Shown here in pieces: positions 1-64,000 of a stretch of DNA of 64,000 bases. Under the pieces are notes generated by a model. It made no database searches. It was not told the origin of the DNA and worked only from the letters and a program-made list of their open reading frames with translations. Each line of letters opens with the position of its first letter. Position 1 is the stretch's first letter. This DNA comes from Phyllobacterium sp. 21LDTY02-6 (GTDB lineage: Bacteria; Pseudomonadota; Alphaproteobacteria; Rhizobiales; Rhizobiaceae): contig NZ_JAMJWD020000005.1 in NCBI RefSeq assembly GCF_023554255.2, forward strand, positions 310,001-374,000, in the 5' to 3' direction. Both the position numbers and the translations under genes were made by a program.

Positions 1-139
1 TGCCAATCGCAATTGGGTGCCTGAAGCCATAGCACGGGCGGATGCGGAGCGTCGCGAGGTGCTGCCGTCCGAACAGCTCGATGCGCGCCGCTCATGGCGC
101 GATAAAATGCTGATGCGCATCATCAAGGCGAAACGTTAG
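1..139 (+). CDS. C-terminal fragment of an unidentified protein
   Basis: An open frame enters from the left edge and ends at TAG (137-139), giving the last 45 residues. The tail is rich in Arg, Ala and Glu and ends in a basic stretch (MRIIKAKR). It is too short to assign to a family. The next gene starts 223 bp downstream and probably has its own promoter. The intervening DNA holds a short direct repeat (CGTTAGAGGG at 134-143 and 149-158) and nothing else I recognise. Confidence 0.5.
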   Translation, partial: ANRNWVPEAIARADAERREVLPSEQLDARRSWRDKMLMRIIKAKR

Positions 140-362
140 AGGGCCGAGCGTTAGAGGGTATGGCGGGGGCGCCGGCTCAGGCGGGCTGTCCCGCGGCCGT
201 CGAGCGTAAGAGTGGGCCATCGCATCGTCGGCACACGGTGGTTGCTTTGCCCTGCTTCAGATAACAGATCGCCATACGTCTCTTTCGATGAGAAAGGTAA
301 TGTGCTAGCGATAGCGCATGCAAGTTTTCATCATTCTTTGAAAAGATTTCACGGAGACAGGA

Positions 363-1343
363 TTGAAGCCGACAGCCAAGCAGGTGGCGCATGAGGCAGA
401 TGTCTCGATTTCCGCGGTATCGCGGGCGTTCTCGCCCGGATCGTCGATCGACCCCGCGAAGAGGCAGCGAATCCTGCAGGTAGCGGCACAGCTCGGTTAT
501 ACCAGCCCGGCGCGGCGCACGGCGGAGATGATTTCTGCTGGCACGGTAACATTGGTGGCTGGCGATCTTGCCAATCCGTTCTATCCACTTGTACTCGACA
601 CACTGGCCAAAGCGCTGCAGGCGGTGGGCCGGCAGTTGCTCGTCTATACGATTGCGCCTGGCACGGATATGGATCAGTTGACGCCGCAGATCTTGGCAGC
701 ACGACCTAACGCACTCGTCGTAACGTCGGCGAGGTTGACATCCGACATGGCGCGGGCCTGCCGACAGCATGGCATCCGTGTGGTGCTGCTCAACCGGATA
801 CAGAGCGATGTGCGCGTTAATGCCGTTGCCTGCGACAACCATGCGGGTGGGCGCGATGCTGCTACTTTTCTGATGGCGCGCGGGCGTCGGCGGATTGGCT
901 TTATCGGAGGTATCCTGGATACCTCGACGCATCGTGATCGCGCGGCGGGGTTTCGTGAGGCGCTACAGGCAGGCGGACAGTCGCTGTTCGCGGAGGCTGC
1001 CGGTGGCTATACCTATCGCGGCGGCTATGTCGCGGCGCAGGCGATGCTGACGCAGAAAACGCGGCCCGACGCAGTGTTCTGCTGCAATGACATCATGGCG
1101 CTTGCCGCCATTGATGCAGCGCGAGAATTGGGACTTTCGACGCCGGACGATCTCTCTGTCATTGGCTTTGACGATATCCCGATGGCGAAATGGACGTCCT
1201 ATCGCCTGACCACAATCCGCCAGCCGATTACCCGCATGATCAATGAAGTGGTCAACCTGATCGAGGCCGGCGCTGCAGTCGCGATCGATGATACGGCGAC
1301 CAGCATTCTGCCTGGCAAGCTGATGGTGCGCGGCAGCGCTTGA
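363..1343 (+). CDS. LacI-family transcriptional regulator
   Basis: This is a 326-residue DNA-binding repressor with an N-terminal LacI helix-turn-helix (residues about 4-50, with the VSISAVSRAF recognition segment) and a periplasmic-binding-protein-like effector domain (about 60-326). The start is TTG at 363, preceded by ACGGAGACAG. It lies 170 bp upstream of and codirectional with a TRAP transporter, so it probably controls solute uptake. The hinge region (around SPARRTAEM) departs from the usual LAR-type hinge helix, so its operator preference may differ from that of the second LacI protein at 4507-5526. The effector is unknown. The family call is firm; the target is inferred. Confidence 0.93.
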   Translation: MKPTAKQVAHEADVSISAVSRAFSPGSSIDPAKRQRILQVAAQLGYTSPARRTAEMISAGTVTLVAGDLANPFYPLVLDTLAKALQAVGRQLLVYTIAPGTDMDQLTPQILAARPNALVVTSARLTSDMARACRQHGIRVVLLNRIQSDVRVNAVACDNHAGGRDAATFLMARGRRRIGFIGGILDTSTHRDRAAGFREALQAGGQSLFAEAAGGYTYRGGYVAAQAMLTQKTRPDAVFCCNDIMALAAIDAARELGLSTPDDLSVIGFDDIPMAKWTSYRLTTIRQPITRMINEVVNLIEAGAAVAIDDTATSILPGKLMVRGSA

Positions 1344-1426
1344 AAGTTGCAGGCGTATTCCCAGGCAGACGTAAATTTCGTGACAGATGAAAAAAATCTT
1401 GACTAGCGCGGCAAATTTGACATGTT

Positions 1427-1446
1427 TCATGCACACGTTTGCGCAC
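1427..1446. promoter_or_regulatory. candidate LacI-type operator before the TRAP operon
   Basis: A 20-bp site centred on CG (1436-1437). Its right half, GTTTGCGCAC, matches 9 of 10 bases of the half-site of the perfect palindrome at 5660-5679. The left half is more degenerate. It lies 68 bp upstream of the binding-protein start, a sensible place for repression. This is inferred from sequence similarity only. Confidence 0.45.
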
Positions 1447-1513
1447 TTGGCAACGAGCAGGCAGGAGGGCCTGTTCGTTTTATCCAGTCGTGAAACAGAA
1501 TGGGAGGAGCACC

Positions 1514-2503
1514 ATGAAATTGAGAACGCTGGCCATCGTTTGCGCGGCCGTTCTTGCTACCGCAGGCCAGGGATTTTCTGCCGAACGCGCTCTGCGAGTC
1601 GCGACGAGCGTTCCCCACAATCACTATCTCACCAAGGTCGTCAAAGAATTTGCCGCGAATGTAACGAAGCGGACGAATGGCGAAATCGTGTTCGAATTCT
1701 ATGATTCCGGATCGCTCGTCAGCGATCAGCACATGGACGAGGCGGTAGCGAATGGCACGATCGACATCGGGATCGCGTCGGCATCCATTCTCGCCGGCAC
1801 TGTCCCGGCGCTGAATGTCTTTGCCGTTCCTTTCTATTTCGATACCCGCGAGAAACTTGACCGTGCCGTCCTGCCCGGCACGCCGATCCGCACCATGCTG
1901 GATAAAAGGATCAACGAGACGGGGTCTCATGCCCTTTTCTGGATCCCTTACGGCTTCATCACGATGATTACAGCGGGCAAGGAAGTTCATCTGCCCGCCG
2001 ATATGAACGGGCTCAAGATCAGGACATTCGGCACGACCGTCAGCGAGTTTGTCGAAGCGCTCGACGCAGCACCGGTGGTTACCAGCGGCGGCGAGCAGTT
2101 TCTGGCGCTCCAGCGCGGTATCGTCGATGGCGGGTTGACTGGCTGGCCGTCGGTCGAGGAGCGGCGCCTCTACGAAGTTTCCAAATATGTGATCGCCACG
2201 GACCACATGTACGAGACGCATTTCGCCCTGATGAGCGAGAAGGCGCTCGACGCAATGCCGGGCGAGCTTCGGGCCATCTTTCGAGAAGAAGCCGCCAAGC
2301 TTGAGGCCGTTTTGATGGACCGCATCTTCGACGCCACGAAGCACACGCGTGACGTTCTCTCCAACAAGATGGAGATCATCGATCTCACGCCCGAAGAGAT
2401 CGGCCAGTGGAAGCAGAAGACGGCGCCTGTCGCCAAAGCCTTCTACGAAAACGGAAACGAACTTGCCCGTTCCGTGTTCGAAGAAGCGCAGAAACTGCAA
2501 TAG
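1514..2503 (+). CDS. TRAP transporter substrate-binding protein (DctP type)
   Basis: A 329-residue periplasmic receptor of a tripartite ATP-independent transporter. The ATG at 1514 is chosen over an upstream in-frame start because TGGGAGGAGC sits just before it and a signal peptide follows directly (residues 1-23, cleavage near FSA/ERA). The mature part has the DctP/SBP_bac_7 pattern: an early VATSVPHNHYLTK segment, a VAPALN-like FAVPFYF strand, and the GLKIRTFGT segment that usually carries the carboxylate-binding Arg. The small and large membrane subunits follow. TRAP systems usually import organic acids, but the ligand cannot be read from the sequence. Confidence 0.93.
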   Translation: MKLRTLAIVCAAVLATAGQGFSAERALRVATSVPHNHYLTKVVKEFAANVTKRTNGEIVFEFYDSGSLVSDQHMDEAVANGTIDIGIASASILAGTVPALNVFAVPFYFDTREKLDRAVLPGTPIRTMLDKRINETGSHALFWIPYGFITMITAGKEVHLPADMNGLKIRTFGTTVSEFVEALDAAPVVTSGGEQFLALQRGIVDGGLTGWPSVEERRLYEVSKYVIATDHMYETHFALMSEKALDAMPGELRAIFREEAAKLEAVLMDRIFDATKHTRDVLSNKMEIIDLTPEEIGQWKQKTAPVAKAFYENGNELARSVFEEAQKLQ

Positions 2504-2526
2504 GCGGCTTGGTGCTCCTCACGCTG

Positions 2527-2588
2527 CCGTAAGGCCAAAGGACCGGTCAACACTAGAAGCAAGGATGGTGGCTCAGCCACCGTTACGG
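2527..2588 (+). promoter_or_regulatory. stem-loop between TRAP receptor and permease genes
   Basis: CCGTAA (2527-2532) pairs with TTACGG (2583-2588) and encloses a tight hairpin, GGTGGC-TCA-GCCACC (2567-2581). Hairpins after binding-protein genes often stabilise the upstream mRNA or attenuate the downstream genes. There is no T-tract, so it is not a clear terminator. Confidence 0.4.
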
Positions 2589-2593
2589 CCAAC

Positions 2594-2620
2594 TGCGCAT
2601 ATGCGCAAACGCCTGCGTTG
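2594..2620. promoter_or_regulatory. palindrome and LacI-like site before dctQ-like gene
   Basis: TGCGCAT/ATGCGCA (2594-2607) is a perfect 14-bp palindrome. It overlaps a 20-bp stretch (2601-2620) whose left half, ATGCGCAAAC, matches 9 of 10 bases of the 5660 operator half-site. This could be a second operator inside the TRAP operon. Confidence 0.35.
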
Positions 2621-2652
2621 GTCAGGCGTGAAATTCTGGGAGGAACGGCATT

Positions 2653-3183
2653 ATGCCCCCGCAAGAAAAGAAGTGGGTGAACGCCATCGAGGCGACTATC
2701 CTGAAGATCGGTGAATACAGTTCATGGATCTACCTCTTCATCGGCGTCATCGTCGCCTATGAGGTGGCATTGCGATACTTTTTCAATAGTCCGACGGATT
2801 GGGTAGAGGAGACCTCACGGCTCGGCATGGTCTGGGCGACATTCCTCCTGTTTCCGGCCTGTATGAATCGCCGGCAACTGATTTCGATCACGCTTCTTTC
2901 CGATGCCGTGGGTGAGCGTGGCAAGATGATGCTCGAGGGACTTGCCTTTGCGGTCATCTCCGTCGCTTGTGCTCTTGTTTCCTGGGAGGCGACCATTGCG
3001 GCATTTGATTCCGCCGCGGTTGGCCGCGCTACGGCAAGCGTGCTGCGCATTCCGTACTGGCTCTTCTATCTGCCGGTTGCCGTCGGTTTTTTCCTATTCT
3101 TCATCCAGGCCGCGCTGGATCTGATCCTGCTTGTCGCCACCGGCCAACGTCGCAAGACCGAACTCAGCCACGAGGATATCTGA
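2653..3183 (+). CDS. TRAP transporter small permease subunit (DctQ type)
   Basis: A 176-residue inner-membrane protein with four predicted transmembrane segments (about residues 20-40, 55-75, 92-112 and 137-160), the normal size and topology for DctQ. The ATG at 2653 follows GGGAGGAAC. The W-V-E-E segment after the first helices (PTDWVEETSR) is typical of the family. The gene stops one base before the large subunit starts, so the two are translationally coupled. It forms the membrane complex with the 3185-4462 product and takes solute from the 1514-2503 receptor. Confidence 0.92.
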   Translation: MPPQEKKWVNAIEATILKIGEYSSWIYLFIGVIVAYEVALRYFFNSPTDWVEETSRLGMVWATFLLFPACMNRRQLISITLLSDAVGERGKMMLEGLAFAVISVACALVSWEATIAAFDSAAVGRATASVLRIPYWLFYLPVAVGFFLFFIQAALDLILLVATGQRRKTELSHEDI

Positions 3184-3184
3184 T

Positions 3185-4462
3185 ATGGAAAGCGTTCTTG
3201 TGCTGATCGCGCTCTTCGTCTTCCTGTTTACCGGCATTCCAGTCGGCATCGCACTGACGACGACCGGAATCGTGCTTCTGATGATGAAGGGCGTACCGCT
3301 CGCCAGCGTGTCCATGGAATTCCTCGGCTCGGTGAATAATTTCATCCTGCTCGCCGTACCCGTCTTTTTGCTCACTTCCAACATCCTGCTAAAGGCAGGT
3401 GTGGCGAAGGACCTCTTCGACGCAGTACAGCGGTGGGTTGGCGGCGTGCGGGGTGGAGTTGCGATCGCGACGATCATCTCCTGCGGCATTTTCGCTGCGA
3501 TCTCGGGCTCCTCCGTCGCCGTTGCCGCCATGATCGGCACGGTTGCCATCCCCGAAATGGTGAGCCGTGGCTATGACCGCCGCTTCGTCATGGGCACGCT
3601 TGCTGCCGGCGCCACGCTCGGCATTCTCATCCCGCCTTCGATCCCGCTGATCATCTATTCCGCGGTGGCGGAGGAATCCACGGCGCAAATGTTCCTCGCA
3701 GGCGTGGGCCCAGGCCTGTTCCTGATTGCCGCCTTCCTGGTTTATTGCGTCATCAAGTCGTTCCTTGGCGGGGCTCCACAAACCGAGGCCGCCGCCGGAG
3801 ATGGCGGGCGCATGATGGCGAGCGTGCGAGCCCTGCCGACAATCGTTATCGCGCTGACTATGATCATCGGCATCTATGCGGGCGTCTTCACACCGACGGA
3901 ATCGGCCGCTGTCGGCCTCGTCATGACGCTGATCTATGTCTTCGGCATGCGACGTGGCGTGTCCTTTACGGACTTCCGCGAGGCAGTATTCGGGGCGGGT
4001 CTGACGACCGCTAACCTTCTTCTGATCATCGCCGGAGCCAATGTCTTCGGCAAGGCGATCATGCTTTACCGCATTCCTTACGAAATTTCAGGGTGGATCG
4101 CTGCCAATATCGAATCAGCCGGTCTCTTCATGATCTCGGTCACGGCGGTTCTGCTTGTCATGGGCCTGTTCCTGGAAGGGATCGCGATGATCCTGATCGT
4201 GTTGCCGGTGCTGCTGCCGTCACTCGGCGTTCACGGCATCGACGCGGTCTGGTTCGGCATCTATTTTGTGCTGATGATTGAAATCGCATTGATCACACCG
4301 CCGGTCGGCATGAACCTCTTCGTCATCCAGTCCGTAGCAAGATCGAGTTTGAAAGAGGTCATGCACGGGGCATTGCCCTATGTATTCATCATGCTGGGCG
4401 CTGTGCTGGCGATCTACTTCTTCCCGGAGATCGTGACCTACATTCCGTCACTCAGTAAGTAA
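3185..4462 (+). CDS. TRAP transporter large permease subunit (DctM type)
   Basis: A 425-residue inner-membrane protein with about 11-12 hydrophobic segments, the ion-driven translocation subunit of a TRAP transporter. The ATG at 3185 is preferred to an upstream in-frame start inside dctQ: it follows the dctQ stop with one base between and begins directly with a hydrophobic segment (MESVLVLIAL). Family motifs include GISGSSVAVAAMIG-like (AAISGSSVAVAAMIGTV) near residues 103-120 and GATLGILIPPSIPLIIY, the conserved DctM loop. It ends the TRAP operon just before a hairpin terminator. Confidence 0.94.
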   Translation: MESVLVLIALFVFLFTGIPVGIALTTTGIVLLMMKGVPLASVSMEFLGSVNNFILLAVPVFLLTSNILLKAGVAKDLFDAVQRWVGGVRGGVAIATIISCGIFAAISGSSVAVAAMIGTVAIPEMVSRGYDRRFVMGTLAAGATLGILIPPSIPLIIYSAVAEESTAQMFLAGVGPGLFLIAAFLVYCVIKSFLGGAPQTEAAAGDGGRMMASVRALPTIVIALTMIIGIYAGVFTPTESAAVGLVMTLIYVFGMRRGVSFTDFREAVFGAGLTTANLLLIIAGANVFGKAIMLYRIPYEISGWIAANIESAGLFMISVTAVLLVMGLFLEGIAMILIVLPVLLPSLGVHGIDAVWFGIYFVLMIEIALITPPVGMNLFVIQSVARSSLKEVMHGALPYVFIMLGAVLAIYFFPEIVTYIPSLSK

Positions 4463-4481
4463 TAAGATGCCGGTGTCGGGG

Positions 4482-4502
4482 AGGGGCACTACATGCCCCT
4501 TT
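4482..4502. terminator. intrinsic-type terminator between convergent genes
   Basis: AGGGGCA (4482-4488), loop CTACA, TGCCCCT (4494-4500), then TT. The 7-bp stem lies between the end of the TRAP operon and the end of the convergent LacI gene, so it could serve both strands. Confidence 0.6.
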
Positions 4503-4506
4503 CACG

Positions 4507-5526
4507 TTAGCCGCAGGAGCCGCGGATGATGAGTTTTCCGCGCATGGCGATCAGTTCATCCGGCAGGCTCGGGTCGAGGGTGCGGGCCTGCAGAAGCTCA
4601 AAGGCGCGCTGGATCATCAGTGGCAGAGGCTGCTGGATTGTGGTCAGGTCGTAGATCGGCCGCGCCGAACTTGGCAGGCCGTCGAAGCCGGCGACGGCAA
4701 TATCTTCGGGTACGTTGATCGATGCGAGGCGCAATGCGTCGAGGACGCCCATCGCCATAATATCGCTAAGCGCGAATATCGCATCCGGCCGTTCATGCGC
4801 GGGCAGGGCTGCGATCTCCTGGCCGGCTGCATAGCCTCCGTCATAGTTGGAGTGGCCATCGATGCGGACGGCCAGTTTCAGGCCCGCCTGCTCCAGTTCG
4901 GAGACGAAACCTTCCTCGCGTTCCCGCGAGGTCGAACTGCTGGACGCGGTATAGACCAGCCCGAAACGGCGCCTGCCGCGGGCGATCATCAGCCTGGCAA
5001 TCTCGACTCCACCGGCGCGGTTGTCGCAAGTGACAAAGCAGCCATGGGCAAGGGCCACACGGTTGACCATGACCAGCGGCACGTTGTTCTGCGCACAGAT
5101 TTCCGCTGCGCGCGACGACAGGATGGCTGACGAGATGATGCAGCCGTCGACCTGATACTGGATTAGCGCCTGGGCAGTGATGTCTTCGATCGGCCCGCCG
5201 CCGGCATGGATGATGAGCAGACGAAAGCCGAGCTTCTCGGCCTGTCGCGTCGCTTCATATAGAAGTTCCAGGTAGAAGGGGTTTTCCGCCGATCCCAAAA
5301 CGAGGCCATAAAGCCCGCTCTTGCCGGAAGATAGCGTGCGCGCCAGAACATTGGGCATGTAGCCATGTTCTTTTGCAAGCCCGAGAATCAAGTCCCGCGT
5401 CTTCTTTGAAATGCGGGTGTCTCCCTTCAGGGCACGCGTCACCGTCGACGGCGCGACGCCGGCCAGTTCCGACAGGGTGACGACCGTTGCTCTGCGTGGT
5501 GCTGGTGGGGTCAAAATTGAGCTCAT
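4507..5526 (-). CDS. LacI-family transcriptional regulator
   Basis: A 339-residue repressor. It has an N-terminal LacI helix-turn-helix (about residues 16-65, with APSTVTRALKG), a canonical hinge helix (LARTLSS) and a periplasmic-binding-protein-like sensor domain with the usual CDNRAGG and FDGLP segments. It is divergent from the monooxygenase gene at 5711, and the gap between them holds a perfect 20-bp LacI-type palindrome, so it probably represses both itself and the catabolic run 5711-15522. It resembles the LacI protein at 363-1343 in overall plan but is not a close copy. Confidence 0.94.
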   Translation of the reverse strand: MSSILTPPAPRRATVVTLSELAGVAPSTVTRALKGDTRISKKTRDLILGLAKEHGYMPNVLARTLSSGKSGLYGLVLGSAENPFYLELLYEATRQAEKLGFRLLIIHAGGGPIEDITAQALIQYQVDGCIISSAILSSRAAEICAQNNVPLVMVNRVALAHGCFVTCDNRAGGVEIARLMIARGRRRFGLVYTASSSSTSREREEGFVSELEQAGLKLAVRIDGHSNYDGGYAAGQEIAALPAHERPDAIFALSDIMAMGVLDALRLASINVPEDIAVAGFDGLPSSARPIYDLTTIQQPLPLMIQRAFELLQARTLDPSLPDELIAMRGKLIIRGSCG

Positions 5527-5659
5527 GCGGCTTCATAGCAAAACGGTGGCGGCCTGTCGCGTCGATATGCGCCAACTGCGAGTCGGTGGAAAATGCGCCG
5601 GCGGCGACAAAATTTTAGAACGCAACTTGACATCGAACACATAAACCGTTTGGATCAGA

Positions 5660-5679
5660 TTGCGCAAACGTTTGCGCAA
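5660..5679. promoter_or_regulatory. perfect 20-bp LacI-type operator
   Basis: Half-sites TTGCGCAAAC and GTTTGCGCAA are exact inverted copies around a central CG, the hallmark of LacI/GalR operators. The site lies in the gap between the divergent LacI gene and the monooxygenase gene, 31 bp before the latter's ATG. Related sites occur at 1427-1446 and 2601-2620. Confidence 0.75.
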
Positions 5680-5710
5680 CTTTATTGATTTGCTTGATGT
5701 GGGAGGAGCG

Positions 5711-7078
5711 ATGTCCAGTTCAAAACGCCAGATGAAAATGGTTGGCTTTCTGCAGGCGCAGAATTGCTCCATTGCACCAGGCTCGTGGCGGCATCCTGCC
5801 GGTGCCGTCGACTTTCTCTCGCCTGAGTATTTCCAGCGCATCGGACGCATCCTGGAGGAGGGCAAGTTCCATCTCGCATTCTTCGACGACCGCCTGGCGA
5901 TGCCGGATATCTATAGCGACGATCACGAAGAGGCAGTCGAGAACGGGGTGCGCGTCGTCAAGATGGACCCGGTTTCGATCATCACCGCGATTGGTATGGC
6001 GACGAGCCATATCGGTCTTGGCATCACCTATTCGACGACCTATTACGAGCCTTTCCACGTGGCACGCCTGTTCGGCACGCTCGACCTGATGACCAAGGGC
6101 CGCGCCGCATGGAATGTCGTGACGTCGCTCAATAATTCGGAGGCCGCCAATTTCGGCCGTACCGAGCATCTCGCCCATGATCTGCGCTACGAGCGAGCCG
6201 ACGAATTCATGGAAGTGGTGACGGGGCTGTGGAACAGCTGGGAGCCCGACGCGCTGATCGTCGACAAGGAGACGGGCCGGTTCGCCGATCCCAAGAAAGT
6301 TCATCGTCTGAATCACAAGGGCAAGTATTTCAGCTCGCGTGGCCCACTGCCTGTGCCGCCGTCGGCGCAGGGACGCCCCGTGCTCATCCAGGCCGGCCAG
6401 AGCGGCCGTGGCCGCCAGTTTGCCGGTAAGTGGGGCGACCTGATCTTCGTCGTCTACCCGACGATCGAGACAGGCCAGAAGCAGTATGCCGCCGTAAAGG
6501 AAGAAGTCGCCGCCGCCGGTCGCGACCCGGACGAAGTTGCAATCTGTCCGGCCTGCTATGTCTGCGTCGGCGAAAGCGTGGAGATCGCTGAGGAGAAGCG
6601 CGAATATATTCGTGCGCTCGCCAAGCCGATCGATGCCCTCGTACTTCTGTCGGAAGCACTCAACTTTGATTTCGCCAGCAAGCCGATGGACAGCGAGTTC
6701 ACCGACGAGGAGCTGAAGAAGCTTTCCTGGTCGGGCTTCAAGGAGCGGGTGATCACGCTGAGCGGCAAACCCAACCCGACCGTGCGCGACTTCGTACACT
6801 ATTCCGGTCGCGGCACGATCGGCGAGTTCCCGATCTTCTGCGGCACGCCGACCATGGTCGCAGACCAGATGGAAGAATGGTTCACCTCGAGGGCCTGCGA
6901 CGGCTTCGTGCTCGCCGCGACGCACACCCCAGGCGCCTACGAGGATTTCGTGCGCTACGTGGTGCCGGAGTTGCAGCGACGCGGCGTCTACCAGAAGGAC
7001 TATGCCGGTACGACGCTCCGCGAAAATCTCGGCATCTCCATGCCGACCCATCCTGCCCAGCGCCGCGCAGCCGAATAA
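5711..7078 (+). CDS. NtaA/SnaA/DszA-family flavin-dependent monooxygenase
   Basis: A 455-residue enzyme of the bacterial luciferase-like superfamily, in the group using reduced FMN supplied by a separate reductase (nitrilotriacetate, pristinamycin IIA and dibenzothiophene-sulfone monooxygenases). Diagnostic segments are GRAAWNVVTSLNNSEAANFG (near 130-150), the LRYERADEFMEVV helix and QAGQSGRGRQFA. The ATG at 5711 follows GGGAGGAGCG directly, and an upstream in-frame start would run through the operator. The flavin reductase at 10225 is the likely partner. It opens the operon 5711-15522 and probably performs the first oxidation. The substrate is unknown. Confidence 0.92.
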   Translation: MSSSKRQMKMVGFLQAQNCSIAPGSWRHPAGAVDFLSPEYFQRIGRILEEGKFHLAFFDDRLAMPDIYSDDHEEAVENGVRVVKMDPVSIITAIGMATSHIGLGITYSTTYYEPFHVARLFGTLDLMTKGRAAWNVVTSLNNSEAANFGRTEHLAHDLRYERADEFMEVVTGLWNSWEPDALIVDKETGRFADPKKVHRLNHKGKYFSSRGPLPVPPSAQGRPVLIQAGQSGRGRQFAGKWGDLIFVVYPTIETGQKQYAAVKEEVAAAGRDPDEVAICPACYVCVGESVEIAEEKREYIRALAKPIDALVLLSEALNFDFASKPMDSEFTDEELKKLSWSGFKERVITLSGKPNPTVRDFVHYSGRGTIGEFPIFCGTPTMVADQMEEWFTSRACDGFVLAATHTPGAYEDFVRYVVPELQRRGVYQKDYAGTTLRENLGISMPTHPAQRRAAE

Positions 7079-7099
7079 GACAGCAGTCGGAGAAGATCG

Positions 7100-8461
7100 A
7101 TGAAAGAATTCAGAATGCTCTCGACGAGCGGTATCCTCGGCTATGGCTATGCGGAAGAGTCGCTCAAGATCGGTATGTCCTGGGAGCCGCATGTCATCGG
7201 CTGCGATGGCGGCAGCACCGATCCAGGGCCCTATTATCTTGGCGCGGGAAAATCCTTCTGCTCCCGCCTGTCGGTCAAGCGTGACTTGCGGCTGATGCTG
7301 CAGGCGAGCGTCGCGGCGGGCATTCCCTGCATTATCGGTACATCCGGTGGTGCGGGCGGGGAGCCGCATCTGCAGGATACGGCAGCGCTTGTGCGTGAAA
7401 TCGCGCGGGAGGAAAAGCTGTCTTTCAAGATGGCGCTAATCCATTCGGAACAGAGCAAGGGCGATCTTGCCCAATGGGCCACAGCCGGCGTGACCAAGCC
7501 GCTGGGGAAGATGAGGCCGCTCGATCGCGGCATGATCGACAACGCAACCCGCGTTGTCGGCATGATGGGGCCGGAGCCGTTCGCCAGGGCGCTCGACGAA
7601 GGAGCGCAGGTCATTCTCGCTGGTCGCAGCAGTGACCCGGCGCAATGGGCCGCACCCGCAATCCGCGCCGGCATGGCGCCCGCACCATCCTGGTATGCGG
7701 GCAAGATGCTGGAATGCGGCGCCGAGCCGACGGTGCCGAAGGAGCCAGACTGCATCTTCCTGCGTGTTCGCGACGATCATGTTGTTTGCGAACCGCCGAA
7801 CCCGATCCGTCGTTCGACGCCGCTGGCGGTTGCGAACTTCGCGCTGCATGAAAATTCGAGCCCTATCCATCATGTCGAGCCAGGCGGACTTCTCGATACG
7901 GCCAATTGCCGGTTCCAGGCCATCAGCGACCGCGCGGTCAAGATCGACGGGATGACCTGGACGCCCGCGGAACGCTACACGGTGAAGCTGGAGGGGGTCG
8001 AGATGGCCGGTTATCGCGCCATCGCCATCTGCGGCACGCGCGACCCGATCCTGATCTCGCAGATCGACGATTATCTCGCGACCCATCGTGAGAAGGTGGC
8101 TGTGAAGGCCGAGTCCTTCGGCGTGCCGCGCGACGACTACCGGATGATCGTCCATTGCTACGGCAAGGATGGTGTCATGGGCAGCTGGGAGCCGGTCAAG
8201 CAGATCACCAGCCACGAACTGGGCTTCGTGATCGAGGTGGTCGGAAAGACTGCGGATGTCGCCAATGCGGTGATCGCCATGGCCCGGACCTCCATGCTGC
8301 ACGCGGACTTTCCAGGACGCCTCTGCAAGGAAGGCAACATGGCCTTCCCGTTCAGTCCGTCCGATATCGACATGGGACCGATGTACCGCTTCAGCATCTT
8401 CCATACAGTCGAGGTAAGTGATCCTTGCGCTCTCTTCCCCATCGAATACGAGAAAGTTTGA
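7100..8461 (+). CDS. AtuA-family protein (DUF1446)
   Basis: A 453-residue cytoplasmic protein of the acyclic-terpene-utilisation AtuA family (DUF1446). Visible family features are the N-terminal GILGYGYAEES start, CDGGSTDPGPYYLGAGK near residues 35-50 and IIGTSGGAGGEPHL near 75-90. AtuA is genetically linked to citronellol/geraniol breakdown in Pseudomonas, but the reaction of the family is not established to my knowledge. The DUF4387 gene begins two bases after this one ends; the two families are commonly neighbours, so a complex is likely. The rest of the atu pathway (acyl-CoA carboxylase, citronellyl-CoA dehydrogenase) is not seen here. Confidence 0.85.
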   Translation: MKEFRMLSTSGILGYGYAEESLKIGMSWEPHVIGCDGGSTDPGPYYLGAGKSFCSRLSVKRDLRLMLQASVAAGIPCIIGTSGGAGGEPHLQDTAALVREIAREEKLSFKMALIHSEQSKGDLAQWATAGVTKPLGKMRPLDRGMIDNATRVVGMMGPEPFARALDEGAQVILAGRSSDPAQWAAPAIRAGMAPAPSWYAGKMLECGAEPTVPKEPDCIFLRVRDDHVVCEPPNPIRRSTPLAVANFALHENSSPIHHVEPGGLLDTANCRFQAISDRAVKIDGMTWTPAERYTVKLEGVEMAGYRAIAICGTRDPILISQIDDYLATHREKVAVKAESFGVPRDDYRMIVHCYGKDGVMGSWEPVKQITSHELGFVIEVVGKTADVANAVIAMARTSMLHADFPGRLCKEGNMAFPFSPSDIDMGPMYRFSIFHTVEVSDPCALFPIEYEKV

Positions 8462-8463
8462 CC

Positions 8464-8781
8464 ATGGCCCTCATCAGAGACATTGCCCAAATCTGCAAAA
8501 GCAAGAATGCCGGTCCTTTCAACGTGACGATCGACGTGTTGTTCGAGGATCACTCGGTCTATCAAGAGGTGAAGGCCACCGGGGTGCTGAACGCCGCGCT
8601 GTTTTCAAAACTCTACGGCGTCAAGGAAGAGGACGTGCTCTTCACTCCCTACGACACGGCGTCCGCCTTCAAGGCAACCTTTCCGCGGGCGGTACCTGCC
8701 GGCGATATCGGAGATACCGACGTCTATGGGGCGCAGCAACATGCGCCGCTGCTGGATGTAGATATCCCGCTTCAGAAGTGA
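8464..8781 (+). CDS. DUF4387 domain protein
   Basis: A 105-residue protein made almost entirely of the DUF4387 domain, with the characteristic ICKSKNAGPFNVTIDVLF start. The ATG at 8464 lies two bases after the AtuA-like stop; longer in-frame starts would fall inside that gene. No signal peptide or membrane segment is present. Its function is unknown. Tight coupling to the AtuA-family gene suggests it is the small subunit of a two-component enzyme. Confidence 0.85.
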   Translation: MALIRDIAQICKSKNAGPFNVTIDVLFEDHSVYQEVKATGVLNAALFSKLYGVKEEDVLFTPYDTASAFKATFPRAVPAGDIGDTDVYGAQQHAPLLDVDIPLQK

Positions 8782-8787
8782 CCTGAA

Positions 8788-8837
8788 AACCGCGCATGGG
8801 TCTTCTTGCAGGAGGACGCAGGGAGGTCCATGCGGTT
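8788..8837 (+). promoter_or_regulatory. nested stem-loop between DUF4387 and MFS genes
   Basis: AACCGC(G)CATGG (8788-8799) pairs with CCATGCGGTT (8828-8837) with one bulge. Inside, GTCTTCTT (8800-8807) pairs with AGGAGGAC (8810-8817) using G-U wobbles. The structure lies in the 82-bp gap before the MFS gene and may set relative expression inside the operon. Confidence 0.4.
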
Positions 8838-8863
8838 GCCACTATCAGCTTTGGGAGGAGCTT

Positions 8864-10207
8864 ATGGCCACAGAAACATCCGACATCCGCAAGGTTGCGC
8901 TCGCAAGCTTCATCGGGTCGACCCTGGAGTGGTACGATTTCTTCATCTTCGGTACGGCCACGGCCCTCGTCTTCAACAAAATATTCTTTCCTGAATTCGA
9001 CCCCGCAACGGGCATGATCGCGGCCTTCGCGACCTTTGCTGTCGGGTTCATCGCCCGCCCGTTGGGCGGCATCGTGTTTGGCCATTTCGGCGACCGGATC
9101 GGCCGGAAGGCCATGCTGGTGCTCAGCCTGACCATGATGGGGGGCATCACGTTCCTGATCGGCCTCATCCCCACTTATGCGGTGCTCGGCGTCGGTGCGC
9201 CGATCCTTCTGACATTGCTCCGCTTTCTGCAGGGCTTTGCGGTCGGCGGCGAATGGGGAGGGGCAACACTGATGGTCGTCGAACACGCGCCCAATCGGAC
9301 GCGGGGCTTCTTCGGCAGTTGGCCTCAGATGGGCATTCCGGCGGCACTTCTTCTGTCGTCGGGCATGATGGCGCTCGTCGGCGCGCTGACGACGCCCGAA
9401 CAGTTCATGGCTTGGGGATGGCGCATACCGTTCCTGTTCAGCGGCGTGCTGCTGGTCTTCGGCATCTACCTGCGCCGCCGCCTGGCGGAATCGCCGAGCT
9501 TCCGGAAAATGAAGTCCGAGGGCGAGCGTGAGCGCCTGCCCGTCGTCGAAGTGCTCGGCAAGCACGGCAAGAAGACCACCCTTCTCATCGCCTGCCAGGC
9601 AGCAGAGAACACGAGTTTCTACGTCGTTGCTGTCTATTCGCTTGTCTACCTCACCACCGTGGTTGGCATTGATCGTGGCACCGCATTGAATTCCCTGATG
9701 ATCGCTGCGGTATTCTGTTTTGTCGCCCAGCCAATTTTCGCCGCTTTGTCCGACCGGATCGGCCGCAAGCGCGTATTCATGGGCGGGATGATTTTTAACG
9801 GCCTGTTCATCGCACCGTTCTTCCTGTTCCTCGATACGGCGAACGTGTTCTGGATCACGGCGGCGATGATACTTTCCATCGTCCTCGGACAGGCGACGAC
9901 GCAATCCACGCAACCCAGCCTCGTCGCCGAGCAATATACCGCCTCGGTGCGATATAGCGGCGTATCGGTCGCCTACCAGTTCGCCACCGTGCTCTGGAGT
10001 GGGCCGACGCCGATGATCGCAGCAGCACTATGGGCGTGGTCGGGAACCTGGATACCGCTTGCGTGCTACATCATGGCAGCTGCCTGCCTCTCAGTCCTCA
10101 GCATCGTTCCGTTGCGCGAAGCAGCCGGTGCCGATCTCGAAGAGGAATCTAACGAAGGCGCGCTCGAACCGGCATCCTCGACACGGGCCGTCCATCAATA
10201 TCAATAA
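8864..10207 (+). CDS. MFS permease, metabolite:H+ symporter (MHS) type
   Basis: A 447-residue inner-membrane transporter with about 12 transmembrane segments. The start segment (IGSTLEWYDFFIFGTA) and the loop-2-3 motif RPLGGIVFGHFGDRIGRK are characteristic of the MHS subfamily, which includes the ShiA, ProP and KgtP carriers of organic acids and zwitterions. The motif recurs in the second half (LSDRIGRKRVFMGG). The ATG at 8864 follows GGGAGGAGCTT. With the TRAP system it gives the island two different importers, perhaps for the primary substrate and an intermediate. Confidence 0.93.
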   Translation: MATETSDIRKVALASFIGSTLEWYDFFIFGTATALVFNKIFFPEFDPATGMIAAFATFAVGFIARPLGGIVFGHFGDRIGRKAMLVLSLTMMGGITFLIGLIPTYAVLGVGAPILLTLLRFLQGFAVGGEWGGATLMVVEHAPNRTRGFFGSWPQMGIPAALLLSSGMMALVGALTTPEQFMAWGWRIPFLFSGVLLVFGIYLRRRLAESPSFRKMKSEGERERLPVVEVLGKHGKKTTLLIACQAAENTSFYVVAVYSLVYLTTVVGIDRGTALNSLMIAAVFCFVAQPIFAALSDRIGRKRVFMGGMIFNGLFIAPFFLFLDTANVFWITAAMILSIVLGQATTQSTQPSLVAEQYTASVRYSGVSVAYQFATVLWSGPTPMIAAALWAWSGTWIPLACYIMAAACLSVLSIVPLREAAGADLEEESNEGALEPASSTRAVHQYQ

Positions 10208-10224
10208 GACAGGAGCCAGACGCC

Positions 10225-11193
10225 ATGTCCCATGATCAACGCATTCTCCGCAACGCCCTCGGATCTTTCGCTACGGGTGTCACCGTCGTCACCACTCGTG
10301 CCGTTGGCGACAGGGATATCGGACGGACGGCCAACAGCTTCAGCTCGGTCTCGCTCGATCCGCCGATGATACTCTGGAGCCTGGCGAAAACCTCGTCCAG
10401 CTTCGAGGATTTCAGGCAGGCCGAACATTTCGCCGTGCATATCCTGTCGGCAGACCAAAGCGACATATCCGGCCTGTTCGCCAGCAAGAAGGAAAACAAG
10501 TTCGATGGGCTGGCAGTCGAGCGTGGCGAAGACGAAATTCCGCTTCTGAAAAACTGCGCAGCCCGTTTCGAATGCCGTACCGCCTATCAGTACGAAGGCG
10601 GCGACCACATCATTTTCGTTGGCGAAATTATCGGTTTCCAGCATTCCAGCACGCCGCCGCTGATCTTTCACGGCGGGCAGTATGGCCGGCTCATTCGCCA
10701 CGCCGGCGACGCAACCTCGTTCGAAAAGAAGGAAAGCAGCCTTTCGCCGGACGACTTCATCTATCAGATTTCGCGCGTATTCTATCAGATTCGCAGCGAC
10801 GCGATGGCAGAACGGCGTCGACGCGGATGGAGTGGCGCGGACTATGCCGTTCTGACACTGCTCGGCCATGAGGATGGCCGCGCGCTCGAGGAAATTCGCG
10901 AGATCGGCCGCTCGCGCGGAGACGAGATCACTGACGAAACGATCAACAAACTCAAGTCCATAGGCCTTATCAAGGTCGATGGAACAATGACGCGAACGGC
11001 GCATCTAACCGGGGAGGGTCGCAAGGCGATGATCGAGATAGTCGCAATGCTGAAATCGGCGGAAGCCGAAACTCTGGCCCTTCTCGACGAGAACGAGGCC
11101 TGGGTGCTGAAACAACTGCTGAACAGGCTCGCGACATCACGGGATAGCGGCTGGCCGCCGGTTCGGCAGCAGGCAGTCGCTGCGTCAGCTTGA
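10225..11193 (+). CDS. flavin reductase with C-terminal winged-helix domain
   Basis: A 322-residue protein of two parts. Residues about 1-165 form a flavin-reductase-like domain (NSFSSVSLDPP and FAVHIL segments) that would reduce FMN with NAD(P)H. Residues about 195-300 resemble a MarR-type winged helix (AVLTLLGHEDGRALEEI, then TDETINKLKSIGLIKVDG and a TGEGRKAM wing). The reductase is the expected partner of the monooxygenase at 5711. Such reductase-winged-helix fusions occur among NtaB-like proteins; whether the extra domain binds DNA is unknown. It follows the MFS gene by 17 bp and is in the same operon. Confidence 0.88.
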   Translation: MSHDQRILRNALGSFATGVTVVTTRAVGDRDIGRTANSFSSVSLDPPMILWSLAKTSSSFEDFRQAEHFAVHILSADQSDISGLFASKKENKFDGLAVERGEDEIPLLKNCAARFECRTAYQYEGGDHIIFVGEIIGFQHSSTPPLIFHGGQYGRLIRHAGDATSFEKKESSLSPDDFIYQISRVFYQIRSDAMAERRRRGWSGADYAVLTLLGHEDGRALEEIREIGRSRGDEITDETINKLKSIGLIKVDGTMTRTAHLTGEGRKAMIEIVAMLKSAEAETLALLDENEAWVLKQLLNRLATSRDSGWPPVRQQAVAASA

Positions 11194-11217
11194 GCGCACA
11201 CGGATAGTGGAGGTGTG

Positions 11218-12099
11218 ATGACCCGCTTTGCCATCGGAGACATCGTGGTCTCCGCCATATGGGAGATGGAGGACACGTCGTTCCAGATGAGGTCCTTCTT
11301 TCCACTCGTCACAGAGGAAATGCTGGCCCGGGAGCGATCCTGGCTAACGCCGATGTTCCATGACCCCGCTACGGACCAGATCAAGCTCAGCATTCATGCC
11401 TGGCTGATCGATACCGGTCGGCACAAGATCCTCGTAGATACCTGTGTCGGCAATGACAAGAAGCGTCACGCGCGCAATCAATGGTCCAATCTTGATACGC
11501 CCTTCATTGAGCGCCTGCGTGCGGCGGGCGCCGAGCCCGATGCGATCGATTATGTCTGTTGCACCCATCTTCACGCCGACCATGTCGGTTGGAATACGAG
11601 GCTCATCGACGGGCGTTGGGTGCCGACCTTCCCGAACGCAAAATATATTTTCGGGCGGAAGGAATACGATTACTGGACCGAAAAATATGGCTCCGACCCG
11701 GGCAGCCATCATCTTGCCGCTTATAACGACAGTGTCCTGCCTGTCGTCGAAGCCGGGCAAGTGGTGCTGGTGAACGACGGATACGAGCTTGACGGCTGCC
11801 TGACGTTCAAGCCGGCACCCGGCCACACGCCTGGCCATGTTGCCATTTGGCTGCACTCCAATGGCCGCGAGTGCGTGTTTTCGGGCGACATCATCCATCA
11901 CCCGATCCAGCTCAGATATCCGCGGCTTAGCTGCATGGGCTGCGAGGATCCAGTGCAGTCGGCACACACCCGTAACGCCCTGCTGGCAGACATAGCAGAT
12001 ACCGGCAGGATGCTGATGACCGGACATTTTCTGGCGCCGCATGCGGCTCATATCGAAACCGCCGGCGAAAGTTTTCGTGTGCGGTGTTTGCCGTGCTAG
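11218..12099 (+). CDS. metallo-beta-lactamase-fold hydrolase
   Basis: A 293-residue MBL-fold enzyme with the metal-binding HxHxDH motif at H117-H119-D121-H122 (CTHLHADH), a following PGHTPGH histidine, an Asp in FSGDI and a late GHFLAPH segment. This is the pattern of lactonase and hydrolase members (AttM/BlcC-like group) rather than of true beta-lactamases, and there is no signal peptide. The ATG at 11218 is preferred to an overlapping GTG at 11215 because of spacing from TGGAGG. In this operon it could open a lactone or cleave an ester or thioester intermediate. The substrate is not known. Confidence 0.88.
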   Translation: MTRFAIGDIVVSAIWEMEDTSFQMRSFFPLVTEEMLARERSWLTPMFHDPATDQIKLSIHAWLIDTGRHKILVDTCVGNDKKRHARNQWSNLDTPFIERLRAAGAEPDAIDYVCCTHLHADHVGWNTRLIDGRWVPTFPNAKYIFGRKEYDYWTEKYGSDPGSHHLAAYNDSVLPVVEAGQVVLVNDGYELDGCLTFKPAPGHTPGHVAIWLHSNGRECVFSGDIIHHPIQLRYPRLSCMGCEDPVQSAHTRNALLADIADTGRMLMTGHFLAPHAAHIETAGESFRVRCLPC

Positions 12100-12136
12100 C
12101 GTCGCTGGCTGCAGATCGCATTTGAAGGAGAGAGAC

Positions 12137-13261
12137 ATGAAGATCAGAGCCGCCGTGCTTCGCCAGATGGGCGCCAGCATGCCCTACACCATGAGCAAGC
12201 CACTGGAAATCGCCGAGCTTGATCTGGACCGCCCGGGACGCGGAGAAGTTCTGGTGCGTATCCGTGCGGCCGGGCTCTGCCATTCGGATCTCTCCGTCAT
12301 CAACGGCAGCAGGCCGCGGCCGTTGCCGATGGCAATCGGCCACGAGGCGGCAGGCGAGGTGGTCGAACTCGGTGAAGGCGTCGACGATCTGGATGTGGGC
12401 GATCATGTCGTGCTGGCCTTCGTGCCAAGCTGCGGACATTGCCTGCCATGCTCGGAGGGACGACCGGCACTATGCGAGCCGGGTGCCGCGTCCAATGGCA
12501 AGGGCACGCTCCTCACTGGAGACATCAGGCTGCACTCTGATGGAGAGCCGGTTCATCACCATCTCGGCTGCTCCGCCTTCGCCGACCACGCAGTCGTGTC
12601 GCGGTGCTCGATCGTCAAGATCGATAAGGACCTCCCGTTCAATGAGGCAGCGCTGTTCGGCTGCGCGGTGTTGACCGGGGTCGGCGCGGTGGTGAACACC
12701 GCAAGGGTCCAAGCGGGGCAGACCACAGTGATCGTCGGTCTCGGCGGTGTGGGGCTGGCGGCTTTGCTGGGCGTGATAGCCACGGGTGCGGCGCATGTGA
12801 TAGCGGTCGACCTGTCGGATGAAAAGCTGGAGACCGCCCGCGAGCTCGGGGCAACGGCGACGGTCAATGCCCGCGACGCGGATGCCGTCGAAAGAGTCCG
12901 GAAGCTCACAAATGGCGGCGCCGATTTCGCCTTCGAGTTCGCAGGCTCCGAAAAGGCGCTGGAGACCGCCTACAAAATGACCCGGCGCGGCGGAACGACG
13001 GTGACGGCCGGGCTGCCTGCGCCAACGGCGGCCATGCCGCTCAACATTGTCAGCCTTGTCGCCGAGGAGCGCACCGTGAAGGGCAGCTATATCGGTACCT
13101 GCGTGCCGGTTCGCGATATTCCGCGTTATGTCGCCCTCTACAAGTCGGGGCGCCTGCCGGTGAACAAGCTTCTCAGCGGTGCGATCAGACTCGACGAGAT
13201 CAACGAGGGTTTCGACCGGTTGCACAAGGGTGAGGTGATCCGGCTGGTGGTCGAGATGTAG
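12137..13261 (+). CDS. zinc-dependent alcohol dehydrogenase
   Basis: A 374-residue medium-chain dehydrogenase with both zinc sites: catalytic ligands in CHSD and GHEAAGEV, and the structural lobe CGHCLPCSEGRPALC. The NAD-binding Rossmann motif is GLGGVGLAALLG, with an Asp (AVDLSDEK) after the second strand favouring NAD. The layout is close to class III/AdhC-like enzymes, but no formaldehyde-specific residues can be assigned. The ATG at 12137 follows GAAGGAGAG; upstream in-frame starts would overlap the hydrolase gene. It probably oxidises an alcohol intermediate, or reduces an aldehyde, of the island's pathway. Confidence 0.93.
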   Translation: MKIRAAVLRQMGASMPYTMSKPLEIAELDLDRPGRGEVLVRIRAAGLCHSDLSVINGSRPRPLPMAIGHEAAGEVVELGEGVDDLDVGDHVVLAFVPSCGHCLPCSEGRPALCEPGAASNGKGTLLTGDIRLHSDGEPVHHHLGCSAFADHAVVSRCSIVKIDKDLPFNEAALFGCAVLTGVGAVVNTARVQAGQTTVIVGLGGVGLAALLGVIATGAAHVIAVDLSDEKLETARELGATATVNARDADAVERVRKLTNGGADFAFEFAGSEKALETAYKMTRRGGTTVTAGLPAPTAAMPLNIVSLVAEERTVKGSYIGTCVPVRDIPRYVALYKSGRLPVNKLLSGAIRLDEINEGFDRLHKGEVIRLVVEM

Positions 13262-13290
13262 TGTCCGGCTCAAACGAGCCCAGACTCGGC

Positions 13291-13323
13291 ATAATCATCA
13301 TGAAAATTTTTCATGATGATTAT
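13291..13323. promoter_or_regulatory. 33-bp perfect AT-rich palindrome
   Basis: Two 16-bp arms (starting ATAATCATCATG and ending CATGATGATTAT) are exact inverted copies around one central base. The site lies 60 bp before the HisD-like start in the only sizeable gap of this operon section, and it has neither a GC-rich stem nor a T-tract. An operator for a dimeric or tetrameric regulator, marking an internal promoter, is the likeliest reading. Confidence 0.5.
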
Positions 13324-13382
13324 GAAAACTTGCAAGCGGTATGTCTTCGCCCTTACAGCTTGGTCGCAAAGGGAGATCAATC

Positions 13383-14693
13383 ATGACCATCACCTATCTC
13401 AAGCGTGGCAAACCTGCCGACGAACGCGCCGAGGACGATGCCAGGGTTCGCGCCGTCGTCGAGACGACCCTCAAGGACATCGAGACCCGCGGCGACGCCG
13501 CTGTGCGCGAGCTGTCGGAAAAGTTCGACAAGTTTTCACCGCCCTCCTTTCGCCTCAGCGCTTCCGAAATCGAAGCGGCGATGAGCAAGGTCACGGCGCG
13601 CGACATGGCCGATATCGAATTCGCCCAGGCACAGATCCGGAGTTTCGCCGAAGCGCAGAAGGCGTCGATGCATGACATCGAGGTCGAGACCGTGCCGGGT
13701 GTCATCCTCGGCCATCGCAACATTCCGGTCCAGTCGGTCGGATGCTACGTGCCTGGCGGCAAGTTCCCGATGGTGGCGTCTGCCCACATGTCGGTTCTGA
13801 CCGCCTCTGTCGCGGGTGTTCCACGCATCGCCGCCGCTGCGCCGCCGCAAAAGGGTGAACCGCATCCGGCGATCGTCGCAGCCATGCACAAGGCGGGGGC
13901 GCATGAAATCTACGTTCTCGGCGGCATGCAGGCCGTGGGCGCCATGGCGCTTGGCACCGAAACGATCAAGCCGGTGGACATGCTGGTTGGCCCCGGCAAC
14001 GCCTTCGTCGCCGAAGCGAAGCGCCAGCTCTATGGTCGCGTCGGTATCGACCTCTTCGCCGGCCCCACGGAAACCATGGTCATCGCCGACGAGACGGTCG
14101 ATGCCGAATTGTGCGCCACCGATCTCCTGGGCCAGGCCGAGCACGGCTACAACTCCCCGGCCGTCCTCGTCACCAATTCGGAAAAGCTTGCACGCGCGAC
14201 GCTGGCCGAGATCGACCGGCTGCTAGCCATTTTGCCCACCACCGAAACCGCCTCTGCTTCCTGGCGCGATTATGGCGAGGTGATCGTCTGCGACACCTAT
14301 GAGGAAATGCTCGACGTCGCAAACGACATCGCCTCCGAACATGTCCAGGTCATGACCGACCGCGACGACTGGTTCCTGGAAAAGATGCATTCCTACGGCG
14401 CGCTATTCCTTGGTCCCCGCACCAATGTCGCCAATGGCGACAAGGTCATCGGTACGAACCATACGCTGCCGACGAAGAAAGCCGGGCGTTACACCGGCGG
14501 TCTCTGGGTGGGCAAGTTCCTGAAGACGCACTCCTACCAGAAGGTGACGACGGATGCCGCTGCTGCCGAATTCGGCGCCTATTGCTCGCGGCTATGCATG
14601 CTGGAAGGCTTCGTCGGCCACGCCGAACAGGCCAATGTGCGCGTTCGCCGCTATGGCGGTAAAAACGTACCTTATGGCGTCGCCGCGGAATAA
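13383..14693 (+). CDS. HisD-family dehydrogenase, probably catabolic (HpsN-like)
   Basis: A 436-residue member of the histidinol dehydrogenase family. Conserved segments are [11 protein letters not shown], the [13 protein letters not shown] region, [11 protein letters not shown] with the catalytic Glu-His region, ASEHVQ and GTNHTLPT. HisD enzymes carry out a four-electron NAD-dependent oxidation of an alcohol to an acid through an aldehyde. With no other his gene nearby and catabolic neighbours, this is more likely a paralogue such as sulfopropanediol 3-dehydrogenase (HpsN) or a relative acting on another alcohol. The ATG at 13383 follows GGGAGATC. The SDR gene follows. Confidence 0.88.
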
Positions 14694-14712
14694 GGTACAT
14701 AACCCACGGGGC

Positions 14713-14728
14713 GTGCCACCGCTGGCAC
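14713..14728 (+). promoter_or_regulatory. small hairpin before the SDR gene
   Basis: GTGCCA-CCGC-TGGCAC, a 6-bp stem in the 64-bp gap between the HisD-like and SDR genes. No T-tract follows. Its role is uncertain. Confidence 0.25.
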
Positions 14729-14757
14729 ACATTCCTTCAAAAGCCGGGGCCGGAACC

Positions 14758-15522
14758 ATGGAATTGCCGACCACACCTTCGTTTCGACTGGAAGGCAAGC
14801 GCGCACTTGTCGCCGGCGCGTCCTCTGGTATCGGCTTGGGCGGCGCCGTCGCGCTGGCGGAAGCCGGCGCCCAGGTCGTTCTCGCGGCCCGCAACGCGGA
14901 CCGGCTCGCCGAGGCCGTGGAAGCTATCCGCGCGCGCGGATACTCTGCCGATGCCCTTTCCCTCGACGTCGCCGATGTCACGGAGACGGAGCGTCAGGTC
15001 GCGGCTCTCGGCCCCTTCGATATCCTGGTGAACAGCGCCGGGCTCGCCCGCCATACCCCGGCGCTCGAAACCACCACTGCCGATTTCGACGCCGTTTTCG
15101 GCATCAACGTCCGCGGTGCCTATTTTCTTACCCGGGCGATTGCCAAGGGTCTGATCGACGCCGGAAAACCCGGATCGCTCATTAACATCTCGTCGCAGAT
15201 GGCGCAGGTCGGCGGCATAGACCGCGCCGTCTACAGCGCCTCCAAACACGCGGTCGAAGGCTTTACCAAGTCGATGGCGATCGAGTGGGGCAGGAGCGGT
15301 ATCCGCGTCAACACGATCTGCCCGACCTTCATTCGCACACCTTTGACCGAACAAACCTTCGCAGATCCCGAGCGGGTGCGCTGGATCGAGGAGAAAATAA
15401 AGCTCAGTCGTCTCGGCACGGTCGAAGACATCATGGCCGCCGTCATCTATCTCGCCTCGGATGCATCGTCGATGATCACGGGAACGGCCCTCATGGTCGA
15501 CGGCGGCTGGACCGCCGATTAG
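14758..15522 (+). CDS. short-chain dehydrogenase/reductase (SDR)
   Basis: A 254-residue classical SDR with the cofactor motif GASSGIGLG near residues 20-28, the NSAG motif, a catalytic Ser in NISSQ, and YSASK carrying the Tyr-Lys pair. It ends with the usual MITGTALMVDGGWTAD tail. The residues after the second strand (ARNADR) suggest NADP(H) may be used. The ATG at 14758 is preferred because upstream in-frame starts lie inside the HisD-like gene. It is the last gene of the run that starts at 5711; 271 bp with no recognisable element follow before the next gene. Confidence 0.92.
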   Translation: MELPTTPSFRLEGKRALVAGASSGIGLGGAVALAEAGAQVVLAARNADRLAEAVEAIRARGYSADALSLDVADVTETERQVAALGPFDILVNSAGLARHTPALETTTADFDAVFGINVRGAYFLTRAIAKGLIDAGKPGSLINISSQMAQVGGIDRAVYSASKHAVEGFTKSMAIEWGRSGIRVNTICPTFIRTPLTEQTFADPERVRWIEEKIKLSRLGTVEDIMAAVIYLASDASSMITGTALMVDGGWTAD

Positions 15523-15793
15523 CGCTATCCAACGCCTGTGGCGCAATTCGTCTGTCCTGATGCTGTTACTGGTCGTTGCACAGCGGATGCTCATCGAAGC
15601 CGGCCACGGGGGAGGCTCTGCCAGGGCCGGGTCGGCCGCTCGATTGCTCAAGAACTTCCGATGCCGCGTTTGATGTAGCCATCGAGTTGTCATGCGCGCA
15701 GCGCTCAGATACCGCCGAATTCAGGGAGGCAATTGCAATGCTGCCACATTGGCCTCATTTTGCCTGTCACATATAGGGACGGGTAGGCGCATC

Positions 15794-17884
15794 ATGGTTG
15801 ACCAGAACACTTCTCCAAGAAAGACCACGGGAACGAAAGGCGATGCAGTCGAAGTTGCAGCTCCCATGCCGCTGAGGTTTGGGGATGATCCCTATGTCTG
15901 GGCCTGCTGGCTGTATTACGAAGACGGGCGGACGCAAAGCGACATTGCACAGATCATGGGAATCTCCCGCGCGACCGTAAACACCTATCTTGCGGATGCA
16001 CGCGATCGCGGCATCGTCAATATATCGTTGGAACCAGAGCGCCTTGGTTCGCTGTTGTTGGCCAAGGAACTCAAACGGCATTTTGGTCTGAACGACTGCC
16101 TCGTGGTGCCAAGCGACGATGGTGCTCGCCCCCTGATAGACCGGTTAGGGGCCGCTGGTGGACAGGCACTATCGAGGATGATCAGATCGGGAGACACTCT
16201 TGCTGTCGCGTGGGGCCGCACGGTAATGGCTATCGCTGAGCACACGTCTGCAAGTGTGCAGGATGTAACCGTCGTGCAGGCTACCGGCGGGACGAGAGCA
16301 AATTTTGCCTACACGCCAGAGCATTGCGCTGCGGCACTGGCGCGGGCAGTCAAGGGCCGTCTTGTCAACATTACCGCCCCGGCATTGGTCAATAGTCGCC
16401 AGGCGCGTGACATCATCATGCAGGAACCGCTGGTGGAAGATCAGTTCGAGGTCCTTCAGCAGGCAAACAAGGCCTTGTTCGGAATTGCATCCTTAAGGCC
16501 AAATTCCACTATTCATACGAGCGGATTTTTTGAGTCTGTAGCAATTCAAGAATACCTGTCGAAGAACGCCGTGGGTGTCGTGGCGGGCCGTTTCCTTGAT
16601 GGACAAGGCACCCCCGTGAAGGGCCCGCTGGATGAGCGCACGATCGGGATCGATCTGGATACGCTCAAGGCCATCGACATGCGCATCGCCGTAGCCGGTG
16701 GCTATGACAAGGTTCCCGCAATTCTGGCCGCGTTGAGAGGAGGATACGTGACCATCCTCATAACCGATGCTGCGACCGGTTCGGCGATATTGAGCGCCGA
16801 GGACGTACGACCGAACGTCACCAGGCCGCTACGAACGCGATCGCAGGACGAGGTCGCGCAGCCGCTAAGGACGCGCAATTTCGTGAAGAAATTCCTTAAC
16901 GATGCAGATGAGGTCGTGGAGGAAATGCTGGAAGGTCTCATCGAGGCTCATAGCTCCCATCTTTCGCCAATCAACGGATCCCAGCGGGCTTTAATGGCTC
17001 GAAATGGTCCGCGCCCGGGAAAGGTTGGACTGGTGATTGGCGGGGGATCCGGGCACGAACCCTGTTTCTTCGGGTATGTCGGCCAGGGACTCGCCGATGC
17101 CGTCGCCGTTGGGAATGTATTTTCTTCTCCACCGCCTGGGCCAATTCTCGAGTGCGCACGCGCCGCCAGTGGTGGTGAAGGCGTGCTTTTCGTGTATGGC
17201 AACTACGCCGGGGACGTCATGAATTTCGAGATGGCCGCCGAGATGGCGCAGGTTGAAGGCATCAAGGTCCGAACCGTCCTGACGACCGATGATATCGCAT
17301 CCTCCTCCCTGGAAGATCGCGAGGGACGGCGAGGTGTCGCGGGAAATTTCTTCATCTTCAAGATAGCCGGCGCTGCATGCGACCGCGGTCTGAATCTTTA
17401 TGAATGTGAAGCGATGACCCGCCATGCCAATGACCGCACGTTCACCATGGGGGTCGCGCTGGAGTCGTGCTCATTGCCTCAAACACGGCGTCCAAGCTTC
17501 GATATCGGGCCCGACGACATAGAAATCGGTATGGGCATTCATGGCGAACGCGGGGTGATCCGACAGGAGCTGGCACCAGCCGATGCGATTGTCGATCGCA
17601 TCATGGATCAGATATTCGTGGAAATGAAACCGGCCAAGGGCGACAGCGTGGCGGTGCTTGTGAATTCTTTTGGCGGCACCCCGCTTATGGAGCTTTATAT
17701 TATCTACCGGCGCGTTCGGCAGCGCCTCGCCGCGCGCGGCGTCAGAATAGAAGCTAACTGGATCGGGCACTACTGTACGTCGCTCGACATGGTTGGTGCA
17801 TCGATTTCGATCATGCATCTGGACAACCAGCTCACGGAACTCCTTCGTCATCCCTGCGACGGCGTGGCGATTAACATTGCATGA
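15794..17884 (+). CDS. SorC-type regulator fused to dihydroxyacetone kinase DhaK
   Basis: A 696-residue two-part protein. Residues about 30-355 are a SorC/DeoR-like regulator: a helix-turn-helix (45-72, with GRTQSDIAQIMGISRATV) and a sugar-binding effector domain. Residues about 361-696 are a complete DhaK domain with GGGSGHEP (H421) and GIHGERG, whose H583 matches the His that forms the covalent hemiaminal with the ketose in DhaK. The ATG at 15794 starts just before the regulator domain, and no frame break separates the parts. A dhaL gene follows 48 bp on. The protein may sense a ketose or its phosphate while also taking part in phosphorylating it. The architecture is seen directly; the coupling of the two functions is inferred. 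Confidence 0.92.
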   Translation: MVDQNTSPRKTTGTKGDAVEVAAPMPLRFGDDPYVWACWLYYEDGRTQSDIAQIMGISRATVNTYLADARDRGIVNISLEPERLGSLLLAKELKRHFGLNDCLVVPSDDGARPLIDRLGAAGGQALSRMIRSGDTLAVAWGRTVMAIAEHTSASVQDVTVVQATGGTRANFAYTPEHCAAALARAVKGRLVNITAPALVNSRQARDIIMQEPLVEDQFEVLQQANKALFGIASLRPNSTIHTSGFFESVAIQEYLSKNAVGVVAGRFLDGQGTPVKGPLDERTIGIDLDTLKAIDMRIAVAGGYDKVPAILAALRGGYVTILITDAATGSAILSAEDVRPNVTRPLRTRSQDEVAQPLRTRNFVKKFLNDADEVVEEMLEGLIEAHSSHLSPINGSQRALMARNGPRPGKVGLVIGGGSGHEPCFFGYVGQGLADAVAVGNVFSSPPPGPILECARAASGGEGVLFVYGNYAGDVMNFEMAAEMAQVEGIKVRTVLTTDDIASSSLEDREGRRGVAGNFFIFKIAGAACDRGLNLYECEAMTRHANDRTFTMGVALESCSLPQTRRPSFDIGPDDIEIGMGIHGERGVIRQELAPADAIVDRIMDQIFVEMKPAKGDSVAVLVNSFGGTPLMELYIIYRRVRQRLAARGVRIEANWIGHYCTSLDMVGASISIMHLDNQLTELLRHPCDGVAINIA

Positions 17885-17932
17885 TTACCGCTGTTACAAC
17901 GAGAGTTCGTGAGTGGAATGGGAGGAAATGGA

Positions 17933-18577
17933 ATGGGTGAGCCAGGTACGCAGCAGATCATCCGAATGTTCGAGCGGATATCTCTGGCGATCAATAGCGA
18001 AAAAGGCAGGCTCTCGGAGCTTGACGGAGCGATTGGGGATGCGGACCACGGAATAACAATGGCTCGGGGTTTCTCCGCTGTGACCAAACGATTGTCGGGT
18101 TCGAATTGCGAGACCCTTTCCCCCTCGGAAATCTTGCGCATTGCGGCATCGACATTCCTGGATGCAGTCGGAGCTTCCACCGGCCCTCTCTATGCGACCG
18201 CATTTACAGATGCGGCGCAGGCTCTGTCCGGCAAGGATCGCCTGGCGGTGCAGGAACAGGCGGATCTCATCGCGGCATTCAGCTCAGGTATAAAGCGACG
18301 AGGAAAGGGCGAACGCGGCGACAAGACAATGCTGGATGCCTGGGTTCCCGCTGCCGAGGCGGCATTGAGGGCCCGCGCTCGCGACGCAACGGCCGTCGAA
18401 ATGTGGCAGGACATATTGTCGGCCGCTGAAACCGGCTGTGAATCAACCAAATCGATGGTGGCAGCGCGCGGCAGGGCTCTGCGCCTGGGCGAACGATCCC
18501 TTGGCCACATCGATCCCGGAGCAGCATCCGCCGTGGTCATCATTGCGGCCATGAAGGACACCTTTGCCGATTCCTGA
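17933..18577 (+). CDS. dhaL: dihydroxyacetone kinase nucleotide-binding subunit DhaL
   Basis: A 214-residue all-helical kinase subunit that binds ATP/ADP with Mg ions and passes phosphate to the ketose held by DhaK. The acidic metal-binding motif is DGAIGDADHG (D31, D36, D38). The C-terminal part has GDKTMLDAW and LGERSLGHIDPGA, typical of DhaL. The ATG at 17933 is chosen because GGGAGGAA precedes it by six bases; an upstream GTG at 17909 would place that ribosome site inside the gene. It partners the fused DhaK domain upstream. No DhaM gene is nearby, so ATP itself may be the donor. Confidence 0.92.
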   Translation: MGEPGTQQIIRMFERISLAINSEKGRLSELDGAIGDADHGITMARGFSAVTKRLSGSNCETLSPSEILRIAASTFLDAVGASTGPLYATAFTDAAQALSGKDRLAVQEQADLIAAFSSGIKRRGKGERGDKTMLDAWVPAAEAALRARARDATAVEMWQDILSAAETGCESTKSMVAARGRALRLGERSLGHIDPGAASAVVIIAAMKDTFADS

Positions 18578-18626
18578 TTTCCTGAAGTTCGCGTGGCGGC
18601 CAGTTCAGCAAACGACCGAACGCGAT

Positions 18627-19979
18627 CTATATTTTCCCGAATGCCGCGGTGCGAAGGCGTGGAAGCGCGAGCATCAGACTTACGCCACGCACAATCAGAA
18701 AAATGTGCAGTGCCAACCACAGACCATAGTTGGCAAGATAATGGCCCAGAACGAAAAGCGCGGCTATATAGACGACGAATGAGAAAAGCATCATGTTCCG
18801 GAGTGTCGAAGACCACGTTGCTCCCAGATATATGCCGTCCATCTGGAACGCGAGAACACCGGTGAGTCCAGTGGACGCAGCCAGCGGCAGATACCTTATT
18901 GCCTCCTCTCTTACCTCTTTCGACGTCGTGAACAGGCTGATTAATTCAGTGCCCGAAACAACAGTGACTACACCGAATACCGCAGCCAAAACGCCGCCCC
19001 AGACTGTTGTCAGTTTGACCGCCTTATCAAATGCCGGAAGGTAGCGTGCTCCCACAGCTCGGCCTGCCAGTTGTTCAACTGCGGCGGCGAATCCATCAAG
19101 AAAGAAGCTTACGATAATGAGAAAATGCATGAGAATGGCGTTTGCGGCGATTTCCACGGTCCCGAGGCGCGCTCCTTGCCTGGCGAAAAGGGCAAACGCT
19201 CCCATGAGCACAAATGTGCGGATCAGTATGTCCCGGTTGAAGACCATCAGTCGCTTTACGGCAGGGGGCGCCAGCAGCATTCTCAAAGAGATCGGGATTA
19301 TCCGGCCGAAGCCGCTGAGCACAATTCCCATGCCAAGAATGGCGGCGATGGTTTCTGCGGCAACTGCTGCCCAGGCGACGCCAGCAACCCCCAGGTTGAG
19401 ATAGAGGCCCCACCATACTGACAAACATATGTTGAAGACATTTATCAGGACCTGCAATCCTAAGGCGACGCGCGCATCCCCCTTTCCGAGTAGATAACCC
19501 AGTATTACATAGTTCAGCAACGACAGGGGTGCGGCCAACAGGCGAATTCGAATATAGGTATCCATTGCAGAGCTGACCGCCGGCGATGCTCCAATGAACC
19601 ACATTCCGGCCAGTGAAATGAGGGGTGCGGCAGTGACCAGTAGAAGGCCGCAAAGGATTCCTAGGGCTGAAGCGCGCCAGAATATCTGCTGTTCTTCCGC
19701 AACATTGCGCGCACCATAAGCCTGGGCGATGAGACCCGTCGTGCCGGCACGCAAAAAGTTGAAGCTCGTGAACGCTAGATCAAATATCACAGCACCGGCG
19801 GCCAGCCCTCCCAACATAGCCACGTCATTGAGCTGACCGACGACAGCAGTGTCTACAAGCCCGAGGAGGGGGGTGGTCAGGTAGGCTATCGTCATCGGCG
19901 CCGCGATTGCCAACACGACCTTATTCGTTACTTCGAAAGCGTGGTCGTCTGACCGGTCAACGGTCTCCGCATGCATCAT
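18627..19979 (-). CDS. MATE-family efflux transporter (DinF-like)
   Basis: A 450-residue inner-membrane protein with about 12 transmembrane segments of the multidrug and toxic compound extrusion family, closest to the DinF branch (IAAPMTIAYLTTPLLGLVDTAVVGQ near residues 28-52, and FDLAFTSFNFLRAGTTGLIAQAYGA). It would export cationic or oxidised compounds using H+ or Na+. It is convergent with dhaL (49-bp gap) and divergent from the LysR gene at 20316. Nothing ties it functionally to the kinase genes; it may be an independent insertion, or it may export a toxic ketose by-product. Confidence 0.93.
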   Translation of the reverse strand: MMHAETVDRSDDHAFEVTNKVVLAIAAPMTIAYLTTPLLGLVDTAVVGQLNDVAMLGGLAAGAVIFDLAFTSFNFLRAGTTGLIAQAYGARNVAEEQQIFWRASALGILCGLLLVTAAPLISLAGMWFIGASPAVSSAMDTYIRIRLLAAPLSLLNYVILGYLLGKGDARVALGLQVLINVFNICLSVWWGLYLNLGVAGVAWAAVAAETIAAILGMGIVLSGFGRIIPISLRMLLAPPAVKRLMVFNRDILIRTFVLMGAFALFARQGARLGTVEIAANAILMHFLIIVSFFLDGFAAAVEQLAGRAVGARYLPAFDKAVKLTTVWGGVLAAVFGVVTVVSGTELISLFTTSKEVREEAIRYLPLAASTGLTGVLAFQMDGIYLGATWSSTLRNMMLFSFVVYIAALFVLGHYLANYGLWLALHIFLIVRGVSLMLALPRLRTAAFGKI

Positions 19980-20315
19980 AGGCCACAGTCCTTATAAACC
20001 GTTGTCAGGTGGTCAAGGCGCTCATCGGCAGGCCTCGCCGCTTTTGAGCGTTTCGTGAGATGGAGTATCCTCAATTTCGGTTCCGGCGGATTCAGCAAGG
20101 CATTTCCCTGTTCGCCAGCTTGCTCGTCTGAGAAATCTGTGAAACTAGAGGCGATTGTCGATAATTGCGATTATCTATGGTATTTCGAATCTGTCGCTCT
20201 CTCTCCCCAACTTTGGTGACGGGAGAAATCACCTCTGAATAGGTCTCGATTGATCGAAAGAATCAATATGAGATCGTGCGTAAGTTCATTCCGTTTTGTT
20301 ATGTAAGAGGACGAT
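19980..20315. promoter_or_regulatory. divergent promoter region with LysR-type box
   Basis: This 336-bp gap between the divergent MATE and LysR genes is more AT-rich than its surroundings and should hold both promoters. GATAAT-TGCG-ATTATC (20160-20175) is a perfect dyad of the T-N11-A kind bound by LysR-type regulators, so the adjacent LysR protein may control itself and the MATE gene. No gene is seen in it. Confidence 0.45.
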
Positions 20316-21206
20316 GTGCGACTTCGGCAAATTGAGCTATTTCGTCTGGTCGTTCGTCAGGGAACGCTGACCGCGGCCGCAGACGCCTTGTCGATTACCC
20401 AACCTGCTGCAAGCAAACTGCTCGCTCAACTCGAAAGCCACGTTGGGCTGGAACTATTTGAACGGACGAAGCGTCGTTTGATTTTGACGCGGGAAGGTGA
20501 GGTGTTTGCAGCCGAGGTTGAGCGCACATGGGAGAGCATTCAACGGCTTCGGCGTACCGCTGTCGATATCAGGCAACTGAAATTTGGTCGTTTGAACATC
20601 GCCGCTATGCCGAGTGTGGCGGGCTCATTCCTGCCGCCGATCGTCACGAACTTCTCTGCAAGAAAGAAGAATGTTTCAATTTCAGTGCATGCGCGCACTT
20701 CCGAACGCATCCATGAATGGGCGATTGGCGGCCAGATCGATATCGGCTTCACGCACAGTCGCGCGATTCACCCGCTTGTTTCGAGTGAGCTTCTGGTTCG
20801 AATTCCGGAGGTCTGCATCATGCCAACAAACCATCGGCTGGCGCATCGGGAAACTATCAGACCCGCCGACTTCCAGGATGAGGAATTCGTCCGGATAGGC
20901 GATATTGGCGACATTACCGAGGCGGACCAGGTTTTTATCGACGCCCAAATCCCCCGTAAATTAAATCTTGAAACACCGATGGCTTTCGTAGCCTGCGATC
21001 TTGTCGCTAACGGAGCAGGGCTCTCTCTAGTGGACCAGCTCACAGCCGCAAGCTACGGGCGACCAGGGCTGGTGTTTCGCCCCTTTGTGCCAACGCTCTA
21101 CTCGGAAATCTGGTGCATTCGACCTAAAATGCTTCGACCATCCGGCATTGCCGATGAATTCCTCCGCGCTGTTCACGATTGCATATCCCACGTGATCCAA
21201 AGATAA
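20316..21206 (+). CDS. LysR-family transcriptional regulator
   Basis: A 296-residue regulator with an N-terminal LysR helix-turn-helix (residues 1-60; AADALSITQPAASKLLAQLE) and a C-terminal periplasmic-binding-like effector domain (about 90-290). The start is GTG at 20316, preceded by AAGAGG. It lies between the divergent MATE gene and the ABC transporter operon that begins at 21520, and could control either. The N-terminal dimer helix and the LILTREGEVF segment are normal. No effector can be predicted. Confidence 0.93.
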   Translation: MRLRQIELFRLVVRQGTLTAAADALSITQPAASKLLAQLESHVGLELFERTKRRLILTREGEVFAAEVERTWESIQRLRRTAVDIRQLKFGRLNIAAMPSVAGSFLPPIVTNFSARKKNVSISVHARTSERIHEWAIGGQIDIGFTHSRAIHPLVSSELLVRIPEVCIMPTNHRLAHRETIRPADFQDEEFVRIGDIGDITEADQVFIDAQIPRKLNLETPMAFVACDLVANGAGLSLVDQLTAASYGRPGLVFRPFVPTLYSEIWCIRPKMLRPSGIADEFLRAVHDCISHVIQR

Positions 21207-21519
21207 AATCGCTCCCGTCAGGATCGCATGGCAGCAAATTTGTCGCCGATATCCTGCGACGCTTGTCCTGACCTTTAAAGCTGCGCTTGCTGCCGGTCCC
21301 GGCCTTTGCTGACAGGTGTGAAGCCGAGCCCCTGTGCAATCAGGCGGCCCTTTTACAAAGTTCGATTTACTATCGACATATGTCAAAAACTCACATAAGC
21401 TTTCCAGGCCTTGGCTAGCGGAGGACGGAGCGACAACAGCGCCGGCTAGCGAAATGGCCTGGGAGTTGGGCGAGCAATTCACAGGGTGGTTGGCTTGCAG
21501 CTATGCGGGAGGATGTGCG
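21207..21519. promoter_or_regulatory. upstream region of the ribose-type ABC operon
   Basis: A 313-bp gap. Its most notable element is the palindrome GACATATGTC (21375-21384), within TCGACATATGTCAAAA. An open frame crosses the second half in phase with the permease, but it lacks a ribosome site and any permease homology, so I treat it as noncoding leader. Confidence 0.3.
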
Positions 21520-22506
21520 GTGTTTGCCAGATTGTCGGATCGGCAGTTGAATTTCCTTGTGGTGGTCAACGCCCTCGTGATTGCGGTTGCGGTTGTCCTC
21601 GCTGGTGATACCTTTCTCAGCCTTTACAATTTTCAATCCATGTCGGCGCAAGTCCCGGAACTTGCGCTTCTGGCGCTCGGCGTCATGTTGGCGATGATCG
21701 CGGGCAGTGGCGGCATTGATCTGTCGGGCATCGCGCTTGCCAATCTTTCCGGTATTGTGTCCTACCTGTTGATCCGCGATTGGGTTTCGGCCGATGATCT
21801 GCCGCTGACCTTCGTCGGGCTGTTCGCGGGCATTGCGCTGCTCGTCGGCCTCGTCGGCGGCATGATCAATGGAGCGCTGGTCGCCTTCGTCGGGCTAACC
21901 CCGATTATCGCCACACTAGGCACTCAACTGTTCTTCACCGGGATTGCCGTTCTCATCACCAATGGTTCGGCTGTCAGCCTCGGCTACATCGAGCCGCTTG
22001 ATGATTTCGGCAACACGCCGGTCCTCGGTGTGCCCATGTGTTTCGCCCTGTTCATCGCCATTGCCGTCATGCTCGGCGTGGTGTTGCGCTACACGCCCTT
22101 CGGCCTCAAGCTTTATCTGATGGGAAGCAATGCGAAAGCCGCACGTTATGCCGGTATTCCAAACCGGCGCATGTTGTTCGTCATCTATACGATTTGCGGA
22201 GTTCTCGCTTCGATCGCCGGCATCATCATCGCTGCACGCACTTCCAGCGTGAAGTGGGACTACGGCACATCCTATGTGCTGATCGCCATTCTGATCGTGG
22301 TCATGGCCGGGGTTCGCCCCGAAGGCGGTTACGGGCGCATCATTTGCGTCGTCCTGTCGGCAACGGCATTGCAAATGCTGTCCAGTCTTTTCAATTTCAT
22401 CGATATTTCCAATTTTTTCCGCGATTGCGCCTGGGGTCTGCTGCTGTTGATCTTCCTCGCAACCTCGCGGTTCGACGTGCGGTCCTTCCTTCCATTGCGA
22501 AGTTGA
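21520..22506 (+). CDS. sugar ABC transporter permease (RbsC type)
   Basis: A 328-residue inner-membrane permease of the ribose/autoinducer-2 import family, with about 9-10 transmembrane segments. Family features are the early GGIDLSGIALANLSG segment, GLTPIIATLGTQLFFTGIA and the LYLMGSNAKAARYAGI cytoplasmic loop that contacts the ATPase. The GTG at 21520 is selected because GGGAGGA ends six bases before it and the product has normal length. It starts a run with a binding protein and an ATPase-permease fusion, so the complex probably contains this subunit paired with the permease half of the fusion. Confidence 0.9.
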   Translation: MFARLSDRQLNFLVVVNALVIAVAVVLAGDTFLSLYNFQSMSAQVPELALLALGVMLAMIAGSGGIDLSGIALANLSGIVSYLLIRDWVSADDLPLTFVGLFAGIALLVGLVGGMINGALVAFVGLTPIIATLGTQLFFTGIAVLITNGSAVSLGYIEPLDDFGNTPVLGVPMCFALFIAIAVMLGVVLRYTPFGLKLYLMGSNAKAARYAGIPNRRMLFVIYTICGVLASIAGIIIAARTSSVKWDYGTSYVLIAILIVVMAGVRPEGGYGRIICVVLSATALQMLSSLFNFIDISNFFRDCAWGLLLLIFLATSRFDVRSFLPLRS

Positions 22507-22512
22507 AGCCGC

Positions 22513-22535
22513 GGCATTGCTGGCGGCGCAATGCC
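22513..22535 (+). promoter_or_regulatory. hairpin between permease and binding-protein genes
   Basis: GGCATTGC (22513-22520), a 7-base loop, GCAATGCC (22528-22535): a perfect 8-bp stem seven bases after the permease stop. It probably acts on mRNA stability; no T-tract follows. Confidence 0.4.
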
Positions 22536-22584
22536 CTCGCAGCCAGCACCTTTTTGGGGCAACAACGATAATGAGGAAACGCTT

Positions 22585-23586
22585 ATGTCTCTCTACAGGA
22601 AAATCGCAGCCTGCACGGTCGCCCTCGGCGCTCTCTGCGCAGCCCAGGCCGTCGTTGCACAGGATACGCCGTCAATCGTTACCGTCGTGAAGGTGACCGG
22701 CGAGAACTGGTTTACCCGCATGGAACAGGGCGTCGTCGCCTATGGCAAGGACAATGCCGGCGTCAAGACAAGTCAGGTCGGACCAGCAAAGGCAGACTCC
22801 GCACAACAACTCCGATTGATTGAAGACCTGGTCGCCAAGAACGTCAGTGCCATCGCGGTCGTTCCGATGGATCCGTCGGCGCTTGAGGGTGCTTTCAAGC
22901 GCGCCATGGGCCGCGGCATCAAGATCATTACGCATGAAGGCGACAGCCTGAAGAACACTAATGTCGACATAGAGGCCTTTGACAATGCGGTCTTTGGCGC
23001 ACGTTTCAACGAGCGACTTGCCCAGTGCATGGGCAATTCCGGCAAGTGGACGTCCTTCGTCGGTTCGCTCGGCAGCCTGACGCATGTCCAATGGGCGGAT
23101 GGTGGTGCTGAGAATGCGAAAAAGCACCCTGAAATGGAACTGGTTTCGGAGAAGAACGAATCCTTTAACGACGCCAACAAGGCCTATGAAAAAGCTCGCG
23201 AAATACTGCGCAAATATCCCGATATCAAAGGCTTTCAGGGTGGTTCAGCCATTGATGTCATCGGCATCGGCCGTGCTGTAGAAGAAGCCGGCCTCGTCGG
23301 TAAAGTCTGCGTGGTCGGTCTGGGCTTGCCGAAGGATACATCCAAATATCTCGAATCTGGCGCCGTCCAGAGCATTTCCTTCTGGGATCCGAAGGATGCG
23401 GGCTATGTCATGAACAAAGTCTCCGATCTCCTGCTTCAGGGCAAGGAAATCACCGACGGCATGGATCTTGGCGTTCCCGGCTACAACAAGGTCAGCGTCA
23501 AGAAGGGGCCAGGCGACGGCATCATCATCGTCGGGGAAGCCTGGGTCGATGTCGATAAGTCGAACTACAAAGAATACCCGTTCTGA
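22585..23586 (+). CDS. sugar ABC transporter substrate-binding protein (RbsB/LsrB-like)
   Basis: A 333-residue periplasmic binding protein. The ATG at 22585 follows AATGAGGAAACGC and opens a signal peptide (residues 1-25, ending AVVA/QDTPS). The mature protein has the family-1 pentose/hexose-binding layout: VVKVTGENWFTRMEQG, IEDLVAKNVSAIAVVPMDP, and the IKGFQGGSAIDVIGIGRAVEEAG segment near 220-245. Overall it is closer to the rhamnose/AI-2-type receptors than to RbsB itself. It is flanked by hairpins that may raise its expression. Two ketose-kinase sets nearby suggest a ketose, tetrulose or polyol ligand, but that is inference. Confidence 0.92.
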   Translation: MSLYRKIAACTVALGALCAAQAVVAQDTPSIVTVVKVTGENWFTRMEQGVVAYGKDNAGVKTSQVGPAKADSAQQLRLIEDLVAKNVSAIAVVPMDPSALEGAFKRAMGRGIKIITHEGDSLKNTNVDIEAFDNAVFGARFNERLAQCMGNSGKWTSFVGSLGSLTHVQWADGGAENAKKHPEMELVSEKNESFNDANKAYEKAREILRKYPDIKGFQGGSAIDVIGIGRAVEEAGLVGKVCVVGLGLPKDTSKYLESGAVQSISFWDPKDAGYVMNKVSDLLLQGKEITDGMDLGVPGYNKVSVKKGPGDGIIIVGEAWVDVDKSNYKEYPF

Positions 23587-23608
23587 TCCCGCAACGATCG
23601 TCATGAAT

Positions 23609-23632
23609 GCGCCGGCGAAGCACCGCCGGCGC
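23609..23632 (+). promoter_or_regulatory. strong GC hairpin after the binding-protein gene
   Basis: GCGCCGGCG (23609-23617), loop AAGCAC, CGCCGGCGC (23624-23632): a perfect 9-bp stem between the receptor and ATPase-permease genes. It lacks a T-tract. Differential expression of receptor over transporter is the usual role of such elements. Confidence 0.5.
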
Positions 23633-23653
23633 GCAGCATAACGGAATGAGATA

Positions 23654-26278
23654 ATGCGAGACAGCGTTACAATTGAAGGTCCCCGAGGTTCCGCCTCGGC
23701 CGACGCGACACCATTTCTGGAAGTCAGAAACCTGCAAAAGCGCTTCGGCGGCGTCCGCGCACTGAAGGGAGTGAGTTTCAGTATCGAACGCGGCCGCACC
23801 TATCATCTGATGGGCGAGAACGGCTGCGGCAAGAGTACGCTGATCAAGATTATCTCCGGTGCCCAATCAGCCGATGGCGGCGAACTGATCATCAATGGCC
23901 AGACCGTGGAGAGCCTCGATCCGATAGGCGCGCTCGCCGCGGGGATCGAAACGGTCTACCAGGACCTGTCTCTTCTGCCCAATCTCAGCGCCGAGGAAAA
24001 CGTTGCGTTGACTCGCCAGCTCGTGGCAGCAAACGGCAATCTGGCGCGGCAGCTGGATCGCGAAGCCCTGCGCCAGACCGCCGTCAAAGCGCTCGAAGCT
24101 GTTGGCCTGCCAACCGACGCCTATTTTCTTGCAACACCGGTAGAACAATTGCCGATTGCTACCCGTCAGCTGATCGCCATTGCCCGCGCGATTGCGTCGG
24201 ACGCCCGTCTCGTCATCATGGACGAGCCGACGACGGCACTGACACGCCGAGAAGTGGACAACCTCATCCGTGTCGTGCGCGCGCTGCATGACAACGGCGT
24301 CTCGGTGCTGTTCGTCACCCATAAGCTCGATGAGTGCAAGGCGATCGGCGGAACCGCCATCATCATGCGCGACGGCCTCAAAATTACAGAATGCGATGTC
24401 GCAGAACAGTCCAAAACGAAGCTCGGCTTCTGGATGACAGGCAAGGAGCTCGAGGACAAGCGCTATCGCTCCACGCCGCATAGCGGCGAACGGACATTGT
24501 CTGTTCAGACACTCGCTGGCCGCGGCTTCGAAGACGTGTCTTTCAATGTCGCCAAGGGCGAAATCCTCGGCATCACCGGCCTGCTCGATTCCGGCCGAAA
24601 CGAGCTGGCGCTGGCGCTCGCCGGTATCAACCCACCGAGCCACGGCAGCGTTTCCCTTGCGGATGCAACCGTTAACCTTTCATCACCCGTCAATGCCATC
24701 GATGCCGGTATCGGCTATGTTCCGGAAGATCGGTTGTCCGAAGGGCTGTTTCTGGAGAAATCGATCCGGGAAAACATCGTCATGGCGGTTCTCGATCGGC
24801 TGCGGGGCGCGTTCGGCCTGCTCGACGGACGCCGCGCCAGAGCGCTGGCACAAAAGACGGTGGAAGACCTGCAGGTGGCGACACCCGACATCGATAAGCC
24901 GGTCACCTCGCTATCGGGCGGCAATGCGCAACGCGTCCTGATAGGCCGCTGGCTGACGATCGAGCCCAAACTTCTCATCCTGCATGGACCGACTGTCGGC
25001 GTCGACGTGGGCTCCAAGGACACCATCTTCCGCATTATCCAGCAGCTCGCGGGGGAGGGCATGTGCGTGATCATCATCAGCGATGATTTGCCCGAACTGC
25101 TACAGAATTGCGATCGCATCATGGTGATGCGCAAGGGGCGCCTCGCCGATACGTTCGAGGCCGAAGGCCTCGAGGAAGAGGTACTCTACCGGTCCATGGC
25201 CGCCGAACCTGTATCACAGAAGGAAGAGCCTGGGGATGCTGACCCCACCGACATCGCCGCCGAAATTCCTTCTGGCCAGACCGACCGGCATGGCGCTCTC
25301 AACCGGTTGACACGCTGGCTCGTGCGTCATCCACCGGCTGTCACCGCGTTCTTGATTGTCCTCGTGTGTCTGGTCGTGGGGTCGATCAATCCGGACTTCT
25401 GGCAGATGTCGAACCTGTTTGACCTGGCGCGCTCGACCGTTGTTCGGGGTCTCTTCGCGCTCGGCGTCCTCGTCGTACTGGCCTCCGGGGGGCTGGACGT
25501 TTCGTTCACCGCGATTGCCGCGTTCGTGATGTATGTCGTCACGATGCTTGTCACAAGTCAGGCACCGGAGATGCCGATTGCAGTCATCCTTCTCGCCGCT
25601 GCCCTGGGGGGCGCGCTACTGGGTACGGCCAATGGATTCCTCGTCAGCAAGCTTCGGGCTCCATCGTTGATCGTTACAATCGGTACGCAGTATGTGATCC
25701 GCGGGTTTCTACTGACCTTCGTCGGCACCGCACTGTTTATGAACATCCCGGCCGCCATGGACGCTTTCGGGAAGCTGCCGCTATTTCACTACCAGGGCTC
25801 CAATGGCGCCGTTGCCACCATGCCGGCTTATGTACTGGTTCTCGTTGTGGCAATCGCCGTGACCTGGGTTTTGCTGAACCGCACGCTTATGGGGCGTGCG
25901 ATCTATGCAGTCGGCGGCAACTCGGAGATTGCTGAGCGCCTAGGGTATAGTCTTCGCAAGGTTCATATATTCGGGTTCGCCTATGCGGGCCTTCTCGCTG
26001 GCGTTGCAGGTATCATGCACGTATCCAGCAATCGTCTGGCAAACCCCTTTGATCTTGCAGGATCTGAACTTGAGGTGATCGCCGCTGTCATTCTCGGCGG
26101 AGCGAGGATCACCGGCGGATCTGGAACGGTCCTCGGAACGATTCTGGGCGTGGTGCTGATCACTCTCGTCAGCAATGTCCTTATTCTCGTAGGAATTCCC
26201 AGTACTTCGCAACTCGCGATTCTCGGGCTGTTCATTATTGGCGCAGGAGCGCTGTTCTCAGTCAAGCCACGCGCCTGA
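23654..26278 (+). CDS. ABC transporter: two ATPase domains fused to a permease
   Basis: An 874-residue fusion. Residues about 20-510 form a duplicated RbsA-type ATPase. The first half has Walker A GENGCGKSTL (54-63) and Walker B RLVIMDEPTTAL; the second has the degenerate P-loop usual in RbsA (GLLDSGRNELALAL), signature LSGGNAQRVLIGRW and ILHGPTVGVDVGSK. Residues about 530-874 form an RbsC-type permease of about 9-10 membrane segments (SGGLDVSFTAIAAF, GGNSEIAERLGYS). In most systems these are separate proteins. With the permease at 21520 the complex would have two non-identical membrane subunits. No frameshift is seen at the junction. Confidence 0.92.
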   Translation: MRDSVTIEGPRGSASADATPFLEVRNLQKRFGGVRALKGVSFSIERGRTYHLMGENGCGKSTLIKIISGAQSADGGELIINGQTVESLDPIGALAAGIETVYQDLSLLPNLSAEENVALTRQLVAANGNLARQLDREALRQTAVKALEAVGLPTDAYFLATPVEQLPIATRQLIAIARAIASDARLVIMDEPTTALTRREVDNLIRVVRALHDNGVSVLFVTHKLDECKAIGGTAIIMRDGLKITECDVAEQSKTKLGFWMTGKELEDKRYRSTPHSGERTLSVQTLAGRGFEDVSFNVAKGEILGITGLLDSGRNELALALAGINPPSHGSVSLADATVNLSSPVNAIDAGIGYVPEDRLSEGLFLEKSIRENIVMAVLDRLRGAFGLLDGRRARALAQKTVEDLQVATPDIDKPVTSLSGGNAQRVLIGRWLTIEPKLLILHGPTVGVDVGSKDTIFRIIQQLAGEGMCVIIISDDLPELLQNCDRIMVMRKGRLADTFEAEGLEEEVLYRSMAAEPVSQKEEPGDADPTDIAAEIPSGQTDRHGALNRLTRWLVRHPPAVTAFLIVLVCLVVGSINPDFWQMSNLFDLARSTVVRGLFALGVLVVLASGGLDVSFTAIAAFVMYVVTMLVTSQAPEMPIAVILLAAALGGALLGTANGFLVSKLRAPSLIVTIGTQYVIRGFLLTFVGTALFMNIPAAMDAFGKLPLFHYQGSNGAVATMPAYVLVLVVAIAVTWVLLNRTLMGRAIYAVGGNSEIAERLGYSLRKVHIFGFAYAGLLAGVAGIMHVSSNRLANPFDLAGSELEVIAAVILGGARITGGSGTVLGTILGVVLITLVSNVLILVGIPSTSQLAILGLFIIGAGALFSVKPRA

Positions 26279-26293
26279 TGCGTTCAATTCGCC

Positions 26294-26309
26294 GGGCCAG
26301 CGGCCCTTT
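26294..26309 (+). terminator. short hairpin with T-rich tail
   Basis: GGGCC-AGC-GGCCC (26294-26306) followed by TTTC, 16 bp after the ATPase-permease stop. It may be a partial terminator before the second dhaK gene. Confidence 0.4.
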
Positions 26310-26385
26310 CTCAATCAGCCGCCAACCAAATTGTTAGGGCGGGCATGTGTCCGCCAGCCTCACTGGTAACCGTAAAGGAGTGATT

Positions 26386-27381
26386 ATGCAGCGTTTTATC
26401 AACGACCCTGACATGGTGGTTGAGGACACGGTCAGGGGATTTGTGAAGGCCCACTCAGATATCGTGCGCCTTTCCGCTGAGAACCCGCGTGTCATCGTTG
26501 CCAGGGACGCGCCGGTTGCCGGCAAGGTCGGCGTAGTAACCGGCGGAGGCTCTGGTCATGAGCCGGCCTTCATCGGGTATACGGGCACAAACATGCTCGA
26601 CGCGGTCGCGGTCGGCGAACTCTTCTCCTCGCCCACCGCAAAAAGCTTTCATGACGCCATCCGCGAAGCCGATGGTGGCAAAGGCGTCGTCGTGCTCTAC
26701 GGCAACTATGCCGGCGACAACATGAATGTGAAGATGGCGGTGAAACTCGCCGCGAAAAATGGCATCGAAGTAGCAACCGTCGTCGCCAATGACGACGTCT
26801 GCTCCGCCCCGGCAGCGGAGCGCGAGAAACGCCGCGGCGTGGCCGGGGAAATCTTCATGTGGAAAATAGGCGGCGCCAAGGCCGCAACGGGCGCAAGCCT
26901 TGAAGAGGTGCGCGCCACGGCGCAGAAAGCAATCGACAATTGCCGCTCGATCGGAGTCGGCCTTGGCCCGTGCACGCTGCCGGCCGTAGGCCAGCCCAAC
27001 TTCCGGATCGAACCCGGTACGATGGAAGTCGGCATCGGGCATCACGGCGAGCCGGGTGTACGGGTCGAGGCGCTGAAGACCGCCGAAGAGGTCGCACGCG
27101 ACATGGTGAAGATCGTGCTCGACGATCACGACCTGCCGGAAGGCAAAGAGGTCGCCGTGCTCGTCTCGGGTCTCGGAGCGACGCCGCTGAATGAACTCTA
27201 CATCCTCAACGACACGATCGAGAGCGAAATATCGGCGCGTGGCCTGAAGATCCGCAAGACCTGGGTCGGCAACTACTTCACATCACTGGAAATGGTCGGC
27301 GCGACGTTGACCATCATGGCACTTGACGAAGAACTGGCAGCGCTGCTCGACGTCGAGACGCGTTGTACAATTATCCTGTGA
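26386..27381 (+). CDS. dhaK: dihydroxyacetone kinase substrate-binding subunit DhaK
   Basis: A 331-residue stand-alone DhaK. It holds the keto substrate covalently on a His in VGIGHHGEPG (H219 or H220) and has the conserved GGGSGHEP (53-60), LYGNYAGDNMNVKMA and AGEIFMWKIGGA segments. The ATG at 26386 follows AAAGGAGTGATT. It is closer to ordinary DhaK than is the kinase half of the regulator fusion at 15794. The partner dhaL begins 14 bp after its stop. It acts in the cytoplasm on dihydroxyacetone or, as in known relatives, on a tetrulose; the adjacent sugar importer supports the latter class. Confidence 0.93.
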   Translation: MQRFINDPDMVVEDTVRGFVKAHSDIVRLSAENPRVIVARDAPVAGKVGVVTGGGSGHEPAFIGYTGTNMLDAVAVGELFSSPTAKSFHDAIREADGGKGVVVLYGNYAGDNMNVKMAVKLAAKNGIEVATVVANDDVCSAPAAEREKRRGVAGEIFMWKIGGAKAATGASLEEVRATAQKAIDNCRSIGVGLGPCTLPAVGQPNFRIEPGTMEVGIGHHGEPGVRVEALKTAEEVARDMVKIVLDDHDLPEGKEVAVLVSGLGATPLNELYILNDTIESEISARGLKIRKTWVGNYFTSLEMVGATLTIMALDEELAALLDVETRCTIIL

Positions 27382-27395
27382 CGGGAGGAGCATCC

Positions 27396-28040
27396 ATGCA
27401 GAATTTCGACAACGCATCCGCAGGTGCAATAATTCTCTCAATGGCTGAGCGGATCATCGAAAACCGCGCCTACCTCAGCGAGATCGACGGCAAGATCGGC
27501 GATGGCGACCATGGGGTGAATATGGCAAAGGGCTTCGGCATGGCTGCGGAGCGGCTAAAAGGCAAAGACCTGACGCTTGCCGAGTCTCTGGATACGCTGG
27601 GAGACCTGCTGATGACCGAAATTGGCGGCTCGATGGGACCTCTCTATGGCGTCATGTTCACGGAGTTTGCCGAAAGCATCCAAGGCACGGAAAAGATTGA
27701 CGCAGCGCTCTACAGCAAGATGCTGCATGCGGGCCTTTCCGGCGTCGAGTCGATCGGGTCGGCCAAGGTAGGCGACAAAACGCTGCTCGATACGCTCGTT
27801 CCCGCCATCGAGGCCTTTGACAGAGCGACTGCGGACGGAAAAACCTTCCGTGAGGCGCTCGAAGCTCTGGTCGCCGCGGCGGAGGCCGGCCGCGACTCGA
27901 CCATAGATCTTGTGGCGAAGATCGGGCGTGCCAGTCGCCTTGGAGAACGGTCGCTTGGCGTGCTCGATGCCGGCGCAACCTCCTGTGCGATCATACTCAA
28001 GGAACTGTCCGACGGTGCGCGTGCGCGCATTGAGCGCTAG
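27396..28040 (+). CDS. dhaL: dihydroxyacetone kinase subunit DhaL
   Basis: A 214-residue nucleotide-binding kinase subunit with the metal-binding motif DGKIGDGDHG (D31, D36, D38), then GGSMGPLYG, VGDKTLLDTLVPA and LGERSLGVLDAGA. The ATG at 27396 follows ACGGGAGGAGC, a strong ribosome site, so upstream in-frame starts overlapping dhaK are rejected. It has the same length as the first DhaL (17933-18577) and an identically placed Asp triad, but many differences elsewhere, so the two are diverged paralogues rather than a recent duplication. Confidence 0.93.
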   Translation: MQNFDNASAGAIILSMAERIIENRAYLSEIDGKIGDGDHGVNMAKGFGMAAERLKGKDLTLAESLDTLGDLLMTEIGGSMGPLYGVMFTEFAESIQGTEKIDAALYSKMLHAGLSGVESIGSAKVGDKTLLDTLVPAIEAFDRATADGKTFREALEALVAAAEAGRDSTIDLVAKIGRASRLGERSLGVLDAGATSCAIILKELSDGARARIER

Positions 28041-28200
28041 CTGCTCTTGGCGATGTGGGGGTCTGCGGGCGACCACGGATGCGAACGCTACGGCGCCTGC
28101 CCGATAGTGCAGGCTCCATCACAGCGGCCAGCGCGTTTCGCCTATTGCGGTCATTCCGCCCGCCATCGAAGCAAGGCTATCCATGAGTCCTGCGCCCTGT

Positions 28201-28310
28201 ATGGAAGACAGAGTTATGCTTGTAACCGGAGGATCGCGCAGGATCGGTTGTGGCAATTGCCCGGCACTTCGCTTCGCTCGGCAGCCGCAAGGTTATCGCC
28301 TATCGGTTGG
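28201..28310 (+). pseudogene. remnant of an SDR gene N-terminus
   Basis: From ATG at 28201 the frame reads MEDRVMLVTGGSRRIG, a classical SDR cofactor motif. A one-frame shift near 28247 then continues as VVAIARHFASLGSRKVIAYR, the expected next helix and strand. Homology stops about where the convergent choline-binding-like gene ends. It is a frameshifted and truncated gene, perhaps once part of the DhaK operon. Confidence 0.65.
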
Positions 28311-28318
28311 AGCTCGAG

Positions 28319-29257
28319 TCAGAGCCCCAGCGAGGCTCTAACCGCTTCCAGCCCTGGTGCGCCGTCAACCGTCTCCACGTCTTTCAGCCATATATCGAGT
28401 TGTCCCGGGTTCGCCTTGACCCACTCCTTGGCTGCTGCCTCGCCATCTTCCCCGTCGTCCAGAATCTTGCCCATCAACACGTTCTCGATGCTCAAATCGA
28501 AGACGAGATTTGAGAACAACCTGGCTGCGTTTGGACATTCGCTCGCCCAACCCGTGCGGGCGAGTGTGTTGACTTCAGCACCTCCGAAATTGGCGCCGAA
28601 ATAATCGTCTCCACCTGATAGATATGTCAGCTCAAATTTGGTGTTCATGGGGTGTGGTGCCCAAGCGAGAAATACGACCCACTTCTGCGTACGCACTGCA
28701 CGTTCCACCTGCGCAAGCATCGCCTGTTCACCGGATTCCACCAGTTTCCATCCATTCAATCCAAATCTGGCGTCTGCAATTATCTTCTCGATATTCTGGT
28801 TTGCAGGAGCTCCCGGCTCAATACCGTAAATTCGGTTTTCAAACTTGTCGGCGTTGGCCGCAAGGTCGCCAAAGCTCTTGACGCCTTGGGCAGCAACGTA
28901 ACTTGGCACAGCGAGGGTAAATTTTGCACCGGTCAGGTTCGTGACAATCTGTTCAGCCGATTTGGATTTTTCGAGATCGTCGCGGAACTTTTGTTGGGCT
29001 GGCATCCAGTTGCCGAGGAATACGTCCGTTTCCTTGTTCTTCAGCGCCTCATAGCCGATCGGCACCGACATCGTCTTCACATCTGCCTCGTAACCTAGAC
29101 TTTCAAGGAGAACGCTGGCGACCGAATTTGTCGAGGTGATGTCGGTCCAACCGGGATCGGACAGCTTGACTGTTCTGCAGGCAGCACTGTCAGCGAACGC
29201 ATGCTGTCCGCCAAATAGACTGATCGCCAGAACCAAACTTGTTGCCAGTTTTTTCAT
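28319..29257 (-). CDS. choline/betaine-type ABC substrate-binding protein (ChoX-like)
   Basis: A 312-residue periplasmic binding protein of the OpuAC family, closest in plan to rhizobial choline receptor ChoX. A signal peptide spans residues 1-22 (ending HAFA). Aromatic quaternary-amine-binding positions are visible in DPGWTDITSTN, LGNWMPAQ and VVFLAWAPHPMN. The ATG follows CTTAGGAGACCGCG. No permease or ATPase gene for this class lies in the window, so it is an orphan receptor sharing a transporter encoded elsewhere or serving in sensing. It is divergent from the monooxygenase gene at 29616. Confidence 0.9.
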   Translation of the reverse strand: MKKLATSLVLAISLFGGQHAFADSAACRTVKLSDPGWTDITSTNSVASVLLESLGYEADVKTMSVPIGYEALKNKETDVFLGNWMPAQQKFRDDLEKSKSAEQIVTNLTGAKFTLAVPSYVAAQGVKSFGDLAANADKFENRIYGIEPGAPANQNIEKIIADARFGLNGWKLVESGEQAMLAQVERAVRTQKWVVFLAWAPHPMNTKFELTYLSGGDDYFGANFGGAEVNTLARTGWASECPNAARLFSNLVFDLSIENVLMGKILDDGEDGEAAAKEWVKANPGQLDIWLKDVETVDGAPGLEAVRASLGL

Positions 29258-29615
29258 CGCGGTCTCCTAAGTGTCATATTGATCGATCTGATACCGTGGC
29301 ACCAGTAGCCGAAACAGCTTCAATGAACCAAACTCGTGTCCAAACATGGAAAAGTGTTCCCCAGGCTGTATCTGAACGAGTGGCGGCAGGCGATGCGGAG
29401 CCAGCAGGCCAAAGGCTGGCGTACGGGGAGCATCATCCCGCCGCCTGAATAAGTACCCCACTCTCACCAGAATCGGAACGGCAACTTCCCGCGACGTTGA
29501 ATGCCGGAAAAAGATTTCGCCGAAGTGGGATACAATCAGAAATATCGATCTTCATTAGTCTATTAAATCGGTAGACAAATGATTGCAGGATTGGAATGCC
29601 ACCTGCGAGGTTGCG
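29258..29615. promoter_or_regulatory. divergent promoter region with inverted repeat
   Basis: This 358-bp gap between the ChoX-like gene and the sulfur-type operon holds GTCTA-N9-TAGAC (29558-29576) about 40 bp before the operon's first ATG, in an AT-rich stretch. Such AT-rich dyads occur before sulfur-starvation genes in other proteobacteria, but I cannot name the regulator. No gene is seen in the gap. Confidence 0.4.
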
Positions 29616-30611
29616 ATGTATGCCCTGAGCCTTCTCGACAAAAGCCCTATTCCGCCGGGAGAGAATGCCGTTACGGCGTTGTCCAATACGGTCAATTTCG
29701 CAAAAAGGGCCGAGGAGCTTGGGTACCGCCGGTTCTGGGTCGCCGAACATCACGGCGGCACCGAACTGGCAAGTTCCGCGCCGGAGGTACTAATTTCCTG
29801 GATCCTCGCCAATACGTCTCGCATCCGCGTTGGCTCTGGCGGCGTCATGCTGCAGCACTATAGTCCTTACAAGGTAGCGGAGGTCTTCAACCTGCTGTCG
29901 TCGCTCGCCCCCGGACGTGTAGATCTCGGCATCGGCAAGACGCCTGGCGGCCTGCCAAAAGCGACGGCGGCGTTGCAGGCCTATCGCTCCGTAAAGCCGG
30001 ACTTCGCAGAACAGCTCGCCCAACTGATGGCGTTTCTAGACAGCGCCATAGCAGGTCAGTCGGACGAGGCCCCGGCATTTGCCGGTCCGAAGCCGCCCAT
30101 TACGGCAGATCGTTTCCTGCTGGGCGCCAGCCCGGACAGTGCCCGGCTCGCTGCGGTAAATGGATGGAATTTCGTCTTCGCCGGGCATCTCAACGGGGAC
30201 CCAGAGACCCTGCGCGTCAGCGTCGAAACCTTCCGTAACGAAAGCGGCGGCAAGTCGGCGATCCTGGCGCTTGCCGCTTATGCCTCCGAAAATGCAGCTC
30301 ATGCCGCAGCACAGATTGCAGAACTTAAGGTCTTCAAGGTCTTCCTCGACAATGGCCAGTCCGTAAGCCTCGGCCGCCGCGAGCAGGCGGAGGAGTTCGC
30401 CAGGCAGGCCGGAGCCAAGGAGTACCGGATCGAGGAGCGCAAACCGAGCGTGCTGCACGGCACGCCCGAGAGCATCCATGACGAACTGGCCCGTCTTTCG
30501 AACCGGCACGGCATCGAGGAATTCATTCTGGAGCCGCCGGCAGTGAGTGCCGACGAGCGGCTGGCATCCATCGAGCTTCTGGCCCGGAAGCCGCTAATCG
30601 CCGCCGCATGA
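29616..30611 (+). CDS. luciferase-like flavin monooxygenase (CmoO/YtmO-type)
   Basis: A 331-residue single-domain luciferase-like oxidoreductase of the MsnO8 group. Visible features are FWVAEHHGGTELASSAPEV near residues 45-63, RIRVGSGGVMLQHYSPYKVAE, and LAPGRVDLGIGKTPGG. The ATG at 29616 follows GCGAGG; an upstream in-frame start lacks a ribosome site. In Bacillus the related YtmO sits in a sulfur-controlled operon with a second monooxygenase, N-acetyltransferase, deacetylase and amino-acid ABC importer, the same company as here. It would use reduced FMN; the reductase is not in this operon. Confidence 0.88.
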   Translation: MYALSLLDKSPIPPGENAVTALSNTVNFAKRAEELGYRRFWVAEHHGGTELASSAPEVLISWILANTSRIRVGSGGVMLQHYSPYKVAEVFNLLSSLAPGRVDLGIGKTPGGLPKATAALQAYRSVKPDFAEQLAQLMAFLDSAIAGQSDEAPAFAGPKPPITADRFLLGASPDSARLAAVNGWNFVFAGHLNGDPETLRVSVETFRNESGGKSAILALAAYASENAAHAAAQIAELKVFKVFLDNGQSVSLGRREQAEEFARQAGAKEYRIEERKPSVLHGTPESIHDELARLSNRHGIEEFILEPPAVSADERLASIELLARKPLIAAA

Positions 30612-30645
30612 CTTTCTCCAAGGAAAGCCCCAAGGAGGGTATGTG

Positions 30646-31986
30646 ATGAATAAGAAAATCCGGTTCGGTATCATGCTGCAGGGTGCGGGAGGGCACATGA
30701 ACTCCTGGCGCCACCCCAAGAGTCCGGTCGATGCCAGCGTCAATTTCGAATTCTTCCGTACGACAGCCCTCAAGGCCGAGGCGGCCGGTATCGCCTTCGC
30801 CTTCGTGGCGGACGGTCTTTATATCAACGAAAAATCCATTCCGCATTTCCTCAACCGGTTCGAGCCGCTGACAATCCTTTCGGCGCTTGCCACCGTCACC
30901 TCGAAGATCGGTCTCGCGGGCACCGTCTCGACCTCATATAGTGATCCCTTCACCATCGCCCGCCAGTTCGCCTCGCTTGATCTTTTGAGCGGCGGTCGCG
31001 CCGGTTGGAATGCGGTCACGACGCCGCTCGAAGGCACCGCGAAGAACTACAGCCGCAACCATCCGGAGCATGCGCTGCGCTACGAGATTGCCGACGAGTA
31101 TCTCGAGGTCGTTAAAGGCCTCTGGGATAGCTGGGACGACGACGCTTTCGTGCGCGACCGGGCGAGCGGCAAATTCTTCGACCGCGACAAGCTCCACCGG
31201 CTCGACCATAAGGGCCGCTTTTTCCAAGTGGAAGGCCCGCTCAATATCCAGCGTTCCGCACAAGGACAGACGGTCATCTTTCAGGCGGGATCGTCCGATG
31301 CCGGCATCGGGCTTGCCGGTAAACATGCGGATGCCGTGTTCACCAACGCCGTCTCGATGGAGGACAACCAGACCTTCTCGCGGCGTGTAAAGCAGGCGGC
31401 GGTTGCTCAGGGACGCTCGGCGGACGACGTGAAAATCTTCCCCGGCATCGCGCCGGTGGTCGGCGAAACCCAGGCCGAGGCCGAAGAAAAATACCAGATC
31501 ATCCGTAACCTGATCTCGGTTGAGGAGGCGCTTGCCTATCTCGGCCGCTTCTTCGACCATCACGATTTCAGCGTCTATCCGCTGGACGAACCGTTCCCAG
31601 AGCTCGGCGATATCGGCAAGAACAGTTTTCGTTCCACTACCGACCGCATCAAGCGGGTCGCCAAGGAAAAGCGCCAGACCTTGCGGGAGGCAGCGCTAGA
31701 GGCAGCCACGCCGCGCGAGGGGTTTGTCGGCACCCCGGATGCGACCGCTAACAAGATCATCGATTGGGTCGAAAACGATGCGGCAGATGGGTTCATCCTG
31801 GGCTTCCCGGTAATTGCGGAAGGCCTCGACGATTTCATCCGGTTGGTGACCCCGATCCTTCAGGAGCGGGGTTATTTCGACCCGCATCTGGAAGGAGCGA
31901 CGCTTCGCGAGCATCTCGGTCTTCCGTATCGCGAGAGCATCTACAAGGCGGGGGCGGGCAGCGATGTAGAAAGGGTCCGAGCGTAA
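30646..31986 (+). CDS. NtaA/SnaA-family monooxygenase (YxeK/CmoJ-type)
   Basis: A 446-residue FMNH2-dependent monooxygenase. It has GGRAGWNAVTTPLEGTAKNY, LRYEIADEYLEVVKGLWDSW and FQAGSSDAGIGLAGKHAD, the same block order as the enzyme at 5711, of which it is a distant paralogue. The ATG at 30646 lies six bases after AAGGAGGG. Bacillus YxeK and YtnJ, in operons of the same composition, act on N-acetylated S-substituted cysteines, so C-S bond cleavage after oxidation is the likeliest role. The exact S-substituent is unknown. Confidence 0.9.
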   Translation: MNKKIRFGIMLQGAGGHMNSWRHPKSPVDASVNFEFFRTTALKAEAAGIAFAFVADGLYINEKSIPHFLNRFEPLTILSALATVTSKIGLAGTVSTSYSDPFTIARQFASLDLLSGGRAGWNAVTTPLEGTAKNYSRNHPEHALRYEIADEYLEVVKGLWDSWDDDAFVRDRASGKFFDRDKLHRLDHKGRFFQVEGPLNIQRSAQGQTVIFQAGSSDAGIGLAGKHADAVFTNAVSMEDNQTFSRRVKQAAVAQGRSADDVKIFPGIAPVVGETQAEAEEKYQIIRNLISVEEALAYLGRFFDHHDFSVYPLDEPFPELGDIGKNSFRSTTDRIKRVAKEKRQTLREAALEAATPREGFVGTPDATANKIIDWVENDAADGFILGFPVIAEGLDDFIRLVTPILQERGYFDPHLEGATLREHLGLPYRESIYKAGAGSDVERVRA

Positions 31987-32017
31987 GGCTGACGATAAGG
32001 AGCTGAGAGGCTGAACC

Positions 32018-32044
32018 GGCTGCAAGTTTCAGAAAACTGCAGCC
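32018..32044 (+). promoter_or_regulatory. stem-loop in the leader of the M20 hydrolase gene
   Basis: GGCTGC(A)AGTTT (32018-32029) pairs with AAACTGCAGCC (32034-32044) around loop CAGA, an 11-bp stem with one bulged A. It lies in the 82-bp gap before the deacylase gene and lacks a T-tract. It could be an attenuator or an mRNA processing site. Confidence 0.4.
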
Positions 32045-32068
32045 TCAACTTTCGGAAAGCAGACGACG

Positions 32069-33268
32069 ATGAACATTCATATTGACGGCGCGCGTCCTCG
32101 CGACAGCGCCGAACGGACAATTTTTGCCTCCATCGATGAGTTCGTGGCCATCCGCCGTGAGCTGCATCAATATCCTGAACTCTCCTTCCAGGAGCGGCGG
32201 ACTTCCGGGATCGTAGCCAAATACCTCCTCTCATATGGCTACGAGGTATCGGAGGGTGTAGGCGGCCATGGAGTGGTTGCTACACTCAGGCGAGGGCAGG
32301 GCGGCAGGAGCATCGGTATCCGGGCGGATATCGATGCCTTGCCGATCGAAGAGGCGACGAATCTTCCCTATGCCAGCCGAAACCCTGGCGTCATGCACGC
32401 CTGCGGTCACGACGGCCACACAACCATTCTGCTCGCCGCAGCTCGTTACCTGGCCGAGCACGGCAAGTTTTCGGGCACGCTGACGCTGATCTTCCAGCCG
32501 GCAGAAGAAGTCGGTGCCGGTGCCCGCAAAATGATCGACGATGGGCTGTTCGAGCGCTTTCCTGTCGACGCGGTCTTCGGCCTGCATAACTGGCCCGGCG
32601 TGGCGGCAGGGCAGTTCGGCTTTGTCGAAGGACCGGCGATGGCTTCAGTTGACCAGGCACTGATCCGCATCGTCGGCCGTGGCGGGCACGGAGCGGCGCC
32701 GCATGAGGCGGTCGATCCGGTGCTCGCCTCAGCCTCCTTCATCACTGCGCTGCAGAGTATCGTCGCGCGCAATGTCGATCCTCTCGAAATGGCGGTGCTG
32801 ACCGTCGGTTCCATCCATGGCGGCTCTGCCTCCAACGTTATTCCCGAAAGCGTCGAATTGAAGTTGACTGCGCGGGCTTATTCGCCGGCCATACGGGACA
32901 AGTTGGAAGAGCGAGTTCTGGCGCTCGCAAAGGCCCATGCGGACAGTTTCGGCGCCTATGCGCAAGTCAATTATCGGCGTGGCTTTCCGCCGGTCGTCAA
33001 CCATGTCGATGAAACGCGCTTCGTTCGTCGCGTGGCGGAGGAGAATTTTTCTGCGGATCAGATCGTTCAGAATTTCCGGCCGCGCACGGCCAGCGAGGAT
33101 TTCGCCTTTATGCTGGAGGCGCGGCCGGGCTCCTACCTCTTCGTCGGCAATGGCGAAAGCGCGCCCCTTCATAGCCCCCATTATGACTTCAATGACGAGA
33201 TCATAGCGCCCGCTGCGCGGCTCTGGGCGCGACTCGCCGAAACCTTCCTGCCTGAGCAGTCGATATGA
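32069..33268 (+). CDS. M20-family amidohydrolase/N-deacetylase (SndA/YxeP-like)
   Basis: A 399-residue metallo-hydrolase of the hippurate hydrolase/N-acyl-amino-acid amidohydrolase class. Metal ligands are visible in MHACGHDGHTT and PAEEVGAGA, with later His in FGLHNWPG and LHSPHYDF. A dimerisation domain lies in the middle (GRGGHGAAPHEAVDP onward). Together with the acetyltransferase gene 11 bp downstream it forms an acetylate-then-deacetylate pair. By analogy with Bacillus SndA/SndB it would release cysteine or a related amino acid from the N-acetyl product of the monooxygenase. Confidence 0.92.
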   Translation: MNIHIDGARPRDSAERTIFASIDEFVAIRRELHQYPELSFQERRTSGIVAKYLLSYGYEVSEGVGGHGVVATLRRGQGGRSIGIRADIDALPIEEATNLPYASRNPGVMHACGHDGHTTILLAAARYLAEHGKFSGTLTLIFQPAEEVGAGARKMIDDGLFERFPVDAVFGLHNWPGVAAGQFGFVEGPAMASVDQALIRIVGRGGHGAAPHEAVDPVLASASFITALQSIVARNVDPLEMAVLTVGSIHGGSASNVIPESVELKLTARAYSPAIRDKLEERVLALAKAHADSFGAYAQVNYRRGFPPVVNHVDETRFVRRVAEENFSADQIVQNFRPRTASEDFAFMLEARPGSYLFVGNGESAPLHSPHYDFNDEIIAPAARLWARLAETFLPEQSI

Positions 33269-33279
33269 AGGAGTGATCC

Positions 33280-33819
33280 GTGAACGATCGTTTTGTCTAC
33301 ACAACACCGCTTGATCCGCTAGCAAAGCCGCTGATCGAGGAACTGACCTGCGAGTATGACAGCCGCTACGGTGCCTTCTATGACGCCGAAGGCGCCACGA
33401 CGGAGATGAACCGCTACGCGCCGGACGTTTTTCAGCCACCGCAGGGCAATTTCCTTCTGCTTCTGCGCGACGGAGAGGCGATCGCCGGCGGCGCCTTCAT
33501 GCGGCATCAGGACGAGGATACTACCGAGTTCAAGCGCATCTGGACCCATTCGGCTTATCGCCGGCAAGGGCTGGCCCGCAAGGTGCTGTTCGAGCTGGAA
33601 GCCCAGGCGGCGCGGCAGGGCTATGCCCGCATTTATCTTACCACCGGTTTTCGTCAGCCGGAAGCAGTCGGCCTCTATCTCACCAATGGCTACACGGCGC
33701 TGTTCGATACGACAATCGACCCGGCAACAATCCGGAAACTGCCGTTCGAGAAATTTCTCTCGGTAGGTACCTACGCGGCGCGCAGGGCCATTGCCGCGGC
33801 AACCCTGCACGGCGGGTGA
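33280..33819 (+). CDS. GNAT N-acetyltransferase (SnaA/SnaB-like)
   Basis: A 179-residue acetyl-CoA-dependent acetyltransferase. The pyrophosphate-binding loop is [14 protein letters not shown] (near residues 94-107), and the C-terminal strand-helix ([15 protein letters not shown]) is typical of GNAT proteins. The start is GTG at 33280 after AAGGAGTGATCC. It is packed between the M20 deacylase and the amino-acid importer, as in the Bacillus S-methylcysteine and S-(2-succino)cysteine operons, where it acetylates the amino group of the imported compound before oxidation. The role here is inferred from this gene order. Confidence 0.88.
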
Positions 33820-33829
33820 GGAGATCGTT

Positions 33830-35617
33830 ATGACCATTGCCACTGAGTTCAACGAGCTAGCCATAGATCCGCCGAAAGTACCCGCCGCCAAGGGTGACTA
33901 CTCCCACTACCGCATCGTGCCGGCGCGATACCCGCTTCGCACGGTGGGGACTATTTTTGCGCTGTTGTTGATTGCCACGACGCTACATTCCATCTTCGGC
34001 AATCCGCGCTGGGGCTGGGATGTATTCGCCGAATGGTTCTTCGCCGAACCGGTGTTGGTCGGGCTCGGACGAACGCTGCTGCTGACGCTCCTCGGCGCAT
34101 TTTTCGGTTTTCTGCTTGGCACCGGCCTGGCGCTCGCGCGCGTCTCCCGTTCGCCGTTGCTGGTCGGCGTCTCCTGGACCTATATCTGGATCTTCCGCTC
34201 GATCCCGCTGATCGTACTGCTGCTGATCCTCAACAATCTCGGTTATCTCTACGAGACGATTACGGTAGGGGTGCCGTATACGGGTATAGATTTCTTCAGC
34301 TGGAACACGACACAGCTCATCACGCCATTTGCCGCAGCGGTGTTGGGCCTGACGCTCAACCAGGCGGCCTTCGCCGCCGAGATCATTCGCGGCGGTATCC
34401 TTTCGGTGGATCAGGGACAGCTCGAGGCGGCATCTGCGCTCGGGTTGCCGCGCGGCCGTCAAGCATCGCGGATCGTTCTGCCACAGGCGATGCGCTCTAT
34501 CCTGCCGACCGCCTTCAACGACATCATTGGCCTCGCGAAGGGTACGTCGCAGGTCTACATCCTAGCGTTGCCGGAACTCTTCTACACGATCCAGATCATC
34601 TACCGTCGCAATCTGGAAGTCATCCCACTGCTGATGGTCGCGACCGTCTGGTATCTGGTGATCCTGACCGCGCTGTCAATCATCCAGCATCATATCGAGC
34701 GGCACTATTCGCGAGGTGCGTTGCGCAATCCGCCGCTTTCGATCTTCTCCAGCCTTTATCGCCGCCTGGTGCCGCAGCTAACGGAAACGCCAAAGCTGGC
34801 AGAACCGGCGGCCAGGTCGGTCGAGCGCCGGACCAATGCCGCACATCTCCAAGCACGCGGAGGCGAGGTGACGATCCACGGTGTTTCGAAGAGCTACGGC
34901 GCGCTGAAGGTTCTGGACAACGTAACACTCTCCATTCCGGCCGGCAGTGTCACCGCCATTCTCGGCCAGTCGGGGTCGGGTAAGTCGACGTTGCTGCGCT
35001 CCATCAATCACTTGGAGCGCTTCGACGGCGGGTTCATCGCCATCGATGGTGAACTGATCGGCTATCGGCAGGATGGTGGGACGCTTTACGAGTTGAAGGA
35101 GAAGGAAATCCTGAAGCGTCGCGTCGAAGTGGGCATGGTGTTCCAGAACTTCAACCTTTTCTCACATCTGACGGCGCTCGAAAACGTCATCGAGGCCCCG
35201 ATCACCGTGCGCGGGCTTCCACCGGAGCAGGCGAAAGGCGAAGCGCGTGACCTTCTCGCCCGCGTGGGGCTAGCCGACAAGGCGAATGCATATCCGCGCC
35301 AGCTTTCCGGTGGTCAGCAACAGCGCGTCGCGATTGCCCGGGCGCTTGCCCTAAAACCGAAAGTTCTGCTGTTCGATGAGCCCACCTCGGCGCTCGATCC
35401 GGAACTCGTCAACGAGGTGCTTGACGTCATCAAGGAGCTCGCTCGCTCCGGCACGACGCTGGTCATCGTCACCCATGAAATCGGCTTTGCCCGTGAAGTC
35501 TCCGATCTGGTGGTCTTCATGGAACAGGGCCGAATCCTCGAAACCGGTATACCGGAAAAGGTCTTTCGCCGGCCTGAACACCCGCGCACCGCCGAATTCC
35601 TCGCCAAAGTCCTCTGA
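33830..35617 (+). CDS. polar amino-acid ABC transporter, permease-ATPase fusion
   Basis: A 595-residue fusion. Residues about 45-300 form a HisM/TcyB-type permease (an EAA-loop-like [25 protein letters not shown] and a [17 protein letters not shown] segment). Residues about 345-595 form a GlnQ-type ATPase with Walker [11 protein letters not shown], signature [15 protein letters not shown], Walker [14 protein letters not shown] and the switch His in VTHE. Fused permease-ATPases of this class are fairly common in rhizobia. The ATG at 33830 follows GAGGAGATCG. It takes substrate from either of the two binding proteins that follow. Confidence 0.93.
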
Positions 35618-35648
35618 ACAACCAGGCACAAATAAGGAAACACTCAGC

Positions 35649-36587
35649 ATGTCTTACAGGACCAAGCTTTTCAGTCTCGCCATCGGCGGCCTGCTGGCGC
35701 TTTCCGCTCTTCCTGCGGCGACCGCCCGCGCGCAGGATGTCGACCTTTCCCCGGAACAAAAGGATCGGGTTAGGGCCGAGAAGGTGCAGGCAGCGATCGA
35801 CCTCCTACCGAAAGACTATAAGTTCGTTACGGCGGGCAAATTCACAGTCGCTTCCGTGCCAGGCAATCTGCCGCTGGCAGCATATGCAACTGATAATAAG
35901 ACGCCGGTCGGCAGCGAACCCGATATCGCCCAGCTCGTCGCTGACAGTCTCGGGCTCGAACTTGAGCTCGTTCCGGTCACTTGGGCAGACTGGCCGCTTG
36001 GTCTCGATTCCGGCCGTTTTGATGCGGCGATCCATAACGTCACGGTTACCGAGCTTCGCAAGGAGAAATACGACTTCTCCAGTTACCGCAACGACCTGCT
36101 CGGGTTCTACGTCGCCAAGGACAGCAAGATCGATAGCATCGCCAAGCCGGAGGATGTTGCCGGATTGAGAGTTATTGTCGGCGCTAGCACCAATCAGGAA
36201 CAAATCTTGCTACGCTGGATCGAGGCGAACAAGGCGAAAGGCCTTCCCGCAACGGAAGTGCAATATTACGACGACGTCGTGGTGCAGGATCTCGCCATCG
36301 CATCGGGCCGCGCGGACGCCTATCTTGGACCAAACGCCATCGCTGCTTACAAGGCGAAGACTGAGGACAAGACAAAGCTGGTCGGCACGTTCTCGGGTGG
36401 CTGGCCGGAAACTGCGGAGATCGCCGTCGCCACGAAAAAGGGAACCGGGCTCGCTGACGCGATAACCGAGGCGCTGAACACCCAGATCAGGAACGGCAAT
36501 TACGGCAAGGCGCTTGCGCGCTGGAACCTCACTTCCGAAGGGATAGAACAATCGCGGACCAATCCTCCTGGCCTTCCGAAAAGCTGA
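35649..36587 (+). CDS. amino-acid ABC transporter substrate-binding protein (first copy)
   Basis: A 312-residue periplasmic receptor of family 3 (SBP_bac_3). The ATG at 35649 opens a signal peptide (residues 1-29, ending ATARA/QDVD). The mature part carries the amino-acid-binding Arg region (TVTELRKEKYDFSS) and GVASG-like segments (LRVIVGASTNQEQ). It ends RTNPPGLPKS, as does its paralogue at 36664. Longer in-frame starts would lie inside the fused transporter gene. A terminator-like hairpin separates the two copies. Confidence 0.92.
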   Translation: MSYRTKLFSLAIGGLLALSALPAATARAQDVDLSPEQKDRVRAEKVQAAIDLLPKDYKFVTAGKFTVASVPGNLPLAAYATDNKTPVGSEPDIAQLVADSLGLELELVPVTWADWPLGLDSGRFDAAIHNVTVTELRKEKYDFSSYRNDLLGFYVAKDSKIDSIAKPEDVAGLRVIVGASTNQEQILLRWIEANKAKGLPATEVQYYDDVVVQDLAIASGRADAYLGPNAIAAYKAKTEDKTKLVGTFSGGWPETAEIAVATKKGTGLADAITEALNTQIRNGNYGKALARWNLTSEGIEQSRTNPPGLPKS

Positions 36588-36606
36588 TGCGGTGACGCGC
36601 CGCAGC

Positions 36607-36641
36607 CGGGACGCTGGCTTCCTCCGCCCGCGTCCCGTTTT
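36607..36641 (+). terminator. terminator-like hairpin between paired receptor genes
   Basis: CGGGACGC (36607-36614), a 15-base loop, GCGTCCCG (36630-36637), then TTTT. The 8-bp stem could partly terminate transcription so that the second receptor is made at a lower level. Confidence 0.55.
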
Positions 36642-36663
36642 ACTCTCAGAACGGAACCCGACC

Positions 36664-37602
36664 ATGAATATTTTCACGCGAAAAGCCGCATTCCTCGCCG
36701 TTAGCACCTTCGTCTCGATCTTGTCTGTCGCATCCGGTTCGGCCGAAGATATCTTTGACCTTTCTCCCGATCAGCCAGGGCGTATTCGCGCCGAAAAAGA
36801 TCCAGCGGCGATCGCGGCGATCCCGACGGATTTCAAATTCACGGCTCCTGGCAAGTTCACCGTGGCGGTCTCGCCAGGCGGCCCGCCGCTTGCCACCTAT
36901 GCCACCGACGCCAAGACCGTTGTGGGTGCAGACCCCGACTATGCGCTCGCGATCGCCGACAGCCTGGGCCTCGAGCTGGACCTGATCCCGGTTGCGTGGG
37001 CCGATTGGCCATTGGGGCTTGCCTCCAGCAAATACGATGCGGTGATCTCCAATGTCGGCGTCACCGAGCAGCGCAAGGAGAAGTTCGATTTCTCCACCTA
37101 TCGACAGGGCCTGCACGGCTTCTTCGTCAGGACCGACAGCAACATCCAGGAGATCAAGGAACCCAAGGATGCGGCGGGCCTGCGCATCACGGTTGGCGCC
37201 AGCACGAACCAAGAGCGTATCCTGCTGAAATGGAGCGACGAGAACGTCAAGGCAGGGCTAAAGCCGATCGAGCTCGTATATCACGACGATGATGCCGCCC
37301 GGCTCGTGGCACTGCGGTCCGGCCGAGTCGATGTGATCGTCCAGCCACATGCTCAGCTCGTCTATATCGAGGCACGCGATAAGAACATCAAACGCGTCGG
37401 CACGCTTTCGGCCGGCTGGCCTGAGCGCTCCGATGTCGCGATCACCACACGCAAAGGATCGGGCCTCGCGGATACACTGACACTTGCGACCAACGGCATT
37501 ATAAAGAATGGCGTCTACGCCAGGATACTGGCACGCTGGCGGCTTTCCGAAGAGGCGCTGCCGGAGTCGCGGACCAATCCGCCCGGCCTGCCAAAAAGCT
37601 GA
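36664..37602 (+). CDS. amino-acid ABC transporter substrate-binding protein (second copy)
   Basis: A 312-residue receptor of exactly the same length as its neighbour at 35649 and with the same order of motifs (DLSPDQ, PGKFTVAVSPGGPPLATYATDAKT, ADWPLGLASSKYDA, GVTEQRKEKFDFSTY, GASTNQERILL, RTNPPGLPKS). The signal peptide is residues 1-27. It is a tandem paralogue that has diverged in the middle (HDDDAARLVALRSGRVDV), suggesting a shifted ligand range. It is the last gene of the sulfur-type operon. Confidence 0.92.
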   Translation: MNIFTRKAAFLAVSTFVSILSVASGSAEDIFDLSPDQPGRIRAEKDPAAIAAIPTDFKFTAPGKFTVAVSPGGPPLATYATDAKTVVGADPDYALAIADSLGLELDLIPVAWADWPLGLASSKYDAVISNVGVTEQRKEKFDFSTYRQGLHGFFVRTDSNIQEIKEPKDAAGLRITVGASTNQERILLKWSDENVKAGLKPIELVYHDDDAARLVALRSGRVDVIVQPHAQLVYIEARDKNIKRVGTLSAGWPERSDVAITTRKGSGLADTLTLATNGIIKNGVYARILARWRLSEEALPESRTNPPGLPKS

Positions 37603-37641
37603 TTAAATTTTGAGGCCGCGGCGGTGACTGCGTTTGTTGTT

Positions 37642-37672
37642 ATGTTGGCTTTGCCTGCGACAAAGCCAACAT
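37642..37672. terminator. 12-bp stem-loop between convergent genes
   Basis: ATGTTGGCTTTG (37642-37653), loop CCTGCGA, CAAAGCCAACAT (37661-37672): a perfect 12-bp stem in the 78-bp gap between the importer operon and the convergent sulfatase gene. T runs flanking the stem are poor, but the position and strength support a two-way transcription stop. Confidence 0.65.
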
Positions 37673-37680
37673 GATTGACG

Positions 37681-39057
37681 CTACTCGATCGGATCGACAT
37701 CCCTTTCGCGGTCGACTGCGTCGATGAGGTCGCGGGCGTCGAGGCGGTACTGGCGGGGGAAGCGTGGCTTCGCGTCAATGATCTCGGGTTGCTGGCCATC
37801 CTCGACCTGCTCGATCCATCGCAGGAGACGCGCCTTGAGATCATCCGAAACCTCCCGAAAAGATGTCAGGCCGACGAGGTTGACCATCTCATAGGGATCA
37901 TTGTCCAGATCGTACAGGTAAGCCTCCTTATAGGATTCCGAACGAGCTTCGTCCCTGTCGTAGCTGGAGGTTACACCGTATTTCCACCGACGCGTCCTGA
38001 CGGCGCGTCCCGTTTCTGTCTCGGAGATCTGGAAGAACACGTCCTGTCGCCAAGGAGCGCGATGATCGCGAATGACAGGCAGTATCGATTTGCCCGTCAT
38101 CACTTCCGGCACCTCCAGACCGGCAGCGTCGATAAGCGTGGGCGCAACGTCGACCGTCGAAAAAAGCGCGCGCACCTGGCCGCCTGCCTCGAAACCCGGG
38201 CCGATGATCATGGTCGGCACACGGACCGCACTTTCGTGGCAAGAGCGCTTGTACTCATTGTTGCGGGTCTTGAAATGGCAGGCGTGGTCGGAGGTGAACA
38301 TGACAATTGTATCGTCCAGCATGTCGAGGCTCTTCAGCGCGTCGATGAGACGTCCGAATGCCTCGTCAAGGCGCTTGACCATCCCATAGTACCCGCCGAG
38401 GTGCCAGGTGCTAGTTCCCTTGAGCGTTGCGAGATCCGGCGGCGTCCAAAGCCTGCCATCCATGGCTTCGCGATAGCCATCAGGGGCGGGATAGGCGTCG
38501 GTATGGTTCTGGTGGTGAGGTTCGAGAAACGACACGAAGAGAAATAATGGGTCGTTCTGATGATCGTCGCAATAGCGGATGGCCGCATCGGTCAATGCAT
38601 CGACTCGATAGCCCGGCAGCTTCTTCTTTTGGTCGTCGACATCGTAAACGACCGTATCGTAAGCATCCGAAGTGAATTCTAGTAGGTTGGCGGCGAGCCA
38701 GCTGTGATAGCCGCCACGCTCGCTTTTCGGCACGGGATCGGAACCGCCAAGGTGCCACTTGCCGATATAGCCGGTCTTGTATCCGTTGCGCGCAAATACT
38801 TTTGCAATCGTCTCGGCATCATCGGCAAGTGGAATGCCATTCCGAAAGACGCCCGTCTGCGTCGCGAACTGCCCGGTCTGCATCGATGAGCGTGCCGGCC
38901 CGCAGAGTGGCTGGCTGGTGAAAGAGTTGAAGAGATGCGTGCCCTGCATCGCAAGACGGTCGAAGTTCGGCGTCAGGCCCATGGGATTTCCATGCACGCC
39001 AGTGGTGTCGTGGCGCTGCTGATCGGTGAAGAAAACGATGACGTTTGGTCGACGCAT
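37681..39057 (-). CDS. sulfatase, Cys-type (arylsulfatase/sulfohydrolase superfamily)
   Basis: A 458-residue sulfuric-ester hydrolase. The N-terminal NVIVFFTDQQRHDTTG carries the first metal-binding Asp. The activation motif C-G-P-A-R at C52 fits the C-x-P-x-R rule for formylglycine conversion and is followed by SSMQTG. GKWHLGG and TSDHACHF are the other standard blocks. There is no signal peptide, so it is cytoplasmic and acts on imported esters. No formylglycine-generating enzyme gene is in the window. It lies 48 bp downstream of a LysR gene and is probably cotranscribed with it. Confidence 0.93.
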   Translation of the reverse strand: MRRPNVIVFFTDQQRHDTTGVHGNPMGLTPNFDRLAMQGTHLFNSFTSQPLCGPARSSMQTGQFATQTGVFRNGIPLADDAETIAKVFARNGYKTGYIGKWHLGGSDPVPKSERGGYHSWLAANLLEFTSDAYDTVVYDVDDQKKKLPGYRVDALTDAAIRYCDDHQNDPLFLFVSFLEPHHQNHTDAYPAPDGYREAMDGRLWTPPDLATLKGTSTWHLGGYYGMVKRLDEAFGRLIDALKSLDMLDDTIVMFTSDHACHFKTRNNEYKRSCHESAVRVPTMIIGPGFEAGGQVRALFSTVDVAPTLIDAAGLEVPEVMTGKSILPVIRDHRAPWRQDVFFQISETETGRAVRTRRWKYGVTSSYDRDEARSESYKEAYLYDLDNDPYEMVNLVGLTSFREVSDDLKARLLRWIEQVEDGQQPEIIDAKPRFPRQYRLDARDLIDAVDRERDVDPIE

Positions 39058-39105
39058 TTGGTGCCTCCATGTGTGGTGGCGGCGACTGTAGGTAATTGAA
39101 GCGCC

Positions 39106-40044
39106 TTATGGAAATGACTTCACGAGTCCACGCCCATAACTTCCGGGAATGGCAGCAGCCTCCGTCGTCAGGCGGGGGAGTAGATCGAGCGCTCGCCGCA
39201 TGATCGGATAATCCCGGGACGATCCTCTGAACCAGGCGCCTGAACCGAAACGCCAGATCGGCGGAGAAAGATGTAGAGGCACCAGGCCGAACTCCTCGGC
39301 GACATTTGACAGGCTCCGGGGTGCAAGTACCAGTTTGTTCGATCCGGATACGATCCGGAAGCTTGCAGCAAGTGCCTCCACCTCCATGGAGATGTGCGGC
39401 GGCGGCAAACACCATTCGCGGAAATAACCTGCCATTCTGGAGATGATTGCATCGTCACGACTATAGATCACCCATCGGCGATCGCTGAGGTCGGTTGGCT
39501 TGATCTGCTCAATATTCGCCAGCCGGTCGGACTTCCAGCAATATGGCACAATTTCGACCTGCATGATTTCGGCGGTCTCGATCCCTTCGGGAGGGCTGTC
39601 ATGGATCGCTCCGAGCATGAGATCGACCTCGCCCGCAATCAGTCGTGGGAGGGTCAGTGTCGCGACGTTGAAATCGAGCCTGAGTTTTGTGTCCGGGAAT
39701 TCCTCGCTCAGGATGTGGGTGAGATCGGGAGCGATCTCCATGTGATAGGCAGCGCCTGCTTCGATGGAAAAATGTGGCAGCATGCCTGTGGCCATCGATC
39801 GGATCTCTTCTCGCGATTGTCGATAGTGCACTTCAATCCGCCGCGCACGCTCGCGAAGCTTCGCACCGGCGCGGGTGAGATTCATGCCACGCGATGTTCG
39901 CTCGAAAAGCGGCGCTTCGTAATCGCGCTCCAGACGTTTGATGAGTTTGGTGAGTGCCGGTTGGGTCAAGCCCACACGGGTGGCAGCAGACGTCAAGTTG
40001 CCTTCCTCGGCTACCACAAGAAATGCAAGCAACGTGCGATCCAC
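39106..40044 (-). CDS. LysR-family transcriptional regulator of the sulfatase module
   Basis: A 312-residue regulator. It has an N-terminal helix-turn-helix (AATRVGLTQPALTKLIKRLE, residues about 19-38) and a C-terminal effector domain. The start is GTG at 40044 after GGGAGGAATATC. It is divergent from the sulfate-ester importer operon at 40200 and upstream of the sulfatase at 37681, the classic position for a LysR protein controlling both sides. A dyad of the T-N11-A class sits in the shared promoter. The inducer could be the ester substrate or a sulfur signal. Confidence 0.93.
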   Translation of the reverse strand: MDRTLLAFLVVAEEGNLTSAATRVGLTQPALTKLIKRLERDYEAPLFERTSRGMNLTRAGAKLRERARRIEVHYRQSREEIRSMATGMLPHFSIEAGAAYHMEIAPDLTHILSEEFPDTKLRLDFNVATLTLPRLIAGEVDLMLGAIHDSPPEGIETAEIMQVEIVPYCWKSDRLANIEQIKPTDLSDRRWVIYSRDDAIISRMAGYFREWCLPPPHISMEVEALAASFRIVSGSNKLVLAPRSLSNVAEEFGLVPLHLSPPIWRFGSGAWFRGSSRDYPIMRRALDLLPRLTTEAAAIPGSYGRGLVKSFP

Positions 40045-40090
40045 GATATTCCTCCCAGTTATTGCTGGCCTAAGATGTCATTTAAACTGG

Positions 40091-40115
40091 ATGAAATCAG
40101 CATCAGTCATTTCAT
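40091..40115. promoter_or_regulatory. LysR-type binding dyad
   Basis: ATGAAAT (40091-40097), 11 bases, ATTTCAT (40109-40115): perfect inverted arms with LysR-type spacing. It lies 46 bp from the LysR start and 85 bp from the binding-protein start in the divergent promoter. Confidence 0.6.
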
Positions 40116-40199
40116 ATGAGGGCCACGGAATAGAAAAGCCTTCCTTTATCACGGCCAAACTTGTCGCTTACTGTTGCCACCTTTACCACGGAGGAAATC

Positions 40200-41555
40200 A
40201 TGAAGTTGAAAGCGCTTGCCCTCCTTCTGGCCGCTGGGACGGTGATAGCCTGGGCACACCAGGCAATTGCAGAGGACAGTTTTCTCGATGTCGGAGAGCA
40301 AGAGCCGATCACGATCCTGATCAATGCGTCACCCTGGTACAAGGGTTTCGAAAACGTCGTCGCCCTTTATGAGGAGCAGACCGGCAACAAGGTTGATCTG
40401 GAAGTGACGCCATTCGACGGAATGCTGGAGAAAGCTCGCTCGGCCGTCCACGCCGGAGACACCAGTCCCTACGATCTTGTGAATATCAATGGAACATCTA
40501 CCGTCGAATTCTACAAAGGCGGCTTCCTTGAGCCGCTGAACGAGATCGATCCACAATTCCAGGTGCCAAAGGAAGTCTATTCGTTTGGTGACAGCGGCTG
40601 CTGGGATGAGGCGAAAGAGTTTCGCACTTGCTCCACCGGCAAGCTCATGGGCTACTCGCCCAATGGAAATGTGCAGCTCTTCTATTATCGGGCCGATGTG
40701 TTGAAGGAAAAGGGACTTGAGGTTCCCGTAACGTTCGATGACGTTCTTACCAACTGCAAGGTCTTGCAGAATCCGCCGGAGACTTATGGCTATCTGCAGC
40801 GGGGCGAGAAGGGTGACTCCATCTATTACGATTTCATGGCCTATCTCTTGTCCTATGGCGGCTCAATCGAGAAGGATGCTGCAACCGGCGACTATACGGT
40901 GACGGTGAACAGCCCAGAGGTCAAAGCTGCCCTCGACAAGTTTATCGAAGTTTCCAGGTCCTGCGGCCCTCAGAATTTTGCTTCGCTTGGACAAGGTGAT
41001 CTCATTCAGCTCATGCAGACCGGCAAGGGACAGCAAGCGCATGCCGTCGTAGCCGCTTTCCCGAACTTCGACGATCCCCAGAAGTCCGCCGTAGTCGGCA
41101 AAATCAATGCTGCCGTGCTGCCAAAAGCGAAGGCCGATGGCGAGCCAGGTGTTGCAATCGGCAACTGGGTCCTGGCTGTTCCGAAAAATGTCTCAGATGA
41201 TGGGAAGAAAGGCGCCATCGCCTTCTCGAAATGGTTCCTCACCTACAAGGCCCAATATGCTTACGCCGAGGGGGGCGGCATTCCAGTTCGCGAGGACGTA
41301 TTCATATCCGACCTCAAGGACAAGCCCCAATTTCGCTGGATGCCTGCTTATCAGCAGGAGATCAAATACGGCAAGCAGTTGCTCGGTTACTCGGAAGGTC
41401 CTGCCGTTAATCAGGCGCTCGGCCTGAGATTGAACCAGGCGCTGATCGGCGAACTCTCATCCGCGGCCGCACTGAACCAGGCTGCCAGGGACATCGAAGC
41501 CATCTTCAAGAAGGGTGGCCGCAAGACCGGTCAGATCGCGCCACTCGCCGAATAA
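40200..41555 (+). CDS. sugar-type ABC transporter substrate-binding protein
   Basis: A 451-residue periplasmic receptor of the carbohydrate family 1 (MalE/UgpB-like). The ATG at 40200 follows ACGGAGGAAATC and opens a signal peptide (residues 1-23, ending AIAE). Typical segments are ITILINASPWYKGFENVVALYEEQTG at the start of the mature domain and GVAIGNWVLAVPKN near residue 320. Its companions are two permeases and two sulfatases, so a sulfated sugar, polyol or related ester is the likely ligand. A strong hairpin follows the gene. Confidence 0.92.
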   Translation: MKLKALALLLAAGTVIAWAHQAIAEDSFLDVGEQEPITILINASPWYKGFENVVALYEEQTGNKVDLEVTPFDGMLEKARSAVHAGDTSPYDLVNINGTSTVEFYKGGFLEPLNEIDPQFQVPKEVYSFGDSGCWDEAKEFRTCSTGKLMGYSPNGNVQLFYYRADVLKEKGLEVPVTFDDVLTNCKVLQNPPETYGYLQRGEKGDSIYYDFMAYLLSYGGSIEKDAATGDYTVTVNSPEVKAALDKFIEVSRSCGPQNFASLGQGDLIQLMQTGKGQQAHAVVAAFPNFDDPQKSAVVGKINAAVLPKAKADGEPGVAIGNWVLAVPKNVSDDGKKGAIAFSKWFLTYKAQYAYAEGGGIPVREDVFISDLKDKPQFRWMPAYQQEIKYGKQLLGYSEGPAVNQALGLRLNQALIGELSSAAALNQAARDIEAIFKKGGRKTGQIAPLAE

Positions 41556-41562
41556 CCAAAAA

Positions 41563-41590
41563 GCGGCCGTTCGCCTGGGCGGACGGCTGC
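41563..41590 (+). promoter_or_regulatory. hairpin between receptor and permease genes
   Basis: GCGGCCGTTCGCC (41563-41575) pairs with GGCGGACGGCTGC (41578-41590) with G-U wobbles around a two-base turn, a 13-bp stem right after the receptor stop. It is likely a transcript-stability or partial-termination element favouring receptor expression. Confidence 0.5.
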
Positions 41591-41601
41591 GGAACGCATC
41601 A

Positions 41602-42516
41602 ATGACCACAGGTATCAAAAGAACCGGCTCTCTTTCTAATTTTGCCGATCGTCAATTCCATTGGCTGGCGCTTGCGCCAGCCTGTATCTTCCTCGTCCTG
41701 TTGACCGTCTATCCGGTGCTCGAACTGATCGCGATGGCGACGTCCACGATCACGTTCGAGCGGGCGAGGGAGATATGGCGATTCACGCCGGTGGAGAATT
41801 TTCGGCAGTTGTTGGATGATGACATATTCCGCATCGCTCTGAAAAACACCGTCGTCTTTGCCCTGGTAAGCGTGGTGATCGAAGTGTGCTTCGGTATTGG
41901 CCTTGCCATCCTGGTCTCGTCGGCCGGCAAGGCGAAGGCTATCTTAAGAACGATCCTCATTATCCCGATTCTCATGCCGCCGGTCGCCATCGGTTCCATG
42001 TGGAAATTGATGTACAGCCTGGACTTCGGCGTTTTGAACCAGGCAATCACGCTGATCGGCCTGCCCGCCGTCAACTGGCTTGGCTCGACGTCGCTGGCGC
42101 TGCTGTCCGTCGTTATCGTCGATGTATGGCATTGGACGCCCTTCGTCTTCCTCATCCTGCTCGCCGCTGTCGAAGCCATCCCGAACGACGTGATCGAAGC
42201 AGCGCGTATCGACGGCGCGTCGAACCGCTCGATCGTTTTCCGTATCATCATTCCGCTGATCTGGCCGACGATCGTCGTTGCGTTGTTCTTCAGAACGATT
42301 CTTGCTTTCAAGGTGTTCGACCAGATTTTCCTCTTGACGTCCGGAGGGCCCGGCACATCAACGGAGGTCGTCAGCCTGCATCTCCACAAGGTCTATTTTC
42401 AGCAGAACGACCTTGGATTCGGCTCCATGCTGTCGCTTGCCGTCATTGCCGCCACCGTTGCTTTCATCTGGGTCGCTTACCGCGCGGGCCGTTTCGTGAG
42501 GGCGAGAGATGCTTGA
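41602..42516 (+). CDS. sugar-type ABC transporter permease (UgpA/MalF class)
   Basis: A 304-residue inner-membrane permease with six predicted membrane segments. The EAA motif is EAARIDGASNRSIVFRIIIPLIWP (near residues 202-225), and FDQIFLLTSGGPGTSTE is the usual late-loop block. The ATG at 41602 is chosen over an upstream start overlapping the receptor gene, though its ribosome site is weak (GGAACGC). Its last codons overlap the next permease by eight bases, so the two are coupled. Confidence 0.91.
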   Translation: MTTGIKRTGSLSNFADRQFHWLALAPACIFLVLLTVYPVLELIAMATSTITFERAREIWRFTPVENFRQLLDDDIFRIALKNTVVFALVSVVIEVCFGIGLAILVSSAGKAKAILRTILIIPILMPPVAIGSMWKLMYSLDFGVLNQAITLIGLPAVNWLGSTSLALLSVVIVDVWHWTPFVFLILLAAVEAIPNDVIEAARIDGASNRSIVFRIIIPLIWPTIVVALFFRTILAFKVFDQIFLLTSGGPGTSTEVVSLHLHKVYFQQNDLGFGSMLSLAVIAATVAFIWVAYRAGRFVRARDA

Positions 42517-43339
42517 TCTTCGCGGCCCGAGCCGCCTGGCCGCCTATTTGCTTCTCTCGTTAGGAGTCTTCGCGATCCTGGCCCCATTTCTCTGGGTGTT
42601 TCTACAGTCGCTGAAATATGAGATCGATATCCTTCAAGGTTCATGGATATTCAATCCAACCTCTTTCAACTATGCCGACGTGCTTTATTCACGCCGCTCG
42701 GACTTTCCGGAGAATGTCTATAACAGCCTGGTGGTGGCCTTCCTTTCCACTGTGGGCGTGCTCCTTATCGGAACACTTGCCGCTTATTCCCTTGTCCATT
42801 TCAAGTCGCGCGCGGCGATTTCACGCTTGCTCCTTGGCTGGACGCTCATCTTCAACATGATCCCGCCCTTGACGCTTGTCGGGCCGTGGTACCTGATCTT
42901 CAGGGAGCTTGGGCTCTCCGGCACCTTGACCGCGGTGGTGCTGACCCACATTGCCTTGAACCTGCCGATGACCGTCTGGATGATGATGGCTTATTTCCGC
43001 GAGATACCGCAGGAAATCGAAGAGGCAGCGCTGGTCGATGGTTGTACGCGTCCGGTGATCTTCATGCGCATTGCTTTGCCGTTGGCGGTTCCCGGATTGA
43101 TCGCCGCCGGCGTGCTTGCCTTTGTCTTCTCGTGGAACGAGTTCTCGGTGGCGCTGACCCTGACCAGCCGCCACACTGCCACTGTTCCCGTTGCGATTTC
43201 CCGTTTCGCCCAGCAATACGAGGTCCAGTACGGCCAGATGGCGGCAGCCTCGATACTGTCGACGATACCGGCATTGATAATGATGTTCATTGGTCAACGT
43301 TTCATCGTGCGTGGGCTGACCGCCGGTGCGGTGAAGTAG
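42509..43339 (+). CDS. sugar-type ABC transporter permease (UgpE/MalG class)
   Basis: A 276-residue inner-membrane permease with six predicted membrane segments and the EAA motif EEAALVDGCTRPVIFMRIALPLAVPG (near residues 171-196), followed by FSWNEFSVALTLT, typical of the MalG branch. It completes the membrane part of the importer. No ATPase gene follows: the next two genes are sulfatases. The transporter therefore needs an MsmK/UgpC-type ATPase from elsewhere in the genome. Confidence 0.92.
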   Translation: MLDLRGPSRLAAYLLLSLGVFAILAPFLWVFLQSLKYEIDILQGSWIFNPTSFNYADVLYSRRSDFPENVYNSLVVAFLSTVGVLLIGTLAAYSLVHFKSRAAISRLLLGWTLIFNMIPPLTLVGPWYLIFRELGLSGTLTAVVLTHIALNLPMTVWMMMAYFREIPQEIEEAALVDGCTRPVIFMRIALPLAVPGLIAAGVLAFVFSWNEFSVALTLTSRHTATVPVAISRFAQQYEVQYGQMAAASILSTIPALIMMFIGQRFIVRGLTAGAVK

Positions 43340-43367
43340 CGCTCTTGATGCTTTGGAAGGTCAATCC

Positions 43368-44888
43368 ATGAAAACGGTTTTTGTCCTGTTCGATTCCCTC
43401 AATCGGCACATGCTCGGCGCCTATGGCGGCACCCGTATCCCGACGCCGAATTTCGATCGGCTCGCGGCGCGATCGAGCGTCTACGACAAGCATTATGTCG
43501 GCTCGCTGCCATGCATGCCGGCGCGCCGGGATCTGCTGACCGGACGGTTGACCTTCCTCCACCGTAGCTGGGGACCATTGGAGCCCTTCGACAACGCCTT
43601 CCCAGAGCTTCTTAAAACCAAGGGCGTTCACACGCACCTGATTACGGATCATTATCATTATTGGGAGGATGGTGGGGCGACATATCACAATCGCTATTCG
43701 ACGTTCGAGTTCGTCCGCGGCCAGGAATCCGATCCGTGGAAGGCCATGGTACAACCGCATTGGGAGCGGCTCCGCGAGAAGTATCATGAGACGCAAACGG
43801 CAAGCGGGCCGATCAGCAAATACGGACCACACATCATCAATCGGGAGTTCATCAAGGAAGAGAAGGATTTCCCGTCGGTTCAGTGTTTTGCGCACGGGTT
43901 TGAGTTTCTCGATATGAACCGCGATGCCGATGACTGGCTGCTTCAGATAGAAACATTTGATCCCCACGAGCCCTTCTTTGCGCCTGAGCGGTTCAAGGAA
44001 CTCTTCAAGACCGGCTGGAACGGTCCCATCCGCGATTGGCCGCGATATGGACGCGTCGAGGAACTGCCAGAGGAGGCAGAGGAATTGCGCGCCAATTATT
44101 ATGCCATCATGTCGCTTTGCGACTTTCTTCTCGGACAATTGCTCGACTACTTCGATGAACACGGTCTGTGGAATGATACGTCCCTCGTTGTCACCACAGA
44201 TCATGGCTTTCTCCTTGGAGAACATGATTTCTGGGCGAAGAACCGGATGAACATGTATGAGGAGATCGTTCATATTCCCTTGTTCATCCACGATGCAAGA
44301 AACCCCAGCACACGCCGCGTCCAGCGCCTTACGCAGTCGATCGACGTCGGGCCGACCTTCCTTGATCTTCATGGGTTGAGCGCTCCCACAGAAGCTGAAG
44401 GCTATTCGCTGCTCAGCGATCAGGAGCGCGAGGCTGTTCTCTTCGGCTATTTCGGCGGGGCAGTGAATGTCACGGACGGCCGCTACACCTACCACCGTTT
44501 TCCCGAAGATCTGGAGAACCAGGAAATCTTTCAATACACGTTGATGCCGAATCACATGAATGAGCGCTTCACGCCCGAAGAACTTGCTTCCTCCACGCTT
44601 ACACCTCCTTTCGGTTGGACCAAACGGGTGCCCTTGCTGAAAGTACCCGTCACCAACCGCTCGCCCATGTATGCGAACTACGGACCCGGTGCGCTTCTGG
44701 AAAAGGAAACGCGGCTTTACGACCTCGTATCGGATCCGGGTCAGGAGCGGGCGCTCGATGATCCGGCGATCGAGCGGCGTATGATTGCCCTGCTGGCGAG
44801 CCTCATGCGCAAAAACGAAGCGCCGAGCGAGGCCTTTGGCCGTCTCGGGCTGCCGTCCGGCGATGCAGCCGAACCGGATGTTGCCTGA
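43368..44888 (+). CDS. sulfatase, Cys-type (first of tandem pair)
   Basis: A 506-residue sulfuric-ester hydrolase with C-M-P-A-R at C49 for formylglycine formation, an early metal site in VLFDSLNRHMLGAYGG, and DHGFLLGEHDFWAKNR, a block typical of a clade distinct from the 458-residue sulfatase at 37681. The ATG at 43368 follows TTGGAAGGTCAATCC. There is no signal peptide, so hydrolysis should take place in the cytoplasm after uptake. Its stop overlaps the start of the second sulfatase by one base. Confidence 0.93.
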   Translation: MKTVFVLFDSLNRHMLGAYGGTRIPTPNFDRLAARSSVYDKHYVGSLPCMPARRDLLTGRLTFLHRSWGPLEPFDNAFPELLKTKGVHTHLITDHYHYWEDGGATYHNRYSTFEFVRGQESDPWKAMVQPHWERLREKYHETQTASGPISKYGPHIINREFIKEEKDFPSVQCFAHGFEFLDMNRDADDWLLQIETFDPHEPFFAPERFKELFKTGWNGPIRDWPRYGRVEELPEEAEELRANYYAIMSLCDFLLGQLLDYFDEHGLWNDTSLVVTTDHGFLLGEHDFWAKNRMNMYEEIVHIPLFIHDARNPSTRRVQRLTQSIDVGPTFLDLHGLSAPTEAEGYSLLSDQEREAVLFGYFGGAVNVTDGRYTYHRFPEDLENQEIFQYTLMPNHMNERFTPEELASSTLTPPFGWTKRVPLLKVPVTNRSPMYANYGPGALLEKETRLYDLVSDPGQERALDDPAIERRMIALLASLMRKNEAPSEAFGRLGLPSGDAAEPDVA

Positions 44889-46405
44889 TGCGCGCGATTT
44901 ACGTTCTCTTCGATTCGCTCAATCGAACCGCCATGGGCTGCTATGGTTCCACGGCTGTCAAAACACCCAACTTCGACCGCTTCGCGGCACGAGCCGTAAC
45001 GTTTGACACTCATTTTGTGGGCAGCCTCCCTTGCATGCCGGCGCGACGCGATCTCCACACTGGGCGCCTCAATTTCATGCATCGAAGCTGGGGACCGCTT
45101 GAACCCTTTGATAATTCCTTTCCGGAACTGATGCGGGACCGCGGTATCCATACGCATCTGGTGACCGACCATCAGCATTATTTCGAAGACGGCGGCTCGA
45201 CATACCACAACAGGTTCAAGACCTGGGAGTTCATCCGCGGCCAGGAAGACGATCCGTGGAGAGCGATGGTGCAGCCACCTCTGGAGCGCTTCAAGGAGCG
45301 GTATTCTTCGCAGCACTATGATTTCGACGATCCGTGGAAGCGCCTGCAGAGCGTCATCAATAGGCAATCGCTTCTCACGGAGGATGATTATCCCGGGCCG
45401 AAATGTTTCAAGTCGGCGTTCGAATTCCTGGATATTAATCGTGAAGCCGACAACTGGTTTTTGATGCTCGAATGTTTCGATCCGCACGAGCCGTTTGCGG
45501 CGCCGGATCGGTTCAAGGAACAATACAGCACGGGCTGGAAAGGCGGTATCCTGGACTGGCCGAAATATGAGAAGGTGGCCGACAGTCCGGAAGAAATAGC
45601 GGAGATTCGCGCCAATTATGCCGCGCTCGTGTCGATGTGCGATGAGTATTTCGGGCGTTTGCTCGATTATTTCGATGAATACGACCTTTGGAAAGACACG
45701 GCCCTGATACTGTCGACCGACCACGGCTTCCTGCTCTCCGAACATGATTGGTGGGGCAAGAATCGCATGCCCTATTATGCGGAGATTTCGAACATCCCGC
45801 TGATCGTCCATCACCCCGATCACGCGGCCAGAGCAGGAGAGCGACGCAGATCGCTCACCCAGGCCACAGACCTGATGCCGACCTTCCTTGATCTCTTTGG
45901 GATACCGGTGCCGCCGGAGGTTCGTGGCTTCTCACTCCTGCCGCAGTTGGAGAGGGACATCAGCGTCCGGGACGTTGTGATATTTGGCGTGTTTGGAGGA
46001 CCGATTGGCGCCAGCGACGGGCGATACACCTACTATCTCTATCCGGAGGACCTTTATGCGCCGGGACTTCACGAGTACACGCTCATGCCAATGCACATGA
46101 CGTCCATGTTCACAGCTGCTGAGATGAAGACATCCGAGCTCCGCAGCGCATTCGATTTCACCAAGCAGATGCCGGTCCTGAGGATCGACGCATTGAGAGA
46201 TGCTCGCCGAATCCCGAACAATGATCGCGTCGGATGGGCGCCGGATGTCGGAACGACATTGTACGATCTTCAGGCGGATGCAGCGCAATCCAGGCCCTTT
46301 CGGGATGTTGGGATCGAGAATCGCATCAGGGAGAGAATAAATCTGGCGCTGCGGCAGCATGATACGCCGGACGAGTACTACCGCCGCTACCGCCTAGCGA
46401 AATAG
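44888..46405 (+). CDS. sulfatase, Cys-type (second of tandem pair)
   Basis: A 505-residue paralogue of the preceding gene with the same block order: VLFDSLNRTAMGCYGS, C-M-P-A-R at C49, LEPFDNSFPELMRDRGIHTHLVTDH, and DHGFLLSEHDWWGKNR. The start overlaps the upstream stop (TGATG), so translation is coupled. Divergence is spread along the whole length, which argues for two fixed activities, such as different positions on one sulfated ligand, rather than a fresh duplication. It is the last gene of the module; 153 bp follow before the convergent LuxR gene, with no clear terminator. Confidence 0.93.
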   Translation: MRAIYVLFDSLNRTAMGCYGSTAVKTPNFDRFAARAVTFDTHFVGSLPCMPARRDLHTGRLNFMHRSWGPLEPFDNSFPELMRDRGIHTHLVTDHQHYFEDGGSTYHNRFKTWEFIRGQEDDPWRAMVQPPLERFKERYSSQHYDFDDPWKRLQSVINRQSLLTEDDYPGPKCFKSAFEFLDINREADNWFLMLECFDPHEPFAAPDRFKEQYSTGWKGGILDWPKYEKVADSPEEIAEIRANYAALVSMCDEYFGRLLDYFDEYDLWKDTALILSTDHGFLLSEHDWWGKNRMPYYAEISNIPLIVHHPDHAARAGERRRSLTQATDLMPTFLDLFGIPVPPEVRGFSLLPQLERDISVRDVVIFGVFGGPIGASDGRYTYYLYPEDLYAPGLHEYTLMPMHMTSMFTAAEMKTSELRSAFDFTKQMPVLRIDALRDARRIPNNDRVGWAPDVGTTLYDLQADAAQSRPFRDVGIENRIRERINLALRQHDTPDEYYRRYRLAK

Positions 46406-46558
46406 CCCAGTGCCGTTTGGACGGTCTTGGACCTACGCCTGGATGGGTCAGGGTCTATCCTGGCGCTAACTTAGAATCCGGTTTTGTCCACACAAAGGCC
46501 GGCACGAGTCTATGATGACCATCGGCCCACTCATGACGAACAATTCTCGAACGTTCAT

Positions 46559-49246
46559 CTAGGGCATCGATCTTAACACTGCCTGGGTACGGTTTTTGAC
46601 GCGGAGCTTAGAAAAAATGTTCTTGGTATGCGTCTTTACTGTATTGATGTTGATATCGAGCTTATTGGCGATCTCATTATTGGAAAGCCCCCATCGCAAC
46701 AGCTCCAGCACTTCCTCTTCCCGCTGCGTCAGAGTATTTAGCGCAACATCCGCTGTGCTCCCAGTTCGCCGGTTCGCACGAGCAGGTGGGCTTGCTTGTG
46801 AGACGTCCAGGTAGACGTCCAGTGAATTGCCGAGCTCCGGGTGCGGCTCCAAGGCGGCACTATTGCCGCCAGCCAGCCATATAATCAGGCGACCAATTTG
46901 CAGGGCACTTAATGTGCGGCCTTGTTGGGCCGCTAAAGTCTCAACTGCGCGCAGTTTTTCGATTGCAAGAGCCCGCTGGCCAGATTCGATCATTACCCGT
47001 GCCTCAACGACACGATACGCATCCCAAATCTGCCACGCTGACGGCGGATATCGACGCTCTGCCTCGGGCAGGTGGAGCGAGAGGCGTTCCCATTCTCGCA
47101 ATCCTTCGGCTTTGTAGCCAAGGCGGAACGCACGGCTAGTCCGTTCGACAGCGAGCTGAAATTCGAGTCTAAAGTCCTCGGTCTCGTAGGCACGGCGGCT
47201 GGCGCGCACCAACACGTTGTTTGCCTCGTTGGACCGGCCTGTCGCGTCGTAGACACGGGCAAGACCAACCGTCGGTATCAGTATGCGCTCGCAGAGACCG
47301 GAGACATCGGTCGTATTCTCAGATGGGATGGCACGAAGCCAAAGCTGCTCTGCCTTTTCGAATTCGCCTCGATCGAAGGCAACAACACCCAACAGCACGG
47401 AGGGCAGCGCAACCATGTAGGAATGTTCACCGAAATTGCTACGAGCTATCCGCAGCGCGTCTTCTGCTACACTCTCTGCCTCGCGCATGAGGCCACGTGC
47501 GATATAGCACATGGCAGCGATCGAGCGGGAATGAAGGCCGCCCCAGTGCACGGCCATTTCTTCATAGATGCCTTTGGCCCGCCAGGTCAGTCTTTCGGCA
47601 AGCTCGAGGGCGCCAGCCTGTAGGGCAAGATAGCTGTGGATGGAATCGAGATCCACCTGCCCGAAGGCCAGTTGATCCAGCTCACGGCCGTCGAGCGCAT
47701 CGATATGAGCTAGGCCGCTTTTTAGGTCGCCACCATAGGCCCCGATGAGCGCACGCATCAGATGCAGGCGACCCTCGACATCAAGCCCTGTCTCGCAAGC
47801 AATGACCGACATTCGGCTTGCCTTGTCGGCAGCAAGGGTCTCGATCGTTCGAAGTGTTTGCTCCGCCTGCAGAAAGCGCCGCATGTTTATGTAACGCCAA
47901 ACTTGGAGGAATAGGAGCAGCGGCCGTTCCTCGCGCGCATCTCGTGGCAGCTGTTGCATCCAGCGGGAAAAGACTTCGAACCGTCCATGGCTCAGATAGT
48001 CGAAGAGACAATAGCTCTCGATCATTTCTGCTGCCCAATCTGGCCGGCGCGCAAGGAAAGCGTGTCGTACGGCATCCATTGGCGCGCCGTTCTCGATAAA
48101 CCATCGGGCGGCTCGCGAATGTAGGTCAGACAGGTCGGTATCGGTTTCGGACTGAAGTCGAGCAAGCAGAAATTCCTGAAACAGGTGATGGTATTTGTAC
48201 CATCGATGCGCTCCCGGCAGGGCGACGACGAAAAGCTGAGCTTCTTCGAGGTAAGAAAGAGTTTCGTTACCATCATCCCGCCCGGTCACGGCGTCACAAA
48301 GACCAGCATTCAGCGCGTCGAGAATTGAGGTCTTCGTGAGGAAGTGGTAGACTTTTTCCGGTAGGCCAAGGATTACTTCTTCAAGAAAATATTCCACAAA
48401 AGCGCGATGGCTTCCCGTCGGGGGTGTATTTGCAAATGCACCCGGCACCCGTCCGAGGACCAGTGACGCAAGTCGCAGGCCCGCTGCCCAGCCATCGGTA
48501 TAGCTATGCATCTGCCGGCTCTCTTCAGATGTCAGCGCTCCGCCAAGCGCCGCCTGGAAGAAAGCCTCTGTTTCACTCTCATCAAAAAACAGCTCTCCGA
48601 CAGGTACTTCGAGAACTTCACCGCTAACCCGTAGGCGGCCTAGCGGTATCGAAGGACGGCTGCGGCTCGCCAGTATGACAGTCAAATTCGGAATGCGTGC
48701 CGTAAGAATACTACTGATCGTTTCGCCGCCGTCGCCTCCTTCCACGAGATGGTAGTCGTCGATGAACATAGCAAGCGGAGTGATCGCAGCACACCGGGCC
48801 ATCGTTGCCACGAGCCGAGCGAGAGAATTTGGCTCGTCACGAAATTGCGCGAACGCTCCAAGTTGGGTGAAGCTTGCTTCGACAGCGAGACTCAAGCCAT
48901 CCGCGAACGAGAGGGGGTCGCGGTCGGCCTCGCTTGCCGAATACCAAACTGTTTTGGACCGGGCCTCCCGTAGGGATTCGTACCACTGTGCGAGCAGCGT
49001 GGTCTTGCCCGATCCAGCGGGAGCATGTACGAGGCAGAGACGGCGTTGCTGCAGCAAGCCGGCCATTGTTGTTAGTCGCGGCCGGTTGATAACGCCCTGC
49101 GAAGAGCGGGGTGGCGACGTGTGGCGATGGATGAGACTCGATTGCTTCGACAAAAGGACATCCGCGCATCTAGTTGGATCAAGACCGCAAGTATCACTCT
49201 TTAGGGTGAGAGAAAATAACTTTCTGTTCTCACCCTGGGGGATCAT
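46559..49246 (-). CDS. MalT-like LuxR-family regulator with ATPase domain
   Basis: An 895-residue regulator of the LAL/MalT class. An N-terminal STAND-type ATPase has Walker A HAPAGSGKTTLL (near residues 72-83) and Walker B-like PLAMFIDDYHLVEGG. A long middle section of helical repeats follows, and the C-terminal LuxR helix-turn-helix is LTQREEEVLELLRWGLSNNE with NINTVKTHTKNIFSKL (last about 60 residues). Such proteins are inducer- and ATP-dependent activators. It is divergent from the amidase-dipeptide-transporter operon and probably activates it. The start is uncertain: ATG 49246 gives 30 residues without homology, and TTG near 49150 would fit the family better. Confidence 0.9.
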   Translation of the reverse strand: MIPQGENRKLFSLTLKSDTCGLDPTRCADVLLSKQSSLIHRHTSPPRSSQGVINRPRLTTMAGLLQQRRLCLVHAPAGSGKTTLLAQWYESLREARSKTVWYSASEADRDPLSFADGLSLAVEASFTQLGAFAQFRDEPNSLARLVATMARCAAITPLAMFIDDYHLVEGGDGGETISSILTARIPNLTVILASRSRPSIPLGRLRVSGEVLEVPVGELFFDESETEAFFQAALGGALTSEESRQMHSYTDGWAAGLRLASLVLGRVPGAFANTPPTGSHRAFVEYFLEEVILGLPEKVYHFLTKTSILDALNAGLCDAVTGRDDGNETLSYLEEAQLFVVALPGAHRWYKYHHLFQEFLLARLQSETDTDLSDLHSRAARWFIENGAPMDAVRHAFLARRPDWAAEMIESYCLFDYLSHGRFEVFSRWMQQLPRDAREERPLLLFLQVWRYINMRRFLQAEQTLRTIETLAADKASRMSVIACETGLDVEGRLHLMRALIGAYGGDLKSGLAHIDALDGRELDQLAFGQVDLDSIHSYLALQAGALELAERLTWRAKGIYEEMAVHWGGLHSRSIAAMCYIARGLMREAESVAEDALRIARSNFGEHSYMVALPSVLLGVVAFDRGEFEKAEQLWLRAIPSENTTDVSGLCERILIPTVGLARVYDATGRSNEANNVLVRASRRAYETEDFRLEFQLAVERTSRAFRLGYKAEGLREWERLSLHLPEAERRYPPSAWQIWDAYRVVEARVMIESGQRALAIEKLRAVETLAAQQGRTLSALQIGRLIIWLAGGNSAALEPHPELGNSLDVYLDVSQASPPARANRRTGSTADVALNTLTQREEEVLELLRWGLSNNEIANKLDININTVKTHTKNIFSKLRVKNRTQAVLRSMP
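49203..49236. promoter_or_regulatory. 9-bp inverted repeat near the LuxR start
   Basis: AGGGTGAGA (49203-49211), 16 bases, TCTCACCCT (49228-49236). It lies inside the LuxR reading frame if ATG 49246 is used, but in the divergent promoter if the later start is real. It is a possible activator site for the amidase operon. Confidence 0.4.
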
Positions 49247-49303
49247 GCGGAGAATTTGAGCGCGATTTAACTTCTTAGGATTACCGAATGGGGGTCTAAT
49301 AAG

Positions 49304-50725
49304 TTGCAGCTCAGTGAATACCAGAACTTCGACGCCACAGGACTAGCCAAACTTGTCGCGATGCGGGAGGTAACACCCAGTGAATTGCTCGATGTGGCAC
49401 TTGTCGGCGCCGAGGCCGTTAACGGCAAGCTCAATGCGGTGGTCTCCACCTTCGAAGAGGAAGCCCGACGTTTCATCTCGCACGAGATTTCGGACGGTCC
49501 ATTTAAGGGCGTTCCCTTTCTGCTGAAGGATCTTACCGCCCACTATGGTGGCCAGCCAACGGGCGCCGGGTGGCCACCGCGCAGTGCGGTCAAGCCTACG
49601 GAAGATTCCGAGCTAGTCCATCGCTTCAAAAAGGCCGGAGTCGTGATCTTCGGCAAAACGTCAGTTCCTGAACTAGCCATGGACTGGACGACACGCTCGC
49701 GCGCACATGGTGTCACCAATAATCCTTGGGACCCAGCACGCACGGTCGGTACGTCGAGTGGCGGCACGGCAGCGGCCGTTGCGGCCAGAGTGGTGCCGAT
49801 GGCGCATGGCAATGATGGCGGTGGCTCCATCCGCGTGCCCTCGTCCGCCTGCGGTTGCTTCGGGTTGAAGCCGACCCGCGGCCGCAACCCCGTGGCCCCG
49901 TCAGGCAGCACCTGGCAGGGCATGCTGGTCGAGCATGTACTTTCCCGCTCTGTCCGCGATAGCGCCGGTATGCTGGATGCAACACAGGGCCTGCATGTCG
50001 GCCAGTTCTTCAACAGCCCCAGCGGCGGCGATTTCGCAAGTGAGGTCGGCCGCGATCCCGGGAAATTGCGCATAGGTGTCTCGACCAAGGCGCCCTATGG
50101 AGCGGCCACCCACTCTGATTGCATCAAGGCGGTCGAGGAAACCGTAAAGTTGCTCGAAGGCTTAGGCCATATTTGCGAGCCTCATGACATCGAATTACCG
50201 GATGACGGCTGGAGTGCTTTCGAAACATTTATCCTGGCGGAATACGCGACCGATATGCGGATCGAGGAAGGCGTCTTGGGACGTAAGCTCACTGAACAAG
50301 ATTTCCCGCCCATGCTGTGGGAAATGATCGATGCTGGGAACCGTATCTCGGCGGTCGACGTCAATATCGCAACAACACGCCTGCACGCCGTAGCCTCAGT
50401 CGTAACCTCCACGTTCAACCGATATGACATCTTCCTGTCGCCGACACTCGCGCAGCCGCCCCTTCCACATGAGGCGTTCCCGATGGCAACGTCAATGCGC
50501 GAGCACTACGAGTTCTACCTTTCTTGGATGCCCTTCACGCATATCTTCAATGTCAACGGCTCACCGGCGATGTCAGTACCGCTTGTCTGGAACGCGGAAG
50601 GTTTGCCGATAGGCGTTCAGTTCGCCGCCGCTCCTGCCGCTGAAGGCCTGCTCTTTCGGCTCGCGTCACAGCTGGAAGTGGCAAGACCATGGGAGGGCAA
50701 GCGACCGCCAATATCAGTGGCCTAA
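49304..50725 (+). CDS. amidase (amidase signature family)
   Basis: A 473-residue amide hydrolase with the Ser-Ser-Lys machinery: Lys in FLLKDLTAHYGG, the signature GTSSGGTAAAVAARVVPMAHG, and GGGSIRVPSSACGCFGLKPTRGR holding the two Ser. It has no signal peptide and is cytoplasmic. The start is TTG at 49304 after GGGGGT; no better in-frame start is present. It heads an operon with a dipeptide-type ABC importer, so it probably hydrolyses an imported amide or short peptide-like compound. It resembles GatA by signature only; gatB and gatC are absent. Confidence 0.9.
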   Translation: MQLSEYQNFDATGLAKLVAMREVTPSELLDVALVGAEAVNGKLNAVVSTFEEEARRFISHEISDGPFKGVPFLLKDLTAHYGGQPTGAGWPPRSAVKPTEDSELVHRFKKAGVVIFGKTSVPELAMDWTTRSRAHGVTNNPWDPARTVGTSSGGTAAAVAARVVPMAHGNDGGGSIRVPSSACGCFGLKPTRGRNPVAPSGSTWQGMLVEHVLSRSVRDSAGMLDATQGLHVGQFFNSPSGGDFASEVGRDPGKLRIGVSTKAPYGAATHSDCIKAVEETVKLLEGLGHICEPHDIELPDDGWSAFETFILAEYATDMRIEEGVLGRKLTEQDFPPMLWEMIDAGNRISAVDVNIATTRLHAVASVVTSTFNRYDIFLSPTLAQPPLPHEAFPMATSMREHYEFYLSWMPFTHIFNVNGSPAMSVPLVWNAEGLPIGVQFAAAPAAEGLLFRLASQLEVARPWEGKRPPISVA

Positions 50726-50766
50726 TCCGCCACTCGAGATTCAATCATAAAAAAGGGAACAAGCGC

Positions 50767-52317
50767 ATGAAAAAGCACCATCTCCGCAAAAATATCCTCG
50801 CGCTGCTGGCAGCCGTGGCCGTCGGCACTGGATTGAGCATCTCCATCGCCGCCGCTGCAGACCTGATCGTAGCACGTGCCGTCGATGCCGACAGTCTCGA
50901 TCCCGACAAGACCAGTACGACCCAGTCGCTGCAGATGACCAACCTGATTTTTGACACGATGCTGACCATGGACAAGAACGGCTCTTTGCATCCGGGCCTA
51001 GCAAGCGAGTGGTCCGTTGCGGAGGATGGCAAAACCTATACCTTCACCATCCGCGACGGAGTGAAGTGTCATGACGGTAGCGTCTTCGACGCTTCCGGTG
51101 CCAAGGCGAGAATTGATCGTGCTATCGACCCGGCTACCGTCAATCCGGACCGCTCCCTCTGGGGACCGATCACGGGCACGAGCGTGGAAGGCAAAGTGCT
51201 GAAAGTATCGTTGTCGGAACCCTATAGTCCCTTCCTGTCATTCCTGACCGGCATCCAGGCGGGCTTCGTCTGCCCATCCGCATTCGCTGGCGCCGATTTT
51301 AAGCCGATCGGAACTGGCCCCTTCAAGTTCGTCAGCTGGACGCGAAACGATAACCTCCAGCTCGAGGCCAATGCCGAATACCAGAACTTTAATCCGCTCA
51401 TAGAGAACCCGGGCAAGCCACATATCGACAAGCTGACATTCAAGGTAATTCCTGAAGCGGTTGCCCGCATGGCGGCATTGCGTTCCGGCGAGGCCGATGT
51501 CGTTGAGCCTTCATTGGAGGAAACGACGGATCTGAAGAGTGACAGCAACTTCAAAATCTATGCCGCTGAGCTTTCAGGCCAGCAGGTGCTGGCTGCTTTC
51601 TCTTGGAAGATCAAACCGCTGGATAACCCGGAAATTCGAAAGGCCATCGGTATGGCGATGAATCGCGATGCCTATGCCAACATCGCGTTCGAAGGTTTGG
51701 TCAACACCTCCAATTGCCCCGTCGCACCGAAGCTGTTTGCGACGGATGACGAATTGTGCGCCACCTGGGGGGCGGAATACGATCCTGACGGCGCCAAACT
51801 GATCATGGAGAACGCCGGCTTTACGGCCGAAAATCCGCTTAAGATCAAGATAATTGCTCACAAATTGTCAGGCTGGGACCAGATGCATCAGATCATGCAG
51901 CAGGATCTGGCTGCCATCAATGTCCAGGCGGAAATCGAAACGCGTGAGGTGGCATCCCACTTCGATCACATGACAAACGAGAACGAGCGCACTGACGGAG
52001 CCCCCTTCGTCTGGACGATGGGCATGTCGGGTGTCGATCCAGACTATCTCAACCTCCTGTGGAAGCGCCCTGGCTTCGTCAATATGGGCTTGAATGAACA
52101 AGTCGACGCCATGCTAGACGAGCAGCGCAGACTGTCGGGTGACGCTCGCGCCGCCAAGATCCATGAAATTGAGAAGTACCTGATACAGAATACCTACACG
52201 GTTCCACTACTGTCTCCAGGCTGGAATTGGCTCATGGCTTCGAGCGCAAAAGTCGAAGGCTTCAAGCTGGGGTTCATGGTATCGCTCCTGTTCAATGACG
52301 TTACCCTGAAGCAATAA
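50767..52317 (+). CDS. dipeptide-type ABC transporter substrate-binding protein
   Basis: A 516-residue periplasmic receptor of family 5 (DppA/OppA/NikA). The ATG at 50767, rather than upstream in-frame starts overlapping the amidase, directly opens a basic signal peptide (residues 1-30, ending IAAAA). Family segments are LDPDKTSTTQSLQMTNLIFDTML, WSVAEDGKTYTFTIRDGVKCHDG and GTGPFKFVSW. It feeds the DppBCDF-like complex encoded downstream. The ligand could be an amide cleaved by the upstream amidase. Confidence 0.93.
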   Translation: MKKHHLRKNILALLAAVAVGTGLSISIAAAADLIVARAVDADSLDPDKTSTTQSLQMTNLIFDTMLTMDKNGSLHPGLASEWSVAEDGKTYTFTIRDGVKCHDGSVFDASGAKARIDRAIDPATVNPDRSLWGPITGTSVEGKVLKVSLSEPYSPFLSFLTGIQAGFVCPSAFAGADFKPIGTGPFKFVSWTRNDNLQLEANAEYQNFNPLIENPGKPHIDKLTFKVIPEAVARMAALRSGEADVVEPSLEETTDLKSDSNFKIYAAELSGQQVLAAFSWKIKPLDNPEIRKAIGMAMNRDAYANIAFEGLVNTSNCPVAPKLFATDDELCATWGAEYDPDGAKLIMENAGFTAENPLKIKIIAHKLSGWDQMHQIMQQDLAAINVQAEIETREVASHFDHMTNENERTDGAPFVWTMGMSGVDPDYLNLLWKRPGFVNMGLNEQVDAMLDEQRRLSGDARAAKIHEIEKYLIQNTYTVPLLSPGWNWLMASSAKVEGFKLGFMVSLLFNDVTLKQ

Positions 52318-52377
52318 CGGGGTTTCCGGCCGACCTGTCCCCATCAGATAGGGCGGCCACTGACAGGAGGGGTTCCG

Positions 52378-53301
52378 ATGCTGTTTCTGATTTCAAAGCG
52401 AGTTCTTGCCGCATGCGGCACCGTCATAGCGGTGATCATGCTGTCCGGCACGCTCATCCATTTGGTACCGGGCGATCCAGTGACAGCCATGATGGCGCAG
52501 TCTGTTTCTGCGACACCGGAGGCAATGGCGGAGATGCGCGCCAAACTCGGGCTCGATCTTCCAATTTGGCAGCAGGTGTTGCTCTATCTGGGCCAGGTTC
52601 TGCAAGGCGATCTCGGTACGACGATTCGCGGCAACGAATCCGTCGCCACGTTGCTTCTGCAGCGTTTGCCTAACACCTTTGCGCTTGCCGTGTCGGGTCT
52701 CGGTGTGGCCCTGGCGATCGGCATCCCGCTCGGCTTTCTGGCGGCTGTCAATCGCGGCCGGATCGCGGATACCGCAGTCATGATTGTAGCCGTTCTTGGC
52801 GTGTCGATCCCGGCCTTCTGGCTCGGTCTTATTATGATGCAAGTCTTTTCGCTTAAGCTCGGCTGGCTACCTGTCGCGGGATCGAGTTGGCGCAACATCA
52901 TCCTGCCAGCCCTGACGCTCGGCCTGACCTATTGCGCACTTGTCGCCCGCATGACTCGGTCGGCTCTGATAGAAGTGCTGAACGAAGACTATATCCGCAC
53001 GGCCCGGGCCAAGGGACTGCGTGAGCATGAAGTGCTGCTGGTTCATGCGCTCCGGCCAGCGCTGATCAGTATTGTGACGGTAGTCGGTCTCGTCTTTGCC
53101 TATCTTCTCGGCGGCCAGGTAATCATCGAGAACGTTTTCTCCTGGAACGGTATCGGTCGTCTCGCCATCCAGGCTATGCTTGAGCGCGATTATCCGATGA
53201 TCCAGGGCTTTATCGTTGTCTTCGCCATCTCGGTAGTCATCGTCTCGATGCTGATCGACATTGTTTACGGCTTTCTGGATCCACGCATGAGGCACAGATG
53301 A
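52378..53301 (+). CDS. dipeptide-type ABC transporter permease (DppB class)
   Basis: A 307-residue inner-membrane permease with six predicted membrane segments. It has the N-terminal Dpp/Opp block (LIHLVPGDPVTAMM), GLDLPIWQQVLLYL, and the EAA-type loop YIRTARAKGLREHEVLLVHALRPA. The ATG at 52378 follows GGAGGGGTTCCG. It overlaps the next permease by four bases (ATGA), a sign of translational coupling. Confidence 0.94.
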   Translation: MLFLISKRVLAACGTVIAVIMLSGTLIHLVPGDPVTAMMAQSVSATPEAMAEMRAKLGLDLPIWQQVLLYLGQVLQGDLGTTIRGNESVATLLLQRLPNTFALAVSGLGVALAIGIPLGFLAAVNRGRIADTAVMIVAVLGVSIPAFWLGLIMMQVFSLKLGWLPVAGSSWRNIILPALTLGLTYCALVARMTRSALIEVLNEDYIRTARAKGLREHEVLLVHALRPALISIVTVVGLVFAYLLGGQVIIENVFSWNGIGRLAIQAMLERDYPMIQGFIVVFAISVVIVSMLIDIVYGFLDPRMRHR

Positions 53302-54146
53302 CCAGCACGATACAGACCTCCGTACAGCGCCGGCACCTGCCATTCAGCGTCGCTCTTGGCCTCGGGCTTGCAATAGTCATCATTATGGCGTCGTTGCTGT
53401 CGCCATATTTAATGCCCTTCGATCCTATGCGGATGGCGGCTGGGCCGCGGCTTACGGCGCCATCCATGAAATATCTGTTCGGTACGGACGAGTTTGGCCG
53501 CGATCTTTTTAGTCGCGTCCTCATCGGCGGGCGCTTGTCGCTGGGTATCGGCATCACAGCTGTGGTGAGCGGTCTCCTTGTCGGCGGACTTGTCGGGCTG
53601 TTCGCGGCCTTTTCCGGCCGAACTATCGAGACCGTGCTCCTGCGGCTGATCGATGTGCTCTATTCCTTTCCGGACACGCTGATAGCGTTGGCGCTCGTTG
53701 CCTTCCTGGGGCCGGGTATTGGGAACGCAACGCTCGCCATTGCCATCAGTCTCGTTCCCTTTTACGCCCGCGTGACCTACGGGCTGGCGGCGGCTGAACG
53801 AGCCAAACCTTATATCGAGGCAGCGCGGCTTGCCCGCATCCGCTCGGGTCGCTTGGTGCGGGTGCATGTGATGCCGAATATCACCCAAAGCCTGATCGTG
53901 ATGGGAACGCTCGGATTTTCCTCTGCCATTCTGTCGGCTAGCGGCCTTTCGTTTCTCGGTCTCGGTGTTCAACCACCATCGCCGGAATGGGGAGCGATCC
54001 TTGCCGCAGGCCGCAATTATATAACCAAGGCGCCTTGGATCCTGATCTTCCCGGGTCTCGCCATCTGCCTGACCGTTCTCTCCTTCAACCTGATCGGTGA
54101 CAGCCTGCGCGACATTGTCGATCCCCGTCGAAAGGGTCGGTCATGA
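53298..54146 (+). CDS. dipeptide-type ABC transporter permease (DppC class)
   Basis: A 282-residue inner-membrane permease, second of the heterodimer. It has the DppC block FGTDEFGRDLFSRVLIGGRLSLGIG near residues 55-80, a basic EAA loop (PYIEAARLARIRSGRLVRVHVMPN) and the SGLSFLGLGVQPPSPEWG segment that defines the class. Its stop overlaps the ATPase start by four bases. Confidence 0.94.
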   Translation: MTSTIQTSVQRRHLPFSVALGLGLAIVIIMASLLSPYLMPFDPMRMAAGPRLTAPSMKYLFGTDEFGRDLFSRVLIGGRLSLGIGITAVVSGLLVGGLVGLFAAFSGRTIETVLLRLIDVLYSFPDTLIALALVAFLGPGIGNATLAIAISLVPFYARVTYGLAAAERAKPYIEAARLARIRSGRLVRVHVMPNITQSLIVMGTLGFSSAILSASGLSFLGLGVQPPSPEWGAILAAGRNYITKAPWILIFPGLAICLTVLSFNLIGDSLRDIVDPRRKGRS

Positions 54147-54976
54147 GCGCTCCCTATCTCAGCGTCAGGAACCTATCGGTCACATTTCCGACCAAGGCAG
54201 GCACTTTCCACGCGATCGACGATATTAGCTTTGACCTTGCCCGCGGGGAGATTCTCGCGCTCGTTGGAGAATCAGGCAGCGGCAAAAGCATGACTTCGCT
54301 GTCAATCATGCACCTTCTTCCCGAGGCGGCCGAGATGAGCGGCCGTATCGAGATCGACGGACGGGATATCTCCGCTCTCGGTCGCCGGGAGATCGAGGAT
54401 GTGCGCGGGGCAAAGGTCGGTATGATTTTCCAGGAGCCGATGACATCGCTTAATCCGGTCCTGACGATTGCGCGCCAGATGACCGAGGGGCCGGTGCGCC
54501 ACAACGGCGTCTCCCGGCGGGACGCGTTGGCTACGGCACGCACCTGCTTGGAAGATGTGGGCATTGCGGAACCGGATCGAGTGCTGGCGCAATATCCGCA
54601 TCAGCTCTCGGGTGGCATGCGCCAGCGTGTCATGATCGCGGCGTCACTTGCGCTGCAGCCTGGTATTTTGATCGCGGACGAACCGACGACGGCGCTCGAC
54701 GTCACCGTGCAGTCGCAGGTGCTCGATCTGCTGGTTGATCTGAAAGCACGGCTCGGATCGGGAATACTGCTGATCACCCACGATATCGGGGTGGTCGCCG
54801 AAACCGCTGATCGCGTCGCCGTCATGCGCGGCGGGCGTATCCTTGAGATGGGGGCGGTCGATAACGTGTTGGGCGTTCCGCAACATGATTACACCAAAGC
54901 GCTGCTCGCCTCGCACCTGACGGTGGAAAAAGGCCTGATGCAGCGCGGTGCGCAATGCGAAAGGGCACGGCAATGA
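54143..54976 (+). CDS. dipeptide-type ABC transporter ATPase (DppD class)
   Basis: A 277-residue ATP-binding subunit. Walker A is GESGSGKSMT, the Q-loop FQEPMTSLNPV, signature LSGGMRQRVMIAASL, Walker B ILIADEPTTALDV, and the switch His is in ITHDIG. DppD proteins usually run to about 320 residues with a C-terminal Cys-rich oligopeptide extension (often FeS-binding); here the chain stops soon after the ATPase core, so the extension is missing or minimal. It overlaps the next ATPase by four bases. Confidence 0.93.
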   Translation: MSAPYLSVRNLSVTFPTKAGTFHAIDDISFDLARGEILALVGESGSGKSMTSLSIMHLLPEAAEMSGRIEIDGRDISALGRREIEDVRGAKVGMIFQEPMTSLNPVLTIARQMTEGPVRHNGVSRRDALATARTCLEDVGIAEPDRVLAQYPHQLSGGMRQRVMIAASLALQPGILIADEPTTALDVTVQSQVLDLLVDLKARLGSGILLITHDIGVVAETADRVAVMRGGRILEMGAVDNVLGVPQHDYTKALLASHLTVEKGLMQRGAQCERARQ

Positions 54977-55860
54977 CATCCAAACCGTTGCTGAGGGTTG
55001 AGGGGCTGCGGAAGTCCTTCTCGGCAAACCGGCACACAGTGCATGCACTCAACGGCGTTTCCCTTGCGCTCGAACAAGGCGAGACGCTTGGGATCATCGG
55101 CGAGAGTGGGTCGGGCAAGTCTACACTCGGGCGGATTGCCGTTGGACTGGAAACGCCGACTGCGGGGGAATTGCATGTCGAAGGCATGCGCATCGATACG
55201 ATGTCGCCGCGCTTGCGCCGCGATAAATTGCGGCGGTGTCAGATGATCTTTCAGGACCCGTATTCGTCGCTCAATCCGAGATTGCCTGTGGGCCGACAGA
55301 TTGGCGAAGGTCTTTTCGCACGGGGCGAAAGCGACTGGCGGGCGATCGACGCTACGGTCGCCGATCTCCTCGATCGCGTAGGGCTGAAGCGGGAGTTCGC
55401 CAAGCGCTATCCGCATGAATTCTCCGGAGGCCAGCGTCAGCGCATCGCCATAGCCCGGGCGCTGGCGCCCGATCCGCACATAGTGGTTGCCGATGAGCCT
55501 GTATCTGCCCTCGACGTCAGCATACAGGCACAGATTCTTGATCTACTTGCCGAACTGAAGAAGCAGGGAGACCTTTCTTATATCTTCATTTCGCACGACA
55601 TGGCTGTAGTTGCTCGTCTCTGTGATCGCGTGGCAGTTATGCACCGTGGGCGGATCGTCGAATGCGGCTCAGTCAGCGCCATTATCGAGAATCCACAGCA
55701 TCCATACACACGTAACCTGCTCGATGCAGTGCCGCGCTTTGGCCGGCGGCGGACTGGGCAGAAACCAGTTGTCGTCCGCCTGCCGCTGCACAATGACGGC
55801 GATTGCTTCATTGATGTGGGGGAGGGGCATGTCGTGCTCCAATCCGCCAGCAGTGAATAA
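54973..55860 (+). CDS. dipeptide-type ABC transporter ATPase (DppF class)
   Basis: A 295-residue second ATP-binding subunit. Walker A is [12 protein letters not shown], the Q-loop FQDPYSSLNPR, signature FSGGQRQRIAIARAL, Walker B VADEPVSALDV, and the switch His is in ISHDM. The ATG at 54973 overlaps the upstream stop (ATGA). It ends the amidase-transporter operon, with an unusual tail in place of the common CPxCRP-type extension. Downstream DNA is decayed. Confidence 0.93.
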   Translation: MTSKPLLRVEGLRKSFSANRHTVHALNGVSLALEQGETLGIIGESGSGKSTLGRIAVGLETPTAGELHVEGMRIDTMSPRLRRDKLRRCQMIFQDPYSSLNPRLPVGRQIGEGLFARGESDWRAIDATVADLLDRVGLKREFAKRYPHEFSGGQRQRIAIARALAPDPHIVVADEPVSALDVSIQAQILDLLAELKKQGDLSYIFISHDMAVVARLCDRVAVMHRGRIVECGSVSAIIENPQHPYTRNLLDAVPRFGRRRTGQKPVVVRLPLHNDGDCFIDVGEGHVVLQSASSE

Positions 55861-56007
55861 TGAGGCTGTCGAGCCACAGGCTGGCTGGACACAAGGTTAG
55901 CTCATATTCGCCAGGCCACGGCCTTTGTTGTTCGGCAGCATTGTCGGGCATCTCAGCATCGCTCCACACCGAAACACGAATAGCGAGAGCTCTCTCGCCG
56001 TTTACCG

Positions 56008-56216
56008 TCAGCGCGTTGAAATCAGTTCCCGAAATTCGGCTAGGTCGCGATTGAACCGTTGCGCTTCCTCCAAGAATGGCGTGCATGTCCGGAGTCGGCA
56101 TAGATTTGCTGGCGATTTGCCGGGTTGAGTGCCTTTGCGCGTTCAAGGCTCGGCCGCATCAAGACCAGGTCATCCGTTTCATCTTCGCGAATATCTGCCC
56201 TCGTCAAAGGTCCGCC
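56008..56216 (-). pseudogene. C-terminal remnant of an alpha/beta-hydrolase gene
   Basis: Reading the minus strand down from about 56216, one frame gives SLERAKALNPANRQQIYADSGHA. After removal of a two-base insertion near 56085 it continues as PFLEEAQRFNRDLAEF and ends at TGA (56008-56010). GHAPFLEE-x-x-RFN is the catalytic-His tail of alpha/beta hydrolases. The upstream part is gone, replaced by the transposase remnant next to it. Confidence 0.6.
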
Positions 56217-56237
56217 CTAGTCTTGCTGCCTGATATC

Positions 56238-56520
56238 CTAGGTGCTTAGTTCCGGCATTTGATGGGTTGGATCAAGTGTGAATGTTTCTGGCTCTTTTTG
56301 TCCAACATTTGCAGATATGTTCGTAAGGTGTGAGTCCTTTGAGGGTCTTGAGGCGACGCCTAAAGTTGTAGGCGGTAATGAAGTCAGCGACGTGCTGGCG
56401 GAGTTGATCATGGCTTTCATAATAATAGCGTTTGACTGTTGCATGCTTGAGGGTCCGATTCATTCGTTCGACCTGCCATTGGTCCAGGGATGTTTCGGCT
56501 TGGACACGTCAAGGGTTTGG
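56238..56520 (-). pseudogene. IS481-family transposase remnant (frameshifted)
   Basis: The minus strand encodes the C-terminal end of a DDE transposase: PKHPWTNG, then a one-base deletion near 56475, then QVERMNRTLKHATVKRYYY, DFITAYNFRRRLKTLKGLTP, an extra A in the T-run at 56295-56299, and finally EPETFTLDPTHQMP to TAG at 56238. The HPWTNGQVERMNR-type block and the AYNF-x-RRLKTLKGLTPYE block identify IS481-like elements. The N-terminal two-thirds is missing. Confidence 0.75.
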
Positions 56521-56583
56521 ATCCATCGGATCCTTACAGCAATTTCTGTCGGTCCTCTCCGCGGGAGAAGCGTATTCGGCAGA

Positions 56584-57372
56584 TTAGAACACTTTCATGC
56601 CAAGGGCATTCGATATGTTCCTCGCTGCAGCCAGCAACATTTCTTGGGCGGTATCGATGGGAACGTACATAGCTTTCTGAGTCAAAAACAGCATGGTTAA
56701 TGATGCCTGCACCTGACCGGTCAAATCGAAAACTGGCGCACCGATGTTTGTTACTCCGTCGATCGTCGTACTCGCCTCGCGAACAAAGCCTGCCTTGCGG
56801 ACTTCATCGAGCCTTCCGGGAATGCCACGCTGGGCGGCGAAACTCATATTACTGGGAGACAGCTGTCCGAGCCAGCGCTCCCGTGAGCTATCATCTTCGA
56901 AGGCTAGCAGAACTAAACCTGACGTCGTCTCAAGAACCGGGATAAGCGCGCCTAGTCTAGCTCCGATACCGATGGGCAGCGGTGAGCTAACTTGCCCAAT
57001 AATAAGCGCGTTCATATTGTTTCGGACGGCGAGGTGGCAAGATTGGCCAGTTTGATCTGCCAATGAGCGCATAATCGGTAATGCTTCCAGGAGCAGGCGC
57101 TCGACTGGAGGGTGCCTGTATGCCAACTCAAAAAATTTGTCTGAGAGAATGTACTTTCCATCCTCCCGCAAGAGATATCCTCTCTCCTCAAGTGTTACGA
57201 GGACGCGAAAGACTTCCGTTACATTGCGTCCGAGTGCCTTGGCGAGTTCTTGCTGTGTTAGGCCTGCCTCAGTTTTGCTAAGGAGTTCCAGGACATCCAA
57301 GGCTTTATCTGAAGCGGGCGACGTATATTTTCTGGTCGTCGACCCAACGCTATCATTCATTTTCTTGTGCAT
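56584..57372 (-). CDS. IclR-family transcriptional regulator
   Basis: A 262-residue regulator with an N-terminal winged helix (TQQELAKALGRNVTEVFRVLVTLEERGYLLRE) and a C-terminal GAF-like IclR effector domain (about residues 85-255), including GIGARLGALIPVLETTSGLVLLAF. The ATG at 57372 is chosen since it gives the usual family length; an in-frame ATG further upstream would add about 28 residues without homology. It lies downstream of and codirectional with the CoA-ligase operon and probably regulates it; 411 bp separate it from the DapA-like gene. Confidence 0.9.
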   Translation of the reverse strand: MHKKMNDSVGSTTRKYTSPASDKALDVLELLSKTEAGLTQQELAKALGRNVTEVFRVLVTLEERGYLLREDGKYILSDKFFELAYRHPPVERLLLEALPIMRSLADQTGQSCHLAVRNNMNALIIGQVSSPLPIGIGARLGALIPVLETTSGLVLLAFEDDSSRERWLGQLSPSNMSFAAQRGIPGRLDEVRKAGFVREASTTIDGVTNIGAPVFDLTGQVQASLTMLFLTQKAMYVPIDTAQEMLLAAARNISNALGMKVF

Positions 57373-57783
57373 TCTCGATCCGTCCTGTCGGTCACAACCC
57401 TGAAGTTGATGATCATAAGTCGATGTCATCTCATGATCATCCAGTTTGGGCAACATGCCGAGTCAACGACGTAGTTCCGAATACCAGCCGACCGAGGTTA
57501 ACGACATTTCCCCGATGCCTCATCGACCAGGTTAGTGCATTTTGCTTAAGAAATTAGGTTTCATTTTTAAAAATTGTTTTGTTAACCAGTGCTCGGCCTC
57601 GTTGGGAGTTGCAGGCGACGCTCTTAGAAATGAAATAGAGGATGATTAACGTCCCATCATTTCCATGTCCCGTTCGGCCGGCAACAGGTTATTCTCATTC
57701 GGTTCACGCGACCACTTCAGGGCACGCGGGCAGGCAAGTCCGCAGCGGAGTTCTTTGGCGTAGTATCTACTGGCTAAGCTAGT
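57373..57783. promoter_or_regulatory. intergenic region upstream of the IclR gene
   Basis: A 411-bp gap that should hold the IclR promoter and the 3' end of the upstream operon's transcript. It has an AT-rich patch around 57540-57590. I see no gene, clear dyad or terminator in it. Confidence 0.3.
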
Positions 57784-58713
57784 TCACTTCCCCCAACGCA
57801 GGACAAGCGGATTCAGTCGTCGAGCAAGTTCGATGAGACCTCTTCTGGTATCTTCGTGCACCGGAGCAAGCGGCGCCCGGACATGATCAGATTGAATGAC
57901 TCCACCTTCCTTCAGCAGGATTTTTGCAGTAGCGATGCTCGATTGGCGGTTCTCGTAATTGATCAGCGGAAGCCACGATTCATAGAGTTCCAGCGCCCGC
58001 CCGCGATCGCCTGTGAAGTAAGCATCGAGGATCGTTTTGATACCATCGGGATAACCACCACCCGTCATTGCTCCGGTGGCTCCGGCATCAAGATCCGCCA
58101 TCAGTGTGATCGCTTCCTCGCCATCCCACGGGCCAAGCACGGCATCACCGCCGATCGCGATCAGGTCACGGAGTTTGGAGGCAGCCTGCGCAACTTCAAT
58201 CTTGAAGTAGGAGACGTTGGGGATTTCTTTCGCCATTTTTGCAAGGAACGGGGCGGTCAGAATTGTACCCGATGCGGGAGCATCCTGGATCATGATCGGG
58301 ATTGAAATCGCGTCAGAGACAACCTGGAAGAATTTGAAGATGCCCGGCTCTGCGACCCTGAACGTAGCGCCGTGATAGGGGGGCATGATCATGACCATGG
58401 CCGCACCAGCATCTTGGGCGCGCTTGCTGCGCTCGGCGCAAATCTTGTTGGAGAAATGAGTCGTCGTAACAATAACAGGCACACGTCCGGCGACCTGTTC
58501 AAGTGCAACCTGCATGATGGTCTCCCGTTCGCTATCGGTCAGCGAAAACTGTTCCGAAAAATTTGCAAGTATGCACAGACCGTCCGACCCGGCATCAATC
58601 ATAAAGTCGATACAACGACGTTGGCCCTCGAGGTCGAGTGCTCCATCCTGGTTGAAGATGGTGGGGACGACAGGAAAAACGCCCTTGTAGGCTACTGAAG
58701 GACTGCTCGTCAC
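57784..58713 (-). CDS. DapA-superfamily aldolase/dehydratase
   Basis: A 309-residue TIM-barrel enzyme of the dihydrodipicolinate synthase/N-acetylneuraminate lyase superfamily. The Schiff-base Lys is in VSYFKIEVA. The usual GTTGE phosphate-site motif is replaced by LANFSEQF, and the Tyr of the YNVP motif is replaced (IQDAPASG), so it is not a true DapA. Sugar-acid dehydratases and aldolases such as 2-keto-3-deoxyarabonate dehydratase are candidates. The GTG at 58713 places the start at the normal distance before YKGVFPVVPT; a TTG at 58782 would overlap the upstream gene and has no ribosome site. Confidence 0.88.
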   Translation of the reverse strand: MTSSPSVAYKGVFPVVPTIFNQDGALDLEGQRRCIDFMIDAGSDGLCILANFSEQFSLTDSERETIMQVALEQVAGRVPVIVTTTHFSNKICAERSKRAQDAGAAMVMIMPPYHGATFRVAEPGIFKFFQVVSDAISIPIMIQDAPASGTILTAPFLAKMAKEIPNVSYFKIEVAQAASKLRDLIAIGGDAVLGPWDGEEAITLMADLDAGATGAMTGGGYPDGIKTILDAYFTGDRGRALELYESWLPLINYENRQSSIATAKILLKEGGVIQSDHVRAPLAPVHEDTRRGLIELARRLNPLVLRWGK

Positions 58714-58765
58714 ATGATATCCAGTTCTGTTTGGTGCTTGTTGCAGGCTGAAGAGGTTTGACTGA

Positions 58766-60289
58766 TTAGGCTTCTTGATCAAGAAGTTGACGAATGGCCG
58801 ACTTACTAATCTTGCCAGTGCTGGTTTTTGGAAGCTTCTCGACGAAGAAGATCTGAGAGGGCTTTTTGTAGCTGGCGAGATGTTGGCAGCAATGGTCGAT
58901 GATATGATCTACGCTAACCCAACTGCCAGGCTTGCAGGCAACGACGGCGACCGCTTTCTCTCCCCAGCGAGGATCTGGCTGGCTCACGACCGCGACCTCG
59001 GCGATTTCGGGTATCCTTGAGATTACTCGTTCGATCTCAGCCGGATAGATATTAAAACCACCAGAAATCAGCACGTCGCGCTTTCTTCCGACAATTTCCA
59101 GATATCCGTCAGTGTCGAAGCGTCCTAAATCGCCGGATGAGTACCAGCCGTCTTCGCTGAGAACCTCGGCGGTTTCTGCGGGACGGTTCCAGTACCCGCT
59201 CATCACGTTCTGGCCACGGACCTGAATTTCGCCGACCTCATCGGAGAGGTTGGCAAGGCGCACCTCAATATTTGGGCATACCTTGCCTGCAGAGCGCAAG
59301 CGGGCTTCGGAAGACGACGCCTGATCCCTCGCGGAGAAGCTCGACACAGGGATCAAAGCCTCACTCATCCCGTAGATTTGCAGAAGTACATTGCCGAACA
59401 TTTGGCGTGCGGCAACGATCGTCTCAGGGCTGATTGTTGATCCACCATATGGCATACTCCGCAGGCTTCTGATTGGGCCTGAACGATTGTGCAAAACGAG
59501 GTCCCCAATCATCGTCGGGACCATCGGGATACAGGTCGCAGCGACCCGGTTGGCTTGATCCACAAAGGTTGACGGGTCAAACTTGTACATCAAAGCAATC
59601 GCACCGCCATAGGCCGCGAAGGCGGATGCCACAGAGCCACTAAAATGGCTCATCGGTGCAGCATGCAATAGGACGTCGCCTTCGCCGATGGTTGGAAGCA
59701 AGGCACGCGTGTTTGTTGCCATCGCGAACCAGGAACCATGGCTGTTCATGGCACCCTTTGGACGGCCGGTCGTGCCCGACGTATACATGAGCGATGCAAG
59801 GTCATCCGAAGCGATCGATGGGGCGGGCGGCGTTGGAAGATCGCAGTTGATGAGCGCGCTAAGAGTGATGAAACGATCGGAAGCGTCCTCGGGGACGATG
59901 ATGGGAATGGAACTCCGCAACGCTTCGGCAATTCGCGATTCGCAAATGATCAGTGCGGCATTACAGTCCTCAATAACGTAGTCGATTTCCTCCGGATGCA
60001 GCCGCGGACTGAGTGCAACCCGCACCCAGCCCCAAAGCGCAAGCGCTCGCTCAACGACGAGCATTTCCCAGCGATTGTCCAGCGCTAGAACGATGCGCGC
60101 TCCAACCGCAATGCCGTGCTGCAGCATCCAAGCGGCCACTTTGCGGGCCCTGACAAGCACATCGTCATAGGTGTACCAGCCACCTGGGGTGAGCACGGCG
60201 CGACTGCCAGGAAATGACTGATGAGCCCTTTTAAGAAGACCGGCCCAAGTTTCCTGTGTGATCGGTGTCGCGGCGAGCGGGCGGGTCAC
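58766..60289 (-). CDS. acyl-CoA ligase (AMP-binding enzyme)
   Basis: A 507-residue ATP-dependent carboxylate-CoA ligase. The P-loop is LMYTSGTTGRPKGAMNSHGS, the aromatic motif is YGMSEALIPVSS, the hinge is YSSGDLGRFDTDGYLEIVGRKRD with VLISGGFNIYPAEIE, and the C-terminal catalytic Lys is in PKTSTGKISK. The GTG at 60289 is preferred because it overlaps the upstream stop in a GTGA coupling; earlier TTG starts would lengthen the overlap. It would activate the acid imported by the MFS carrier, feeding the CoA-transferase and MaoC steps. Confidence 0.92.
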   Translation of the reverse strand: MTRPLAATPITQETWAGLLKRAHQSFPGSRAVLTPGGWYTYDDVLVRARKVAAWMLQHGIAVGARIVLALDNRWEMLVVERALALWGWVRVALSPRLHPEEIDYVIEDCNAALIICESRIAEALRSSIPIIVPEDASDRFITLSALINCDLPTPPAPSIASDDLASLMYTSGTTGRPKGAMNSHGSWFAMATNTRALLPTIGEGDVLLHAAPMSHFSGSVASAFAAYGGAIALMYKFDPSTFVDQANRVAATCIPMVPTMIGDLVLHNRSGPIRSLRSMPYGGSTISPETIVAARQMFGNVLLQIYGMSEALIPVSSFSARDQASSSEARLRSAGKVCPNIEVRLANLSDEVGEIQVRGQNVMSGYWNRPAETAEVLSEDGWYSSGDLGRFDTDGYLEIVGRKRDVLISGGFNIYPAEIERVISRIPEIAEVAVVSQPDPRWGEKAVAVVACKPGSWVSVDHIIDHCCQHLASYKKPSQIFFVEKLPKTSTGKISKSAIRQLLDQEA

Positions 60290-61458
60290 TTCACTCGTGC
60301 TTCCGGTCGGCAAAAATGCCTCCAAAGATCGTTGAACTTGTCGACGATGACACGGTCCGGTGCGTCCTCCCGAACCAACTGGTGAAGAAGCTCGCCGCCT
60401 TTGCGTTGGAAGGCAGGATAGCCGGGCACACGCGGCCTTACAAACGACTTGTCGAGGGATTCCAATGTAGGTTCAAAGAAATTCGGGCAGATTTCATTGA
60501 CCTTCTTATCGGTCCACGCATGGCGGTGTGCAGGCTGTCCGCCAGATTCTGCATAAATGCCGGACTGAATCTGCTGCGACGACAAGACTTCCAGCACGGC
60601 GCGGATGGCATCGATTTCCGTGCTTCGACGAGACACTGCAAGTCCGACACCCCCAAGCATCCCAGCTCCCACTGTGCCAGTACAGCTCGGGACCGCCGTA
60701 AAGTTGAGCGGCTTGGCATATTCACCAGGGCGTGCATAATTCGAATAGCCGAATGCGACGGGCGTATAGAAGATATCGTCATGTGTAGTCATATGATTAA
60801 AGATGTCGATTGGGTCTGCATTCCACGAAAGTTCGACAGCCTTGCTCATCAGTCTCTTCAGACAGGCGAGTGCCTTCAAAGCGGTTTCCCTTTCAATGCC
60901 TTCGTCACTCCACCAAACGGGGCGCAGGTCCGGCAATACGGCGTCGGTATCGGCGAACGCGTGGCATATGGTTGCATAGGCCAGAAGCATATGTGTCGGA
61001 TTGGCCGCCATTCCAACCTTTCCAGTGTTGGACAGCTTGAGAACGTCATCCCAGGTTTTTGGGACGTCAATCTCTGCCAGAAAGTCTGGTCGATAGGCTG
61101 CAACCTGGGATGCTGCATCGACCGGCGCCGCCCACAGTTTCCCCATCCATTCATAGCTTGAGGTACTGGGGCCGACGGCGTTATCACGGTAGTCCTGATA
61201 GGTACCCTTGCCGATGATCTCGCAAATTGGTTGGAGCGCCTTTTGTGCGAAGGCGTCACCCATAAACGGATGATCGATCGACATCAAATCGTAACTTGCT
61301 GCAAGCATCTCGATAGAAGCCTCTTCGAAGCCCTGAAGCGGCCTCGTGTCCCATTGGATATCGATACCGCGTTCTGCCAGGAGTGGGATACAGGCACGCA
61401 AAGGATCGATCCCACGGGAATGGCTCCACGCTATTCCCTTGAGTTGTATATTCGTCAT
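60286..61458 (-). CDS. solute-binding-protein-like protein without signal peptide
   Basis: A 390-residue protein with the fold pattern of a carbohydrate-type ABC receptor (SBP_bac_1/8): LRACIPLLAERGIDIQWDTRPLQGFEEASIEMLAASYDLMSIDHPFMGDA near the N-terminus, then PKTWDDVLKLSNTGKVGMAANPTHMLLAY. The N-terminus (MTNIQLKGIAWSHSRG) has no hydrophobic export signal, and a longer TTG start would add only eight polar residues. No permease or ATPase gene is nearby. It lies between CaiB-type and CoA-ligase genes and overlaps the latter by four bases, so a cytoplasmic role in the same pathway is likely. The role is unknown. Confidence 0.82.
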   Translation of the reverse strand: MTNIQLKGIAWSHSRGIDPLRACIPLLAERGIDIQWDTRPLQGFEEASIEMLAASYDLMSIDHPFMGDAFAQKALQPICEIIGKGTYQDYRDNAVGPSTSSYEWMGKLWAAPVDAASQVAAYRPDFLAEIDVPKTWDDVLKLSNTGKVGMAANPTHMLLAYATICHAFADTDAVLPDLRPVWWSDEGIERETALKALACLKRLMSKAVELSWNADPIDIFNHMTTHDDIFYTPVAFGYSNYARPGEYAKPLNFTAVPSCTGTVGAGMLGGVGLAVSRRSTEIDAIRAVLEVLSSQQIQSGIYAESGGQPAHRHAWTDKKVNEICPNFFEPTLESLDKSFVRPRVPGYPAFQRKGGELLHQLVREDAPDRVIVDKFNDLWRHFCRPEARVK

Positions 61459-61494
61459 GATTTTGATCTCAACTTTGTTCAATGCGTAACCAGC

Positions 61495-62679
61495 TCACGA
61501 CTGGCTGGTAGGGTACCCGAGGGCGGTCCGGACAAGCTCGTCATGCTGACCAACAGTCGGGACAGGAAGACGGTCCACCTTGTCGATGCCGCTCATTGAA
61601 AAAGGTAGACCAATTGCGCGGAACTTCTCGCCGCCAGGGCCGGAAATATTTTCGACGTATCCGTTCTCCTGAACCTGCTCGCTTTCCACGATCTCAGACA
61701 CCGTCTGAACGGGCGCGACCCACATGCCTTGCTCGGTCAGATCAGCCCGCCATTCTTCGGTCGAGCGCGTCGCCATCTTCTCGACGAGGATGGAATTGAC
61801 CTCATCACGTTTCAAGAACCACTCATCGTCAGTACAGTTCAAGAGTTCATCGGAAAGACCGAAGATCTCCTTCAGGCGCCCGCGCGGCGTCATAGACATT
61901 GCCAAGAAGCCATCGGATGTGCGGTACACGCCATAAGGTGCGTCCGTCCATGGAGCAGCGATGCCGGACTCGCTTCGTTCCCACTGAAGGTCAGTGTTCA
62001 TCGCGACCAATGCCTCCTGGCACTGGATCATTAATGATGCACCGAGAAGACTTGCCGATACATTCCTTGAGATGCCGTTTTCGCGTGCGTCAAGCACGGC
62101 AGAGACAATCGAGAATGCGAGCAAAAATGCCGTGGATCCATCGAGGACGGGAGCTCCCGTCGGCACTGGTGGACCATTTCTGGGACCGCTATTGGCGGCA
62201 AGTCCACTCATCGACTGCAGTAGCATGTCCTGGCCAGGTCGTTTGACGAGTGGGCCCTTCGGGCCGAAACCGGAGCCGGAGGCGTAGACGATACAGGGAT
62301 TGATTTCCCGCAGAGCTTCGTAGCTGAAGCCTAAACGTTCCATGACCCCAGGGCGAAAGTTCTCGACGACGACGTCGCACTTCTTCACCAGGTCGAAAAG
62401 GAAAGCTCTGTCTTCTTCATCATTCAGATCGGCCGTCACCGCAAGTTTGTTACGGTTGAAGGCAAGGAAATAAGGAGATTCGCCCAGCAACTTCCGGCCG
62501 CGGGGCATGTAGCTACGCTCCCACTCGCCCACCTGTGGTCGCTCGACCTTGATGACAGCGGCACCAAGGTCGCCAAGCAGCTGCGTAGCGACCGGACCCA
62601 TCATCATCTGCGTGAAATCGAGAACGGTGACGTCGCGGAGCGGACCAGTGCCGCGGAATTCGCTCAAGAATGGGTTCAT
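61495..62679 (-). CDS. CaiB/BaiF-family (class III) CoA-transferase
   Basis: A 394-residue CoA-transferase. It begins RDVTVLDFTQMMMGPVATQLLGDLGAAVIKVERP, the standard CaiB opening, followed by NKLAVTADLNDEEDR, VVENFRPGVMERLGFSYEAL, YASGSGFGPKGP, and a GAPVLDGSTAF segment with the expected catalytic Asp. The ATG at 62679 is chosen because a far longer frame upstream has no family homology and overlaps the MaoC gene. The start overlaps the MaoC stop by four bases (ATGA). It would move CoA between carboxylic acids of the pathway. Confidence 0.92.
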   Translation of the reverse strand: MNPFLSEFRGTGPLRDVTVLDFTQMMMGPVATQLLGDLGAAVIKVERPQVGEWERSYMPRGRKLLGESPYFLAFNRNKLAVTADLNDEEDRAFLFDLVKKCDVVVENFRPGVMERLGFSYEALREINPCIVYASGSGFGPKGPLVKRPGQDMLLQSMSGLAANSGPRNGPPVPTGAPVLDGSTAFLLAFSIVSAVLDARENGISRNVSASLLGASLMIQCQEALVAMNTDLQWERSESGIAAPWTDAPYGVYRTSDGFLAMSMTPRGRLKEIFGLSDELLNCTDDEWFLKRDEVNSILVEKMATRSTEEWRADLTEQGMWVAPVQTVSEIVESEQVQENGYVENISGPGGEKFRAIGLPFSMSGIDKVDRLPVPTVGQHDELVRTALGYPTSQS

Positions 62680-63128
62680 GTTGAAGCCTTTCTGTCGATG
62701 GCAAGAATGTGAAGGCAACTGAATACGGTCACTCCGTCTTGGTTTTGACCAGTGTATTTCTTGGTAACGAGACCGATTTCCGGCTTGCGATGGGGCGTAA
62801 GCTCCATGACCTCGCTCCATGCGACGATGGTGTCGCCCGCCCTGACAGGGGCGGGAAATCGGACTTTTTCGTATCCGTAGGAAATGGCCTTCATGTTGTA
62901 TTCGACGCAGAGCCCGGTCACGATAGAAAAGGTCAGCATGCCGTGCACAAGCCTTCCGCCGTAGCGGGGAGCCGCAAAACTTTCATCGATATGAGCCGGA
63001 TGGAAGTCAAGGGTAAGACCTGCGAACATGGTGGTGTCAGCCTGATCTACCGTGCGTCGGCGCTCGATATCGCGTTCGCCGATAGTGTAATCTTCGAAGT
63101 ATCGTTCAATAGTCTGCCAACCAGGCAT
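62676..63128 (-). CDS. MaoC-family dehydratase
   Basis: A 150-residue hot-dog-fold protein of the (R)-specific enoyl-CoA hydratase/MaoC group, with the hydratase pair in DFHPAHIDESFAA (Asp and His) and GRLVHGMLTFSIVTGL. The ATG at 63128 is chosen since GGAGGAAACC precedes it. It probably adds or removes water on a CoA-linked intermediate such as a mesaconyl- or enoyl-CoA. It follows the MFS gene by 12 bp and is coupled to the CaiB gene. Confidence 0.92.
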   Translation of the reverse strand: MPGWQTIERYFEDYTIGERDIERRRTVDQADTTMFAGLTLDFHPAHIDESFAAPRYGGRLVHGMLTFSIVTGLCVEYNMKAISYGYEKVRFPAPVRAGDTIVAWSEVMELTPHRKPEIGLVTKKYTGQNQDGVTVFSCLHILAIDRKAST

Positions 63129-63140
63129 GGTTTCCTCCAA

Positions 63141-64000
63141 TCAGACCGCGTCTTGTGCGGTTTCGAGCCGACCCCAGATCAGCAGGGTGGCAATGCCGAC
63201 GACACAGATAGCCGCGGAGACACCAAATGTAAGAGCCCAGGATCCCGTGTGATCTACGATGTATCCGACGAGCCATGGTGCAAAGATTCCGGACGTATTG
63301 GCGATGAAGTGAACGAATCCTACGACTCCGCCAAGACGCGAGCCCGGCATTGTGTCGCTGATCAATAGGAAATACTGGCTCCCGGTGAGGTAGAGCAGGA
63401 AGACGACTGCAGACATCAGTGCAACAGCCATTGCAAGCGAGGACACGACGCCAATACCACAAAGAAGGATTGCCGTTCCGGTCAGTCCGAAGATGATCAT
63501 CCACTTGCGGGCGGCGGCAGGATTGCCCGTCCGAATTGCGATGCGGTCAGTAATAACGCCGCCTGCCATATATCCGATCACCCCAAGAACCCACGGGATT
63601 GTTCCGACCCAGGCGACACTCTTGATGTCGAGATTACGTGCATCGACCAGATAGACGGGGAACCAGGATAGAAACGTGTAGAGTACCCAGGCATACCCGA
63701 AGAACGCAGTCGCGGTCGCAAGGACAAGAGGCTGCTTCAAGTAGAAGCTTAAAGGCTGCTTGGCTTCGACGACAGGATCGACGTCCGCTAGTTTGTCATT
63801 CGCCAGTTCTTCGGCCTCTCTGGAATCCGCCCAGGGATGAATGTCTGGCGTGTCCCGGACAATAACCCACCAACCGATCGCCATGACAACGCCGAGAACG
63901 CCAAGAACGATGAAGGGAATACGCCAGTCCCCTGAGATGGCCAAGAGCCAGGCGACCAACGGCGTACCAATTACACCACCGAGTGGCGTGCAACCTTGGC
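63141..64000 (-). CDS. MFS transporter, ACS-like (5' end beyond window)
   Basis: The C-terminal 286 residues of a major facilitator carrier. The frame stays open to the window edge (GGVIGTPLVAWLL near the edge), so the N-terminal part lies outside. About eight membrane segments remain, with the GGVITDRI loop motif, and the chain resembles the anion:cation symporter branch (glucarate, phthalate and tartrate carriers). It heads the minus-strand operon and probably imports the acid activated by the ligase. Confidence 0.88.
   Translation of the reverse strand, partial: QGCTPLGGVIGTPLVAWLLAISGDWRIPFIVLGVLGVVMAIGWWVIVRDTPDIHPWADSREAEELANDKLADVDPVVEAKQPLSFYLKQPLVLATATAFFGYAWVLYTFLSWFPVYLVDARNLDIKSVAWVGTIPWVLGVIGYMAGGVITDRIAIRTGNPAAARKWMIIFGLTGTAILLCGIGVVSSLAMAVALMSAVVFLLYLTGSQYFLLISDTMPGSRLGGVVGFVHFIANTSGIFAPWLVGYIVDHTGSWALTFGVSAAICVVGIATLLIWGRLETAQDAV

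Follow-up and report, generated by a model that had tools for sequence, protein, structure and literature searches.

A SorC-type regulator fused to a DhaK kinase domain in Phyllobacterium sp. 21LDTY02-6 and its relatives: a candidate repressor that carries a ketose kinase

We report that the 64,000-nt stretch of the Phyllobacterium sp. 21LDTY02-6 genome analysed here (contig NZ_JAMJWD020000005.1, positions 310,001 to 374,000; referred to as the window) encodes a protein in which a SorC-type transcriptional regulator and a dihydroxyacetone kinase DhaK domain form one chain. The gene is followed by dhaL and, further downstream, by genes for a sugar ABC transporter and a second DhaK/DhaL pair (Table 1).

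Table 1. Features of the fusion locus in the window, with predicted operator half-sites
Feature	Position	Strand	Remarks
SorC::DhaK fusion gene	15794..17884	+	one stop-free open frame, 696 aa
HTH DNA-binding part, residues 33-75	15890..16018	+	Pfam match at 40-71
SorC effector-binding domain, residues 85-333	16046..16792	+	PF04198, 217.8 bits; fold matches DeoR, SorC, LsrR
Low-confidence linker, residues 340-370	16811..16903	+	pLDDT <50 in AlphaFold model
DhaK kinase domain, residues 363-690	16880..17863	+	PF02733; E. coli DhaK alignment from 363
dhaL, partner of fusion	17909..18577	+	PF02734; TIGR02365 184.1 vs cut-off 138.3
Degenerate operator half-site TTTTACAAAGTTCGAT (predicted)	21351..21366		21 bp from clean half-site
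Operator half-site ATCGACATATGTCAAA (predicted)	21372..21387		25.1 bits
Sugar ABC permease	21559..22506	+	start codon uncertain, frame opens at 21334
Periplasmic sugar-binding protein	22585..23586	+	PF13407; RhaS/LsrB-like, below curated cut-offs
ABC ATPase and permease in one frame, 874 aa	23654..26278	+	PF00005, PF02653
Separate DhaK, 44% identical to fused half	26347..27381	+	homology from ATG 26386
Second dhaL	27396..28040	+	TIGR02365 173.2 vs cut-off 138.3

An HTH followed by PF04198 gives the N-terminal half the architecture of SorC/DeoR regulators, according to Pfam, alignments and a fold search. Specifically, the HTH is of the DeoR type with a Sigma70_r4_2-like Pfam match (30.9 bits, cut-off 25.7), and the alignments with full-length DeoR, LsrR and SorC begin at residues 35-37 of the fusion, the open frame of which extends back to 15692 on the forward strand. 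The Pfam match of the C-terminal half to PF02733 (Dak1) covers residues 380-689 with 391.1 bits, and the active-site residues are His421 in GSGHEPC, Asp474 in YAGDVMN and His583 in MGIHGER. The fold search with the fusion returned DeoR, SorC and LsrR as well as E. coli DhaK, the last also as part of the DhaK-DhaR complex; E. coli DhaK is the nearest solved structure for the C-terminal half (3.6e-77), and DeoR, LsrR and SorC are the nearest for the N-terminal half. The AlphaFold model (pLDDT 73.1, pTM 0.46, 27 sequences) consists of folded parts and a low-confidence linker, with no defined arrangement between the halves. An earlier note on this DNA had read one unbroken frame running from an HTH through a SorC effector domain to a full DhaK domain, with H421 (in GGGSGHEP) and H583 kept and dhaL immediately downstream. 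Translation and Pfam agree with the frame, both histidines were located in the protein, and the gap to dhaL is 24 nt if it starts at GTG 17909 or 33 nt if it starts at ATG 17918.

Relatives of the fusion are numerous (542 proteins at E<=1e-100). The best 120 of these are 672-729 aa long, all with PF04198 and PF02733, and the nearest among them share architecture and length with the window protein at 69-85% identity. Among these 120, many of the proteins that have an NCBI name are called 'bifunctional sugar-binding transcriptional regulator/dihydroxyacetone kinase subunit DhaK', in line with the vague memory of such fused names voiced in the earlier note. The window protein belongs with these NCBI-named proteins, from which it does not differ structurally; the name comes from automatic annotation. 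The best 80 matches include Rhizobium, Mesorhizobium, Shinella, Ensifer, Brucella, Ochrobactrum and Labrys as well as, at 54-57% identity, Salipiger, Tropicimonas and Aureimonas. Of 199 genomes of the order, 13 have a full-length match (own genome counted), and so do 16 of 151 genomes of the family, where the most diverged match is 52% identical and two other genomes of the same genus had none; at E<=1e-150, 5 of 398 genomes of the phylum matched, all of the same class. The fusion is patchy across genomes yet widespread, and many bacteria of soils or associated with plants have conserved it.

For the comparative analysis we used 64 regions (L009-L055, L087, L088-L102 and the window), chosen by similarity to the whole protein and not by particular residues. 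The fusion is uninterrupted in 58 of them, which rules out the stop or frameshift near residue 360 that the earlier note had considered. Two pairs, L018/L088 and L033/L093, share identical DhaK rows and each is apparently one locus taken twice, so that the 58 rows correspond to about 56 loci. The other six are L048 and L053, cut at contig ends, L052, where the match is spread over a longer stretch, L100 and L101, where the halves are separate genes, and L102 with the same kind of match. In L100 the SorC gene (7419-8456) is followed 96 nt on by the DhaK gene, the pair lying within 7419-9506 and matching residues 16-673 of the fusion at 53% identity; in L101 (6117-8921) a DhaK-DhaL gene follows the SorC gene after 90 nt, and the identity is 40% over residues 38-695. 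In both, the split halves adjoin in the same order as in the fusion. In a quick DhaK tree, a single clade with SH-aLRT 97 takes up 56 of the 58 fused halves; it also contains L048, which is only a fragment, at the start of its contig, and probably a cut fusion. The fused DhaKs of L044 and L094 group with separate DhaKs, and a single origin is therefore not certain.

We do not favour separate translation of DhaK from a start within the linker. An ATG, GTG or TTG is present in 43 of the 58 linkers, a start behind a Shine-Dalgarno-like 4-mer in nine, and an ATG so placed in two; the window linker has a GTG behind AAGG, so an internal start is possible there.

The search for genomes with this architecture and for their neighbours, which the earlier note had proposed, yielded a family with recurring gene clusters. 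Genes were called in the 64 regions with a codon-scored ORF caller and then clustered. The genes commonly follow one another as ABC ATPase, permease, binding protein, SDR, DhaK, DhaL, SorC::DhaK and DhaL, so the cluster usually holds two DhaK/DhaL pairs. A DhaL on the same strand adjoins the fusion in 58/58, and a further DhaK lies nearby in 55/58, a count that combines the gene calls with DhaK genes found by tblastn in L022 and L035 (nine loci re-examined). For the remaining three (L044, L049 and L094) tblastn of the retrieved regions found no DhaK besides the fused one. In L044 (2866-12686) and L094 (1971-11736), another type of ABC transporter and a PfkB-like gene lie beside the fusion, which with one DhaL makes up the only DhaK/DhaL pair in the retrieved regions. 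The neighbours in L049 are DerI-type, TIM-like and, judged by eye, transaldolase-like genes.

These clusters look built for four-carbon sugars. The recurring SDR passed the GolD/DthD family model (L010; 402.8 vs 286), and a recurring RpiB-like protein passed the model for D-erythrulose-4-phosphate isomerase, DerI (L020; 255.8 vs 240). The closest solved structures for the binding protein of L010 are 4rsm, 5hko and 4rs3, which we take to be tetritol/pentitol-type binders. Since the recurring neighbours are a DthD-type dehydrogenase, a DerI-type isomerase and a sugar ABC transporter, they suggest breakdown of erythrulose or threitol; the likely substrate would be erythrulose, or threitol through erythrulose, and dihydroxyacetone is also possible. 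This assignment, under which the kinases would be erythrulose kinases of the DerK/LerK kind, rests on the neighbours in relatives and not on the window cluster, which is a variant comprising the fusion with its DhaL (15794-18577) and another type of ABC transporter with DhaK and DhaL (about 21559-28040). No DthD-type gene is present in the window cluster, and the SDR of the window fails the GolD/DthD model (191.8 vs 286). A DerI-type gene of the same genome (247.4 vs 240) is on another contig (L103), with a third DhaK/DhaL pair and a TIM-like gene; this locus (contig C7, about 8992-17999) also holds other sugar-phosphate genes, and its DhaK is 64% identical to the fused half. The window ABC ATPase-permease (23654-26278) represents a second gene fusion of the same regulon; the corresponding ATPase and permease of L009 are two genes.

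Upstream of the fusion, window positions 8864-15522 hold genes for an MFS transporter, a flavin reductase, a metallo-hydrolase, a Zn-ADH, a HisD-like protein and an SDR, perhaps a sulfonate or diol pathway. The closest solved structure for the HisD-like protein is sulfopropanediol 3-dehydrogenase (8v35, 1.8e-113) and the best histidinol dehydrogenase scored 2.5e-78, yet the hisD model was passed. A functional link between the fusion and the HisD-like, SDR and Zn-ADH genes was rejected, as their clusters do not recur next to the fusion in the remaining regions.

There is fair evidence that the fused DhaK half is a working kinase, based on conservation of the active site and of the DhaL motif, conservation of the kinase half, and the three loci where no other DhaK was found. 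All 58 fused proteins retain the residues that correspond to His56, Asp109 and His218 of E. coli DhaK, and a pattern match found DGxxGDxDHG in 113 of 115 DhaLs; the two misses keep the Asp residues (DEAIGDADHG in L041 and, in a frame called too short, DGAIADADHG in L038). Mean identity among the fusions is higher for the kinase half (0.739) than for the effector domain (0.664), and among 529 divergent pairs the values are 0.631 vs 0.533. Against a working kinase, the fused half scores under the equivalog cut-off of TIGR02363 (380.7 vs 406.25 bits), as does the separate DhaK of the window (351.7). The fused half also scores under the cut-off of the DhaQ model TIGR02362 (212.4 vs 413.25 bits). 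The DhaLs beside the fusion and those beside a separate DhaK fall mostly apart in a tree, with 2 and 5 label changes vs shuffled means of 38.0 and 38.5. DhaM (TIGR02364) had no match in the own genome, while the controls E. coli, L. lactis and H. volcanii all matched; ATP is therefore the likely phosphate donor for the kinase half.

A palindrome, wTyGACAwwTGTCrAw, was found upstream of the transporter operons in 33 of 34 dereplicated regions, with a log-likelihood of 328.8 vs 16.9 in a set shuffled for base content only (one such set per run; nine set-width runs). Before the transporter/kinase operon it usually takes the form of two half-sites spaced by 21 bp, the second of them weaker and present at this distance in 43 of 48 loci (at most 6 loci at control offsets). 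Sites of at least 15 bits precede the transporter ATPase in 40/42 cases where it heads a unit, the fusion gene in 3/46 and other head genes in 9/318, part of which may share a divergent intergenic region. Besides the usual transporter, the palindrome precedes another transporter type (L028, L032 and L035), the fusion gene where this heads the unit (L033, L091 and L093; weak in L092, L044 and L094) and, in some split clusters, the separate DhaK or DerI. Nine of 16 held-out loci have the palindrome, while none of 100 permuted motifs had a site in any of them, and a tenth (L031) has its sites upstream of the 350 nt scanned. In the 4.6-Mb genome the strict pattern TNGACAWWTGTCNA has a single match, at the predicted operator of the window; once two mismatches are allowed, the one match found in the window does not exceed chance expectation. 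Weighing against the operator, the strict pattern is found at the cluster in only 4 of the 12 other fusion-bearing genomes (G198, G150, G121 and G085), and of 7 genomes that lack the fusion 2 have a match as well; the off-cluster matches (L104-L108) lie in or near genes with no evident link, judged by eye from the translations.

The window fusion gene itself has no palindrome site upstream (best score -7.6), and its direct autoregulation through the palindrome was rejected. L042 and L095-L099, a diverged branch of the fusion, have no site at 15 bits, and their operator may differ. A search confined to the regions upstream of the fusion gene gave other, weaker palindromes (log-likelihood 109-199 vs 20-32); one between dhaL and the fusion gene, e.g. 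TcC.G.a.gATc.t.C.GgA, is present in 26 of 33 dereplicated loci and is perhaps a hairpin or another site. Around the predicted operator of the window (21200-21600) there is no sigma-70 promoter-like site, and no -10 box lies at a fixed distance from the predicted operator, so that repression by overlap is at most a possibility. Taken with the gene neighbours, the palindrome suggests that the regulator half of the fusion probably controls the ketose catabolism genes.

Judged from sequence, the fusion, its intact active-site residues, its pairing with DhaL and the paired palindrome before the operon are in place, and from these we infer a model in which the two halves may be coupled. The SorC half, as a tetramer, would occupy the paired half-sites and repress the sugar ABC transporter-dhaK-dhaL operon downstream of them. 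The DhaK half, with the adjoining dedicated DhaL and probably ATP, would phosphorylate a ketose, erythrulose being the best candidate. Binding of the pathway's ketose phosphate to the SorC effector domain would then release the repressor, and the uptake and kinase genes would therefore be on once the ketose has really been phosphorylated. The simplest reading is a repressor bearing the kinase that makes its own inducer, and to the model as a whole, a bifunctional repressor-kinase bound to its operator and released by the ketose phosphate, we assign a probability of roughly one half. In PMC11229326, SorC-family repressors are described as tetramers on DNA with phosphorylated sugars as effectors, and the CggR complex as disassembled by FBP and DHAP. 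Given that SorC effector domains take phosphorylated sugars and the CggR precedent, it appears at least as likely that the SorC half senses the phosphorylated product as that a covalently held ketose gates DNA binding, the idea raised in the earlier note. An extended version, which we regard as tentative, is a DNA-bound kinase that reads flux, where the ketose on His583, the nucleotide state of the dedicated DhaL and the ketose phosphate set free next to the SorC pocket would jointly gate release from the operator, all in one polypeptide.

An alternative that we hold to be possible, if on balance doubtful, is that the DhaK half is mainly a sensor: free ketose on His583 and the state of the docked DhaL would switch the SorC half directly, on the pattern of DhaR under DhaK/DhaL in E. 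coli and of the DhaQ-DhaS pair in L. lactis, and separate DhaK and DhaL proteins would catalyse. Since 55 of the 58 clusters hold another DhaK, catalysis need not fall to the fused kinase, and the mostly separate grouping of the two kinds of DhaL fits this as well. A precedent for contact between a DhaK and a regulator is the E. coli DhaK-DhaR complex (PDB title 4lrx, a fold match; PMC6643234). However, all three active-site residues are kept in every one of the 58 fusions, seemingly beyond the need of a pure sensor, the score against the DhaQ model is only about half its cut-off, and in three clusters no other DhaK was found in the retrieved regions.

That the two halves are not coupled at all, the shared chain serving joint expression or location while SorC regulates and DhaK phosphorylates independently, we consider rather improbable. 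In its favour, the linker is predicted to be disordered, the halves have no fixed placement relative to each other in the AlphaFold model, and the SorC and DhaK gene pairs of L100 and L101 are split. Against it, although such split pairs are viable, the fusion is retained down to 52% identity, and it has its own adjoining DhaL throughout. The split pairs provide a natural control for coupling between the halves. Finally, an artefact of assembly or gene calling that merged two neighbouring genes, as the split neighbours of a few relatives might suggest, and equally a chance fusion, can be dismissed in view of the same unbroken frame in 58 of the 64 regions and the matches in the order and family genomes counted above.

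Comparison with known systems places the repressor-kinase model in context. E. coli DhaK holds the ketose on a His, has DhaL as partner and acts on the transcription factor of its own operon (PMC6643234; PDB titles). In that system DhaKLM and DhaR are separate proteins, whereas the fusion has regulator and DhaK in one chain, and the phosphate comes from PEP through DhaM, for which the own genome has no match. DhaR, moreover, is of another family and has no SorC domain. L. lactis DhaQ/DhaS resembles the fusion in that a DhaK-like protein takes part in regulation (PDB titles 2iu4 and 2iu6). The low score of the fused half against the DhaQ model sets the two apart. DhaQ is a separate co-activator of DhaS. 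DeoR and CggR of B. subtilis have an HTH and PF04198 as the fusion does and, unlike it, no kinase part; the Lys of DeoR VVQLKGG, which we take to be the Schiff-base Lys141, aligns with Thr164 of the fusion (in VVQATGG). In DeoR the operator consists of one clean and one degenerate half-site, with a spacing of about 22 bp when counted on the sequence given in PMC11229326, compared with 21 bp in the predicted operator of the fusion. The M. smegmatis threitol and erythritol pathways comprise a dehydrogenase, an erythrulose kinase and a D-erythrulose-4-phosphate isomerase (Huang 2015, cited in PMC12780249). It is the DthD/GolD and DerI models that the recurring neighbours of the fusion pass. We know of no SorC::DhaK fusion in the description of these M. 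smegmatis pathways. BirA, PutA and NadR each combine, in one chain, DNA binding with catalysis of a step in the pathway under their control; their folds are unrelated to that of the fusion, for which coupling between enzyme and regulator is a candidate property.

As the fusion is already named in databases, its architecture is not new. No experimental study of it was found in the open-access literature, and the earlier note had known of none. The present analysis adds the predicted operator, the link to erythrulose and the case for the kinase half being complete, and it provides candidate genes for uptake and phosphorylation of erythrulose. With the predicted operator, the dedicated DhaL, the split loci L100 and L101 and the clusters with a single DhaK, the question of coupling is directly testable, and the fusion would be of more interest if coupling between the halves were shown. 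A repressor that senses a sugar phosphate, joined to a kinase that makes one, would be a small natural system in which to ask whether enzyme turnover can govern transcription from inside a single chain; if the flux-reading version is true, transcription would track catalytic turnover and not the concentration of the sugar.
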